DNA from: Arthonia radiata
Taxonomy: Eukaryota > Ascomycota > Arthoniomycetes > Arthoniales > Arthoniaceae
Assembly: GCA_002989075.1 (NCBI GenBank)
Contig: PSQN01000014.1
Coordinates: 1,284,593 to 1,348,592 of the forward strand
Direction: 5' to 3'
DNA length: 64,000 bases
Part shown: in pieces, positions 1 through 64,000 of the stretch
Layout of the letters: the number at the start of each line of letters is the position of its first letter
Numbering within the stretch: the stretch's first letter is position 1
Notes under the pieces: model-generated
Databases searched by the model: none
The model's input: the letters and a program-made list of their open reading frames with translations, nothing else
What the model was told of the DNA's origin: nothing
Position numbers and translations under genes: made by a program

Positions 1-2518
1 TGAGGACTTATTTGAGGGACTTTGGCTGAAACATTCGCCGTTGAGTCAAACGCAAAACGGCGGAGGGCGGAAGCAATAACGGTGGACGAGCTAACGTCGA
101 AAGCATGTTAGCGTGGGCTGCTATAATGCAGCGCCTTGTCAGCACTCAGGTACCAGCAAATCGGTCTTGCGCCGTACAAGTTCTCGACCTGGGATGGCAC
201 ATTAGCTTTCTGGATAACGGTCACGATGCTGGATGCGGAGGGGTTGTGAGCCTGCACTGATCGACACACCCAAGGCCTGTCATCTTGTCCTCCGCACAGG
301 TACCCGAGGCGATCGTGAACGAGTCAAAGCTGGTCATGAGTTCAAAACTTGGTACGAAGAGCTAAGCTGGCGGGGAAATTACCAGGCCTTTTCTGGAACA
401 ACAGGGGCGCGGGGACGGTTATGGCTTTCACGATCGTATCGCGAGTCAATAATCCGAAACCAGCTTATCGGCAGTTGCCCGAAGGGCCTTCCAGAAGACA
501 TGGGCAAAGACTCCCGAGAGCCGTGCAGGGCCTTAGCGTAGAAGAGGATCAAAACCGTGATCTTCGCTCGGAGGATTTCCCCTGAATGCTTGATGGACCG
601 AATGGAAGCTTTGGGCAAAGCGATGCGTCAACAGTGGTCGTTTCCGGCGAATCAGCATTTCAATTTACGCTGGCGCGGCGTCGTTGTTGATGTGATCCAC
701 GGACAGCACGATGAAAGACCGAGCTGATGCTGTTGAAATCGTAGGCAGCTTCAACAGAATCTACCGTGTATTTGCAGCTGTACAGTGGGATTACTGTGTT
801 GCTGGTATGCGCCTAATCGCGACCGTTGCGCTATGGCGGCAATGTGATCAAGGGTTGCAGCGTTCAGCAGATGGCGTGTGCGCTACGGCTATCTCTGACA
901 GTGGTTCGGTGGGCAGCAGACAGTCGGCTGCATGATCCGTACATCTCCCGGCGGATGTTGTCGCTCGTCGAGAATCTGGAGCGTTCTGTTTCTTGGAGCT
1001 GAGGAGGCCTCCTGTCTCTGTTGGGCAGAACCATTATGCATGTGTCCTTCAGTGGGAGCTCCAACGTGAGGCGGTCAAGGCGCGGACATGACTCTCTGCA
1101 GAAACCGGTAAGTGATACTCCGTAGTAACCGAGCATCGTATCGCGCAATTCTCTGCGAAGATTCGGCCTTGACGTCTGGGCTTCGAAACTTGATCTTGGT
1201 GAGGGGAAGTTGACGCAGCAAAGTGGTGAATGCCCAGTAGAGGCATTGCCGGCGCCGGCAGACTTGATGAAGATGGCTCGTGCGCGGAGAGAGTCCGACG
1301 ACGAGGGCCATAACGCGAGTGGAGGGTGCGATGCGCTAAGGGTGGTAGTGCATATCTAGCGCGAGCGCGAGACAAACGCCGTTGCCTCGGGATAGGCGGG
1401 CGTCATGCACAACGGCGGGCTCGTCTGATCCATCACCGCACGGACACTCTGCTTCAATCTCTCTTCTGCATCTGATTCATCCATTCCCCCTCCACTGGGC
1501 CACTAACAAGGATCGTCATCTCCCTGACTCGCTCCCTCCAGCTGCGACTCCCTAGTTTGTGATGATCGCCCTTCCTCTCTCATGCTTCTATTCTTGCCTT
1601 CCAGACCACCCCCTCCAATCTCTCTTGCAAACACCTCGCTGACCTGACCGTGAGAACAGTCGCCGTAGTCTTTCGCTTGCTGAACCTGGCCCCAGTATCG
1701 GGTGTGTTTGGCGCTCGGTACTGGCAACAGGCACGTCGCGTCAGATGGAGACGGAGCCTTTGCGGACCTTTCCAGCTCTTGACGCGAGAGATGATGGCTC
1801 TCCGGCGGTGGTGGATGCAGCTCTAGTGTGATGTCCTGACCGTCGACTTGGGGCTCGTTCTATTACTTGTGCCCGACTAGCGCAGTGAAGCACCACCATC
1901 CGCACCGACCCATGACTCTGTGCCCGATGCAGTCACTATTGGCCTCTTTGCGTTGTGGGGCTGACGACGTTGCACTGAGATCGGACAGCAGCAAGCAGAC
2001 GCCGATGCGATGCTTACACTCGTCACCTGCTGAAGCGTGAAGCAAATGAGGCATTGATGGCGACGGCAAACGTGATGGGCCCCCAGAAGTACGGTGGTGC
2101 TGCAGTCGTTAATCTCCCTCAAATGATGCACGGTGATGGGAGCTAGCGGTTTCATGTGCGAGATACTGGAGGTCAAAGTGTAGTTCGTCATGTTTATGTG
2201 AGCCTACCTCTGCCCGTACTTTTACTTTATGCGCCTCCCCACATCTTGCAGAATCCGACTCAATCACCAATTTTTCGCTTTCTTACATAACCCATCGGTC
2301 TGTGCCCGACCACCCGCGACACGTTCCTTCGACCTGAACCGACGGTACATCCTACTCAATACTCAACACTATTCGGTCAGCCACGCTTCTGCACCTCGAC
2401 CCTTTGCGCCGTTGGATGATCTGCCGACCACCGTGCACACCATCCTTACCCGGCAAGGTTGCCACCTACACCCTGGCCTCACCCGCAGCCAGGCTCGCCT
2501 ATAGTTGTCTATAGAGGC
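1..2518. other. no supported gene
   Basis: No reading frame here has recognisable protein features. The open frames are under 110 codons, overlap on both strands and lack plausible splice partners. The last few hundred bases are C/T-rich and probably hold the promoter and 5' leader of the gene starting at 2519. Confidence 0.5.
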
Positions 2519-5500
2519 ATGTCCCATCGCTTCTACCAACATCAACACCACGACGTCAAGCCATCACCTTCCACTTCGCCCAGAAGCTTTCCTCCGGCAC
2601 CACATCAATCATCGGTAAGTCCATACTCTGGCGGTGACCACGCGCGTGTAGTCGCAGTGTCAGCAGCAGCAGCTTGCCATTGTGCATCGTCTCCACACAA
2701 CGTTTGTGTCATCCTCTCGCACGATCGGACAAGCGACGATCGGGTCCAGGCAGCAGCACAGCAATCCGGAGTCGGACCTCTGACAGTAACAGCCCTTTTT
2801 CTGGCACTACAAGAGAAAAGAGCGAAAAGCTGCGCATGAACTATGACCAGCTGCAGCCCATCGGCACCATTGACACCTTGCGCCACTAGTTTGCTGTCCC
2901 AGGCCAGGACCGTTGCGGATCCTTGACATGGTCCTTGGATTAAGCGCTTCACACAACCCCTGCCAACTCACTAACCTGACGCATCGTTCTCGCACCATGC
3001 CTCTTCACCACCTGAACCCTCTCATTTTACCAACAATTGTAAACAAAGAAGTACCCTCCTCTGTGGAGCCGGCTCTTCGTTCTGAAAAGGCTCATCGTCG
3101 CCGGCTCGGCTGTATACTTGTTTTCGATTTCTCTTGACCGTGACGCAGCATTATTGAAGTAAAACAAAACACAAACCGTACCTGCTGCCTGTAAGCATAA
3201 CGCCTCTGGATGATCGACCGCTTACCGATCACCATCCGTTGCTTGCCTCAACCTTCCCGATCAGACCCGGACAACTGAAGGGACGATCACACTCATCCTG
3301 GTCGTCGTGCTGTTTGGATGCAGGTATTCTTACATCCCTCCATGCATGCCCGGTCTTTCGAGGTCGTTGCTGCTGCTGCTGCTGCTGCCCCTCACCTCAA
3401 CGAGCTTTGACAGCTTATGTGCAATCGCTGGCGAGCCATCTGCTGACGGTTTGCTTGACAGTCCCGAACTTATTCAGCACCGCCAGATCAAACACAAGCT
3501 TCACCAGTCCATTCATTTCACCCTCACTACTCCCACCCATCAGCCCAGGCTCAGCAGGAGAATTATCAACAAAGCTACGCACCCTATTCCCAGACCTCGT
3601 CTGGCCTGGGAATATATTCAGCACCACACGCCTCGCAGCCTCTCACTCAAACATCCTCCGGCTACGCGTCTCAGTATCATCAACCTTCGCTGACGCGCTC
3701 CTCGTCCGAAGGATTCAATCATTCCGGCGCAAGTCACAGTCAATACGGCTCCACAAGTTCCAGTGGGTACACTGGACCTTGGAGCTCCAGCGGTGAGTGC
3801 TTCATGAACGTGCACTCTTGATTAACGTGTCTGCATAGTAGGCGTGGACAAGCAGAATGTGTTCGCAAGCGAATTTGGAAGCTGACTCAAGAACCAGAAC
3901 AACCAGAGATGATGGCTGCCGCGCATCCCCTACGGACTCAGTTCCCAACTTACCCCACGCCCACCTCGAATTCACCTGCTTCGATCTCTTCTCCTCAAGA
4001 TCATCATCGCGGAGCTTCTTATCGCCCTCCTTACGCTAATTCCTATTACTCACACTATCCTCTCCCAAGCACCTCACAGTACCTTCCGAATTCTGCCAGC
4101 TCGACCTATTCAACTTCTCAATCACAGGTATCAACACAGTATCAGGCCAGTCATGTCCTACCTTCACCGTCATCATACTCACAATCTGGGTTCATGGACC
4201 AGAGTCCCCGAGATCGGTCGTTTCAAGCTCCAATGCAGCTCTCAAGTCAATACATGGGCCCTCCTCAGAGTGCACACGCGAAGCCACCAGGCAGCTCAGC
4301 GGGTCAACCAGGCGTGAGTGCAGGCGGCCGCTCTCATCAAGGCGCGGCTCCAGGTCCAATTCCGGCGACACAACCTGTGGTCACACAAAAAGGCCCTGAT
4401 GGGCAGCAAGTCATTCAATTCGAGTACTCGCGAGATCGTGTAAAGGTCGTGTACGACATCGTGTGCAACACCGACTCTGTGGACACGACGAAATTGCCAG
4501 CTGAATTCAAGGAGACAAACGCCGTGTACCCCAAGGCTCGCGTGAAAGAGGTGTACAAAGGTAATCGCTGGGAATATGAGGCGCGATGCAACGAATTGGG
4601 ATGGGCATTAGCAGAGCTAAATCCTTCCATTCGCGGAAAGAGAGGTGTCATCCAGCGTGCCGTCGACAGTCTTCGCAATTGCTCCATGGATCCACAACAG
4701 CGTAGTCGAAGGGTCCGAAGGCTGCAGAAAGTCACCAAGCGACAGCAGACCCAGAAGCAGAACAACATGTCCGGCGCGACGTCCATGGCCGGTGGTCTGC
4801 AAAACACGGCGGCGTTTAAGCAGGAGCCTTTGCCTCTTCCGCCGACACAACAGCACCACATGTTGAACCCGGATGAGATGTCTCGCGGCAGCGGTACGTT
4901 CCATTACAGAATGTGAAAAACTTCCAGATCGCCAAGTCTGGTGAAGTACCTGCCTCTGCCAGTGCGTCACTGTACGTGAAACCGGCCGAGCGCGTGTGAC
5001 TGCCAGACTCCTCCTCTGCCGGTGTATCCCGCTGCTCATGACCCTTCGCTGCAGGTCTTCATTTCAGGACATGTGCTGACGCTTTCTCTCCGTGCAGTCG
5101 ACAGCTCAGACTTTGAATGGTCTCCACACGAAGTTGGTCAGTCCGAATTCCCGCGTGATGCATTCACACAATCTCCACTCGTATCGCCCGTCCAGGGGAG
5201 ATCAGTGTCGCGACGAACGACCATGACCACCAATGCATCCGACGAGGGTGCAAGGTCTCAGCATGGGCCATATGTCACCGAGTCATCGGCCTCACCCAGA
5301 CAGCCATTCCGCTATAGCGATCAAGACCTCTTTGGCAACGTCCAAGGCATGAACATGCCTACATACTTACCAATCAAAGACGTCGAGGGCATTCAGGTGA
5401 AGATTCCAAAGGTTTTCACCCAAGACGTCGATGGCATTGTCGATGACTGGCGCTCCAAGTACGCTGTCTTTCCTCAAGCCAGCCACGAAGACTTCGGAGG

Positions 5501-5910
5501 GAATCAGTCTCCTCTTTGGCGTGCCAGGTCAACTGAAAAGATCACACTGCCGAACGGCAAAGAATACGAAGTTGAGATCCCACAAGCATCCAGCAGCGAG
5601 CATCAGCAGAAACAAACTCTCAACGAGATTGGCTACCGCATGAGCTGGCAACGTCGTCAGGAGTTTTGTGATTCCAAATCGGATCCTCAACTTCCTCGCA
5701 CCATGTTCTTGCAGCGCTCGAGTTCGTATTATACCGATTCCCTGATCAAAGTACGAGTACTGACGTTGCCTTCCAGTGGACAAGTACAGGCAGCACATGT
5801 CTGAGCAATTCCGCAAGAATCACCGCGAACCGCCGTCCCACTTTGAGACACGGCCAGGCCGCGCTCGCTGGCAGCAGCGTCGAGCACCCGTCGCCGAAGC
5901 CAGCGCATGA
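2519..5910 (+). CDS. Gln/Ser/Tyr-rich conserved fungal protein, probable nuclear regulator, five exons
   Basis: Exons by phase: 2519-2614, 3462-3792, 3856-4893, 5098-5721, 5777-5910, giving about 740 aa. The first third is low-complexity Ser/Tyr/Gln/Pro. A folded core around residues 290-390 carries FEYSRDRVKVVYDIVC, a Tyr/Lys-rich middle and GKRGVIQRAVDSLRN, followed by a basic Arg/Lys helix. This resembles a fungal domain of unknown function (from memory, DUF8032-like). A second ordered block lies in exon 4 (KIPKVFTQDVDGIVDDW). Exon 1 is joined across an 847-nt intron with GTAAGT donor and CTGAC...ACAG acceptor, the least certain junction. The exon 4/5 intron uses a GTTCGT donor; it is preferred because exon 5 then reads as a charged tail (DKYRQHMSEQFRKNHR). 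A shorter form stopping at 4916 is possible if the 4894-5097 intron is not removed. Composition suggests a transcription-related nuclear protein; no function is proven. Confidence 0.72.
3368..3388 (+). repeat. (TGC)7 microsatellite
   Basis: Seven TGC units lie inside the proposed long first intron of the 2519-5910 gene. All three frames around it are interrupted soon after, so it is not read here as coding. Confidence 0.8.
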
Positions 5911-7077
5911 GTCGGGAGGCACACATTCGCTATATCTGAGACACACACGAATCAGCCTCGGCCGGTTCTCGCGTGAAAACAGTCGTCTGTCAAAGAATTT
6001 GTACAATTTTACTTCAAAATTGAAAACGAGGTCATGTCGGGAGTGGTTTGTGGGAGTGTCAGGCCCAGGGGAGACTGCGTTGCTATGCATTGAAAGGGAT
6101 TACGAGTATGATGAGTTTACGTTGACTGTATAATATGGGTGGCAGAGTGCATTCCTCGTCTGTACCGTCGCCGCCGTCCGCAGAGATACTGATCGATGTT
6201 TCGAGACACTTGGCCGATTACGGCTAGTGACACCGTTACAAGACCATTCTTCCTTTTCTTCTGGTACAACATGCTCGACTTTGATCATTTCTCCTACAAG
6301 GTTTCTTCTACACTCTCAAACATAACGTCATTTTTCCGTGCTGACACAGCTACGACTTCATAGTGCTTCAGAATCCGAGTGGGTGTATAGAGGGTGGGAC
6401 AAGCTAGACTTCTGCAATAGCTACGAAAAAGACGGCCATGTGAAAGGTGTGACATCTCACGTTACGACTTGCTAAGCACAACGTGTTTGAGACGGCAGAT
6501 AGTATGTCTTAGAGTTGAGCATTGATGTCTTCATCGGCGACTCAAGATGGAAGGACGGCATGGACCCGGCTTCTCAGATCGGAAGATCATGATCTTGCAT
6601 GATATAGCATCGGCATCGTTCGAAGCACGCAGCTGCGGATGAACAGTGGTCCGCTCCGCCTCTGAAAAGGCACACGAATCTCTCAGGCTGGGCAATCTGG
6701 GACCGAATGCAATATCAATGAATTTTCATTATGCGGTTGAGGACTTGTACTGGATGTGGCTACCAAGATCTGCACTGGCCTTCCGTGCAGCATACGGATG
6801 CTACTTACTTGCGAGCACTGTATTTGCACGACGGCGAGTATCTTCGTCCCCTTTTCAGAGTGTTGTTCAACGATTTTGGTCGAATCTCAGGGTGCAAGCT
6901 TGGCAACTCTATTAGTGTAGCATGGGGACACGCATTTTGAAGTCGACCTTGGCGCTATCCATAATTGGTTAGATCGTTTGTAAAGTGTACAGTCATCTTC
7001 ACTCACTCATTACTGCAGCATCAATTGTGCAGAAACCGACCGGCTGAGCACCCAAGCAAGATTTTCTGAGCACGTGC
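5911..7077. other. intergenic, no supported gene
   Basis: Probably the 3' end of the upstream gene and the promoter of the arginyl-tRNA synthetase gene. Small open frames on both strands have no family features. Confidence 0.5.
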
Positions 7078-9375
7078 ATGCCGTGTACTATTGCTTTTCG
7101 AACGGTCGCAGGCAACTTCTTGAAGAAACAGGCAAAACTGTTTGTGAACAGCAACGCGTCCAATTGCGCGCATTACGCTGTAAACCCTTTCAAGTTGACC
7201 ACGACTGCGGCTCGTCGGCATAGGGCCTTCTCGTCAAGCATGGCGGTCAACAACGAAGCCGGCGGAGCTTCGACAGTGGACTCTCTGACTGGATCATTAC
7301 AGCAATTCGGCATCGACTCCCTCCCACGATTCGCCAACGCATATCCAGTGAATAATCCTGTAGACGTGTATCGATCGCACATCGCCTCAGTCCTGGCGCC
7401 ACTGGCCGGCGTGAACGCGGACATCGTTTATCCAGCCCTCCAATGGACCTCTACGCTTGAGAAAGGCGACCTCACATTGCCCATTCCCGCGCTTCGCTTG
7501 AAGGGCAAGAAACCTGACGAACTTGCAGCGTCGATTGCAGAAAAGGTCGGTGTCTGATAATTAAGTTTCTAGGCGCCTGTTTCTAAATTGACATGTTTCC
7601 TAGTTCCCGGATGACCCTTTGGTTCAAAAGCCCAGCCCACATGGGCCGTTCTTGGCGTTTTTCTTCAAGCCGGAGCCGCTGAACGAGATCGTGCTGTCGA
7701 CCATCACTAAGACTGGGCAACAGTATGGCTTCAATACTGACATAGGGCTTCGAGATCCTGCAAAACCCTCATCAGGTCGGAAACGGATCATCGTCGAATT
7801 CTCTTCGCCGAATATTGCCAAGCCGTTTCATGCTGGCCATCTTCGGAGTACAATCATTGGCGGCTTCCTTGCCAACCTCTACGAGCGGGTTGGGTGGGAG
7901 GTCACACGAATGAATTATCTTGGCGACTGGGGTAAGCAGTATGGTGTCCTTGCTCTGGGGTTTGAGAGGTTCGGGAGCGAAGACGAGCTCGCCAAGAATC
8001 CGATTGGCCATCTATACGACGTGTACGTAGAGATCAATAAAATCTCAAAGTCAGAAGCAGATCAGATTAAGGAAAAGCAAGAGCTAGTGAAGGAATTGCA
8101 GGTAAAGAAGCTCCTTCCGTGGTATAGGTGGATTTCCGCCGCGTTGGTTGACTTCCTACAGGGTAACAACGAGAGTGTGATCGAGCTTGAGCAGCAGATC
8201 GAAACGTTGCAGAAGAGCAGCATCGATGAAAAAGCTCGACAATATTTCAAGCGAATGGTGGACGGTGATGCGGACGCGGTAGGTATCTGGCGCAAGTTCC
8301 GAGCGCTGAGCATTGAGAAATACAAAGAGACCTACGCTCGGCTCAACATCCACTACGATGACTACTCTGGAGAATCGCAAATCAAAGATGAAAGCATGGA
8401 AAATGCAGCCCGCATCCTCGAAGAGCAAAATGTTTCTGAAGAATCCAAAGGCGCAGTCATTGTCGACCTGAGCAAACACGGAGCTAAGAAGCTCGGCAAA
8501 GCTTTGGTCAAGAAGTCAGATGGCACAAGTCTCTACCTCACTCGAGACATTGGCGCTATCATGGAGAGAGATGAAAAGTATCACTTTGACAAGATGATAT
8601 ATGTGATTGCCAATCAACAAGATATGCACGTGGCGCAGCTGTTCAAAATTGTGGAGCTGATGGGATTGAAAAGCCTTGCATCCAGGTGCGAACATGTCAA
8701 TTTCGGTATGGTCCTGGGCATGAGCACCCGGAAAGGGACAGCGAAGTTTCTCGATGACATTCTGCGAGACGTTGGAGATTACATGCACGAGGTCATGAGG
8801 AAGAATGAAGATAAGTACCAACAAGTCGATGATCCTGCTAAGACAGCAGATACCCTCGGCATTTCTGCGGTCATGGTACAAGATATGACTGGCAAGCGAA
8901 TCAACAACTATACATTCGACATGGGAAGGATGACCTCCTTTGAAGGCGATACCGGACCTTATCTCCAATACGCCCACGCTCGACTCTGCTCAATCACACG
9001 AAAAGCCCAAATGTCTGCTGAAGACCTCGCCGACGCTGACTTCTCCCTGCTCACAGGGAAGCACGCCACCGAGCTTGTGCGAGCACTTGCACAGTGGCCG
9101 GATGTTGTCCAGAATACCATCAAGACCAACGAGCCGATCACCGTCCTGACCTATCTCTTCAAGATGACCCACGCCTTGAGTGCGAGCTATGACCACTTGC
9201 AAGTCGTCGGCAGCGAATTGCCGACCAAGAAGGCTCGCCTGGCGCTATACACGTGCGCCCGACAAACATTATGGAATGGGATGAGGCTGTTGGGTCTCAA
9301 CCCGGTTGAGCGGTGAGTCTGAGAAATTTCATAGGTTCGATCGCACGTGCACTGACACCAGCGGCCAGGATGTGA
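7078..9375 (+). CDS. arginyl-tRNA synthetase, probable dual cytosolic/mitochondrial
   Basis: Class I synthetase that charges tRNA-Arg with arginine using ATP. Exons 7078-7545, 7604-9312 and 9369-9375 give 727 aa. The HIGH-type signature is HAGHLRSTIIG near residue 232, followed by NYLGDWGKQYG. The KMSKS-equivalent loop is MSTRKGTAKFLDD near 529. The last micro-exon adds only the final codons so that the protein ends in PVERM, the usual C-terminus of eukaryotic ArgRS. Removing the 58-nt intron 7546-7603 joins AEK to FPDDP. The first Met is followed by about 54 residues rich in Arg, Lys, Ala and Thr with no acidic residue, a mitochondrial presequence-like stretch. A second Met at 7240 (MAVNNEAGG, ATGG context) would give the cytosolic form. 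No second ArgRS gene is in the window. Confidence 0.95.
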
Positions 9376-11024
9376 ATCGAAACAGCATGCGTATATCCTC
9401 GGACGATTGGTCTCGCGTCTCACAGAGATGCGAAACAAGTCGAAAGAATGCTCAGGTCGCACAACAGAAGCTACGCTGGGCAACCGGCAGCCTCGACGAT
9501 GCCCGAACCAGACTTTCGTATGCCCAGAACGGTAGCCGGTATCTCTGGTCAGACCTGACGGTCGCATAAAAAGAGGGGAGAGGCTCTCCTTATGAGATCG
9601 GCCTCATCTTAGTTCACCTCGAGCTCTGGAGCATCTAGCTCGTACAGAGCCTCATCGGCGCGTGCTACGATGAGAAAAGCAAATAACCTTCGAGCAGCAG
9701 TTCGGCGGGATCGGTAGCTCCCATGGCAAAAGTCGCGGTAAGGCGAGCACTTAGGTGCACCTTTGGGAGGATACCCTGCTGATTGGGCAGACAGGACGTT
9801 GGTGTCTCAGAGCATTCTGCGCTGGCAGTGGAGGAAAGGTGGAGCGAGCGAGAGGGTTGAACGAAAGCAGACAAGTGAAGTCGTTAGGCGCAGCTCTACT
9901 GCAGCTTGTCGACGCTCCATTGGTGCTCCCCGCAGTAAGAAGCGGTGAGGAAGAATACATCGTATTGCTCTTCTCGCAGTACCCTCATTGCCATCCATTA
10001 TGGTCCGCAAATTGTTGATTTCTGAGCAGTTACTTGGGTCGCAGTCGTGAGGTCGGACATCGTTGAGTGTGGCCAATGGTCGCGTTTATGCATGTAGAAC
10101 TGCCGATCTTTCGAGCCTTGGGCACAACTTGGGCACCCAAGTTCACAATGTCTCGAAATATTACACAAATACAAGATGGAACACTCGTGATGAGACTGAG
10201 GAGCCGCATGCGATGGGTTGCGAATGCTCGGTAGCGAAATTGAAGTTGACCAGTGCCCGATTCGGACAGCCCAATGCGAGACAGGTACTTCCCGCCAAGT
10301 ACCTCTCTCGACCAAGATGAGGAAACAGCTAGGGTCAGAAGCGCACCAGTGGGTGATGGCTCCTGAACGTTTGGATGGCATTGCGCGTCTATGGCAAGAA
10401 CGATGCACTCGTCTCGCGTCCGCAGTTGCCTGCCCTAAACGCCAATCCGCTTAACTCTCATGCATCTTGACGACGTTTCCCTCTGCCACTTTTCTCTCCC
10501 CCCTCTCCTCGCATCACTCTCTCGCTCGCAATAGTCTGGCCCCAGTTCATCCATGTGGTGTCGAGATTTCTGTTCCTTTCCATCGTCCTCCCTCATCACT
10601 CTTATCACAATCATCAACATCCCCGCCCATCATCATGCACACAGATTTCGTCACAGTACTCTTTCTCCCCACCATCGGAACGTAAGGCTTCGCCACACTC
10701 TCGAAACATCGTCATCCGGGTGCTACAGCGTGCAAAGCCCAAGTCGAGAGCCTTGCACCTGTTCACCTTCTACCCCTCCTCCGAAACGATGCAACACAGC
10801 GCCGTTGGAACCTCAATCCACCTCAAGGCCACTGCTTGCCTCAATCTACGTCTGCCGTCGTCCTCTACAGATAACAGCTGCATCAACCGCCGGTAGCACG
10901 AGTCGTCATCGCAACAGCGAGGAAACTTCCCCCTCCCCGAAACAGATACCGGGTACAGACCCTTGTTTTGGCGCCTGAATTTTAAGGATACCACAACGAA
11001 TCATTCTTTCGTCCGGCACCGACC
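9376..11024. other. intergenic; C/T-rich leader before the next gene
   Basis: I see no supported gene in 9376-10450. From about 10475 to 10700 the plus strand is strongly pyrimidine-rich (runs of CTCTC and TCATC), typical of a fungal promoter/5' UTR. The open frames in 10467-10996 lack Met-initiated domain features and are probably leader sequence of the gene at 11025. Confidence 0.5.
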
Positions 11025-12803
11025 ATGGCTGCTGCTCGCTTCCAACCAACTTGCGATACCGTACCCGACGAGGACCAGGGCGACCGTGTCACCCTCCTTA
11101 CCGGCAGTTTTCCGCCCAAGAGTTCTAAGAGCAGAAGAGTCCCTGCCAGCGTTGGCAGCGATAGCGGCTACTCCTCTCTTTCTAAGGTCTCTAGGGCATC
11201 TTCTAGCTCCAAGACCAGTGACGGCAAGACTCTCAAGCCGCCGCGAGACCCAGCCAGCCTACACTCCTCCAGAGCGAGAACGTCCAATAATGCGACCAAG
11301 AGCACCGCGCCCGTATCTGCCAACGTCTCGAGATCATCCTCGCGTTCGCAGTCGAAAGTCCGTACTTCGAGTCACTCTTGCCAGGATCCAAACTGCGACG
11401 ACTGCAAGATGAGTCGCAAACAATCTGGCGCTCCTCCTCCGCCCTTGAATACCAGCGGCCATTGGGAGAGAAGATCTACAAGTGCGGCTCCGTCACCTCA
11501 TCCAATTTCTCCACCACAAGTTCCCTACACAGCTCCTCAACCCGTACTGGCCCCGCCCGTCCCTCACTATGCGCCTCCTCCAGCTGCTGTGCCTCGACAA
11601 CAAACTCGTGGTCCATCCGCGCCTCCGACTCGGCCCATAAGTATTGCTGCACCAGGTACTTTGGTGTATCCGTCACCTTCACCAGCGCAGCAGAGACCAC
11701 CCAGCTTTCATATGCCTACCAATACACCGCCATACCCACCGCAACAGCTAGCACTGCCATCAAGGGGAACACCTTATGCTCCGCAAGGCACGTATATCAC
11801 GACTGATGCCCACAGGGGACGCCTTTCTCACCCAGCTCCTCCTCCGCCCACCAGACCGACCATACCACACCGCCCAACGGATGCGACTGTTGCTCCTGGC
11901 CGCCGGACTTCTATGTACGGTGGGGCGCAAGTACATCAGTATAGCTCCACACCACCGACTGGGTACTATGAACAGGGGCAGATTGAGATGGGACCGCCGC
12001 CGGCACCACAAACCCACGGATATCCGCCGCGAACTTCCTCGTACCAGCCGGTATATGATGATCACAACAGGCGCCAATCAATGAGCTACGACCAACCAGG
12101 CTATTTCGATATCGATCCACAGCGGACCATAAGGGCTCAACGAGAGCCACCTGCACGCCCATCAATACTAGGCCATCCCTCAGGCAAGAGCAAGTCAACA
12201 TCATACTGGGCCGATGGTGCATCACATATGGCGACTGTCGAGAGGACTGTGCCCATGCAAAGATACGAGAAGATCAATCATGATTCTCAGCGCGCCCGTG
12301 CTTATCAAGATCGATTTGACGCTCAAGTCCACGGTGACACAGACGCTCTTGCGGAAGAATTATCGTTCATGGATGTTGGCCTACCGCCTTCGCCACAGCA
12401 CCGTCGAATGAGCCAGTCGCATCATGGACGGACACAAAGTCGCGCTGGTAGTTCTGCAAGCCGACTAAGCACGGATACAGCCGGCGTGAAGCTAAGCATT
12501 GAGCCAAATGGTTTTGAGGTCTCTGGCAACCTGGAAGGCAATACTTTGACCTATACCACCACTGCAGACGGCAGACCATCCGTCACAATGATTGGGAGTG
12601 GAAGCCCTACCAAGACCCGCGACACCGCTTACGTGCCAGGAAGTAGCCTGCGGAGCAGCAACGGCAGCTTTGCCGAGCGTAGCGGCAGACGCAGGGCTCC
12701 TGTAGCGTCTCCCACGGAAAGCGCGACGATGGTCTCCAGCAGTGTGAGTCGGCGTCAGAGTGTTGCCGGACGTCGACCGAGCCACGGTCATCGCCCACGC
12801 TGA
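11025..12803 (+). CDS. disordered Pro/Ser-rich fungal protein, single exon, 592 aa
   Basis: Not recognised as a named family. The N-terminal 130 residues are Ser/Arg/Lys-rich and end in a small Cys cluster (SHSCQDPNCDDCKMSRK) that could bind a metal. Residues about 135-340 are Pro/Tyr/Gln-rich with many PPP and PSP runs. Around residue 410 is a charged helical stretch (YEKINHDSQRARAYQDRFD), the part most likely to be conserved. The tail is again Ser/Arg-rich (SVSRRQSVAGRRP). No signal peptide or membrane segment. The start at 11025 (ACCATGG) is a strong initiation context. Composition fits a cytoskeletal, nuclear or RNA-associated scaffold, but that is only inference. Confidence 0.85.
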   Translation: MAAARFQPTCDTVPDEDQGDRVTLLTGSFPPKSSKSRRVPASVGSDSGYSSLSKVSRASSSSKTSDGKTLKPPRDPASLHSSRARTSNNATKSTAPVSANVSRSSSRSQSKVRTSSHSCQDPNCDDCKMSRKQSGAPPPPLNTSGHWERRSTSAAPSPHPISPPQVPYTAPQPVLAPPVPHYAPPPAAVPRQQTRGPSAPPTRPISIAAPGTLVYPSPSPAQQRPPSFHMPTNTPPYPPQQLALPSRGTPYAPQGTYITTDAHRGRLSHPAPPPPTRPTIPHRPTDATVAPGRRTSMYGGAQVHQYSSTPPTGYYEQGQIEMGPPPAPQTHGYPPRTSSYQPVYDDHNRRQSMSYDQPGYFDIDPQRTIRAQREPPARPSILGHPSGKSKSTSYWADGASHMATVERTVPMQRYEKINHDSQRARAYQDRFDAQVHGDTDALAEELSFMDVGLPPSPQHRRMSQSHHGRTQSRAGSSASRLSTDTAGVKLSIEPNGFEVSGNLEGNTLTYTTTADGRPSVTMIGSGSPTKTRDTAYVPGSSLRSSNGSFAERSGRRRAPVASPTESATMVSSSVSRRQSVAGRRPSHGHRPR

Positions 12804-13738
12804 TTTTCCCTCACATTTTGCCTACCTCGGATGCTATTTTCTCCAAATATGCACTGGTCTAGTCCCCTCTACTATTGATCTACAGGCCAACGACGTCTCA
12901 CCTGCATCATCGCTACGCGCGAAATAGACTTACGAACTGACGAGCAACGAAAAGTCTCACGACTTCTTATGACCTGACTTTTTCTCACACAAACGACTGC
13001 CACGAATGATTGATACCCGATGTTCTTAGCCTGGCGTTCCCGGATACACTTTTTAGCTGCTACATTTCCGGTTTCCGGCGGCTTCTTCCTCGACGACTTG
13101 CACAAAAAGCAAATAGATGAGCGAAGACTGTCCCTATCACGGCCTCTGCAAAAGCGCAAATTGTTGCTTTCGGTGGCTCCTTTCCGTTTTCAACCTTCTT
13201 GAGGCGCGCCGCTCAACTCTATTGGAGAGTTTGTGGCAGAGAGCGTTAACTCTGATGGTTTACAAGTGTCCAGCCTGGCGCTGGCACGCACCCACGGCCT
13301 TATTTTATGAGCGATGTGTTAATGATCTGATGTGAATGTACATTACGAATACCCCACTTTGATTCTTTCTCTGGATGACGGGTATGTAATGTGGACTGTG
13401 TATATGATTTATGATTTGAAGCGTTCTGGCGAGCGTTTTGTGAATGACATGAGCGTTTTGTACTGAGTGAGGTTTGCTTTCCTTTGATTATTTCTATATT
13501 CTGTGACATGGTTGTGACATTGAGTTGACAGGTGTGGTTGATACTTGCGAGTGATCTGTGGTGCTGTGTGGATCCCTTCCGAGTGACTGGGTGCGATCAT
13601 AAACTACTGCCTGGGCGATGGGAGTAAACGTGCTTCTTGGTGGTATCACGCATCCCTGCTCCCTGCGTCTCTCACAGCGCTTTCCCCTCGCCCTCCACAC
13701 CCTTCTTGACTTCTCCAGTCGAGTATCAAGCAGGTCGA
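12804..13738. other. intergenic between convergent genes
   Basis: The 592-aa gene and the ALYREF gene point toward each other, so this stretch must hold both 3' ends. It is T-rich with several TGTGA/TATTTC tracts. No supported gene. Confidence 0.5.
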
Positions 13739-15469
13739 TCACTCTATCATATCCACATCCTCATCCACCATGGCCACCTCACCCGCCGGCGCACTCGCAT
13801 ACGGCTGCTCGTAACCCTCACCCACCTCCTCGTGCCCACCACTATATTCTGCTCCATTCCCACCATTGGCCCCACCACTGTACCCTCCACCATTCCCACC
13901 ACCCACCCCCTCCCCCCCAAAATAATCCATAATCTCCTCATCCAACTCCTCTGCCGTCTTCCGCGGCCGCCCTTGAACGACTCTCTCGCCATCCCTCCCA
14001 TCTCTCCCTCGTCGTCCGCCTCGCCCTCGTCCAGCGGGTTCGCGCCGCTCGCCTGGCCGTCGGCCTGTATCGCGATTATTGCGTGCGCGCCGCGGTGAGC
14101 GCGATCGCGACGTCGCGTCCCGGCCGGAGCGCGGGACGTAGCGGTCGATCCCCGAGGGCGCGGGGTCCGGGCCGCGGCGCCGGTCGGGTGAGAGTGAGCG
14201 TGTGCGCCGGGGCGCGGCGATGCGGTCGAAGAGGCTGCGGCCGAGGCGCTCTGTGCCGTTGTGCGTGATGCGGTCTTGGAGGTTGCCGTTGTGGGCTGCG
14301 GGACCTCGTGGGGCCTCACCGCGCATATTCTCGCCTCGCTGACCTTCGCCTCGCTGAAACTCGCCTCGTTCGGCAGCCGGCCCACGCGGTGGAGTCGTAT
14401 GCGGCGCGTACGTGACCTGCACTTTATTGCCGTAGGCGAGGGCGCCGTCGAAGGCGCGGATGGCGTCGGCGGCGTCGCGCGCGGAGGTGTAGGTTGCGTA
14501 TGCGATGCCGCGGGAGCGGCCGGCGCGGTCGTAGAGGAGGGTTAGGGAGGTGGTGGGGGCGATGCGGAGGAAGAGTTCCTGGTGGGTATGGGGTGTTAGT
14601 TGGGAGATGTGGTATGGTGCGGTCTTGGGTTGAGGTGCGTCGGGGAAGGCTGTGAAGGGTGTGAGGTGTGGATGGGGAGGTTTGGGAGGTGTGAGAGGAG
14701 GCGTACGTTGATTTCTTTCTCGGTGAGCTCGTAGTGGAGGCCTTCGATGCGGACGCGGGTGTCGCCGGTTGTGCTGTGGTGTGTTAGTTGGGAGGTCAGT
14801 GTGAGATATGGAGGGAAGTAGGTACCGAGGAGGCTCAGGTCTCTCGGTTGGGTAGCGGTCGTTGCGAGACGGTCGAGCTGGGGTGGGCGTTAGCTGGCTA
14901 TGTGTGGTACTGGAGTGAGGAGTGTGCACCAAATTTGTCGCCTTCGTAGCGGTCGTGTACCCAGTCGCTGCTGGTCCGTATCAGCCAACATACTCTGACT
15001 TCTGAGTTTGTATGGACTGCTTACTGGTCGATGTCTTGACGTGGTGGTTCTCTTGATCTAGGCTGGATGGGCGCGCAAGGCGCCGGAGTTAGTGACTGTC
15101 ATGGGAGAATGCGTTTCGAGGCGATGCTGTGCGGTTGCTCGAAAAACTGGATCGAGGAGACCAGGGGGGAAGCTGAGCCTAGGAGGCGTCGACAGATCGA
15201 TATGAGGGAGGAAAAACCTGCGCAAAATTAGATGGGGCCAGCTTCAGATGGAGACGGTACCACTCACAATTGCGGAGGAAGGACTTTATGCTTTTAGTCG
15301 TGCTGTCGTACCTTTCTGATTCCATCACGAGGGCCATCATTGTATCTGTTGCCGCCGCCACGGCGCCCACTCCTGGCTCGCTGGAGCAGACGTCAGTCAA
15401 GAATTGAGCTTCGTGAGTGGGAGTGCAAACCTGACGGTCGACGATTGTCTCGTCTAAGCTTCGATCCAT
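13739..15469 (-). CDS. ALYREF/Yra1-type mRNA-export adaptor, seven exons
   Basis: Exons (minus strand): 15469-15431, 15380-15312, 15062-15025, 14970-14930, 14877-14826, 14773-14707, 14578-13739; 381 aa, all phases agree. The N-terminus MDRSLDETIVDRQ is the UAP56-binding motif of this family (human ALYREF has MDMSLDDIIK), followed by an RGG-like stretch (RARSGRRGGGNRYNDGPRD). A linker with SDWVHDRYEGDKF leads into one RRM: RNP2-like TRVRIEGLHYELT, then ELFLRIAP, then RNP1-like GRSRGIAYATY. The tail is Arg/Gly-rich and closes with KTAEELDEEIMDYF, the C-terminal Aly/REF box, then an acidic end. Nuclear; couples splicing and TREX to mRNA export. The 249-nt intron between exons 2 and 3 is the least certain junction. 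The N-terminal exons overlap a long open frame on the same strand that is an intron-retained reading. Confidence 0.88.
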
Positions 15470-15768
15470 TTCTTTCGACTGGGCTGTCACGGTGTCAGAT
15501 TGTGCGTCCCATAGTTTTGCAACTTTGCGTGTATCAAATTTGGGTCGTTTGAAGAATGAGAGTGCAGCCATCGTCTGAGTTGAAGACACAGCTCTCAGCC
15601 CTGCCAAGCTATTTACTAGCGTATTATTAGCGGCTCCCAAAATCTTGGCGCGTAGCGACGCGTCGTCAGTTTCAATGATCATCTCAACGCCGCGCACGTT
15701 CAAGTGTCGATCATGCGTACGGCTCGTATCTATGTTTGAGCTAGGCATGTATTCATTACATTCGGCTG

Positions 15769-16812
15769 TCATCTCCATAAGCCATACCCACCCTCTCCAA
15801 ACTTCCACAGTTTGACGGTGCCGTCCTCACTGCCAGTCGCATACACGCGGCCGTCAGGACTGAAGCAAACGCTCCATACAGGCCCATGATGGCCCTTACC
15901 GACCTCGAGCTCCTCTCCCGTGTCCAGGTCGTGTACATGCACCCACGTGTCGTTGCCGGATCCAATCACAAACTTCTTGGCTCCAAGGTTGACCGCACAT
16001 GATGACACGTCTTGCGTCAAATTGTGGACTCTTGTTGGCCGCGATGGGGAGAAAGGCCGGTCGAACAAGTATACTGACTTTCCCGCAGCGACTGTCAGGA
16101 GATTGCCACTTGATCCTGATATCCCATTCATGGACAAGCCGTTGGCTGCCGTCGACGTCGTCGTTGACAGCTCACAGCTGTTGATCAAGTCCCCTACCGT
16201 ATGCTCGCCTATCATTCGACTATCTCGAAGATCCCACCATCGAACCTTCTTGTCTTCGGCTGCAGTCACAAGCATGTTCGGATCGTTGGGCGCCCATAGA
16301 ATGCTTCTGATGGTACCCTCATGCGCACCCGCGCCAATCTCGTAGCTGGACACGCTTGCGTCTCCATTGACACCATTAGCAGTTGCTTCGTTTGAAGACC
16401 CTCGCGTCAGATCAAACACCCGCAGCTTCTTCTCTGCTCCACCTGTGGCAAGCATCTTCGGTGATGGTGCAGCTGGGAAGGCTACTGCTCGTACGATATG
16501 ATTGTGCTGTAGTGTATGGAGTGCCTCGCCTGTGTGCGTATCCCATACCTTAGCGGAGAAGTCCGCAGACCCAGTGACGGCGAGCTTGGCGTCTGCTGAC
16601 AACCGTGCTTGCCATACGGCGCCCTTGTGCCCTAGAAAGGTGCCGATCCAATCACCTGTGGGTCCATCTCTCAGGATGGGATTGTTGTCTTTGCAGGCGG
16701 ATATTGAGTAGTATTGGTCGTCATCTGTGATTGTCGAGAAGCTGATGTGGGTGACTGGCCTGGAGTGACCGTGGCATGTCAAAGGCACGACCTTGGTAGT
16801 TTCGGGCGCCAT
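15769..16812 (-). CDS. STRAP/Unrip-type WD40 protein, 347 aa, single exon
   Basis: Seven-bladed WD40 propeller. It opens with PLTCHGHSRPVTHISFS and contains SACKDNNPILRDGPTGDWIGTF-type and GHKGAVWQARLSADAK segments, then FSAKVWDTHTGE, and ends with GSEDGTVKLWKFGEGGYGLWR. These follow metazoan STRAP (serine/threonine kinase receptor-associated protein) closely along the whole length, including the terminal YGLW. In animals STRAP/Unrip works with the SMN complex and in translation control; the fungal role is inferred only by homology. It starts 677 bp from the divergent helicase gene and stops 300 bp upstream of the ALYREF start on the same strand. Confidence 0.9.
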   Translation of the reverse strand: MAPETTKVVPLTCHGHSRPVTHISFSTITDDDQYYSISACKDNNPILRDGPTGDWIGTFLGHKGAVWQARLSADAKLAVTGSADFSAKVWDTHTGEALHTLQHNHIVRAVAFPAAPSPKMLATGGAEKKLRVFDLTRGSSNEATANGVNGDASVSSYEIGAGAHEGTIRSILWAPNDPNMLVTAAEDKKVRWWDLRDSRMIGEHTVGDLINSCELSTTTSTAANGLSMNGISGSSGNLLTVAAGKSVYLFDRPFSPSRPTRVHNLTQDVSSCAVNLGAKKFVIGSGNDTWVHVHDLDTGEELEVGKGHHGPVWSVCFSPDGRVYATGSEDGTVKLWKFGEGGYGLWR

Positions 16813-17489
16813 GCGCTTTCAAAGCCGAGTGGGCAATGTGTATCAGATCCTGCAGTCTAATTACCTTGAATGGTGTTTGCCAGAGCGCAGGGATTTGCAA
16901 AGATGCTTGTGAGCACATTCCAAGCTGGGAACAGGCGCTGGGTACTCGCTCATGCCTTAAAAGCAAGGCTTCCATGCACAATCGCGCTTTCATTCTCTGC
17001 TTCACCTGCAATCCTCATTCTTGAGAGAGTGAGTGCGACATGCCTCCCCCGTCTTTGCACCGGTTTTCAAAACGCGCTTAAGCAGTCACATGTTATTAGC
17101 AACCGCCGAGCCGCAGTATTGAGTACTGCTTGTAAAGCCTAGGCGTCAAGACGCGTGCAGTCAATTTGAAGCTCGTCTAAGAACGCGTTCGGACCGAGTT
17201 TGTGTGCTTGCTTGAAGGCTTCTAAGACTATTGGAAGGCCCTTCGAAACTCGTAGCCTCACGTTGACCGAACCTATGATACTAAAATATCCAACATTGTG
17301 AGATGAGAGCGAGAAAAATCCGCCAGCGCCGCCGAGTAAACAAAGCCTTCAGAGGCCACCACTCACCTTCACCGCTCCACTCTCTTGATTGTCAAATCAA
17401 CTCAACATATTGTAGGAGCAGCCATCTCCGTGCCCACTTCTCAAGCATCCATCTGATCTCCGTTCAATCTTTTTAAGAAAGGACTTTCT
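16813..17489. promoter_or_regulatory. shared divergent promoter region
   Basis: 677 bp separate the start codons of the STRAP-like gene (minus) and the RNAi-helicase gene (plus). No gene is supported inside it, so both promoters must lie here. I see no motif I can name with confidence. Confidence 0.5.
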
Positions 17490-20400
17490 ATGGCTCGCGG
17501 CGGAAGAGGCTCTCGACCTCCTCGTGGTCGTGACCGAAGCCACTTTAGCAGGCCTCCAGGTGGTGATGATAATCAAGGTGGTAAGGCATCCACCTCAATG
17601 ATGTTCTTGATCTTTGTGCAGCTTTACTGCAATTCGTTCAAACCAGTATCGTACTAATATATCATTCAATTGTTCAGAACTCAACGCTGGCTTGACCGAG
17701 CGCTTTGGCAGAGGTCCTACTTTCAGGCCGCGGAACAACAGCCAGCCACCATCACAGCCCGTACCAAAAGCCAACGTCGAAGTAGCTCGCTACTTCACCA
17801 AGCGTCGCATTGGAGCTGGCGCCCCAAGATGGACAACCCGCCCCGAGGTGCCACATCCTGAGGAACTTCTGCCCTATCTTGTCCTACCGACGCAAGACTT
17901 CGTCCCTAATGACTCAGGTGCCATCGGCTGGTCAAGTCAAGAGCCTTCAGGTTGGGGAGGCAATGATGAGGACGGTGCAGGTGGTTGGGGAGCAGATCAG
18001 CAGGTAAGCGAAGCGCCTCCAGATGAGGCCAAAGAAGCTTCGAGGGAAGGTGGCATCGCACAGTCAGATGCTTGGGCGACAGAGTCGAAAGCGACTGACG
18101 CCTGGTCAACACAACCAGCGAGTGGCGACAATTGGCAACAAGACACCAATGGCGATACTTGGGCGCCTCAAGAAACTGGCGATGGCTGGGCCGATGATGC
18201 TTGGGTTCAGGCGAATCCCGCGGTTCAGGCTGACATATGGCAGGACCAGAATGGCGGTGATACATGGAATGCACCTGTTGACTCTGGTGTACATGATGAA
18301 TCTACTAATGACGGAGCTGACGATTCCAGCGCCAAAGCGGAGAAGAACGAACATGATGGCGATCTGACAACGCCGGATGCTGCCGCCGATAAAGGTAGTG
18401 ATAGCAAGAAAGGAGGAGATCAAGAACAGTGGGACAGCTTAGCCGACGCGTCGGGAATGCCAGCAGAGAATGAAATTCCCCAAGGCGAACAAAGTGCGAA
18501 TGGAGAAGAGCCACATGTTGAACAGCAGATCAAACACAACGCAGCTCCTTCCGATCCTTCCAATCAGGATAACCCGCCGGAAAAAGCACAGGCGCTTTGC
18601 GAAGACGGCTGGGGCGGCGAACCTGCTGCAGGCCAAGGATGGGGCAACAATGACCAAGAAACGCATTGGAACGCCCCAATCCGGAGCGACCCAGCAAATG
18701 AGCAAGAAACTAACTGGAACGCTCCAGCTCCGAACGACGGGAATCCCGAGCCAGAGAGTCACTGGAATGCTTCAGCTCCAGGTGTAGAGACTACTCAGGA
18801 GGACGATGACACGTTCGAGTCTTTCGAGAATGTCACCAATATTGTCGATGGACCGTGGCCGTCGAAGATTGAATACTTACGCACCCACTACCTGTTGCTT
18901 CGAGAAGAAGCACTGAGACCTCTGCGGGAGGCGGTAGAGCACGTACGATCCATGTCAGATCTCAACGAGGACCCAAGCAGATCTACTATTGGCATTTACG
19001 ATCAGGTTCAGGTATGTGGACTTACCTTCGCCAAGCGCGGACTCGGAGTGCGCGTGAAGTTTTCCCTTGGCCGAGTGGGCAAAAACATTCACTGGGCGCA
19101 ATCGAAGCGTCTGATCGCTGGAACAATAGTTATCTTAATGTCCCCTGACAAGAGCAAATGCAAGATCGCTATTGTGGCTGCCAGGCCTCTTGAACTACTC
19201 AACAAGAACCCACCAGAAGTCGACCTCTTTTTCGGACGGTCAGAAGATCTGGACATCGATTGCTCGCAAGACTGGATCATGATGGAAGAAAGAGGAGGGT
19301 TTTTCGAGGCACAACGCCATACACTCGTTGCATTGCAGCGAATGGTTCACGAGTCGTTCCCGCTCCAAGAGCATCTGGTCAAACTAGAGACCTCGATCCC
19401 TCCGCCCACATACATCACGAACAATCCAATTCGAGACCTCAGACCAATCTCTTCACGCGAGCAGAATCAGCAGATACTTCGCAACGTCGACGTACTGCAG
19501 CAGTGGCCTTCGAACATTCACCCTAACCTCGACGACTCGCAGATGAATGCTCTCAACACCATTCTGACGAAGCGCTTGTCTATCGTGCAGGGTCCGCCAG
19601 GCACTGGCAAGACATATGTGTCAGTGGAGGCACTTAAAGTCATGCTTCAAAATCTAGCACCAGGCGATCCACCTATCATCATCACTTGTCAGACTAACCA
19701 CGCCTTAGACCAACTTCTCGGGCATGTCTCCAAGTTCGAGCCTGCTTATGTCCGTATTGGAGCAAGATCTGGCTCAGAAGAAATCAAAAAGCGCACTCTG
19801 TACGAGCTAAAACAGGACCGCAGACCTCCACCATTCAAGGGCCAGCACACTTGGAAGAAGCTCGAGAGTGAGATTGCCAAGCTCGTCGCGCCACTGATAA
19901 AGGGTCCAACAGGTCCCGAGTCGAGAGATACATTCGACTTGGAACTTCTTCGTGAGCTTGGCGTGCTGTCACATGACCAGTGCGACTCAATGATTGCAGG
20001 TGCCAACGAGTGGGTGAGCCACGAGGAGGATGCGGACGACCGTCCCCTTCTTAAGTGGATTGGCAAACAACTTGAGCCTGTCAGGCAGCGACATCACGCA
20101 GCGTTGATGGGATATGAGGAAATCGATGAGGGCAACATTGGCTTTGAAGAGGTAATGGAACAGGACGCGGAACAGGTCATCAGGGATGAAGACGAGTATG
20201 AAGGCTTGGGCGGCACTTTCTGGGCGATTGGAGATACCTGGACTGGCCGAGCGATTGAGAACAAACAAGCTCGAGATCAAGCAAAAGATCTGCTCAAGAC
20301 TAAGACAGACCTCTGGAAGATACGATCATCTGATAGAGGTAACGTCTACCGACACATCCAGCGAGAGGCAAAGATCAAGATCACACAGCGCCTTCGGCAG

Positions 20401-22083
20401 ATATTCCCACAGTACGAGAGAGCCTGCGAAGATCGCAAGATTGCACGGTGGGAGTTCGAAGAGACGATTTTGAAGGAGAATAAGATCGTTGGTCTGACTA
20501 CGACGGGTGTCTCGAAGTATCGTGGACTAATAGCGTCGCTCAGGCCGAAAGTAGTACTCATCGAAGAAGCTGCCGAGACGCTGGAGGGGCCGGTCATTGC
20601 TGCTTGCATGGAATCCGTCGAGCATCTCGTGCTGGTCGGTGATCACAAGCAACTTCGACCAAACACTCACGTCATGGCCCTCTCTAAGCCGCCATACAAT
20701 CTTAACATCTCCCTGTTTGAGCGCATGGTCAACAACGATGTGAGCTACAGCGTGTTGCAGAAGCAGCGGCGCATGAAGCCCGAGATACGCCGCATGCTGA
20801 AGCCTATCTACGAGAACAAGATAAAAGACAACAAGAGTGTCATGAAGCTCGGAAACCGGCCACCCGTACCTGGAATGGGCGGCCTCAGCACTTGGTTCTT
20901 CACGCACGAATATCCTGACGAGCGGGATCAAGAATTCTCGAGCTTCAATACTCTGGAGGCGGAGATGATCCTTGGCCTAGTGCAATATCTGCATTACAAT
21001 GGCATGGAGGCCTCAAAAATCACGATTCTGACATTCTACAATGGCCAGCGCAGGCTGATTCGTCGCCTTTTTGGGGAAGATGAGAGAGCTAGAGGGAACG
21101 CAGATCTTCGAAACGTTCAGCTTGTAACAGTGGACTCTTATCAAGGCGAAGAAAATGACGTTGTGATCTTGTCATTGGTTCGATCGAACATGGATGGTAG
21201 GATTGGATTCATTGGAGTGGACAATCGTATCTGTGTGGCTTTATCTCGAGCTCAGCGCGGCTTCTACATTCTCGGCAATGCGCAGATGCTGTGCGGCGAA
21301 AGCTGGCTTTGGAGTCAAGTCGTCACTCTCATGGCCAACGGTTATGTCAGCACCCCAAGTAAGAACGAGGAGCAGCTGCGAGGTCCCGAACTCAACCCTG
21401 GACTACCGGAGAGACGTATTGGCTATACTCTCCCACTCTGGTGCAAGCGCCACAAGCGCCAATTCTGGATACAAGATCCAGCAGACTGGCGACGCAATGT
21501 TGGTGGTTGCGACCTTTTCTGCCGAGGACGTCTACCATGCGGACACGCTTGCATAGAGCTGTGTCATCCTTGGCCACATGAGATGTACTCTTGTAAGGAG
21601 CCGTGCCGAAACACACTACCCTGTGGTCATCGTTGCAGCCGCGAGTGTTACCAGACGCCTTGCGAGTGCAAGCAGGGTTGCAAGGAGGGTAGCGTCATGA
21701 ATAATGCAGCACTATCTTCCCGCGCCCTCTCTCAGTCGCCTGAGCAGGCAAGCGATGCGGCGGAGAGGTACCAACAGTATGCTCAGAATGGTGCCGCAGA
21801 TGATCGCCAGGCAATGGCGGCGTACCTAGCTCGCACTGAGCATCATGAGAAGATGGTACAGATGGAGAATCAAGTCGCGCAGAAGCAGCTGGACGATGAG
21901 AATGCGAAACTACTGTTCAAGGATGATGCCAACCAGACCAGTATGAATGCGCGTTTGATCGACTTCAAACAACAGGCTGATGGGTCAGTCAGGCGGAGAT
22001 GGGAGATGGAGTATACGATCAAGCCGCAGCACAAGGCAAAGGCGGCCGCGGAGGCACGGTTCTACTCGCTTTTAGATCAGTAG
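17490..22083 (+). CDS. ZNFX1/Hrr1/SAD-3-type SF1 helicase with GW/WG repeats and NF-X1 zinc fingers
   Basis: Exons 17490-17580 and 17678-22083 (97-nt intron with TACTAAT branch) give 1498 aa. Exon 1 encodes an RGG-like start (MARGGRGSRPPRGRDRS). Residues about 114-395 are acidic and carry some 17 tryptophans in GW, WG, HWNA or NWNA contexts. The UPF1-like SF1 core follows: Walker A GPPGTGKT at 669, DEAD-like IEEAAE at about 993, LVGDHKQLRP, then SYQGEENDVVILSLVRSN near 1184 and VALSRAQRGFYILGN. At about 1317-1365 are NF-X1-type repeats (LPCGHACIELCH, LPCGHRCSREC). S. pombe Hrr1 is part of the RNA-directed RNA polymerase complex, and Neurospora SAD-3 acts in meiotic silencing of unpaired DNA; I infer a small-RNA silencing role. 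GW/WG tracts are known Argonaute-binding hooks in other RNAi proteins. Confidence 0.93.
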
Positions 22084-22912
22084 AGGCTACTGATCTGCAC
22101 ATAGAAGATGGAAGTGTAGATCTGTGGACACCAGTAACGCAAAGAGCCTCAACGTGTAATATCGCAGCGGTGAAAGATAATGCAACGCTGCACTCTACAT
22201 TCTGCATGCATAAACAGGTTCTCGGTGAAGGCGTCGTAGGTGAGCACCGAAAATGACGGCCTGGACATCAGGGATGGCAGAACCAACAGCCACCCAATGG
22301 CATAAAGCTCGAAGCGATCCGTGAAACCCTAAGGGTCCAAGCCCAGGCAAACAATTTGCCCCTCACTTCAGGGGCACCTGGGCGCTATTCCGCTCGATAT
22401 CCGCATTTTGATATCTTCGCTTGGACTAGAGCATCTTCCAGCCAGCCAGTGTCGATAGTGCTCACGTCGCATGTTGTTTACACCTTGTCTTCCACTGCCA
22501 TGCATACGTTGTATCTCCTGCAACATAGACCAGCGACTTCTTGGCGAGTCACAAAGCACCTCGAGGCCCCGCAGGCACTGAGCGTTTGCCTCGGGCGAGG
22601 CTGAGGACAGAGCCGTTGCGCTAATGTGAATCTGTTGGACAGTAGGTGCTTAGCTTACGCGCGCAGGCAACTGTCTCGATAAGCTTGCATATATCGCATT
22701 TGCTCACCCCAAGAGCCATCGCCTTGCGCAAGAGGTATGAGAAGTCTACCATAGCATTTCGTTTCTCTTATATCGTAGCTATGCACAACATGCCAGCTTG
22801 CAGCAGTCTGGCTTCTTCTCTTTCATCTCCCTCGAACTATGCTATTTGTCTTGCGTTTATCTACTTTTCAACATCACACTCTTTGAATCTTTAACGTCTG
22901 AAACTGTTCAGA
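22084..22912. other. intergenic; leader of the PNP-TPR gene
   Basis: No supported gene. From about 22795 the plus strand becomes C/T-rich up to the start codon at 22913, which looks like 5' leader. Confidence 0.5.
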
Positions 22913-25900
22913 ATGGCCAATGAGCAGAAGATCCGTCGTCCAGAAATCACTGTGGCATGGATCTGCGCGCTATCAACACAGAAATTGGCAGCCTTGGCCA
23001 TGTTGGATGAAAACTATGGCCCGTGTGAAGTCCCACAGTCCTTGTACGGAAACATAACCTACAGTTTTGGGCGCATTGGACAGCATAATGTCGTGGTGGC
23101 ATGTCCACCCACCAGCGTCGCAGGCACCGTCTTCTTCGCCGATGTCGCTAGCCAGCTTCTCCAAGACTTCCCGACGATCCGTTTCGGGCTTATGGTAGGG
23201 ATCGGAGGTGGAGCTCCTGACGCAGGAAACGACGTACGATTGGGCGATATCGTCGTAAGCCATTCTGATGGGGTGATCCAGTACGACGCAGGGAAGTTGA
23301 TGAAAGATGGTGAACTCAGTGTGTCCGAACGGCTCAAGCAGCCACCTGATGTTATTTCCCATGCATTGACGCAGTTGCGAAACACGCATGCGCTGCGTGA
23401 AGGGATAGATATGGAACGCTACTCCTCTGCAGCAAAAGCTAAGTACCCCGAGATGGCCGAATGGTGGTCGTACCCAGGCACAAAGCACGACCAGCTCTTT
23501 CAACCACAGTATGATCATGCCAGCAAGGATAGCGAGTCTTGCGAAGGGTGCGATAAAGACCAACTTGTAGCCCGAGACGCTCGCGCTCATCACAGACCAG
23601 TCATTCATTACGGTCTGATTGCTTCTGGCTCCCAGCTCGTACGACGCGGATTGATTCGCGATATGGTAGGCAAGAGGCTAGGGGTAATCTGTTTTGAGAT
23701 GGAAGCAGCAGGTTTACTACCTACGTTTCCGTGTTTGTTGATTCGAGGAATATGCGATTACACAGATACTCACAAAGACAAGAGGTGGGTGCGGTACGCA
23801 GCCGCAGCAGCGGCGACATACGCAAAGGAGCTGCTGGATACTCTTTTCGTTCAAGCGAGCACATTGCCTAAGGATGTTATCGCAGACATCAAATCCCCAG
23901 GAGATCCTCCCGATCGATTAGCGTCGCAGCACGAGCTCGCTATGACATATCGGGCAAACGGACAGATTGAGAAGGCCATTGAACTACTCGAATACGTCGT
24001 AGCAGAACGAGAAAGGACACTGGCGGAAGATCACCCTGACCGACTGGCGTTGCATCACGAGCTCGCGAGAGCGTATGTGGTAAACGGACGGATTAGTGAG
24101 GCCGTTAAGCTGCTCGAGTACGTCGTCACATTACAAGAGCAGACACTCGCGGAAGACCATCCAAACCGACTAGCGTCACAGCACGAGCTCGCTGTTGTGT
24201 ACAAGGAAAGGGGATATTTTGACAAGGCCATTGAGCTGCTCAAGCACGTCGTCAAAATAAAATCTAAGAAATTCCAAGAAACTCACCCCGAACTACTAGC
24301 GTCACAGCACGAGCTTGCCGTTGTGTACTATGGGAGTGGACAATTCGACAAGGCAGTAGGGCTGCTCGAGCAAGTCGTCAAAATTCAAGGGAAGGTACTT
24401 GCCGAAGATCACCCTGACCGACTTGAGTCGTGGCACGCTCTGGTTACTGCGCAGTTGGCTGACAGACAGGTACAGCCAGCAGAGCTCTTACCATCGCACC
24501 CAAAGCTTCCCTTTGCATTGAGCAGTAGTGCCAGTCCTTCAGAGATCGACAATGATCATATCAATCACAGCAAGCTTGAGGACAGAACTGCTAATGACAG
24601 TATCGTTGCGTCCCGCAATGATGCCACGATCTCAGAAACTCGCATCGAGCCACTGGCGTCAATCTTAGGCGAGTCAAGAGTTTATACAGACTCGGGCTAT
24701 GCATCAGGCCCAGCCCGTACATCAGCAAAGCAAGCTCCACAGACTGTGACAGACTTTGATGATAGCAGGACAGATTACTCGGACGCATCAAGCATTTCAA
24801 GTGTTACGAGAGAAGGCTATGTGTCCGACTTAACTAACATGCTGATTTCGGGGGTTTGTGCGGAGACGTACGAGCCAGAAGCATTTAGAAGGCTTCGCCA
24901 TACACTTCCTGAGCTTCTGAAAGCTTTCGCCCTTCAGTTGGGTGTAGAGGCGTCATCACGACAGCATCGTGAAATCATGGTGTTTCTCTACAGAAATCGA
25001 CAGTAAGTCAGTGCAATCGCCTAGGGATGCAGTCGGATTAGCTTCCACAAATTTAATTACTGACTTGAGATAGAAATATTGTTGACAGTTTTGAGCAGAA
25101 GTCATCGCAACAGACATCGGAAGAGAACGAGACGAAACCTTCAATCGCAAGCCTTGATCTTCATGACTTCAGCGTGGATAACAAGATAGAGGAATGGGTC
25201 TATGATCCCGAAAATCAAGACTCACTCGAGGATGAAGCGCAAGGCATGGTGTCGCTTGACCTGGCACTGTATGACGAAGGATTGTTTCACGACCTTCCAG
25301 ATCCAAGCGTGTATCAAGAACTGGTGTCAAACAGCACTGCTTTCCAATGGTTGCTTGCCACCATGCGCAGGGAATTGGAATTGGACTTCACCGTCTCAAG
25401 CTACTTTGAAGATGTGGAACTCGTTGTTCGTTCGATGCTACCTCCCCAACGCAAAATCAGTAGGAAAGTACAATTGGACCCTTACAAAGTCATCTTTTGG
25501 GTTGAATGGAATCCTTTTGACTATTTCAGCCAACAGGAATATAGAGAAAGCTCGACGGAGGCACTTCGATCAGCCATCACCATCACGGGTAAATACACAG
25601 ATGCTGAAGCCCTAACATGCTCGCAATATTTACAGCGGACCTGGCCTGTGACTGGTGAGCACATATTGCATGTCATGAACGATCTAGTCACAAGCGGCAC
25701 TAGATCGACAAAAGAATGTAAGTGTTTGGACACTGGTCCCCCTATTTTTGGATGCCTTTAATAACAGCACTTAGGGAAATTCGACGGCGGTGTCGAATTG
25801 AAAGCGACCATGAACGATGCACATCTTGTCGTGGAGGCGTCAGGATCCAGCTGTTTCTTGTCAGAGCTCGGAGGGCAGCTCGGCTGGCTAGGTAGCGCAC

Positions 25901-28126
25901 TTCGACCTAGTCCTTTCCCGACTGGCATTGTTGCTTGTACGCCGCATGCTACACCGGTAGATCTTGATAAAACCGCAAAAAAATCGAACGCTCAGACTGA
26001 GAAAACATTCTCATGCAGGATCGACTTTAGGGTAGGTCAACTCACAGAAACCTCAACTGCCACTGTCGGACGATGCTGGCAAGATCTTTTCAGGAATCGG
26101 CTTGTTGTCGACGGTTACCCAGTAAGACGTCGAAGGGAGAGCAATCTGGGCTTGGAGATGCCGCTCAATATGATGGCCGAGCTTGTCTCAACCCGAAGAT
26201 TGACGCTTTTCAAAGAGAAATTCTACTTGAAAGGGTTCTCTATGATGCTCGTACTCGCCAATCAGGTCGAAAATCTCATGCTATGGCATTTGCTATTCGA
26301 TCCCGATGGGAATCACATATCCTACCTTGACCCAAGGGTGAACAGTATCACGAGCTGCGCTGCACACAGCAACCCATTCAACGTTGAAAGAGCGCGACAT
26401 ATCGTCGGCTGGTGCGAAGATGTAAGAGTGTTCACAGGTATGCTTCCTTGGAATGCTCATGTAGCACTCGCCACTTGCTAATCAAAGTCCTGCGTTAGGT
26501 GCACCCGGTGCCAACTACAAAATATTGCCGTCTGCGTTGTATAGGCCTCGCAAGGGATTTGCTTTCGAAAAGGTCGCCATTACTGCAGGCAAGTTCATCA
26601 GCGGCGGCACGACAATAGCTGTTGGTATCTGCGACCGACCTATCCACAATGATTTCCAGAGTACCTATTTGCGACTACTTGAAAGTATTGCTCAGGAGCA
26701 TGTGATACTGTACGATCTGGATACCAGACGTGCTTGGCTTGTCGACGGTGTCAGTGCACTTCTTCACCTCGTCCGAGCATCGCTGCATGAAGACGAGGTA
26801 GGCCTGCTCAAGTCACGTTTCCTGTTTTCTAGCAAGGAGTTTCGTGAGGCAGCAAATGCGTATACAGGACGAGAAGCTGCAATGGAAGTTCTGCTCAACG
26901 AATCAAACCTCGCCCTCAAAGTATTCGCCGATCCTCCGGAACGTTGGGAAGAAACGACCAAGGAGGGGGAGCATGTTACTGCGGTAGAAAAGACGAAGAA
27001 ATCATTCGAATATCTAAGGGATACAGTTGAGCGGCTGTCCAATGTTCTCGAGCAACTATTCGCCCATCAGAAGGACACTGACTCAAAGGACGGCGTCGGC
27101 TTTCGCGTCAGTAAATCGCAACGAAGACTGCTTGAGGGCTTTGATTTTCGCGATATCGCTCGCAACAACCATTCAATTTGGCCTTACTTCACTATGCTGA
27201 AACAGTCGGGAAAAGAGTGGAACGTCTTTTCGAGGGCTATACACGCAACAACTCTATTTGGTCGTGGATTTGGAGAACTTATACAACCTAAGCTAGTTGC
27301 TGCTTCGACAAGTGCCATGGACACGAACACTACTTGTTGTAACTCCTGGAAGTGGATGCCCTCCAATAGAGACAATCTTGCAGTCTGCGTCTATCACATT
27401 CAGGAGATAATGGAGCGTCACGGAGCCCCACATGCGCAGACCTGCAGGGTTGTTGATAACATATATTGGCACAGTCCAGAGACAATATTCAAGCCGTGTC
27501 AATGCAACGAAGGTCACGGAAAAATTTGCGACAGAATCCAAGTCCTAGTTCCGGCACGAAATCTAGGGAGAGCAACCCTTAAACATCCTGGCGTATTGAA
27601 AAGTGGCGCTGTTATTTTTGGGCATAGCCAGACTCAGTCCTTATTTAAAAAAGACTCTTCGAATAGCTCTCTCGAAGTACCACAAGCTTGTCTTGGAAAG
27701 CCAGACGAGCAATTCACCGATAGTGCTCTTGGTTCTAGCCTGGATCAGTCACAGATAGCAAGCGATGCCGCTACCTGCTCTGCGACCGGGCAGGCTTCAA
27801 TTAACAACGCGAGCAATGGGCAGCAGTCTCAAGAATCACGGCCTCCCAGTCAACTCGTTCAGCAGCAACTTCAGAAATGCAATGATGAAGACGCAATCTC
27901 CAAAGCCGACGAGCAAAGATTCAAAGATCATGGGGTTGTAATCGAGTCGTCGCAGGATCACAACCCGCGCGGACTCTCGAGAGAGCCCGCGAAACGACTT
28001 CCATTGACACCGCAGAGTGTTGTGTATCAAGGACCCGGAGTTGTCAAGAAGCGCTCGCAGCTCCGCGCGTTCTTCTCAAGACCATCATGGCTGAAGCGAA
28101 GGGGCAAGGGACGTGCGGAGTCGTAG
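22913..28126 (+). CDS. NLR-like PNP-TPR protein lacking an NB domain, 1674 aa, four exons
   Basis: Exons 22913-25002, 25074-25717, 25775-26437 and 26499-28126, phases consistent; introns 57-71 nt with CTGAC/CTAAT branches. Residues about 10-320 are a nucleoside-phosphorylase (PNP_UDP) fold as used at the N-terminus of fungal NLRs: TVAWICALSTQKLAALAMLD, GLMVGIGGGAPD, DVRLGDIVVS, ICFEMEAAGLL and IRGICDYTDTHKD. Four 42-residue kinesin-light-chain-type TPRs follow (334-501) plus a partial fifth. After a Ser/Asp-rich linker (SRVYTDSGYASG) comes a long C-terminal region that I know from many uncharacterised ascomycete proteins (GAPGANYKI, GFAFEKVAITAGKFISGG, RRAWLVDGVSALLHLVRASL). No NACHT or NB-ARC motif lies between PNP and TPR. 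Role inferred: a non-self/immune-type sensor or scaffold, not an enzyme of nucleoside salvage. Confidence 0.85.
23912..24415 (+). repeat. four in-register 126-bp TPR-coding repeats
   Basis: The units start at 23912, 24038, 24164 and 24290. Each opens with an RLASQHELA-type helix and closes with AEDHP or a variant. They are coding and in frame; the nearly invariant unit length and shared codons suggest recent duplication or concerted evolution. Confidence 0.85.
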
Positions 28127-28394
28127 TTGTGAATTGTTCTCTGAGCTCTCGGCGGCAAGAATGCGCCGCAGCGAACAAGGGCACGCCATGCGCTTTGGAG
28201 TGCGACTGAAATATCTCATGTAAAATCACCGCGAAGCAAATGCCATGTGGGACTTTGGAAAAGGAAAGGCTTGGCAATATTATTCTAGCGCCGTTGCCAT
28301 AGCAACGCCCGCACGGCTTTGACCTGAAATCGCTGTCACACAGAGCAATCTTCGAAGGTTCGAAATCATCTTTCACTACGCAGAACAATCGAAA

Positions 28395-30398
28395 ATGCGG
28401 CAAGTCTACGGCAAGAAGCGTACAGAGAACAAGAATTTCGCCAGCATCTTCGCAGATACACCGAGCCCAGTCAAAGCTTCGAAGTCCGCAGCAGTCGGCC
28501 CTTCAGGCAAATGCACGTCATCGAAAGTCAACAATGCCACAGAAGAACTCGCACATGATCTTGAAAAGTTGCATGTATCAGGCCGTGCTCCGCAAGTCTC
28601 GGAGAGTTGGGCTATCGACGCTCCAAACACAGGCAGTCCGCAGCACAAACAGAGGCGCCAAGCCCTCCAAGACCACGACGCCAACGTGCGCAGAAGCCCA
28701 CGCATAAGGCGACAGCACGAATCCTTAGGTAAATCTGCATCACCCATCCTGTCAACATTCCGCAATCGACCAGCATGCGCATCACTACAGACGCACACTC
28801 CGCCAGTGTCGCCTTCACCATGTCGCACGACAAGAAGCGCAAAACCGGACCTGCACTCTCCCTCAGCATTTTCGCCGTCCGTATCACCACCGTTCTCAAC
28901 AAAAAGCTCGCCCACAACCCTCCCACGAGACATTCAATCCCACCTCACCCCACTCCTCTCCCTTACAACCACGCCCCCAACCACCTTCACGACCTGGTCC
29001 TCCCAACTCAAACCCTACTTCTCCATCGCAAAAATCGCCGAAGCCTCCTACGGCGAAGTCTACCGCCTCGCCCTCCTCTCACCCTCCACCAATTTCACTA
29101 AATCCGACGAGTCCGTCCTCAAGCTCATTGCTTTGACGCCGCCTGCCTCTCACCTAGCCAACCTCACGCCCAAGCAAAGAGACCGCATTGATGCTATGTC
29201 CACCCCCGAAGCGGTCGCCTCTGAAGTCCGCCTGCTTAAGCATATGAGTCCCACGCCGGGGTTTGCGCAGTACCGCGATCTGCGTATCGTCTCGGGGGCG
29301 GTGCCTGATTTGTTCGTGGAGGCCTGGCGCGCTTACAATAGCAACGTTAAGACGTCTGAGTTCCCTGATCCCGGTGCCAGCGGCGCGTATGCGGATGATC
29401 AGCTTTGGGCCGTCGTGGAGATGCAAGACGCAGGCGACGACCTCGAGGACAAGGAGATACCCAGCGTGGCCGCGGTGTGGGATATCTTCTGGGGTGTTGC
29501 ATGTGCGTTGGCGAAGGGGGAGGTGGCGTGCGGGTTTGAGCATCGTGATTTGCATGTGGGGAATGTTTGTGTAAAGTGGCCTGGTAAAAGAACGAAGGAA
29601 GAGGTGAGGGAGGAAGGGAGGAAGGTGGGCGGAACGGGCGTCGAGGTGACTTTGATTGATTATACACTCTCGAGAGCTGAGGTAGGTGGTGGTGGTAGAG
29701 AAGAAGGGGATGAGGTGGCGTATCTGGATCTGGAGAAGGATCTTGATGTCTTTGAAGGTGATGGCGACGAAGACTATCAGTACGATATCTACCGGTACAT
29801 GCGCAGCGCGGTACTGCACGGCGATCCTGTCGCAGACATCGAGCCGCCGTCGCTATCGAAGAAACGCCGCAGAAAGTTGTCGGGGTGGCAATACGGTAAG
29901 AAAGAAGCGCCGTGGCGGGATCATCACCCCGTTACCAATCTTATTTGGCTGCACTTCATACTGTACAAATTGACCGAGCAGTTGGCGGAGTGGCCTTCTG
30001 CCATCTCGGCGAAGCGACGGAAGGCCATGCCCAAGGAGGAGCATAAAGCTGCGGTCGCGTTGGAAGGGAAGGTGCAGGCGCTGTGGGAGCTGCTGGATCT
30101 GGAGACTGTGAAGGAGAGATGGGTGGAAAATGGGTTGGGGAGTGCGGCGGGGCTGGTGGGGTGGGCTGTGAGGGAGGGATGGTTGGATGAGCAGGATGTG
30201 CTGGGTGCTGGTGGGAGGGAGGAGGAGAAAATGGGGGTGGAAGGGCTGGAGGAGAAGATGGAGAGGTTGGGGGTGGTTGATGAGGATGAGGGTGTGGTGG
30301 AGAGGAACGGAGATGTCGTGAGTCTGAGCGAAGGACAAGATGGGCAAGGTGATGGCACGCCTACGAGGGGGAGAGGAAGGCCGAGAAGAGGTGTGTGA
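28395..30398 (+). CDS. haspin histone-H3 Thr3 kinase, 667 aa, single exon
   Basis: Atypical protein kinase that phosphorylates histone H3 Thr3 at mitotic centromeres. The N-terminal 200 residues are disordered, Ser/Pro-rich, with a possible basic nuclear signal (RRSPRIRRQHE). The kinase domain begins around residue 210: glycine-rich loop IAEASYGEVYR, Lys in VLKLIAL, catalytic loop HRDLHVGN at about 383, and the haspin hallmark LIDYTLSR at about 422, where DYT replaces the canonical DFG. The insert after the DYT segment is acidic. Human haspin reads HRDLHWGN; here Trp is Val. Beyond the kinase fold is an acidic/basic extension ending in TRGRGRPRRG, an AT-hook-like motif. Confidence 0.95.
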   Translation: MRQVYGKKRTENKNFASIFADTPSPVKASKSAAVGPSGKCTSSKVNNATEELAHDLEKLHVSGRAPQVSESWAIDAPNTGSPQHKQRRQALQDHDANVRRSPRIRRQHESLGKSASPILSTFRNRPACASLQTHTPPVSPSPCRTTRSAKPDLHSPSAFSPSVSPPFSTKSSPTTLPRDIQSHLTPLLSLTTTPPTTFTTWSSQLKPYFSIAKIAEASYGEVYRLALLSPSTNFTKSDESVLKLIALTPPASHLANLTPKQRDRIDAMSTPEAVASEVRLLKHMSPTPGFAQYRDLRIVSGAVPDLFVEAWRAYNSNVKTSEFPDPGASGAYADDQLWAVVEMQDAGDDLEDKEIPSVAAVWDIFWGVACALAKGEVACGFEHRDLHVGNVCVKWPGKRTKEEVREEGRKVGGTGVEVTLIDYTLSRAEVGGGGREEGDEVAYLDLEKDLDVFEGDGDEDYQYDIYRYMRSAVLHGDPVADIEPPSLSKKRRRKLSGWQYGKKEAPWRDHHPVTNLIWLHFILYKLTEQLAEWPSAISAKRRKAMPKEEHKAAVALEGKVQALWELLDLETVKERWVENGLGSAAGLVGWAVREGWLDEQDVLGAGGREEEKMGVEGLEEKMERLGVVDEDEGVVERNGDVVSLSEGQDGQGDGTPTRGRGRPRRGV

Positions 30399-30556
30399 TG
30401 AGTCGAATATTTACTTACGTTTCTGTGGAGTACGGCGTCTATCCACAGGCGACAATAGAATGGCGAAGCCGGAAGCTATGCCAATGTCATCGATCGATGC
30501 TCCTCACGGCAGTTGTATCAGCGATTCGTCGCGTGCCCTCAATTTGGTCCGGACCG

Positions 30557-30994
30557 TCAGCTATGCTCATCTTTGCGAAGCTGCTCGATCTCAGCCTCCA
30601 CCTCGCAGATCATTCGGAAGACAATCTCACTGACTTCGCCCTCGAGGCCCACAGGATCTGCACTAATGGCGTATATCGTATCGACGTAAGTATCGTTGTA
30701 CCATCTACGAAGCTTTCCCTGCCCGAGATACTGGTCGGCTAGAGCACTCTTGCATGTACTGGCATACGACCTGTGATTTTGAACCTCTTTGTCGCGTCGT
30801 CCGTCGAGAGTTGCATCGATGGTGCGGAGGTACTGATGAACTTCGCGGAGGACTTTGAGGCGGTCGGAGGTGGGGGTTGAGCTAGTGGCCGGACTGGTGT
30901 CCGGAAGAGAAGGCGGTGATGGCGGTGGTGCGGTGGTCTTGTTTGAAGCCATTGCGGTCGTGTTTGAAGACCCTTCACTGCTTTCTGAAGTCAT
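30557..30994 (-). CDS. orphan small helical protein, family H member H1, 145 aa
   Basis: Not recognised. It shares a layout with ten other loci in this window. A disordered Ser/Pro/Thr start is followed by an amphipathic helix DRLKVLREVHQYLRTIDATL, a Cys-containing middle (YASTCKSALAD), the central RRWYNDTY, and a charged C-terminal helix EIVFRMICEVEAEIEQL. No signal peptide or membrane segment, so probably intracellular. Relatives often start MAS/MAT, so the true start may be the inner Met at 30952 (MASNKTTAPPP). It lies 158 bp beyond the haspin stop, convergent with it. Confidence 0.75.
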   Translation of the reverse strand: MTSESSEGSSNTTAMASNKTTAPPPSPPSLPDTSPATSSTPTSDRLKVLREVHQYLRTIDATLDGRRDKEVQNHRSYASTCKSALADQYLGQGKLRRWYNDTYVDTIYAISADPVGLEGEVSEIVFRMICEVEAEIEQLRKDEHS

Positions 30995-31382
30995 TTCGGC
31001 CTTGGTCTAGATCCTGTCAATCCAACGGTATGGTGGTGATGTGTCCCAGGTTTCGCAAAGTGCAGATTCAGTGCTAAGTATGTGTTGTTTAAAAGATGTT
31101 AGCGCGATGACTTGCCGATGTCTTTTGAGGAGTAGTAAGAGGAAGCAAGAAGCTAGACGTGCTGACCCAAGGCAAACGTCTTGGCAAGGAGAAGCGGTGA
31201 AGAGGTGAAGAGGTGGAGGACGTAGTGAGGTCACCGGGCACACAGAGGACGGACAAAGAACGGGTGAAAATTGCAGTCGGTAGCGTCGACGCGTCGACGA
31301 AAAGAAAAGCCAAAGACGCAACAGTTGGAGGCATGCTTCACGGAGTAGTGGTATTGCTATCTGGGTATCAGGCATAGTGCGA

Positions 31383-31871
31383 TCATAAAATTGATAGATC
31401 CATGGGCATAGGATGAGTGACAATGGGTTTCGCGCATGGTATGATCATCTCAGGCCATGCAGTGAAACCCTGTAAGGTGGCCGAAACGTCGCGCTGTGTC
31501 TCCATCTGCTTCAGATCTTGGATCTCATTATAGATAAGTACGTACGTCTCCGCGACAATCTGGTTGCCTTCTTTGCGAATACCAGTCGCTATATCCTGTG
31601 GAAACAATGCTACAAACGCGGCGGTTCGCTCCTTTCCTCGACCTTATGGAACCATTCCCGGGTGCCCTGACTCTCGTCGTTCAAACGCAGATTCTGCTCA
31701 AGGGTCGAGCACGTGTCTGCAAATGTTTCGCGAACGCTGCTTTCCCCAGCTTTTGTGATGAGTTTGAGAACTTCGATGAGATTGGCGCGAATAGAGCGGA
31801 GAAGCTCGACACTAGTAGCGGTGTTAAAGCTGAGGCCGTGGTGTCGTTGGCTGAATTTGTAATGAAGCCAT
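31383..31871 (-). pseudogene. family H member H2, broken by two frameshifts
   Basis: The start MASLQIQPTTPRPQ matches the MAS... starts of relatives, but the frame then stops. After a shift the family helix reads ELLRSIRANLIEVLKLI, then FADTCSTLEQNL and the central REWF. After a second shift, before a TAG in that frame, comes TAAFVALFPQDIATGIRK and the C-terminal helix VAETYVLIYNEIQDLKQM. The pieces line up in order with H4 and H5. A 47-nt intron with a weak GTCGAG donor could bypass the second shift, but nothing repairs the first, so I call it a pseudogene. Confidence 0.65.
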
Positions 31872-31944
31872 GTTTAGCGAGTCAATAAACTGAGTGCGAC
31901 AGGAACGGCCTGCAACCCAAGACCTATGTTTGTCCCACAAGCTG

Positions 31945-32343
31945 TCAAGCAGACGACCCGTTGTTCCCACCCTCTGTCGATTCCTTGGGTGCTTTTAGGT
32001 CGGCAGCCTCCTTCCGCGCCAGGGACTCCATCTCCTTGAGCATAGCGAGGACCTAGCGTGAGGATTCGGGCATCATGTGTAGACCAGGATCCTCCCCGAA
32101 GTCCCTCCACCAGGCTACTGCTGCGCTCTGGTCGTCGTACCAGTAGGCGCACCTTGGATCAGTGTCGGCCAGTGGAGTGTTCCAGGCGGTATCACAGCAC
32201 TTTGCAGCGTACGAGGACATGGATTTGTACTCATGGGGGTCACGCATAGCCTCGCGGGCTCTGACGAGGTAGTCAGCAGCTTCTTCGAGGGCGGCGATGC
32301 GCTGCGCGGTTGTCTGTGGAGCTGCAGACTGTGTCGATGCCAT
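31945..32343 (-). pseudogene. family H member H3 with an in-frame TAG
   Basis: Reading from MASTQSAAPQ gives the family helix RIAALEEAADYLVRAREAM, then SMSSYAAKCCD, the central YWYDDQ and an EDPG turn as in H4. At 32053-32055 an amber codon follows PESSR. The same frame then continues for 35 codons with the expected C-terminal helix (VLAMLKEMESLARKEAADLK) to a TGA at 31945. Everything but that codon fits a complete gene of about 132 aa. Options: nonsense pseudogene, sequencing error, readthrough, or a 66-nt intron starting GTAGCC and ending at the TAG. Confidence 0.7.
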
Positions 32344-32516
32344 TGTTGAGGTTGCGTGGATGTGTTTGAACCGGGAGATGTTGAGAGATGTTGAACGACG
32401 GACCACAAGTGCAAAAGGCGAAGAAGGAAGTAGATGACTCAAAATTTGTAAGAAGTTCCACAATTATTGATGACGTAAAGCTGGTCTACCCCAAAAGTGC
32501 AGGAATTCCTCCTTGA

Positions 32517-33011
32517 TCAAGGATCCGTATGGCGCTGTTGCGTGAGTGTGGTGATATGTTCACCACTTGAGCTTTCGCGTATTTCTCTCTCGTTGGCGGC
32601 ACGTCTCTCTTCCGAGAACATGTCTCTCGTCATGAGTTCTTTCAGCGTCTCTATCTCCCTGCTTGCCAGGTCCTTCATCTGCTCAATCACATCGTACACT
32701 TCTTTCATGAACGGTGACATGAGTCGACGCTGTGGGTCTTCGAATGCAGCCTCTCGATCAGTGTTCCGGTCTTGGTCTTCGTACCAATCCGCGCAATTCT
32801 CAATTGTTGCGCTATCCGATGAGTGGGCGGCGTTGTGACCGCAGCGAGCCGCGTAGGAGCGCATAGCTCCTTCTTCATGGGTGTCCTCCAAGGCTTTCAT
32901 GACGTTACTGAGGTAACTGCTGACTTCTTGGAGAACGGCACGCTTGGCAGGTCTGTCGTTGGGGGCGATGGCATATAGCGAGGGATCTTCGGATCTTTTA
33001 ATGATGGGCAT
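32517..33011 (-). CDS. orphan small helical protein, family H member H4, 164 aa
   Basis: Not recognised outside this window. Order of elements: AVLQEVSSYLSNVMKALED helix, MRSYAARCGH, DWYEDQDRNTDREAAFEDP, then the long C-terminal helix KEVYDVIEQMKDLASREIE and a basic/acidic tail. No signal peptide. The start at 33011 (MPIIKRSEDP) is preferred because it gives a leader of normal family length; an upstream in-frame Met at 33131 would add 40 residues without family similarity. Confidence 0.75.
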   Translation of the reverse strand: MPIIKRSEDPSLYAIAPNDRPAKRAVLQEVSSYLSNVMKALEDTHEEGAMRSYAARCGHNAAHSSDSATIENCADWYEDQDRNTDREAAFEDPQRRLMSPFMKEVYDVIEQMKDLASREIETLKELMTRDMFSEERRAANEREIRESSSGEHITTLTQQRHTDP

Positions 33012-33283
33012 TGTGCTGGATGTCGCTGGTGAGTTGTTGATGAGTGTGCGGACACAAGATCGTGAGATTCGGCATGAGAGATGAAGCGGGTCATGGCACG
33101 AAGCAGAACACTTGGTAAAGGTGGCAGGCAATTAGGCAAAAGTCTATCCACGTGATGTCTATAGATTACCTTACGAACTCTGTCAACAGTACACGTTTGT
33201 CCGCCAGAGATATTGGCTGGAGTCACACTGTGTAGCTATCCACCCTGAGAATGGACTAGGAGCGCATTTCCTCGGTGCCTACG

Positions 33284-33826
33284 TTATGCAAGATCCACAC
33301 CGAGCTGACCGAGCGCCTCCCTACTGTGTAGACGCATGACGTCGGGATGCTCACGCAGAAAGTCAATCATCTCACCCATGATGGTCAAACGCATCTGACC
33401 CAGCATTGTGTAGACTTCATTAGTGAACGTTGGCATCGAAGCCTCACACCCATTGACTGCGTACGATTGACGGTAAACATCATACTCTTCTCCATCATAC
33501 CAGTCCCACTCGCGCTGAGATAAGGTGTCCGCATCATCGGCTTGCAGAATTGAACTACAGGTATCTGCGTAGGAGCGCATACTGCTGCGCTCGTGTGGGT
33601 CTTCGAGGTGCTTGAGGAGGGTTTCAATGTGGGCTCTGACTTCGTTGAGGAGGTTCCAGCGCGAGAGGATGTTTTCTTCGGAGACTTGACCGGGCAGTGT
33701 AGGCAAAGTCGGCTGGACGAGTGGCTGCGACGTCATTGATGGTAGTGGTGATATTGTCTGTGGAGACTCAGCGTCGGTGTTTTGCGCTGGCGACGGAGAC
33801 GCATCCGCGGGCTCTGTTGACGACAT
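33284..33826 (-). CDS. orphan small helical protein, family H member H5, 180 aa
   Basis: Longest complete copy of cluster A. The disordered leader is rich in Ser, Pro and Thr (about 55 residues). Then LLNEVRAHIETLLKHLEDPHE, MRSYADTCSSIL, WDWYDGEEYDVY and the C-terminal helix NEVYTMLGQMRLTIMGEMID, ending in LREHPDVMRL. It pairs closely with H4 (shared EDxHE and MRSYA), so these two are probably the youngest duplicates of the cluster. No transmembrane or secretion signal. Confidence 0.78.
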   Translation of the reverse strand: MSSTEPADASPSPAQNTDAESPQTISPLPSMTSQPLVQPTLPTLPGQVSEENILSRWNLLNEVRAHIETLLKHLEDPHERSSMRSYADTCSSILQADDADTLSQREWDWYDGEEYDVYRQSYAVNGCEASMPTFTNEVYTMLGQMRLTIMGEMIDFLREHPDVMRLHSREALGQLGVDLA

Positions 33827-35571
33827 TGTTGTGTTGAATTCGCAGAATGTGATGGCGTAATGACGTGCGACAATAGCTTGGTATGCGTTAAGGTTCGGAA
33901 ACGATGACTGATTGCTTTCTTAAACGGATTGAAAACGTGTTGTTAACTTACAAGTTCTAAAACGTGTTGATGTGTTATAGCTTTTGCGTACGTAAGCTGC
34001 AGCAACAAAGAATATGACATATAAGTGGAGCGCCTGTAGATCAATCGATAATGGATCGGTGCCTCACTTGAAGTGATTGATGCGACAAGCCATTGCTCTC
34101 CTGCGTCATGAAAACATGCGGCGCATGGATGCACGTATTGCGTTGCCCTGACGTCATCGTATAGTATATATTCATAATTCGCAATGCTGGATTCAAATGG
34201 CCCGGGAAAAAATGATAGAAAGCCTTGCGATACTCTCTGCTGGAAAGAGCCTGAGCAGCTTCGTTTCTGTATGGTTGAAGGTCTCGCACTGAGACTCGAT
34301 CAGAAGCTCGTGTACCGCGCAGAGCATTTGAGCTGGACGTTGCTGTGGTGGTTGTGGATTTTGGACACAAAGCTTGCGCATCATGAAATACGCTTTGAAG
34401 AAGTTGGCGAAGTAGTTTTTTTGTCTCTTGCGTGAAGGATACCGACTCGACCCAGCGAGCGACACACATGCTCGAGTGTAATGAGGTCTCGAGCCATTTG
34501 TTTTGGCCGGTCTCGAGGGTATAATATCGAGACGATTGGTGGTAAGCCTATCGATGCAGAACCTGAGTCGGCGAGGCCGACAGGACTGTCGGTTCCCTCG
34601 CACTCCTCGCAAGTATCATCGGATCATTATGCAAGCAGGAAGTCTGCTGCGGGCCATAGCGGTCCACATCACAGACAATGCAGCCTCCATTGATGAGGAC
34701 TCCATTGATTGAGAGCTCGCTGCGTTGCACGAAATGCCTCGGCTTAGCAACACTCACGGCTCAGGGTTGATCGTAGCTTCCATTCGCGCCCATGTGGCAG
34801 TCCTATCACGCGGCATGACCGCATTATGGGTGGGCTCAACGTGCGTGGAAAGGGGCACGCATTGAGTAAATGCCATGTTGATGTTTGGTGATGCAGCATA
34901 CTCAGCTCCGTACAGGCAGTAAGCTGCAGAATTTAGGCTTGCCGCAGCGAATAAAGACGCTCACAATTCCGCGAAGACCTCCGCATGCATGATAAACCAC
35001 CGTCACCATACAGGGGCCGATGGGCGTATCTGATACCTCGAAGAGACGGATGGAAGCTTGAGTGTCTGCGGATGGAAAGAAGGAAACAGCTCTAGTACCA
35101 GAACGGCAAGGTGACCCCGCTAGCGCTTGACGCACGTGATTTAGTGCCCTGAAGTCGCATGGCGCTGCTGTCTCTTTCGCAACTCCTTCGTCCCATTTGT
35201 CAAGTCTACTTTGCTAAGCGAGTTTTCTGGCGTTGCCTTTTCTTGCCGCTTCGACTTTGCGGTGGCTGTGAAATCGTAGTGAGCGGCTCAAGCCGGTATT
35301 TGTGCCCAATGCATAGGTGAGCTCGACAAGGACGGCATGGTGTCTGATCGAAGCGTCTCTGCCTCTGCTCTCACGAAGCTGTACGCCACAACCTAGCACA
35401 GTTCGAGCTATGGTTGTGAGCAACCACACCAGTAACATGGAATCAAGTCGCTACGATTAGCTTTCTCTTTGCCTCGCCGTCTGGCAGCCTTGCTGTTCAC
35501 AGCCTCATCATGCGAGCGACTTATTAAAAGGCGACGATGCTCTCGGACGTGTGCAGCGCTCTCATGCAACC
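33827..35571. other. intergenic, no supported gene
   Basis: Several short open frames on both strands overlap one another and lack splice partners or family features. Nothing here matches family H or MC. The part next to 35572 presumably holds the promoter of the HeLo-Rho gene. Confidence 0.45.
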
Positions 35572-37249
35572 ATGGATCCACTTTCTATCGTGTCTATCGT
35601 ATCAGTCGTTGGCAGTTTGGTCGCAACAGCTTCCAAAGCAGTTCTCGGCTGCTGGTCCCTGAAGCAGGACTTCGATGACGTGCCCACTGCAATTGCGTTA
35701 CTCCAAGACGAGTGCCGAGTCATTGGATCGGTGTTGTCTTATATTCGCGATGTACTGATGACACACACAGACTCGCTGTCGCGGCGCCTGTCTACACCTC
35801 GAAACCCTTTCTCGGATCTCGTCCATGTCGCATTGACAGGCTCTACAGGTATCTTCGGGCTGCTCGAGGGGGAGGTTCGCACAATCTACGCATCCAGATC
35901 GCCCTTGGAAGACTATGGGTTTGGTCAGAGGACTCGGGTCACTTGGAATGAGCGTAGCCTCTCAAACCTAGTTGAGCGCATGCAGAATGTGAAAGGCACG
36001 CTGAACTTGTTGCTATCGGCTATCCAAACGTAAGTCATTCCTTAGTCACTCGTCGTACGCACGGATATGGGTTGATCACGACTGACGATGCCCCAGTGAG
36101 TCACAACAGGAAATGCTGCGCCTGCTGATGATGCAAGCGCCTGTTGTAGAGTCTGTCCGTCAGACCATCAGCGAGACGTCGCCGGCTCCAAGCGAACATG
36201 AGACCACCAGCATCTTTACAGGTACCGCTGGCGAAGATTGCGAGTTCTCGTTCGACGACGTCATTGTTGATTCAAAGGTGTATCGCGAAGCACTGAAGTC
36301 CATCCAGCGGCGAAACAAAGACCGTATCCAAGACATGTTCGCATGCGCCAGGCAACAATCAGACCCGCCCAGGAACATATCGTTTGCAGACAATCTGAAC
36401 GACGCCAATGGTGTCGGCACGACGATCCAACGCTACGCTTCTGGCGGCGGCAACTCCTCAGATCACTCTGAACACACCGAAACAGACGGTTTGAAGCGAA
36501 GCAAACCTCTGTCGACACTTCCAGCACGATGGCAAGATGGATTTGCAAAGCTGACCAAATCTAACAAGAGGCAGAAACACAACAGCAGCGACTCAGGCAT
36601 ACCCAAACCTGCCAGACGACTTTCACGACCTCGTTCGGAGGACTTGAGCGCAGCCACAAGTTCGCAAAAGGTTAAAGAAGGGCTCGAAGCTACTGTGCTC
36701 CGCAGCGTCGAACAGGCGCCGTTGAGTATCGTTCTCATCGGCCCAGCAGAGTGCGGCAAGTACTTCCTTCACTACCGTCTGGACGTCAAGGTCGATGACG
36801 GACCTGCCGAGCGGTCCTACATGTACTCCCACGATGCCGCTTCAAAGCTGCCGGTAAATTGCCGGTACGGCCAGTATCCGGTGAGCGTTCGCGTGGTGCC
36901 TGAGGCTGCTTTTAACAACGAGACATTCTTGAAGCAATCCCTCACCGGCGCAGATGTCCTCCTCCTCTGCTTCAAAAGCAAGAGCCGCGAGTCTTTTGAA
37001 AGTCTCTGCCGCCTGATTGCCGGTGCTGGCACTCTATGTACTGACCACTACATGTTGTTAACGGGCATTTTTCGTGGCATAGACGTCGAGCCTTGCGACC
37101 TTTCATGGCAAGCGATCGCTGATAAGGCTCCCTATACGAAATACTACAGGTGCGACGCAACCAAGATGGACAACGTCAAAGGCCTTTTCTACAGGGCAGG
37201 AAAGCTGGCTCTGGAGTCACGGTTCGAACGGGTTACGAATGCAACTTGA
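35572..37249 (+). CDS. fungal HeLo-like N-terminal domain fused to a degenerate Rho-like GTPase, 536 aa
   Basis: Exons 35572-36029 and 36097-37249 (67-nt intron, CTGAC branch). It starts MDPLSIVSIVSVVGSLVATA, the hydrophobic opening typical of fungal STAND/NLR N-terminal HeLo-like domains, then a helical region to about 152 (LVERMQNVKGTLNLLLSAIQ). A disordered Ser/Lys linker follows. From about 358 on is a small-GTPase-like fold: LSIVLIGPAECGKYFLHYRL where Rho has GDGAVGKT, then DVLLLCFKSKSRESFESL (compare Rho DVLLICFS), and a Rho-like end DATKMDNVKGLFYRAGKLAL. The G2/G3 segments are unrecognisable, the TKLD-equivalent reads LLTGIFRGID, and no CaaX tail is present, so GTP hydrolysis is doubtful. 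Likely a membrane-linked signalling or cell-death factor (inference). Confidence 0.85.
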
Positions 37250-38386
37250 GATAATATCAAGGCTTCGCTCAATCTGATCAACACTTTTAAGCCTTGTAAA
37301 CAATGACCTTTCATCCCCGAGGCGTCTGATGAGTTGTCACCTTCGGACCGTCATCCTCTGCATTTGGTAGATTATGAACGTCCATGCTTTGATCGTCTTC
37401 TCATCAGAGCTTTCCCGCAGCTGACCTGATTCCCCGGAGGACGCTGTCAAACGGCATGTCAGAAGGCTCACTCGCCAATGGAGCGAAGTCACGTTGGCCA
37501 TATTGCCTGGGAAAACCAGTAGTCAGCTACTGCGTCGCGCTTCAAGTTGAAACCCGTCATCTATGGAATCATCCATTGCAGTGACACCTCGTTGATCAGC
37601 TCAATGGCAAACAATTCATATTGTGGCATCGTCCTCACAGGCTCGTGGTGCCTAGTACGAATTGTGAGTTGCGGGCTGTATGATAAATTGTCTCGCCATG
37701 GCGGCAGACTACCGTGAGTCACAATATCAATCAGACTGAAAGGGACATGGCGGAGCGGGATCTGCGACAGCTGCTGTGATGCGAAGGTCAAGGCTGACTT
37801 CGAAAGCTACGTGAGATGCCCCTTAGAGTGTAGCTCTTTTGAAGACGATGGAACGATGGAACGTGAAGGCAACTGTAGGGCTTCGCAATTTCAAGGCCCG
37901 AACATACGCGCTGTCCCGAGTTTTTCGGTCAATACAGACTATGTCTAGGTCTTGCTCTCACATCTGAGATCGCGAAGGCACAGCACTGACTACTGTTCCC
38001 GGACATATGTTTAAGGCCGGCCATCCGCGCAATGGAGTCACAGACGCATATGGGCGGGTCGTTGCGCAAATGAAGACCTCAAAGTATGGCCGACGATGGT
38101 CGCGAATGAACGCTTGTTGCAAGCGCCGATGCAAGGCTACAAGCGGATGACGGGTAGTCATGGTAAGGAGTCTTTGTTGTATCGAAACGCGAACCGGCCT
38201 CTTCTTACCGCTTTGGCATCGTGGGCATAATATAAATGTTCCTTAAGCGCTGGCTCTCCTTGACCTACATCAACCTCCGACAGCACTCAACAGCTTGCAC
38301 TCCCAGACCCACCACGTTCTCCAGTCAGCCCACTATATTGAGTAATCTGAACCTCCACCAAAACCAAACACAAACCAATCCTCGAC
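37250..38386. other. intergenic, no supported gene
   Basis: No coding evidence. A short ATAATATAAAT stretch near 38227 lies about 155 bp upstream of the MC1 start and could be its TATA element. Confidence 0.4.
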
Positions 38387-38712
38387 ATGTGCGAGACGTG
38401 GGTGCTGAGGTGCCAAAATGAAGAATGCCCTAATTACGAAATTAACCTCGTAAGCGGCTTCTCGCAGTCTTGACTCCTTTCTTACAAACGAACATACTCA
38501 TATTCTGTGGGTAGGATTTCCGCGTCGCAGAATGCCCAAAGGCACCACCTCGGTGCGGAAAGCTCGAAGAGGGTGACACCAGGAGAAGAGAGTGTGAGGA
38601 ATGCAAGAGGAAGAGAGAGATAGAGGAGGATGATCAGATCCAGAAAGCGAAGCGCGACAAGCAGGTGCTGAGGGACCTCGACAATATTCGCTACAAAAAG
38701 AATATCTACTAA
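38387..38712 (+). CDS. family MC member MC1, small Cys-rich protein, two exons, 86 aa
   Basis: Exon 1 38387-38449 (21 codons, MCETWVLRCQNEECPNYEINL split at the end), intron 38450-38514 with GTAAGC donor and GGGTAG acceptor, exon 2 38515-38712. Exon 2 reads DFRVAECPKAPPRCGK, then RRRECEECKRKREIEED and a charged helical tail ending NIY. Family hallmarks: Met-Cys start, second Cys about seven residues later, C-x(2-4)-C near the intron, an EC just after it, and a late C-x2-C before a charged helix. No signal peptide. The Cys pairs suggest metal binding (inference). Longest tail of the family. Confidence 0.75.
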
Positions 38713-40481
38713 GATGGCATTGGTGTAGGCCGAATATCTATTATCGGAGGCATCGGGCCAACATATGCTTACGCTGCGTAGACTGATGCCTTCAGTGGGG
38801 TGTGAGAGCCGGGATGGGACGAGGCTAGCATCAAATAGCGCAGCGACAACGTGGTTAATGTTTAATACCTAATACCCTAAAGAAACAGAAGAGCCCTGGT
38901 GCGAAATCAAACCTTATTGCTGCTGAGTTGGTTTTTGAATACAACTCATAGTCTTGATTGCACTTTGTAGATGAAGATGCTCACATCTGTATTTTTGTAC
39001 GCTGGACATACACAGTGTAGCGTGCCTGGATCTTTTACTGTTGCAGAAGAGCAATTCGAAGTACGTCACCACTGAAACATCCCTTGATAGCGAGTTCGTC
39101 TCTCTCGCCCCGCGGCTGCTCGAAGTAAAAGAATCAGACTGGGTTCTCCACGTCTTGCGAGTCGGAGAACGATGAAGACGTATGTTCTCCAGATAGAGCG
39201 CCTGTTCCTGCGCTGAACCGAGAGAGGCTTTAGCTGAAGCGCTGTTGGTCACATACTCTTGTGTCTGTTATAAATCGTTCTGTGAGAGAGTGAACTTGTC
39301 AGGCATTGCTGGGCGATTGCCCGCGAGCCAATTGGCAGAGCGATGCGAACGAGTATTTTATTCGTGTCTACGAAATGATTGCCATACCAACTCTTCGCTG
39401 CTTGTGCGGCTATCTCGAGGGAAAGACTGTCTTCGCACAGATACTCAGCATCTTGGACTCTCAAGTAGGTCGTAAGACTACGAGGCTAAAGTTTCGGATT
39501 GTAAGTGGGAGGGACATCACGGGTCGGCAAATTACCCTAGTATGCGCAATATATACAAGGGGCAATAATTTGATGCCAAATGTCAGCAGAAAGTACACCT
39601 TATCTCACAGAGAAATCGGTTCCGCTTGCACAACGTACACAGGTCATAAGATATTGCTAAAACTCTCCCATGGATTGACAAGAGCGATGGGAACAGGGGG
39701 TAGTGCGCTAGCGCTGATGCAGATAGCGCGCTTGGCATGCCACGATATTAGTTGCTGCTACCGGGCATCCTATTCTTCCGAGTTTCTTTCTGAATCCTCA
39801 CCTTTTCTTTCACGACTCTACAGAAGCAGAATCACATGTATTGCCTGAGGGTCCATTTGAGCACTCACGAAAATGTTCACTTTGGAGAAACCTGTTCACA
39901 ATGTGCGTGGGTTTCCCTGTCTTCGCGATGGGACGGAGTCCCCTTGAAGAAGTTTGAGAGCGCAGTAGTATGAGGAGCTATTTGCGAGAGCATCTGCGAC
40001 ACGTTTCCCATTCGTTCCGCTGTGATAGGGCGAAGGGCATCCTTGTGAGATACAACGCAAAGGGCTCTGAGCGCCTTGATGGATATTTGGCTCGCGACAG
40101 AGACGAAGGCCGTCGCAAGTATTTCGCGGCTCCCTGACCTTCCTGAAGCCCTTGCAAAGCTGCCATGTCGTCAGCCCCCAGTCGAGCCGTTCAAACGCAC
40201 GTACTATCGCTAATACTGCCTATAATTCTACGACTGCATCTGTCGAACACCCTTGAAAGTACGCTAAAGCCCGCTATGTAGTTGCGCTGCATGCACAGCT
40301 GTCTCCTATGTCGGAGCGAAATGTCTCCGTGCGGAAGCAGGTGTCTTGCTCGCAGCATTAAGCACAGCTGTTCACTGATACCCGGTGTGGCCACTTATGC
40401 AAGTTATTTATAACTCAAAATTCTACATCAGCCTGCAAATTCAGTTTTGTTCCATTCACTGTCCATTACTATCTTTGCGCG
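38713..40481. other. intergenic; possible exon or relic at 39970-40137
   Basis: Mostly without coding evidence. One 55-codon frame at 39970-40137 looks protein-like by composition (FRCDRAKGILVRYNAKGSER, then a charged end) but has no identified partner exon or relative. Confidence 0.35.
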
Positions 40482-40814
40482 ATGTCCAATCTCGTCCGTG
40501 CGACTGTGTATCAGATCGAGAAAAGACTGCCTGGTCACCAATGCGGCGGCCACACTTTCGCGGGCAAGCGATTCGTTTGCATCGACAAGACAGCAGAGCC
40601 TGAGGTTTGGGTAGAGCGGAAGCTGTACGACGAGAAGAGGAGGAACCCTCTCGTCACTAACGAAGTGGACAAACAAACGCACCACGATACGCATGTGTTG
40701 AGCCTCATTCAACTGGCCCCGCGTTGTCGCGAGGTCTACCGTGATGACCTTCCAGAGATGCAAGCCCGATTGGGCGGACATGGCATAGAGTTTACACACT
40801 TGGCCATCGAGTAA
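40482..40814 (+). CDS. orphan ORF, 110 aa
   Basis: ATG-started frame with protein-like composition: VYQIEKRLPGHQCGGHTFAG, then WVERKLYDEKRRNP, THVLSLIQLAPRCREVY, ending FTHLAIE. Three Cys, no signal peptide, no recognised domain. It sits among MC genes but does not show their Met-Cys start or Cys spacing. Confidence 0.45.
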   Translation: MSNLVRATVYQIEKRLPGHQCGGHTFAGKRFVCIDKTAEPEVWVERKLYDEKRRNPLVTNEVDKQTHHDTHVLSLIQLAPRCREVYRDDLPEMQARLGGHGIEFTHLAIE

Positions 40815-40968
40815 ATCGGCGCCTGACCCTATTGTTGCACCATACACAAATCCGATACTTGCTGGACGCGCTCAAAGGCGGGGGCATGTGAATTTTTAGA
40901 AATGAGACGACCCTCTTGCATCCTTTCTGCACGCGCTGGCGCTGACGCATTCACATCAAAGGGCACTC

Positions 40969-41268
40969 TTGTCCGAATCCAATGAGGACGGCCGTCATGT
41001 TCCTTACGCAGTTGTCGGCGTAGGGAAGATGAAGGAAACTAAGTTCTCAACGGACGAGCATTCGTTCTTTCATTGGCGGCGTCGCTACGTACACGGAGAT
41101 TGTAACGAGGTCAACTATGAGACGAATGGTCTTGCTGGCATGCTAGATGCATCGAATCTCTTTGTCGCATATGAGAAGGGTGATCAACCATTCGTTGATA
41201 AGGTAGTACGGCAGCAGGTTCATGATTACCCATCGAATCGGCCACCCGAAAAGGGGAAGGGGAAATGA
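40969..41268 (+). other. orphan open frame without ATG, possible exon or gene fragment
   Basis: A 100-codon stretch with coding-like composition (PYAVVGVGKMKETKFSTDEH, then RRRYVHGDCNEVNYETNG and a Lys/Pro-rich end). The frame stays open upstream to about 40907 but contains no ATG, so it is either a downstream exon whose start I could not place or a fragment. The preceding 150 bp contain a different short frame starting MRRPSCILSARAG. Confidence 0.35.
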
Positions 41269-41481
41269 GAAAGAGTCTCTACAGAAGCCACACAAAAACA
41301 CTGTAGTTCTAATGAGTCCGCCTTCCACTGTGCATACAGTGTTTCATTTCTCCCTTTTACAAGATGCAAGTGTCACACATCCCAGCTGCAAATCCTTCGC
41401 ATCACTTGCAACGTTGCTCAGACTACACCAACAACTATACCACTAAAGAGCCCGCACCCTAATCCCCATCTCACTTCAAGC

Positions 41482-41717
41482 CAGTGTTCCGATCAAATCA
41501 GATCGATCAAATCCTGGCCTCTCCCTTGATCGATTTGGAGTGCTCCGAACCCTGCCCTTGATTTGACTTGCCTACTTAATTAGGGAAATACGAGTCAAAT
41601 CGCCAAGCATTGACTTGGAGGCTTCAAATCAAGGCCAGTCTGGAGGGCGATTTGATCGATTTGATTTGACCCTTGACTTGATTTGACTTGACTGGCCTTG
41701 ATTTGATCGGAAAACTG
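41482..41717. mobile_element. hAT-type MITE, 236 bp, with 8-bp target-site duplication
   Basis: Terminal inverted repeats of 19 bp with one mismatch: left CAGTGTTCCGATCAAATCA (41482-41500), right end TGATTTGATCGGAAAACTG (41699-41717). Both sides carry the same 8-bp direct repeat CTTCAAGC (41474-41481 and 41718-41725). An 8-bp duplication with CAG-starting TIRs is diagnostic of the hAT superfamily. The interior has no coding capacity and is filled with subterminal repeats of TTGATTTGA, ATTTGACTTG and their complements, as expected for hAT transposase binding sites. It is non-autonomous and sits 62 bp upstream of the MC2 start. Confidence 0.92.
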
Positions 41718-41779
41718 CTTCAAGCGACCCATCTCTACCCAAATCCAAATCTGCCCCTCGAATTTTCTTCACAAGAATC

Positions 41780-42070
41780 ATGTGCCATCGCAACTACACC
41801 CTCTGCCGCTGCGGCGACACAGTCAGCACCTACATCTCCGAATGCCACCGCGAGCTGCGTCGTCAACGCGAGTGGGCCCAAGGTATCGCGCCGCGGGACG
41901 AGTGCGTCATCCGTCCGGGCAGCGAGACCACGACCCGGCGGCTCTGTCGTGGTTGTCTGGATCGGCTCAAAGCCGAGCGTGAGCGTAGAGAGCGCGAGGA
42001 GCGCAGGGCGCGGAAGGACTATGAGCGGGGCATGCGCCGTGGCGAGCAAGAGCGGTACTACGGATACTGA
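41780..42070 (+). CDS. family MC member MC2, intronless, 96 aa
   Basis: Starts MCHRNYTLCRCGDTVSTYISEC, split in other members by an intron exactly between CRCGDTVS and TYISEC. It then has CVIRPGS, RRLCRGCLDRLKAE and a long Arg/Glu helix (ERREREERRARKDYERG). All family Cys positions are kept. No signal peptide. As the only intronless copy it either lost the intron (for instance via a cDNA) or kept the ancestral form. The MITE just upstream probably lies in its promoter. Confidence 0.82.
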   Translation: MCHRNYTLCRCGDTVSTYISECHRELRRQREWAQGIAPRDECVIRPGSETTTRRLCRGCLDRLKAERERREREERRARKDYERGMRRGEQERYYGY

Positions 42071-42430
42071 TGGAGGAGTCTGCGTCGGCTCAAGTAGGCC
42101 TGCGAGGAGACTGTGAGAGTGAAGGGCTCTGGCCCGCAGAGGTAGCTTAGATACGAGTGTAATTGTTGTGGGCGATTGTGCGGGGAGTTTTGGTGGGGTT
42201 AGGAACCCATGGTGACGAGTCCAGGCATTGAGTTTTTTAGGATAGTCCAGGGCTTGTCGAAGTCCCGCGGTCATAGATTGGTCAACGCCACAAACGCCTT
42301 TTGCAAACGTCCGTCAATCAAACGGCTTCCAGTTGTCCAATAATTCCGAACATCGACTTCCTGTCCTGGTTCATTCTGTACTTACTTCGAAAGTTCCTAA
42401 ACTCAACGCAAAGCCTCCATCAAAGCAAAC

Positions 42431-42757
42431 ATGTGCATCAGACGTATCGAGTCATGCCCCAGCTGCAAAATCGAAATGGTATGTATACCACAATCATTCG
42501 CCTCGTGATGATAGTATCTAAAATCCGCTCAGCTTACCTACATCGTCGAATGCAGCACGATAGCCTGGCGTCGTGCGCGTAAAGCCCGCGGACTTCCCGT
42601 TCCCGGTCCACTGATCGCTGCGGATTGTGTCAAGGGGAATGAGGTACGCAATGCGTCGGAGTTGTGCCATCATTGTCTGGAAGCCGAAAAAGTCTTGGAA
42701 GAGCGGTACGAACGCGAGCAAGAGGAGAAGTGCCGTCTCCGTGAGGAGGGTGGCTAA
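42431..42757 (+). CDS. family MC member MC3, two exons, 90 aa
   Basis: Exon 1 42431-42478 (MCIRRIESCPSCKIEM), intron 42479-42532 (54 nt, GTATGT donor), exon 2 42533-42757. Exon 2 starts LTYIVECSTIAWRRARKARG, the same YI-x-EC step as MC2, then PLIAADCVKGNE, SELCHHCLEAEKVLEERY and an acidic/basic helix. Phase is 0 at the junction, and an alternative acceptor at the downstream GCAG leads to an early stop, which supports this model. Confidence 0.8.
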
Positions 42758-43482
42758 TTGCTTGACCGTTTGTGGAAGTCTTGATCATGGATGGGAGCAC
42801 TGAGATGATTAACGGTATGCGGTTTGTATCGCAGGCGTTGGCTTCGACAGTGTTCAGGTTATTCCGGCCTGCCAATTTTGATTTGAGATACGTTAATTGA
42901 GCATCCATAATCTCGATTGATTATGAACAGCTTCTTGTAGTTGAAAGTTCGCATTGGCATGGTCAAACGGTGAAATTCCAGTCGCGTCTGTCCACTTACA
43001 AAGTCGGTTTCGCTTTCAGAATATAATGTTCCTCAAACAATCCTAAATCCGCGCGAAGACCTAAGCCAAGCATGTCGCATCTCGCTGCGATGTCTCAATA
43101 CGACACCATGTGAGAGCGAAGTAAGCCTTGTCTCCTTTGAACGTCGACAGAAAATTATCAGCATCTGTAATCAGTGCCACATTCGCAGCTCGTTGCTCGA
43201 CGATACCATATGTTCATAGCGACGTGAATATTAGAGGAGTGAACGAAACTTGGCGTGTGGCGCATGTTGCCCACTTCCAGACGCACTGTACCTTCACCTT
43301 TACCTTCACTCTATCCTTTTTCTGTGACCCCGAGTCCCATTTGCGAACATTCCTTTGCAACACCACATCTGCAAGTTCGAGCCAACGCGCAACAACAACA
43401 CCTGCATTTCCCAAAATAGCCTTCAGCAACCTTGTCACAAAACCGCTTACACAGCCCTTATCACACAAAGCGCACCACCATC

Positions 43483-43871
43483 ATGTGCCGGGTCGAGAAC
43501 TACTGGTGCCCCGGCGAGGGTGGTCGTTGCGGCCGTTGTATGGTAAGCCACTCCTTCCTTGCCACTTATCTTAATCAGGTTAAGTCCGCCAGCTTTTATC
43601 TAATCCTTAGCTTAGTAGATTAGCTCATTTTAAGGTCTTTCTAATTTAATGCTATTTAGCTTAAATTAACGTACTTTAATAAGCTTAGCTAATTATTAAG
43701 TTAATTTACAAAATTTGGATTAGCTTGAAGGGAACCCTGTTTCCACGAGGCCAGATCTGCCCCTACACGGTCTTCAGAACTTACACCTATAACGTCAAGT
43801 GTAGTCGCTGCCTCTACTACGAACAGCGTGACCGTGAGGCGTATCATCGCAGCGGTCGATGGATGCGCTAA
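43483..43871 (+). CDS. family MC member MC4, two exons, 58 aa, enlarged AT-rich intron
   Basis: Exon 1 43483-43542 (MCRVENYWCPGEGGRCGRCM), donor GTAAGC. Proposed exon 2 43755-43871 after GGCCAG: ICPYTVFRTYTYNVKCSRC, then LYYEQRDREAYHR and WMR stop. The late C-x2-C followed by a charged helix is kept, but this copy is shorter. The 212-nt intron is three to four times longer than in relatives and carries the TA-rich insert described separately. The acceptor choice is driven by phase and could be wrong. Confidence 0.65.
43580..43732. repeat. TA-rich insert within the MC4 intron
   Basis: The base composition changes abruptly to TA/TTAA-rich sequence (many TTAG, TTAA and CTAA words), unlike the flanks but like the 62.2-64.0 kb region. 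It looks like a RIP-mutated or decayed repeat fragment. Ends are approximate; no clear TIR or target duplication was found. Confidence 0.5.
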
Positions 43872-44496
43872 AGTCTTGCTGAGGGGAGCTCGTGATCGGA
43901 AACGTTGGACTGTAGACCCTGGGTCACTGAAAATGCTGTGGTTGGGGAAAGCTTGGCCATATACATGAAGGTGGTTGGAGTGGTGTACTGAGACTCAAGG
44001 TCTGGCATACGTCACTGCAGATGACGTCGAATTTGAGCTGGCCGGATTATTGTCCACGGGAAGTGGGTGGGTAGCGAAAGCAATGACAGGCTTACTTCGA
44101 ACGAATGCTGGATGACTGCACCGGTTTTGGTCGGCTTGTAGAGCTGTACTGTACATCTTCAGTTGATCAAGCATGCTAGAGCTTACCTCAATGTCAAAGT
44201 ATCGCAATGACGCTTTCAGAAAGCCACTAAACGACACTTCTCACGCGGCCAACAAATGCCAATCTTCTGCATACCGACCAAGTCGTTTGAGAGCGGCCGT
44301 TCGTTGATTTACATAAAGAATTCCACTTTCGCTTCTTGTTTTTCGGGATTCACTACTGCACTGCTTCTCTGTGTCAAACATCAATCAACCTTAGGAAGAA
44401 TTTCGAGCCCGCATCAGAAACACCAGGCATTTCATCAGTAACAGCCGCGCCCACTTTAGCAGCAACCCTGCACGTAGCACCAGAAATACCACCAAC

Positions 44497-44796
44497 ATGT
44501 GCGATAAAATCAATTACTGCTGCCCCGGAGGATGCGGGCGAATCATGGGCTTTGCTGCCTCGAAAGACCCGCTCTGCTGCGGCACAAGCTGACGGAGTAC
44601 ATAGGATTGGTTTACTAATCGCTGCAGAACTGCCGACGACAGACGTGCAGCTCTACCGCGAGACTCGCCCCGTTCAAACTGGCTGTGTTCAAACCCAGTG
44701 ACAAGAAACGGGATATCGCGCACCTTGTGTCCTGGTTGCGAACAAGAAGAACAGTGCAGACGTGGGCTCGGTCGCAATATCTCATGGATGCATTAG
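44497..44796 (+). CDS. family MC member MC5, two exons, splice donor apparently mutated
   Basis: Exon 1 44497-44547 reads MCDKINYCCPGGCGRIM, closely matching MC6 and MC8. Where all relatives have GT the sequence is ATG|GGCTTT, so the donor is GG. Exon 2 44605-44796 after ACATAG continues in phase: DWFTNRCRTADDRRAA, then LCPGCEQEEQCRRGLGRN and a TAG stop; it would give 80 aa. Without splicing, the first frame ends after 31 codons. It is either a freshly inactivated copy, a non-canonical intron, or a base error at the donor. Confidence 0.6.
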
Positions 44797-45024
44797 CTCC
44801 GGCTTGGTATGGAGGGCTAAAGTGGCGCGCTCCTCAAGGGCAACGAGGTCGCGGATGTGAGCAACTTAATGCGATCGACGTGTCTCTCGATGATGTATTC
44901 AAATGATGACTTAACGTAATCGATTGCCACGTTCAATCTCGACGTGATAGATTGACTGCCACCACAAGATCTTCCAAACGATGCCAGAGATCGGTCGAAC
45001 TGTCAGGATACGTTATGATTACTG

Positions 45025-45092
45025 CTCGTTCGTTCGTTCGCTCGTTCGTGCGCTCGTTCGTTATTTCGCTCGTTCGCTCGCTCGTTTGTTCG
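45025..45092 (+). repeat. imperfect (TTCG/CTCG)n microsatellite
   Basis: About 68 bp of CGTT/CGCT tetranucleotides with a few interruptions. It ends about 150 bp before the MC6 start codon, in what is probably its 5' region. Confidence 0.9.
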
Positions 45093-45240
45093 ACAATGTC
45101 TATAAGTTTGTTGAGTGTCTTCGACCTCTTCATCGTTCTTGCGACACTCACGTACTAATTGACAGCGCCCCTGAACAGGTCAAGATCGCCGAGTTCAGCT
45201 TCGAGAGCGTATACACATACCACCATACTCACCGATCAAC

Positions 45241-45476
45241 ATGTGTCACGAAGTAACTGAACGATGCCGTGGGAGCTGCGGCGAGATCATGGTAGTCGCT
45301 ACTGCCTCCCAGCCGACGACGTAGCTAACATTGAATCGCAGGATGAATACTTAGTCAAGTGTAAAATAGCAGAACGACGGGATAACGGATGCTCTGCAGT
45401 CGTGCTAAGAGAAGTTCGCTCTAGCTCTACGTGCGATGACTATGTCGAGTGCGAGCGTCGCAAGCAAGAGCGCTAG
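45241..45476 (+). CDS. family MC member MC6, two exons, 61 aa
   Basis: Exon 1 45241-45291 (MCHEVTERCRGSCGEIM), intron 45292-45341 (50 nt, GTAGTC donor, GCTAAC branch, CGCAG acceptor), exon 2 45342-45476 (DEYLVKCKIAERRDNGCS, then STCDDYVECERRKQER). Short form without the long tail. The final Cys pair is C-x5-EC rather than C-x2-C. Confidence 0.8.
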
Positions 45477-46138
45477 GACTGTGAGCGCTGTCCCGATCTG
45501 ACTATCAAAGCAGCAAGTGGTGGGGGGGCGTGGAATGTGAGTCTGGTTATTCGGTGTGGCAAAGCCGCTGTCAATATGTCACAACAGACGAAGACACCGG
45601 TCAGCTTAAGCCAGATACCGCTCGCTGTATTCGACTTTCGGTGCGTAGGAGAAGCCTGCCTCCTCTGATGACGAGCATTTGAGAATTTTCAATGTATGTA
45701 GATATGCTCGGCAGAGTATGTCGAGCATTATTGATATCATGGTAATCCTGCGGGCAGCCATGCGCTGAACGCAGCTGGGCAGCCCGTGGTAGAGAACAGC
45801 AATCCAATTTATCTTCTTCACGGATTGCAGTTTTGGTTGTCTGTCTGAAACACATCGCAGCCTAGGTACCGTGACCGATACGTAAGGGTAGTGCGAGCGC
45901 TTGCACTTGGGCGCAGTTCGTAAACTGCAACGCCAAACGTTGCGCTGCAAACACTGCTTTTCCAAATTATTTCTAAGCCACTGCCAGACTTTTCTTACTT
46001 CCTGCACGCCCGCATCCAATGATCGGAGATCCGCGCATGCAGAACCACAAACCAACACTTGACATCAACCACGTCAAGAATAACGTGAACTGGTCTGTAC
46101 ATTCTCAAGTGTCACGCATTCGCGAGACAATAGCTGCG

Positions 46139-46416
46139 ATGTGCCCTGGCAGTTGCGGTAAGACCGTGGTAAGAACTTCTGGTCCAGGCAACGCTGTTTC
46201 AGAAAAGCAATCAAGCTGACGGTCGATGTGTAGGACCACAAGAACAACACATGTGGGAAGTGGATGGAAGTCCTCTTCCGTGACGGCTTCGTGGCTGACC
46301 GTATGTGCCCGGACTGGAGGCGAATGACACCTTATTCGAATTCCTTTTGCCTTATATGCCAAGACCAGGAGCGAAATGAGCGTGCTGCGCGCAACAACGA
46401 GAGGTCTAGCCGATGA
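46139..46416 (+). CDS. family MC member MC7, two exons, start uncertain
   Basis: Exon 1 ends MCPGSCGKTV at 46168 with donor GTAAGA; intron 46169-46233 (65 nt, GCTGAC branch); exon 2 46234-46416 reads DHKNNTCGKWMEVLFRDG, then RMCPDWRRMTP, FCLICQDQERNERAARNN. By alignment the usual N-terminal Met-Cys should lie about seven residues before CPGSCG. Here that stretch reads RETIAAM with no Cys. The frame is open upstream to a Met at 46019, which would add 40 residues. Confidence 0.65.
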
Positions 46417-47171
46417 ATCTCAATCTTCGAGGTCTTGGCTGGCCACAGTATGTCCAACGTTGATGCTGCGGAGAATCACAAGCTGACGTGAAAAGTCATA
46501 CGCGTGACTTCGGCATCGATAACACTTTGATCGTGACCGTTCAGCTGTCAAGAGTCTTGGAATTTGGATGTCTTGCAAGATGACTTTCCAGAATGGCAGT
46601 GGGAGGAGCAGAAGTGGTTGGCTTTGGCTTCATGAAATACCCTTCATTGAAGGTAACGCAATTCGGATTTCTATGAGTAGCTTGAGCGCGAAGCAGCCGA
46701 GGAGACCATGGTTGGAGGAACGTAAACGTAGCTCCAATGCTTGAAACTATCAGTACCGATTCTCGTCAATTGAGCCATCCGTCATGTTAATATGCGGCAG
46801 TCGTACTTCATGAGCGATCCCAGACGTGGTGACCAAGAGGCGTTCGACGTTCCAATCTGTTGCCTCGCCACCATTGTTAGGCAGCCAGCCTGCTAGCACT
46901 GCTTCAAAAGAGTGCGACCTTGATTAATATCGGGAAAGGCTGTGCTGCAATTCTGCCTCTAATTTCGTGCGTTTGTAGGCCCAACAGTTAAGTCGACGCC
47001 ACTTGTTACCAAACGCCTCGAAGAAGCTGTTCAAAACAATCGAGATCAACAGCTGTTTGTTGCGCTTCCTCCATCACTTCGCAAGTTCGACGATTCTTGC
47101 AGGCCATCATCACAACTCATCGCAAGTTTGTCGTAACAACAATTCAGACAAAATCATCCAGAAATATCATC

Positions 47172-47417
47172 ATGTGCATGGTGCGCGACTATATCTGTCC
47201 AGGGGGCTGCTTCCGCATTCTGGTAATGGCTAAATGCAGGCTTTGAGCGCATTGGACATTCGCTAACCCTCGCCGATAGCATACACGCATTGATACGTGC
47301 GGCGCTGCCAGAGCGCGTGGGATTGAATATACCAGCTGCGAAGCCACGCGGTACAGGACTGGTTACTGGTCATCAAGATGCACCGAGTGCGACGAACGTG
47401 GGCGTCGTGGGCGCTAG
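47172..47417 (+). CDS. family MC member MC8, two exons, 62 aa
   Basis: Exon 1 47172-47222 (MCMVRDYICPGGCFRIL), intron 47223-47279 (57 nt, GTAATG donor, GCTAAC branch, GATAG acceptor), exon 2 47280-47417 (HTRIDTCGAARARG, IEYTSCEATRYRTGYW, RCTECDERGRRGR). The Y-T-x-C-E step corresponds to the YI-x-EC of MC2/MC3. If the intron is not removed the frame ends seven codons later, which is why a simple ORF scan misses this gene. Confidence 0.8.
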
Positions 47418-48572
47418 GAAGACAGCGGGCGTGAGGGTGGAGCACCTCTGCGAGAGAGAATGGAGGTACTGAGGGTCCTTGCGGATATGTCGAGGATACC
47501 TGAAAAGGCAGCCACCAGTGCTCGTTCAGAAGAGCAAGAAGGATACCCCAGTCGGAGCTCGCTCTCGGAAGGGGCTTGGATCCATCAGTCAGGGTCTTCA
47601 GCAGGACTTCGAATACCATGAGTGCCAGTGACATGGCCTTTTACTCGATAGAAGATACCACGCCAACGCTCCATAAAACGACGTCAATCCTTAGAACCTG
47701 GCCATAACCATCATTCTGTCTTCGGAATGTATAGCAGGCCCATGTTATGCACAGTGCAGCAAAGATCTGTATTCAAGCGTGGTGGCCGCCTAGGCGCAGA
47801 AGCCACACGAGAAACGTCGTCGTATTAAGTGTATACTGGACTTGCCTGTCGCTTGTAGCAGCGGGCGTGATCTCTTCGCTATAGCCAGCGCCGATTCCAC
47901 TTTAATCTCCCACAAGGCCATAAATCAAACAATTGAGGCTTGTGCATCTTTACATCTGCGCTTATACCTCACATCTTCACCACCGCCTCTCATGATGCCT
48001 GGAAAGCTGTCTGAAGACTCCCGGACAATGTACGTTCACAAGAAGCGGGAGGCTCGACATTCGCATACCCTTTGCCCAATCAAAATAGCCGACATACAGC
48101 AGCCGACAAGGTTGCCTCGCCCCAGCATCGAAACGTGTGCTGCATCACAATACCCTGGAGCCACCAGTGCGGAGCAACGTCCCGGACGCAGGACTTCTAG
48201 ACTACAACACAATCAGTGATCGCCGATGCTGAAAGACGATTGTGAACGAGGGCGTCTCCGCAGCCACCTGTCGACGCTGCCGCGGAGCCATTGAGCGGGC
48301 CAACCCGCAATATGCGACCGAAAGCGAGGGCCTGCTCAGGATGGGCCGAATTGCAGCCGATATTCACGTTGGGGAGCAGTAGCTTTCGCAAGAGGTGATA
48401 CAGATTGCGACTAGACGTTTCCGGAAAACAAGGTCAGTGTGATGGAGACGGAAGATCGAAGGAACGAAGGTCGATATCGAAAACATCAAGTCGAAAATCA
48501 CAAGGTTGTGTTAGGTTTATGCGGACGTAGGGAAGCTGCGCTCCGCGGTCCGTGCCATTGCTCAGAGGATCT
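47418..48572. other. intergenic; possible MC relic near 48.26-48.38 kb
   Basis: No complete gene. After a CTCCGCAG acceptor-like site the frame at about 48256 reads TCRRCRGAIERANPQYA to a TAG at about 48382, reminiscent of the MC C-x2-C plus charged tail. I found no phase-compatible first exon, so it may be a remnant. Confidence 0.35.
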
Positions 48573-51167
48573 TCATGGACTATGCTCGCCTATATTTTCA
48601 TTTTGACAATGATGATGATCCTCGGTTGATGTTACAGCTCCAGCTTCTATCGTCTTCGGTTGTCCGTGATCACCAAGACGACGTCGACGAAGCCCACGGC
48701 TGCCTTGCGACCCTAGCACCGCTCGAGCCAAGGTCTCTTGTGCGGACGAGCTCTCATCTTGAAGCAGTGCCATTGGGATACCGAGAAGATTCCCGGCAAC
48801 GAGCTTGTTGACATGTCGAACCATTGCTCGAAGAGAGAATGGATTCCTCTGCCTCGCAACGCGGTTCGTACGCTCTGAAGATTTGTAGTGAGGATCAAAA
48901 AGTACCTGAAGACGATACCGCACAGCAAGGCGTAGTACGCTCCGATCTATTTGCAAGCCGTGTCTTTGCAGTGACTGAAGAAGTCGGATACCTCGGTCCC
49001 ACTGGGTCAAATGGTCGTAAGGCGTGGAGACGGCGTCGTCAGCGCTCGTGAGAGCATTCGAGTGTACTGGCTGTAGAGGCAAAGATGGAGACAATCTGCT
49101 TGTCTTTGGGACGTTTTGGCCCAGGGTCTTGAAGCCCCACTCAACGATGGCGCGCTGCTTAGCTGGGGTGAATATCAGCGCGAGCCCGTTTTCACTTGGA
49201 CGGCGCGGTCGAAAGCGTTGAATGCGCCGAAGCGTCTGCTCCTTTTCGAGCAGTGTGTCTGGGCTCAGATCTTCAAGCACGGAAGCTCGCGCATCCCCTG
49301 GAATTTCGTGAGTTGTGTACAGTGTCGCAAGCTGCATAGACAAGGATTCAAGCTCTCCTATTCGACCTTGCATGCCGTAATAAGTCAAGACCTGGCGCCA
49401 TGAGTAGAAAGGGATCCGACCGCCTGCGCCGAGAATCTTCAGCCACATACGCGTCAATAACGCGAGATGGTCATCTTCGCGAGCTCTAGAGCGTATAATA
49501 GGTGTTTTTCCTGGAAATCGAGAATGCAAGAGCATGAAGAAGGACTTGTTGATGGTTTGTTCCGTGATTGTGACCTGCTGGGCAATCATCTCATCAAGAA
49601 TGGTCAAGATCATTGGCCAGTTCTTCTTTAGCAAGAGACCACGCAACAGTATGTTCCATGCCTGCTCAGATGGCTTTTGATAAAGCACGGTCAGCACAGT
49701 GAGGGTTCGGTGCAGCTGTCTCCAGTCTCGGCTTTGCATGTACTGCTCGAGAAGGCGCAGCTGCAAAAGGCGGTCGTCGTACACTTCGGGATGTAGATCA
49801 CTTTCAACCACGGCTTCAAACATTGACTGATTTCGGTCGAAAGCAAGACGCTGCATGAGTTTGTTGTACATGCGATCTTCGATGACGACGCCTTCGTCCT
49901 TGAGTCGCTGGAAGTATTGCACAAGATCGCTGACAGTCTTGCAGCGTACTGCAAGTTCTCGCATGGCCTCGATACCAAGCAGCTGAAAGTTGAAGCTGAC
50001 CAGACCCGTGATAATGAAGTTGACTGAAAACGCTCGAGTCGCGAATGCTCGCGCAGCTGTTTCATCGCTGATGGTCTTCCGCTTGCTCTCATCATTAATC
50101 GCCGCTTCGTCAATCGACTTGTCGTGTGCGCTACTAGCTCTCGCCCCAGCCATAGATGCAAGGGGAGCAGCAAGAGAGCGACTTATCTTTGCGAGACTGC
50201 TCCTGAAAATTTCGAAGGTCTCCTGATCGCTAAACAGAGCGATGTGCTTTGCTAGAGGCTCAACCTCTGTGGTCGTTTCCGGCAAGTCTCCATGCCTGAC
50301 CAGAAAGTGATGAAACGACAAGGCCTCTTTGTAAAGGTCTCGCTTGCAAAGCTCTGGAATGAGCCAACCGTAAGTATCACGATCGACGTGGCGCAAAAGG
50401 ACGAGCTTGAAAACGTTCAGTGACTCAGCTGAGGATAACGCTGGCTCCAGAAGCTCCCTCAGCGAGCCCTTGACGGTGAAAGACGGCCGAGAAACCCTCA
50501 TGCGTCTTGCCCAATCGGGCGCACGTTTTGGCTCTGACTTCAATACTGGCGCAAGTAGCTCCACGTAAAATCTACTCCACCAGTGGCCAGTTGCCCGAGC
50601 CTGTTCATTCGCCAGTGCCCAGACTTGTTCTCGGAATATCTTGTCGTCTGCAGCGGCGGCGAGAAATTTGGTCCAGAATGTATCAGCCACTACGCCCCTG
50701 GTAGGCACGGCCACCGCCCTTCTTTTCATGCCGTGAAAGATATCTCTTGCTCCATTGTCACCGTGAATTCGCTGCCGAAACTCCAGCAGCTCTATCCACA
50801 ATGTGATGTTTGATCTGTAGATGCTCTGATCGACAAGCAAAATCGAATCAGTAGAGGGCTCGTGATTGACGTCGGATTGAGCTTCGAGGTCTTGAAAACT
50901 ATTGATAGCAGTCTTCACCGCCGGATGCGCGACTGTCTTCGGTGTTGAGGTATGCCCTGATGAGCTTCTAGGTCTCGGTGCTACATCATCAAAGCTGATA
51001 AGGGTGCTTGCGAGCCTGGCATCGCTTCGACTGTTCAGCCAGGACGACGTGAGGAAGGACGGGGGTTGTCGCTGTATACGAGCTCCGCAGGGTGCAGGTC
51101 GCACAACCAAGGTGTGGCAACATTTGAAGCTGCCTCCATTATGGCCGCGGAAAGCAGTTCGCATCAA
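48573..51167 (-). CDS. mitochondrial pentatricopeptide-repeat (PPR) protein, 864 aa
   Basis: Single-exon gene. The first about 55 residues are Arg/Ser-rich and nearly free of acidic residues (MMRTAFRGHNGGSFKCC... RLASTLISFDD), a typical matrix presequence. The body consists of helical pairs of PPR type, clearest at VSDLVQYFQRLKDEGVVIED, YNKLMQRLAFDR, AWNILLRGLLLKKNWPMIL and WRQVLTYYGMQGRIGELESL. Fungal PPR proteins bind organellar RNA and control processing or translation. I cannot say which mitochondrial transcript this one serves. The C-terminal 100 residues are basic. Confidence 0.85.
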   Translation of the reverse strand: MMRTAFRGHNGGSFKCCHTLVVRPAPCGARIQRQPPSFLTSSWLNSRSDARLASTLISFDDVAPRPRSSSGHTSTPKTVAHPAVKTAINSFQDLEAQSDVNHEPSTDSILLVDQSIYRSNITLWIELLEFRQRIHGDNGARDIFHGMKRRAVAVPTRGVVADTFWTKFLAAAADDKIFREQVWALANEQARATGHWWSRFYVELLAPVLKSEPKRAPDWARRMRVSRPSFTVKGSLRELLEPALSSAESLNVFKLVLLRHVDRDTYGWLIPELCKRDLYKEALSFHHFLVRHGDLPETTTEVEPLAKHIALFSDQETFEIFRSSLAKISRSLAAPLASMAGARASSAHDKSIDEAAINDESKRKTISDETAARAFATRAFSVNFIITGLVSFNFQLLGIEAMRELAVRCKTVSDLVQYFQRLKDEGVVIEDRMYNKLMQRLAFDRNQSMFEAVVESDLHPEVYDDRLLQLRLLEQYMQSRDWRQLHRTLTVLTVLYQKPSEQAWNILLRGLLLKKNWPMILTILDEMIAQQVTITEQTINKSFFMLLHSRFPGKTPIIRSRAREDDHLALLTRMWLKILGAGGRIPFYSWRQVLTYYGMQGRIGELESLSMQLATLYTTHEIPGDARASVLEDLSPDTLLEKEQTLRRIQRFRPRRPSENGLALIFTPAKQRAIVEWGFKTLGQNVPKTSRLSPSLPLQPVHSNALTSADDAVSTPYDHLTQWDRGIRLLQSLQRHGLQIDRSVLRLAVRYRLQVLFDPHYKSSERTNRVARQRNPFSLRAMVRHVNKLVAGNLLGIPMALLQDESSSAQETLARAVLGSQGSRGLRRRRLGDHGQPKTIEAGAVTSTEDHHHCQNENIGEHSP

Positions 51168-51355
51168 CTCATAGGAAGTAGTCGGTCAGTAAACAAGTAA
51201 GGATCCATCCCTTGCGTGGAAAGAGCTATCACGCTATCCACAGGCTAAATCGCCGCTTGCGGCAAAATACGAGTTTCGATCTTGGCAGAGACCTCAAGCT
51301 TCATCGTCTCCTTGTCTTGTTGCCATTGAACCCTGACAGCACAGCACAAGTCAAC

Positions 51356-51834
51356 ATGCGTCCTACTCTAGCTCGTCGGTATGTCAGACAGTCATCACAG
51401 CATGCGGGCTTCATCATTCGTTACTGAGGTCTGAAGCAAGAGCTGACCAGTATTAAACAGCTGGGGCTTCGTCTTCCGAGAAAACAACGTTCCGCATTAT
51501 CAGCGCCTATTCCAACGTCACGACGGCGTAAGACAATGGCAAAAGGTCATATACTTCCACATTAATACCGAACATCGTGAGCGGCACAAGACGCAAATGT
51601 CGCCCATGGATATCAGATGCTCATGTGAGACGACAACTGGCTGACCGCGTCTGCAGACTCCCAAGAGCCGATACATGCTCGTTCCCTTTTACTGCCTACA
51701 ATGGTTCACTTTTAGCGGTACGCATGCGTGCGCTCCCCATCGAATGCTCAATATTGACTGACAACACTGAAGGCGCGATGTGGATGATGGGCCGCATGGT
51801 GCTTGGACACAAGACATGGTGGGGTGAAGGATAG
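51356..51834 (+). CDS. cytochrome c oxidase subunit VIIa-like protein, 76 aa, four exons
   Basis: Exons 51356-51378, 51461-51545, 51657-51717 and 51773-51834; all phases agree and each intron has a good donor (GTATGT, GTCATA, GTACGC) and a TGAC-type branch. Product: MRPTLARRWGFVFRENNVPH, a basic middle (QRHDGVRQWQKTPKSRY), one membrane span around MLVPFYCLQWFTFSGAMWMM and the ending GRMVLGHKTWWGEG. The VPxYQxxFQ...MxRMVLGHKTWW pattern is, to my recollection, that of fungal COX subunit VIIa (inner mitochondrial membrane). The gene itself is well supported; the subunit name is less certain. Confidence 0.68.
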
Positions 51835-52092
51835 ACCGCTCGCTTTAATAGAAGGTCTGCAGGATGAACGGTACAATCAACACAACAGGCACAATCACGG
51901 AAGGCCCAATGAGGCGGAGACGCCGTTGTACAGCATAGAGTATGGAATGACAAGGAAAGCGCGCGGTTCCCACGTCGTTCTGATGTTGCAATCTGTCTCA
52001 CTGGATGCTGTCTATGTGCAAGGATTATATCTTACATGCTCGACACGACTTTGAAGGCATCAAGTACCGCCAGGACTTACAATGGCACCGAC

Positions 52093-53581
52093 TCAGCCGC
52101 GTTTCGTCTGCTTTTTCGCGCCTTTCCTCAAGTCTTGCGCTCTTTCTTTCTCGAGCGCTTTCCGCTGCTCCTCAGCGCTTAGACCCCTCAACCTCTTGTC
52201 GCGCTCCTCTCTCTTGTCCTTGTCCGCCGCAGCCTTCCTTTCTTCGGCAGCCTCGGTCTCAAACTTCGTCTTAATCTTCTTCCGCTCTTCCTCCCGGGTC
52301 GTCCTAACTCGTTTTATAGCCTCCGGACGGTAGTGCGCAACATGGGCGAGCTGGTCGGGCAAGCGCAAGAAGTACTTGAAGATCGCCTCAGTACTCTCGT
52401 ACTGGTTGTCAGACGGTAGACGCAAGCATAGCGAGAGGCGCTTGCGAGGTACAACATCATTCAGCCTGTGCGGAGTCAGTACTGATCTAATTATTAGGTC
52501 AGAGCTCCACTTACTTCTTGGGTTGATCGATTGGCATATCACTAATAATGAGTGACTCAAACTGCTTCTCACCAGCGCTCTCTATCGCTTTGATCAAATC
52601 CGGGGTCAGCAATGACTCTGCCACTTCCGCGCTCTCGCTCATCAACGTCGCCCACTGCGGTAACCTCTGGTGATCTTTCGTCGTCGTCAAGCTCAGATCG
52701 TATCGCTCCTCGCGTAATCGCTTCATAAGATCCTTGCTCACGACAGCAAAGACAAAGCCATCGAACGAAGACTTGAAGTCTTTCTTGGCAGCCGCTTTCT
52801 GGTCAGGCGTGGGTGGCTCGAGTCCCTTCTCTGACACCTTTGCTCCAAGCAGCGGTGCAAGATCGGCCTCCTTACCATCGAACACGTAGCTTGTCGCTTC
52901 CATGCGCTCTTTTGGGACGGGCTGGCCTTCAAAAAAGAATGCGAGAGCTTCTTCGCCAAATCGCGCCGGGGGGTTGTGACGCCGTAAGAGCGTAAGCTTG
53001 ATGTCTGTGAATGCAACGTTCTGTCGTCCCGTCGCATAGGTCGCAAACTCGATCGCAGTCTTCTGTTTCATGCAGTCCATAAGGTCATCAGAGCCCTTGC
53101 CAGCGCCATCACTGCCGCCATATTTCGGCAGCTTTTCAAACCCGACAAGCGCGTATTCCGAGTCGATGATCGGCTTGAACACGGAGGCCCAAGCTTTGGC
53201 TTTTCTGCGGTTGGCTTTCGAACCCCAGAGGTGAATGAGGACAAGCGCCAGTAGGAATGGTAAGAGGAACAGCTCTGAGTAGAAGTCGGCGAGCGTTACT
53301 CGCTCCCATACTCGGTACCACTTGGTGTATGGTTTTGCAAGACCAGGTTGCCCGACTCCTGGTGTGGTCTGAGCAGAATCTGCGACAGAGCTTGAAGCAG
53401 CATTAAGGACAGAGGATACCGGAGAAGGCTGCGGCGCACCCGCGAAATCGGCAAAGTCTATGGTCGATTAGTTACGAGGGCATTTGAGAGTGGAAGCGGG
53501 CTTCAGACCTGCATCTTCAGGCGTGGCAGCCGGGTTCTTCGGGGCATTGCCGCCCAGAAGACTCTTCAGCAGTCCTGACAT
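52093..53581 (-). CDS. CCDC47-family ER membrane protein (DUF1682), 462 aa, three exons
   Basis: Exons (minus) 53581-53509, 53457-52515 and 52465-52093. N-terminus MSGLLKSLLGGNAPKNP, then an acidic DFADFAG stretch and Ser/Thr-rich lumen-like region, one membrane helix (SELFLLPFLLALVLIHLWG), and a cytosolic domain with DSEYALVGFEKLPKYGG, DLSLTTTKDHQRLPQWATLM and SLIISDMPIDQPKKLND. The C-terminal 80 residues are a highly charged Lys/Glu coiled coil (ERKKIKTKFETEAAEERK) ending KGAKKQTKRG, as in CCDC47, which in animals is part of the PAT chaperone complex at the ER translocon and binds ribosomes. The fungal role is by homology. Confidence 0.9.
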
Positions 53582-53837
53582 TGTGTGCTCGAAGTGAGCA
53601 AGCCGGAGACGTAAGCTACAAGTTGAGACGAAGCGAATATTGCGCCTTTCCGCCAAGAAGCTGTCAAAAAGGCTTGGCGCTTAGTTTTCCTCGGCGCTAC
53701 CTCCACGCCTCCCTGCCATTTTTATCCATAGCGTGTACGCAGTACAAATATATGAAGCCAGCGTGGCAGGTATGACCTAGTGAGTCTATGAAAGCCAGAC
53801 GAAAGCGCACCCCACACAGCCTGAGTCGAGATAATAT

Positions 53838-54726
53838 CTACCACTCGTACTGGCCGGCTCCAGTCAAGAACTTCCCATGCTCTTCATCCCTATCGCCATT
53901 CAGTATCCGCACCATCGGCACCGCGCCCTCACTCGTCGGCTTTGCACCGTTCTTCGCCTGATTATACGGACCCAGGTTTGAAACCGTGAATCCCGGGCAA
54001 TAGGCAAACACCTTGAAGCCGTCCACGCCGAGCTCGACAATCTGACAAGCTGTGATCATATTCAAAGCAGACTTGCTTGCACGATACTGCGGCTCGTTGA
54101 TTTTGTACATGGGCGAGGTAAGGTCTAGGCGTCTTGCAATGATACCTGCGCCGGAGCTGACGTTGATGATTCTGGGCGTGCCTAGAGACTTCTTCAGGAG
54201 CGGTGCGAAGTGTTCGACAGTCATTAGAGGGCCTGTCGCATTTGTTTGGAAGCACTGCGACATCTGCTGCCCCAGCGTCCCGGTTGGCATCGCAATGGCG
54301 GCATTGTTAACAAGTGCATCCAGCCTGAGGCGTTGAGTAAGCAAGCGTGACACGTAGGCATGAATTGTAAGTATGAAATACTGATGCGAAGCGTGGTGTA
54401 ACGTACCTCCCATGCTCACTCTCGACGGCTTTCGCTGCTGCGATGATGGACTCCTCGCTCGCGACGTCCAATGGCAACAACTCAACGATACCTGGATGCT
54501 GCAGCGACTGGAGATCTCTCACGGCGTTGTCGCCTTTCTCTACGGAACGGCTTCCTAGGAGCACGTGTTTGGATGCATCTTGGATCAGCTGTGATGCAAG
54601 CTCGGAGCCGATTCCGGCATTTCCTGAACGTTTTTGTCAACCAGGACAGTTTGAGACGAGCAGAAGCTTCTTGACCAGCGGGAATATACCTCCAGTGACT
54701 AGAATGATGCTCCTAAGGGAGGCCAT
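53838..54726 (-). CDS. short-chain dehydrogenase/reductase, 246 aa, three exons
   Basis: Exons (minus) 54726-54690, 54623-54407 and 54324-53838. The NAD(P) site is split by intron 1: LVTGG|NAGIGSELASQ. NNAA follows at DALVNNAAIAMPTG, the catalytic Ser in IINVSSGAG, and Tyr-x3-Lys in YRASKSALNM. Ends FLTGAGQYEW. Classical SDR of carbonyl-reductase-like type; substrate unknown. Its start codon is 617 bp from that of the other SDR, which is divergent, but the two are not close in sequence, so they are not recent duplicates. Confidence 0.88.
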
Positions 54727-55342
54727 GAAAACAAGTGCGAGTGGCGTCTCTGGAGCCAGTAAAATCGGGCATATGCCCTTTAAGTACATGCATGGCCTTT
54801 CTTATGTCCGCTCTCCGATTACTAAAATTTCGCATAGCTGGGGTTCCGGTCTGAAGTAATGATGCCTCTGCTCTCATCCTGCAGCAACCGAAGAAGATTA
54901 GCGAAAAGCCGCCGCTGCTTCCCGCGACTTGATTGGCTCTTTTGCGAGGTTCTCCCGCGCTAACGTTCCATACCTAGACTTCATGTCCACACTTCTTCAC
55001 TTTATTTCTGCCCATAAGCAAGCTTCAAGTCATACTCTGACGGCTCGTGAGTACCATCATGCCCGTATTTACACCTTTGCGCCGTGCTGAGGTGAGATCT
55101 GGAGCGGAGGTAAGCGGTGCATGCGCTCGAAACGCCGGATACGGGACGTACCGACGAACCTTTGCTTGGAAATGAGGCCTTCGATCCCGTTTACGTTGAT
55201 AAGCACGACATGTGTTGGCGTGACAAGATGAAAGCTGAATCGTCTATATAAAGCGTAGAAACAGTGCTCCCAGTAGGTGTCAGCAGCAAGCGGAACGATT
55301 CTCAAATTTGAAGTATCCGCGATAAGAAAGTCTCGTTCAAAA

Positions 55343-56292
55343 ATGGCATCTTGGCTCGTTACTGGTGGCAGCTCAGGAATCGGGCTCGCGATCGGTCGTG
55401 CAGTCTTGAAAAAGGGCGGGACAGTCGTCTTGACAACTCGCAATTTGGCAGCGGCTCAAGAGGCAGCCCCAGATGTTGAGAAGAGCGGCGGCAACTGGCT
55501 TCAACTCGACTTTGCGGACCGCAACTTCGAGCAGACTGTCAAAGATGCGGCCAAGAAATACAGTATCGACACCTTGGTGAACAACGCAGGCTATGCGGTC
55601 GTGGGCGCCATGGAAGACTGCAGGTTCGTAAAGGGCTCTGGCATGATACCGGATGGTGACGCTCATTTTCTGAACAGCCCCGAGTCAGTCCGCGCGGTAT
55701 ACGAAGCGAACGTCTTTGCGCCAATCCGCATGATGCAAGCCGTAATACCATTCTTTCGCGATCGCAAATCTGGCATCATCGTGAACGTGGGTAGCTCAGT
55801 GTCTCACATCGGACATTCAGTGATCTCTGTGTACGGCTCGACGAAGGCGGCGCTTAGAAGTTCGTGGACCCCTCTGTGATCGGCAAGACAAATGCTAACA
55901 GTTTCATAGCTGTTACAGAAGGTGTCGCAGGCGAGCTTACGCCGTTCGGCATCCGCACGATCCTTCTCGAGCCGGGAAGGTTCCGTACGAACCTTGCTTC
56001 GAATGGAACCATCTTGCCCCCCAGCGAGACCTACAAAGGTACAGCCGTTGAGCAAATGCTTAGCCGCATGGGCAGTATGCCGCCCTCGCCTGGTAACCCG
56101 GACGAGGCAGCGCTGAGGATCTATGAGATCGTTACGAAGACCGGCATGGCCAGTGGCGAAGCTGTGAGGGATCTCACTAGGTTCCCGCTCGGCGTTGATG
56201 CTCACGGTACGACCGCAGCGACTGGTAAGGCTTGGACTGACCTGGCGGGGTTGACTGAGCAAATCGCGACGTCGACCGACTTCCAAGAATGA
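55343..56292 (+). CDS. short-chain dehydrogenase/reductase, 281 aa, three exons
   Basis: Exons 55343-55623, 55678-55859 and 55910-56292. Start MASWLVTGGSSGIGLAIG (cofactor loop TGGSSGIG), VNNAGYAVVGAMEDC, then the catalytic SSVSHIG and YGSTKAAL, followed by VTEGVAGELTPFGIRTILLEPGRF as in the oxidoreductase subgroup of fungal classical SDRs. Both introns use the unusual donor GTTCGT. Intron 1 is 54 nt and in frame, so its retention would still give an open protein with 18 extra residues. Substrate unknown. Confidence 0.88.
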
Positions 56293-56504
56293 AGCGGAGA
56301 CGCTGTGGCTGAGCTTCGTAAGGAGCCATCGCCGATGAGCGACTTAGAGCTTAGCCAGATAAGTCTCAAGGTGATTTCTTAACTCTAACCCTAACATTCG
56401 TTCACATCTATCACCTTCCTTAGTTTCTTTCGCTCTGCTGTGACTTTCACATGCTCTTCAATCGCATCCTACTTACAACGATACCACGTGAATTGCGCCA
56501 CTAG

Positions 56505-56945
56505 ATGCCATCAATTGCCATGACAACACAGCACATAGCCAGCACTTTGGAGATACCGTGCGCTGAAGTACGCGAGGAAGTCCGATACTATATCAACACC
56601 CTCCTCGATGTTTTCGAAAGCGACCTCAAAAACAATCACAGCAAGCTAAGCTCGTTCAAAGAAGCGTGTGACGATCGATTTGACAACAGCGTGGGCAAGA
56701 AGGAGGCCTTCTATTTCGATGAGCTGCTTTGGGCCAACGGAGAAGCATGGTATCAGGAGCAATCACTCTCCGCTGACGGTAGATCTGCGGCGAAGATGCT
56801 ACTGCCTACCCTCGAGCAAATGCTTCGAATGATGGTAAAGGATGCGATCTCGGCTGCTGCGACGGACAAGGAGAAAGCATTGGTCAGGAAGTTGCGCGAC
56901 GTGTTGATGCGGCTTATGGCCATCAAGCGACGAATGGCGGTTTGA
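56505..56945 (+). CDS. orphan small helical protein, family H member H6, 146 aa
   Basis: First gene of cluster B. Helix EVREEVRYYINTLLDVFESD, then KLSSFKEACDDRFDN, a WANGEAWYQEQ segment equal to the central WY of the others, and helix LEQMLRMMVKDAISAA followed by KLRDVLMRLMAIKRRM. It lacks the DASEEE block of H8-H10 and is the most diverged of the cluster. A second Met at 56520 (MTTQHIAS) is an alternative start. No signal peptide. Confidence 0.75.
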   Translation: MPSIAMTTQHIASTLEIPCAEVREEVRYYINTLLDVFESDLKNNHSKLSSFKEACDDRFDNSVGKKEAFYFDELLWANGEAWYQEQSLSADGRSAAKMLLPTLEQMLRMMVKDAISAAATDKEKALVRKLRDVLMRLMAIKRRMAV

Positions 56946-57265
56946 AGTAGCGACGTGCTCCTCTGGCTCCCTTCGCTCTTTAGCTCCCTTCGTAAGGCCG
57001 CACGAGGGACGACGGTCAACGAGATAAGACTGCAGCGAGGCACAATTTAGCGTTCCAGGTAACCACAATTGCATGCAAAAGCTTCTGGACCACATATATT
57101 TTAGGCCGATCGGACCTGAAACCAATTGAGCGTTATGATCTCATCACGTGAATGTTTCACTCACCTTGCACTTCTTCATCTTCGGCTCCTAGATCAAGGC
57201 TCTTCCAGCTTGACGACCATCAAAACACGCGTTCCACGACATCGACCTCATCCATCGCATACAAT

Positions 57266-57704
57266 ATGGCGACAGCCCAAATGGCCGACCCCTCCACGAG
57301 CACTCGAACCAACACACTCCGCGAAGTACACTCTTACTTCATGTCTACTCTCGACGCACTTGAGAGCCCGTTCTCTCGTGACGCAAATGTGAGCCGCCAG
57401 TATCAGGTAGTCAATTTCGCACGAGCACGGCGCACAACGGCTTCCAATCCAGAGTTTGACTTCCTTTTGGAAACTCTGGAACCAAGCCTTGCTTCAAAAC
57501 CATGTCGCTTGCACGGACTCGATGCTCACGACAGCGCCCGCCAAGACACTCTTCGCGGTGATGCGAGCAATGCTGTGGACGCTCTTGGCCGAGCTTGTTG
57601 GAACAGACTCAAGTGCGGAGGAAGAAGCGATGAATCCCGAGTTCCAGGGTCTTCTGTCGAGCGTGCATGATCTCTTTGAGCGGGTCGAACGTGCAGCGCA
57701 GTGA
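57266..57704 (+). CDS. orphan small helical protein, family H member H7, 130 aa, probable intron
   Basis: Starts MATAQMADPSTSTRT; helix NTLREVHSYFMSTLDALESP. The family pattern then breaks unless a 46-nt intron (57407-57452, GTAGTC to TCCAG) is removed. After that it resumes in phase with SLTSFWKLWNQALLQNH and MRAMLWTLLAELVGTDSS, then AEEEAMNPEFQGLLSSVHDL. The intron restores the xLxxFxxxC/W block present in all relatives. No other member has an intron here and no clear branch point is visible, so a compensated frameshift remains possible. Confidence 0.65.
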
Positions 57705-57919
57705 TTGTGTGACTTCGTCATCACATTGGTTGCTAGTTGATGGTGAGAAGGAGGTAGCTACTGATTGCGACAAGTACGCAGGCAGCAGCTATGAAACTTT
57801 CACCTGGGAATTGCATCTAGCTCCCAGTCTCTGCTTCATTGCTTCTCTTCTCCTCTCCTTTCTATTCATCAACAAAATTACACTGCTCGTCATCGATTGG
57901 CAATAGCCCAGCTTACACA

Positions 57920-58372
57920 ATGGCATCGTCACAAAGCATTCAGCAAGCCACGCAGAGCCGGTCAACCACACTCATTGAGGTCCATGGCTACCTTTCTCGA
58001 ATCATCGATACCATCGACAAGCGCATCAACGAAGAGGATTATCATCTTCAGAAGTTCCATGACAAGTGTGACAGAGAAGTCGACAAATATGATGAGGACG
58101 ACCATGAGGACGACCATGAGTACAAGAAGCTAGAGGATGACAGTGAGTGGGCATACCAGGAGTTGCAGCACAACGAAGACACACTAGCTATTGGCGCAAA
58201 CACTCCCACTGACGAGCTGATCGAGATCCTGAAGAGCATGCTTTGGGTTCTCTTGGGCGAATTGAAGTCCAAAGATGCCAGTGAGGAGGAGACTGCAGTA
58301 TCTGAGCGCTTCGAGAGATTGCTGGATGAGGTGAGATGGACTTCGGACAATCTTCGACATGAGAGTCACTAA
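57920..58372 (+). CDS. orphan small helical protein, family H member H8, 150 aa
   Basis: MASSQSIQQATQ start; helix LIEVHGYLSRIIDTIDKRIN; FHDKCDREVDKYD; an acidic repeat DDHEDDHE; EWAYQELQ; then the cluster-B signature LKSMLWVLLGELKSKDASEE followed by SERFERLLDEVRW. ATG in CACAATGG context. An upstream in-frame extension exists but lacks family similarity. Intracellular by sequence. Confidence 0.8.
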   Translation: MASSQSIQQATQSRSTTLIEVHGYLSRIIDTIDKRINEEDYHLQKFHDKCDREVDKYDEDDHEDDHEYKKLEDDSEWAYQELQHNEDTLAIGANTPTDELIEILKSMLWVLLGELKSKDASEEETAVSERFERLLDEVRWTSDNLRHESH

Positions 58373-58653
58373 GTGGCTGCTCGCGGAAGTGACTCATAAG
58401 GTGCTTTGCGAGGGATCGGACCGCCGACGAGAACCACCTGTTACAATTCGATAATGCATGCAAGTTTCGCGCTCGCGAAGAATGACCAAAAGCAGACACA
58501 GCTTCGGCTCTTCACTTCAATCACCTGACGACCCTACTCTTTCCTCATCTTCCCAGGTCGGACTGTCTGGCAATCTTCTTCACCACCGCATCAAAGTCTA
58601 CGCAACGTAGCTACGCTGCTAATCAACCTGGCACAACTTCAGTGCAATACGTC

Positions 58654-59106
58654 ATGTTAACTTCGTCAACGCCAGTGGCCACTGACCCGACACCTCCGTC
58701 CCGTTCCGACACTCTTGCGGAGGTACACGACTATCTCGAATCTATCCTCGACGAACTCAGCTCTCAAAGACTCGCTAATTGCGGTCCACTCAGCCTCTTC
58801 TATCGCGACTGCGAGAAGAGAGGGGCAGCTTCCGGTGATCACCAACAGGAGCAGTGGTATGCGGAGAACTTGCCATGGACACGCAACGAGCTGTTGAGTG
58901 TTTCGACATCATTCGGTAACACCAAATATTTTGTGCTAGATCTACTTCACGTCATCGACTCGATGTTGGGCACCTTGCTTGAGGAGCTAGCTCCGAAGGA
59001 GGCCAGTGAGGAGACGGCGCCGATGGTACCGAAGTTTGAGAGGTTGCTGAGGATTTCGAGGAAGATGATCACGCGTTTAGGTGGCTCGGAACCTTCAACT
59101 GGATGA
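58654..59106 (+). CDS. orphan small helical protein, family H member H9, 150 aa
   Basis: MLTSSTPVATDPTPPS start; helix DTLAEVHDYLESILDELSS; LSLFYRDCEKRG; EQWYAENLPW; then VIDSMLGTLLEELAPKEASE and PKFERLLRISRKM. Shares with H8 the adjoining (K/P)xASEE block and the FERLL helix. Confidence 0.8.
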   Translation: MLTSSTPVATDPTPPSRSDTLAEVHDYLESILDELSSQRLANCGPLSLFYRDCEKRGAASGDHQQEQWYAENLPWTRNELLSVSTSFGNTKYFVLDLLHVIDSMLGTLLEELAPKEASEETAPMVPKFERLLRISRKMITRLGGSEPSTG

Positions 59107-59319
59107 CCCTAGGTGCTTGAAAATCAGTACTTCTCGTGATATGCCAAGAGCTTCAGAGATATCTGCACTGTGCAGCCTCACTTTGAACATGAATGACCCC
59201 CTAACACCAATATTTACCTTGCACTTTGACCTTTACCCTGTGTGATCTTGCGAGGATCACAAAATAACGCTCTACAATTTACGTGCATCACTGGAGAGGT
59301 CAACAACTACCACTTAAAA

Positions 59320-59778
59320 ATGTCAGCTCCGGATAACTCGACTTCAACAGCCTCTAAGCGATTGCAAACCCTCCGGGAGATCCACGACTTCCTCGACACT
59401 GTCCTCTCGACCTTCTCAGACAGACTCACCGAAGACAAGTCACTCCTGAATAAATTCCTCAACGAGTCAAGGGTCCAGTGGAGCAAGGCCTACTCTGCAG
59501 GTGCTCCTCTAGACGTCCTGATATCCCTTGAACATGGCGATGAATGGGCAAAACGCGAGCGCCTCGAGCCCAGAGACAGTCTGAACGCAATCATCGAGCC
59601 CTCTGTTGAAGAGATGCTGGAGGCAGTGAAAGCGATGGTGTGGGTGCTTATTGCGGAACTGTCCGGCGTTGATGCGAGCGAGGAAGAGGACATGATGGTG
59701 CCGAGATTCAAAGAGCTCTTCGAGCGCGTCAAGCACATGCAGTGGAAGTTGGAGCCGGTTGCGGCCATGACAAGGTGA
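59320..59778 (+). CDS. orphan small helical protein, family H member H10, 152 aa
   Basis: MSAPDNSTSTASKR start; helix LQTLREIHDFLDTVLSTFSD; SLLNKFLNESRVQWSK; DEWAKRERLEP; then VKAMVWVLIAELSGVDASEE and PRFKELFERVKHM. The inner Met at 59320 is chosen over an upstream non-ATG frame because it gives the usual short leader. Confidence 0.8.
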   Translation: MSAPDNSTSTASKRLQTLREIHDFLDTVLSTFSDRLTEDKSLLNKFLNESRVQWSKAYSAGAPLDVLISLEHGDEWAKRERLEPRDSLNAIIEPSVEEMLEAVKAMVWVLIAELSGVDASEEEDMMVPRFKELFERVKHMQWKLEPVAAMTR

Positions 59779-60851
59779 AAGGAATGGAGGTCACCAGGAA
59801 TCTGGGCAGCGAAAAGATGGGTGCTTGAATGACAGTCCGCGAAGTTGCCACGAGTCACATATCAAGCAGCCTTTCCAACGGGTCAAGCTCATGCCTCAGT
59901 CATTAACACGTGAATACGAGCGGTCATGGTCTCCGATGGCAGTAACGAGCTTCTCCCAGCTTGCTCTGCGACGTCTGCCTGCTGAATTCCTCACCCTTTG
60001 CCAAACAAGCGGTTGTTGCCCTTGAAAAGCGCGTGTCACTCTGGCTTAAGAGTGGTCTCCAATCTGGTGTGCAGTAATCAGTGATGAATATCATGTGTAC
60101 ACCTCACCTTCCGGAAAAATGCTAATCCGAAAGTCTAGACCATCGACACCCCCAATCTCTCTCATGTTATGAAGCTCATGCAGATTCCGCGAAACGTCAT
60201 CGACCGACGATGTTCTAAAACTCTCGATGTCATCTCTGTTGCCGGTTTGTCAGTATTATGTGTTCTTTTTTCTCCGCTGAAGCTCGCCCAGTCCGCCTTG
60301 CAACGCGGTTCATCGTGTCGAGCCTGTTCACGTACCCCAGGTTGCTATCTGGCGCAAAATATTGCCAGTAATCCTTTTTTCCGGCCTCGGCAAGCTTTTC
60401 GCCCGTGAGAGTAGGACGATGGCACATGAGAATTGTGCCCATTGGCAGTGTCTATCGCTTTGCAACACATCACCATAACTACAAGGACTACTCGGGGGTG
60501 TTTCGGCAAGTTCGCGGTCGCTATCATATTGGAGCGCAACGTCAACATAGAAACAAGCTTGTCCTGGGATATCTGAGTCGAGGCAAAGTCGCCCCGTAGA
60601 ATGCAGCATTTGGGCGAAGAGAGGCAATCATTGAGTCAAGCTGTCGATTCTCGCGAATACGAAATGAATGCGCAAGGTACTAATGTAACGCCAGCAGCGT
60701 TACCATGAAAACATTGGGAGCTCGAGGAGGTCAACGAAGTGTTTCCGTCCAGTGCTGACGTCCATGTTGTTCACTGCGTTGCCACGGCGCACCTACCATC
60801 TTACCGTGCCTGCAAGCCTCCACGTCCGTCATCCGCAAAGTCCTTGGCTTC
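59779..60851. other. intergenic, no supported gene
   Basis: Short overlapping frames on both strands. A minus-strand stretch around 60230-60442 (GEKLAEAGKKDYWQYFAPDS) has coding-like composition but no partner exon or family. Confidence 0.4.
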
Positions 60852-61304
60852 TCAAGCATCAATTTCTTTCTCCAGCTCACCCCAAAGACGCGCATCATGC
60901 GCCAAGCGATAGAACTTCAGGTACAGGGTTAGGCCTTGTTCGGGATCAGCCTTTTTCACATCCTTCATAGCCTTCACAGAGGCTTCGAATATCACCTCAA
61001 ACGCCTCTTTCATTGCCTCAGATTTGACATGTCCTCCTTCGGCGACCATGAAGGCAGTCTCTTTTTTCGCCTATTCGCGTTCCTTGCTGTCGGTGGACTC
61101 CCGATAGTTCACCAGCGTTTCAAGTCGATCCACAGAACAGTTTGACCAGCGATCAGAGGCGTTGTAGTTGGCGATGAGGGTCTTTGCGACGTTGCCGAGG
61201 TGTTCGTAGATCTTCCAGTGGGCTGCAAATTTCGAGTTCAGATCGTCATCTTTGGGCGCCTCTGTCGTCGCCAGTAAGTCTTTGATATCAATGGTCTCCA
61301 GCAT
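60852..61304 (-). pseudogene. family-H-like locus H11 with an in-frame TAG
   Basis: Frame from MLETIDIKDLLATTE runs through HWKIYEHLGNVAKTLIANYN, WSNCSVDRLETLVNYRE, then an amber codon at 61071-61073. The same frame continues 73 more codons (KKETAFMVAEGGHVKSEAMK, FEVIFEASVKAMKDVKKADP, and LKFYRLAHDARLWGELEKEI) to a TAG at 60852. The helix-Cys-helix order recalls family H, but similarity is weaker than among H1-H10. A 42-nt intron starting GTGAAC and ending at that TAG would remove the stop; this is shorter than other introns here. Confidence 0.5.
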
Positions 61305-61709
61305 CTCGAAGATGGTGATGCAGCTTAACTAACGTAGAGAAGGGAAAGTCTTTTAATTTTTATAGAGTCCCGAGCAAACTAAGGCTTCTGGAAGTGAGTT
61401 TGTCAAACCTTGCTATTCCCGCGTGTGTTTTCCTTTTTCGTAACTCAAGGCGAATTGTGTGTTTTGTTACAGCCCTCATATCCAGACTGACTACTGAATG
61501 TCATGCAGCACAGGCGCACTTTCCAGGGCTGACCATACTCACCGCCTCGCATCCGACAGCATCGCGAAATCCAACGGGCTGCAAGCGCGTTTCGAGGGCT
61601 GGCGTCGCACAAGTTCATGCTAACCATCCAACGCTGCAAATTCTTCGTATCAACCACAGACGCGCCCCGCTAGTCGCGCGTTGGAGCCGAATCCTCAGGT
61701 GTCTAACAC

Positions 61710-62045
61710 CTACCGCTCCAGCTTCACATAATCCTCGACCAACTCCGCGGCTTCCTGGTCAAGTCCTTGAAGCTCCTGAATTTGCATGCATTTCAGCGGG
61801 TCGCGCGCCCAATCCAGACCTCGTCCTCGAGGATCGAAATCAATTTCATCGTCGCTAAGGAGGAACTGCCTAGGGCTCGCTCCAGGTCTTGAGTCGAAGC
61901 GTTCCGTCTGATCAGTGTGGTAAGTGGTCAGAGATAGGTTTGAATTTCCTGTAAGACCCAAGCTTCGATGTCGTGGACGTAGTTGAGTGAGTCTGCTGTG
62001 CGTTCGCCGAGAATCTGTCGCTCTCACTACTGTTCGGCACTTCAA
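61710..62045 (-). CDS. hypothetical protein, 111 aa
   Basis: Not recognised. The C-terminal half has protein-like content: RQFLLSDDEIDFDPRGRG, then WARDPLKCMQIQELQGLDQE and LVEDYVKLER. The first 45 residues are Arg/Thr/Ser-rich and may be untranslated. It could be the last exon of a longer gene; I found no upstream partner. Confidence 0.35.
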   Translation of the reverse strand: MKCRTVVRATDSRRTHSRLTQLRPRHRSLGLTGNSNLSLTTYHTDQTERFDSRPGASPRQFLLSDDEIDFDPRGRGLDWARDPLKCMQIQELQGLDQEAAELVEDYVKLER

Positions 62046-62199
62046 AAGTCGTCGTAACGTGGTTGATGAACATTTAGGGCAGACGCAAAGTCACCAGAGG
62101 GGAAGATATTATTGGAGAGCAAGACTTGAATTTGGGGCTCTTTAACGTGGACTTTCCATTCGCTACGCCGAAGCGCGGGTTTGCTTTCCAGTGTTGGGG

Positions 62200-64000
62200 A
62201 TGGTCCGGTAAGGCATATGGTCGGTAGGCTTACTATAGTAAATAGTCGGTATGGTAAGGCCCCTTTTAGCCGTGGTCACTATGCACGGCCCCTAGCCCTA
62301 CCACGCTTACTATGTACGGGCTAGATTAGGTAGAGACAAGCGGCGGCTGTACCCGTACCCTCCTCACTCGGTCCTATCGGACATAAATCCCTACGCTAAG
62401 CCGCTTCGGGATTCCTCATTTGTCGGGTACTAGCATAAGCTAGTACCCGACGCATACCCGAAATGGTCGCATACCCGAGATCGATCCCATATATTTTATC
62501 TACACGCCGCAAAGAGCTTCCTAAAACTAAACAATCGACTCTCCGATTGATAGCTTAGGCTCAGAGCTTGCCTTTAACTTCCCTTTTCTATAGTTTGTGC
62601 GTATCTGTTAAAAAGGGTGCAGGGAAGAAGAAGGATACTACTACAAAGAGTAGGAAGACGAGACTAGCTTGGGACTAGTGCAATACTTAGGCTTGTTACA
62701 GGTACAATACTCAGTAACAAAGAGAAGCTGTTGTTGTGTTGTCTGTCTTGTTAGCTAGAATCCTCTAGAGGGATCCTAGCTTATATATCTAAGTCTAGCG
62801 GCCCGTGCAGGACTTACTAGATATCTGTTCTTTTGATAGGGGCCAGATAACCCGTAACTTACCGCACAAGACGGTAATTCCGTCTATCTAAAACTGTTAG
62901 TCTCAGTCTATCCCGTGTTGTCTTAGACTACGGGCCAGCTGTCTAAGACGGGTCGTGCAATGCTCCTTTTTGTCCTAGGCCCGGGCTACTAGGCCCGATC
63001 CTTTAGGTAAAAGGCTTGTTCTATTCTAGGCCGGGACAGCTGGTAGGACCTGTCCAATACTCCGGGCCACTGAGGGTTCTGGCTAACCAGCTAGTTGGTT
63101 AATTTCCAACAGTATCTTAGTGCGTACGACTTTCTTTTCTGTCTCTGCTGTATTCCGATTCTTTACTATCTTTCTTAAAGAGGAAGCTAAAATAGCGCCA
63201 CCCTTCTATATTTAGCGCCTATCTCCCTTCTTGTGTTTAAGCTCCTCGCACCGACGCGCTTCTAATTAAATTAAATTAAGATTATCTTAAACTAAGTCCC
63301 TTTTAGTAATTATACGCTTACCAATATACGTAAGCTGCTCTATTCTTGTCTAAAATAAGGCTAGTTTTAGGTAAGTTTGAAGCTCTCTAGCTTCTTATAC
63401 AATCTTATCGACAAATCGGCTATACAATCTTTCTGTTCAGAGAGTTGTAGGCGGCTCTTTATCTTATAAAGTAGCTTCTCTAAATATTTTATCTAAATTA
63501 GGTATCTAGTTAAGCACTTTATCGGCGTTTAATAGCTAAATTCCTGTTTTTTTAAAGCCTAAGCGTATAGTTACCTCTTTAAATATGTTCTTACGTATCT
63601 TAGAAAGCCTATCTAGAAAGTCTATCTTTCTAAACTTCGATGCGCCGCTTCAAACTACCTTATTAAGCTCCTGCTTGTAATAGTACTTCTCGATTTAGAA
63701 AACTAATACGTTGAGTAGTTACATTAGATGCGTGTCGGAAATCTGCGTTTATGTTTCCTAGGTACAGTCTTAACTTTTATAACACGTCTTGTTGGTGCTA
63801 TATAAGCTACATAGTATTAGAATGTTCGATAGCCGGAGTCTTGGCTTAACCTTATATTAAGTACCAGACGTCTTCTAGATTAGAAAGAATATACGTAATT
63901 CTATAATACTAACACTAGTAGTGTTCTAACAGGTTATAAGTCCGAATCGCGTATCTGTAGTATTAATATAATTATATAGTTATTATTTAGTTATTAGTAT
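62200..64000. repeat. TA-rich, RIP-like decayed repeat DNA
   Basis: Base composition shifts at about 62.2 kb. TAG, CTA, TTA and TATA words dominate all frames, leaving no open frame worth noting, whereas the preceding 60 kb are near balanced. Short mirrored words occur (GGCCCGG/CCGGGCC, TACCCGA/TCGGGTA). This is how repeat-induced point mutation leaves old transposons in ascomycetes. I cannot identify the element type. It runs off the window end. Confidence 0.6.
62422..62451. repeat. perfect 13-bp inverted repeat (hairpin)
   Basis: Arms GTCGGGTACTAGC and GCTAGTACCCGAC flank a 4-nt loop ATAA. It lies near the left edge of the TA-rich region, followed by two further TACCCGA words. Confidence 0.9.

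Follow-up and report, generated by a model that had tools for sequence, protein, structure and literature searches.

A divergent family of small cysteine-rich genes in two tandem arrays on one contig of Arthonia radiata

Gene models of the window array

The window is a stretch of 64,000 nucleotides from Arthonia radiata in which the first-pass annotation had placed eight plus-strand loci built to one plan, each with a Met-Cys start, a short first exon, an intron directly after it and a second exon. All eight ATG-TGY starts were found in the window sequence where they had been placed, and complete gene models could be drawn at six of the loci, of which MC1, MC3, MC6, MC7 and MC8 are split and MC2 is intronless (Table 1). 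Each of the five introns that had been listed begins with GT and ends with AG at the bases assigned to it, with open frames on both sides. The window array is real but less uniform than first described: MC4 is uncertain and MC5 is broken, and the intron expected directly after the first exon is present in the five split genes, putative in MC4 and absent from MC2 and from MC5, which lacks a GT donor at the position typical of the family. The first exons, given earlier as about 17-21 codons, range from 10 to 21 codons, since that of MC7 is shorter. The products of the array are 61-96 aa in length.

The MC4 product contains seven Cys, yet falls outside the seven-Cys plan described below, and the acceptor of its putative intron was selected by reading frame. 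In MC5, a CxxC remnant lies downstream of the first-exon part, beyond more stops. Two further copies, both tentative and apparently decayed, were recognized by visual reading of frames, without a statistical test. No DNA similarity is left between the window-array copies by blastn (word size 7, E 0.1), whose only matches were short inverted repeats lying upstream of MC2, and Rfam gave no match at gathering score within 37000-49000.

Table 1. Mini-genes, decayed copies, overlapping open reading frames and the second array
Feature	Position	Strand	Structure	Product	Remarks
MC1	38387..38712	+	exon 38387-38449, intron 38450-38514, exon 38515-38712	86 aa	7 Cys; long charged tail
ORF antisense to MC2	41735-42274	-	ATG ORF	179 aa	longer than MC2
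MC2	41780..42070	+	intronless	96 aa	7 Cys; long Arg/Glu tail
MC3	42431..42757	+	exon 42431-42478, intron 42479-42532, exon 42533-42757	90 aa	8 Cys
Tentative decayed copy	~43072-43232	+			Cys-spaced segment, then GTAAGC and CxxC; no ATG at family position; by eye
MC4 (uncertain)	43483..43871	+	exon 43483-43542, putative intron 43543-43730, second exon from 43731	66 aa	putative intron 188 bp, AT-rich (31% GC), AAG acceptor
MC5 (broken copy)	44497..44800	+	first-exon part kept		stop after 31 codons
MC6	45241..45476	+	exon 45241-45291, intron 45292-45341, exon 45342-45476	61 aa	CTAAC 17 nt before intron end
Unspliced ORF at MC6	45264-45476	+	ATG ORF	70 aa	enters MC6 second exon in the same frame and ends there
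MC7	46139..46416	+	exon 46139-46168 (10 codons), intron 46169-46233, exon 46234-46416	70 aa	CTGAC 18 nt before intron end; 6 Cys; first Cys segment absent
MC8	47172..47417	+	exon 47172-47222, intron 47223-47279, exon 47280-47417	62 aa	7 Cys; CTAAC 17 nt before intron end
Tentative decayed copy	48130..48390	+			GTG-TGC-TGC start-like codons with Cys spacing; in-frame stop, then CxxC segment in a different frame; by eye
Second array (L013)	C5:1196471-1204390		eight intronless open genes, one copy without start codon		same contig

Genes of this kind, tiny and split, are easily overlooked by ORF listing. The expectation that ORF-based annotation would miss most of them was borne out, as MC2 alone among the six complete models is contained in full in a listing of ATG ORFs of at least 60 codons.

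Cysteine order, splice junctions and coding signal

MC1, MC2, MC3, MC6 and MC8 share the pattern M-C-x6-C-x1-4-C-x10-13-C-x6-24-C-x12-13-C-x2-5-C, followed by a tail rich in Arg, Lys and Glu. The proposal of a divergent family that keeps its Cys order, and its intron position among the split copies, is supported, and each of the six complete models has a late Cys pair, spaced C-x5-C in MC6 and C-x2-C in the other five. A gap of 12-13 residues precedes the last pair in all seven models, including MC4. Two finer motifs proposed for the family are more restricted: an ‘EC step’ literally precedes the fourth Cys in just three of the eight loci (MC1, MC2 and MC3), and CPGGC as such occurs in MC5 and MC8 only, with CRGSC in MC6 and CPGSC in MC7.

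The intronless paralogue MC2 makes it possible to test the splice models from sequence alone. After splicing, the junction-spanning Cys gap is 10 residues in MC3, MC6, MC7 and MC8 and 13 in MC1, and the uninterrupted MC2 has a gap of 10 at the equivalent place, matching the former four. Among 49 open donor/acceptor choices in the six split genes (MC4 included), a junction gap of 10 combined with a late Cys pair was found only in the called choices of MC3, MC4, MC6, MC7 and MC8. A branch-point-like CTAAC or CTGAC lies 17-18 nt upstream of the AG in MC6, MC7 and MC8.

The excess of such sites over chance was measured with two scan rules, both drawn up after the list of loci was known. A strict rule found four sites on the plus strand and none on the minus strand; 60 Markov sequences, each 64 kb long, gave a mean of 0.017 and never more than 1. 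A relaxed, splice-aware rule found seven sites on the plus strand (six MC loci and a background site at 16836) and none on the minus strand, against a mean of 0.2 and a maximum of 2 in 40 Markov sequences of the same length.

Codon usage gave little support for coding, only MC1 being distinct from background. The percentiles were 0.999 for MC1, 0.73 for MC2, 0.70 for MC3, 0.50 for MC4, 0.58 for MC6, 0.84 for MC7 and 0.12 for MC8, and the called frame was the best-scoring of the three only in MC1, MC2 and MC3. Antisense ORFs also lie over MC3 (92 aa) and MC8 (123 aa), in addition to that over MC2. These observations, and the fact that the loci were originally picked by eye, are what would be seen if common ATG-TGY and GT/AG words had simply been put together into a pattern, codon usage being near background in six of seven models. 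Such an origin is nevertheless extremely improbable: the minus strand holds no sites, the Markov controls yield so few, and a similar rule uncovered a second array in previously unexamined sequence.

An intronless second array

Some 119 kb upstream on the same contig is a second tandem array, and what had been described as a single cluster of split genes is therefore one of at least two arrays, the other being intronless. The splice-aware rule covered 264 kb of the 33.5-Mb genome, and within this stretch of contig the present models give 14 complete members, six of them from the window and eight from the second array, and decayed ones in addition. The second array resembles the window array in its Met-Cys start, Cys pair, two single Cys, late CxxC and tandem layout. 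The order of seven Cys (C2, C-C pair, C, C, late Cys pair) occurs in five of seven window models and five of eight second-array genes; the sequences missing it are MC4, MC7, A1, A2 and A9. An odd Cys number (seven) was counted in 11 of 15 sequences from both arrays.

A profile comparison of five second-array with seven window sequences (hhalign) gave a score of 23.4 and a pairwise E of 8e-4, with a stated probability of only 24%, the similarity covering the first 27 columns; the best score among 100 permuted controls that kept Met-Cys was 15.2. The arrays differ in other respects. The five seven-Cys members of the second array have x4 and x2 at the start (x6 and x1-4 in the window), x18-19 before the CxxC (x12-13 in the window) and tails with 31-55% D/E/K/R (50-86% in the window), and four of the five carry an HP(E/D) step that sets them apart from the window array. 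The intron after the first Cys cluster is absent from the second-array genes, which are single open frames, as it is from MC2, and the split structure is therefore not a hallmark of the family.

Rough NG86 estimates of dN/dS between second-array paralogues were 0.46, 0.40, 0.33 and 0.51 in four pairs, dS not being computable in the fifth; for A6/A3, one of the five pairs, variation at third codon positions does not exceed that at first positions. These values bear on whether the array descends from real genes of which most copies are now non-functional, the Cys spacing being an ancestral leftover. The broken MC5, the odd MC4, two further copies that are probably decayed, a second-array copy without a start codon and the weak codon usage all fit such decay. 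It is, however, rather unlikely as a general account, because six window copies retain their reading frames, splice sites and Cys gaps although blastn shows no DNA similarity between them, and dN/dS is below 1 in all four computable pairs.

Searches for relatives and the nature of the products

The family had been called undescribed, which stands for the Pfam, NCBIfam, PDB and protein-database searches made here and for those only; the seven-Cys family has no name in the catalogues searched. Nothing exceeded the curated cut-off in Pfam (seven window models, five of eight second-array genes) or in NCBIfam (six window models, one second-array gene). Below the cut-off, the second array drew seven Pfam names, four of them zinc-binding (Zn_ribbon_19, Yippee-Mis18, zf-C3HC4_3, zf-DNL) and each in one of five members, its best match being DUF2688 (E 0.015), which is not a zinc domain; none of the matches that the window proteins gave below threshold was to a zinc domain. 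The protein database returned nothing at E <= 1 for MC2 (78 word-sharing candidates) or for a five-sequence alignment of the second array (24 candidates), so that these two queries found no relatives outside the Arthonia radiata genome. Because few exact words are shared between short Cys-rich proteins, a word-based search may miss relatives. A control query, the neighbouring WD40 gene at 15772-16812, gave unnamed best matches at 76-88% identity and named matches at about 64%; judging by the genus names, the database contains dothideomycete proteins. No paper bearing on a seven-Cys mini-gene family appeared in the partial texts that the literature search returned.

Within the genome, MC1, MC2, MC3, MC6 and MC8 each recovered itself. 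Weak extra matches to the MC2 and MC8 queries (C1, E 0.19; C13, E 0.09) were rejected, as they contain stops and lie off the family plan. The second-array query A7 found five other places in its array, and A9, A1 and A2 found themselves only. In the PDB, the window profile matched no chains at E <= 10 and the second-array profile six: two of PRDM9 (0.0011, 0.0015), a designed helical repeat, ECU08_1170 and two of RNA polymerase subunit 12. These matches were set aside, as in only one chain, ECU08_1170 (E 1.5), did a stretch pass by itself, and in the PRDM9 chains none did; neither profile gave a significant PDB stretch. AlphaFold2 produced a poor model of MC2 alone (mean pLDDT 65.6, residues 1-16 under 50).

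The absence of a signal peptide, claimed previously, is upheld by a simple hydropathy scan: no hydrophobic leader is obvious in the 15 sequences, because the highest 9-residue mean within the first 39 residues is low (0.30-1.62). Small size, six to eight Cys, rapid divergence and tandem arrays are usual for small secreted Cys-rich proteins, such as those of ascomycetes, and the mini-genes share all four, as they would if they encoded disulfide-bonded extracellular proteins exported without a classical signal. Export of this kind is improbable, as hydropathy shows no leader in any of the 15 sequences and the Cys number is odd in 11, and the CxxC pairs and charged tails would be more in keeping with metal binding inside a reducing compartment. 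Metal buffering of the metallothionein type is more improbable still. The products are small, apparently intracellular, Cys-rich and tandemly encoded, and tandem amplification is a usual route to higher metal tolerance; metallothioneins, including the fungal ones, are however Cys-dense with many CxC or CC steps, whereas Cys make up only about 7-12% of the present sequences, with one or two close pairs, long gaps of fixed length elsewhere, and charged tails.

The best explanation, and a fairly probable one, is that the arrays encode a lineage-specific family of small intracellular zinc-binding proteins, built on seven ordered Cys and evolving through the birth and death of tandem copies. The CxxC pairs and the missing leader suggest that zinc may be bound through Cys. 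If the genes are expressed, the two groups of Cys, the first close to the start and the CxxC close to the end, would coordinate one or two Zn2+ in the reducing environment of the cytosol or nucleus, giving a small knob that resembles a zinc ribbon or a treble clef, and the charged tail could form a helix in contact with a nucleic acid or protein partner. Tandem duplication and decay would expand and shrink the arrays, and little beyond the Cys frame would be conserved because of this turnover. Such zinc-binding, expressed products would form an unstudied class of small intracellular proteins with tandem birth-and-death evolution. A more specific role, as fast-diversifying intracellular zinc knobs in self-recognition or genetic conflict, with the metal frame constant and the surface varied between paralogues, is a long shot.

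Zinc ribbon and treble-clef domains (Zn_ribbon_19, for example, matched below threshold only) are likewise built around two close Cys pairs separated by about 30-50 residues. The mini-gene products give no significant profile match to them, and differ in their Met-Cys start and in the single Cys added between the pairs.

Gene models of the window array

The MC genes (MC1 to MC8, small Cys-rich loci) and their A-numbered relatives in a second array are a genuine lineage-specific family, unnamed as far as searched, which occupies two arrays in a 33.5-Mb genome of 16 contigs. All eight of the Met-Cys starts listed in the first-pass annotation were found in the window. The accompanying claim that the eight loci follow one plan was too tidy, because MC2 is intronless, the gene model of MC4 is uncertain and MC5 is broken; the other five of the eight are split and have complete models.

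Coordinates of the complete models (window positions) and of the second array (contig positions; C5 is PSQN01000014.1, and the window is C5:1284593-1348592)
Feature	Coordinates	Strand	Description
MC1	38387-38449/38515-38712	+	complete split model
MC2	41780-42070	+	complete model, one exon
MC3	42431-42478/42533-42757	+	complete split model
MC6	45241-45291/45342-45476	+	complete split model
MC7	46139-46168/46234-46416	+	complete split model
MC8	47172-47222/47280-47417	+	complete split model
Second array	C5:1196471-1204390		nine copies in ~8 kb, ~119 kb upstream of MC1

The MC4 model requires a 188-bp intron (43543-43730) with 31% GC and an AAG acceptor. This AT-rich putative intron is about three times the length of the others and may be an insertion. 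MC5 has no donor at the position typical of the family and reaches a stop after 31 codons; a remnant of its second exon, a CxxC piece, lies further on, beyond more stops. Short imperfect inverted repeats directly upstream of MC2 (41471-41727) are possibly the remnant of a small mobile element.

MC2 serves as a natural spliced control for the intron models. Its third-to-fourth Cys gap is 10 residues, and the same gap is 10 in MC3, MC6 and MC8 once the predicted introns are removed and, at the matching pair (second and third Cys), in MC7 after splicing; the matching gap in MC1 is 13. Six genes offered 49 open donor/acceptor choices, of which those that gave a gap of 10 and a late Cys pair were the called ones in MC3, MC4, MC6, MC7 and MC8, the MC4 acceptor having been chosen by frame and its Cys possibly not being the equivalent ones. 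Every called intron is in phase 0, and in the split copies it separates the first Cys cluster from the single Cys that follows. CTAAC or CTGAC is found 17-18 nt before the intron end in MC6, MC7 and MC8. The last 45 nt of the MC3 intron hold no such site, the MC1 intron has only TTGAC, 45 nt from its end, and the putative MC4 intron only CTAAT at 42 nt and TTAAT at 30 nt.

Codon usage gives no help: MC1 alone exceeds background, MC8 is at the 12th percentile of background, and among the three frames the called one scores highest in only 3 of 7 models. Overlapping ORFs count against the models, namely those antisense to MC2 (179 aa, 41735-42274), MC3 (92 aa, 42630-42908) and MC8 (123 aa, 47263-47634), and an unspliced 70-aa ORF (45264-45476) in frame with the second exon of MC6 and ending there.

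Excess over chance and the second array

Two rules, a strict one (Met-Cys, a Cys pair and CxxC, with an intron allowed before CxxC) and a relaxed one, were drawn up with the annotated list already known, and so were not blind. The strict rule found four sites in the window, all on the plus strand, and no site in the reversed sequence on either strand; in 60 Markov sequences its mean was 0.017 and its maximum 1. The relaxed rule found seven sites, again all on the plus strand: six MC loci and a background site at 16836. In 40 Markov sequences its mean was 0.2 and its maximum 2.

The second array was found by scanning 100 kb either side of the window. A similar rule, applied to this previously unexamined sequence, picked up five genes of the second array and, in stretch L012, a low-complexity background site (40 controls: mean 0.1, maximum 2). 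With a loose start-only rule, 264 kb yielded 15 plus-strand and 2 minus-strand sites, 14 of the 17 being array members (20 controls: mean 2.6 per strand, maximum 6).

Eight of the copies are open Met-Cys genes, one on the minus strand; the ninth, also open, has no start codon at the corresponding position. No introns interrupt the reading frames of these copies. The intron may have been gained in the window array, or MC2 and the second array may have lost it. One tandem step of 776 bp (68% identity) includes upstream sequence (4085-5101 of L013, the stretch holding the array). The second copy of this step is open in frame, with no ATG at the homologous place. In four pairs dN/dS was 0.33-0.51 at dS 0.77-1.72, rough values from pairs that are not independent, because sequences and the protein-guided alignment are common to them. 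A fifth pair gave no dS, and the codons of the pair A6/A3 vary no more at the third position than at the first.

A seven-Cys order is common to both arrays: the written pattern (C2, Cys pair, C, C, late Cys pair) occurs in 10 of 15 sequences and is missed by MC4, MC7, A1, A2 and A9. The array-to-array profile match outscores all 100 permuted controls, at a stated probability of only 24% and limited to the first 27 columns.

Known families, structure and proposed working

Neither Pfam nor NCBIfam gave a family at cut-off. The second-array profile matched six PDB chains at E <= 10, the best being two PRDM9 sequences (0.0011 and 0.0015), neither of which has a significant stretch; the window-array profile matched no chain at that threshold. 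A hydropathy scan revealed no leader, in agreement with the earlier statement that signal peptides are lacking. For MC2, a structure model from the single sequence (mean pLDDT 65.6) places strands at 8-11 and 41-44 and helices at 17-33 and 49-94, the latter long; residues 1-16, which include three Cys, fall below 50 and are not to be read.

A metal-binding frame is probable on the sequence pattern. The fixed order of the seven Cys, closely paired towards each end of a leaderless protein, points to zinc rather than disulfides, and the charged tail, a long helix in the MC2 model, suggests that nucleic acid or a partner protein is bound. The family would turn over as copies duplicate in tandem, diverge and decay. 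As a kind, tandem orphan small Cys-rich genes are already familiar; the new part is the leaderless seven-Cys frame, with a first intron shared within one array.

Neighbours in the window

A WD40 gene (15772-16812) has its five best protein matches at 76-88% identity; named matches rank next at ~64%, from genera which we take to be dothideomycetes. Another small tandem family (ORFs of 150-200 aa with an LREVHxYL-like motif) flanks the MC cluster on both sides (32517-33826, minus strand; 57152-59778, plus strand), and the three of its six members that were scanned had no Pfam match above cut-off. The plus-strand gene at 22913-25006 combines a PNP_UDP_1 phosphorylase-superfamily domain (25.2 bits, where the cut-off is 25.1) with tetratricopeptide repeats, the layout of fungal NLR-like proteins.
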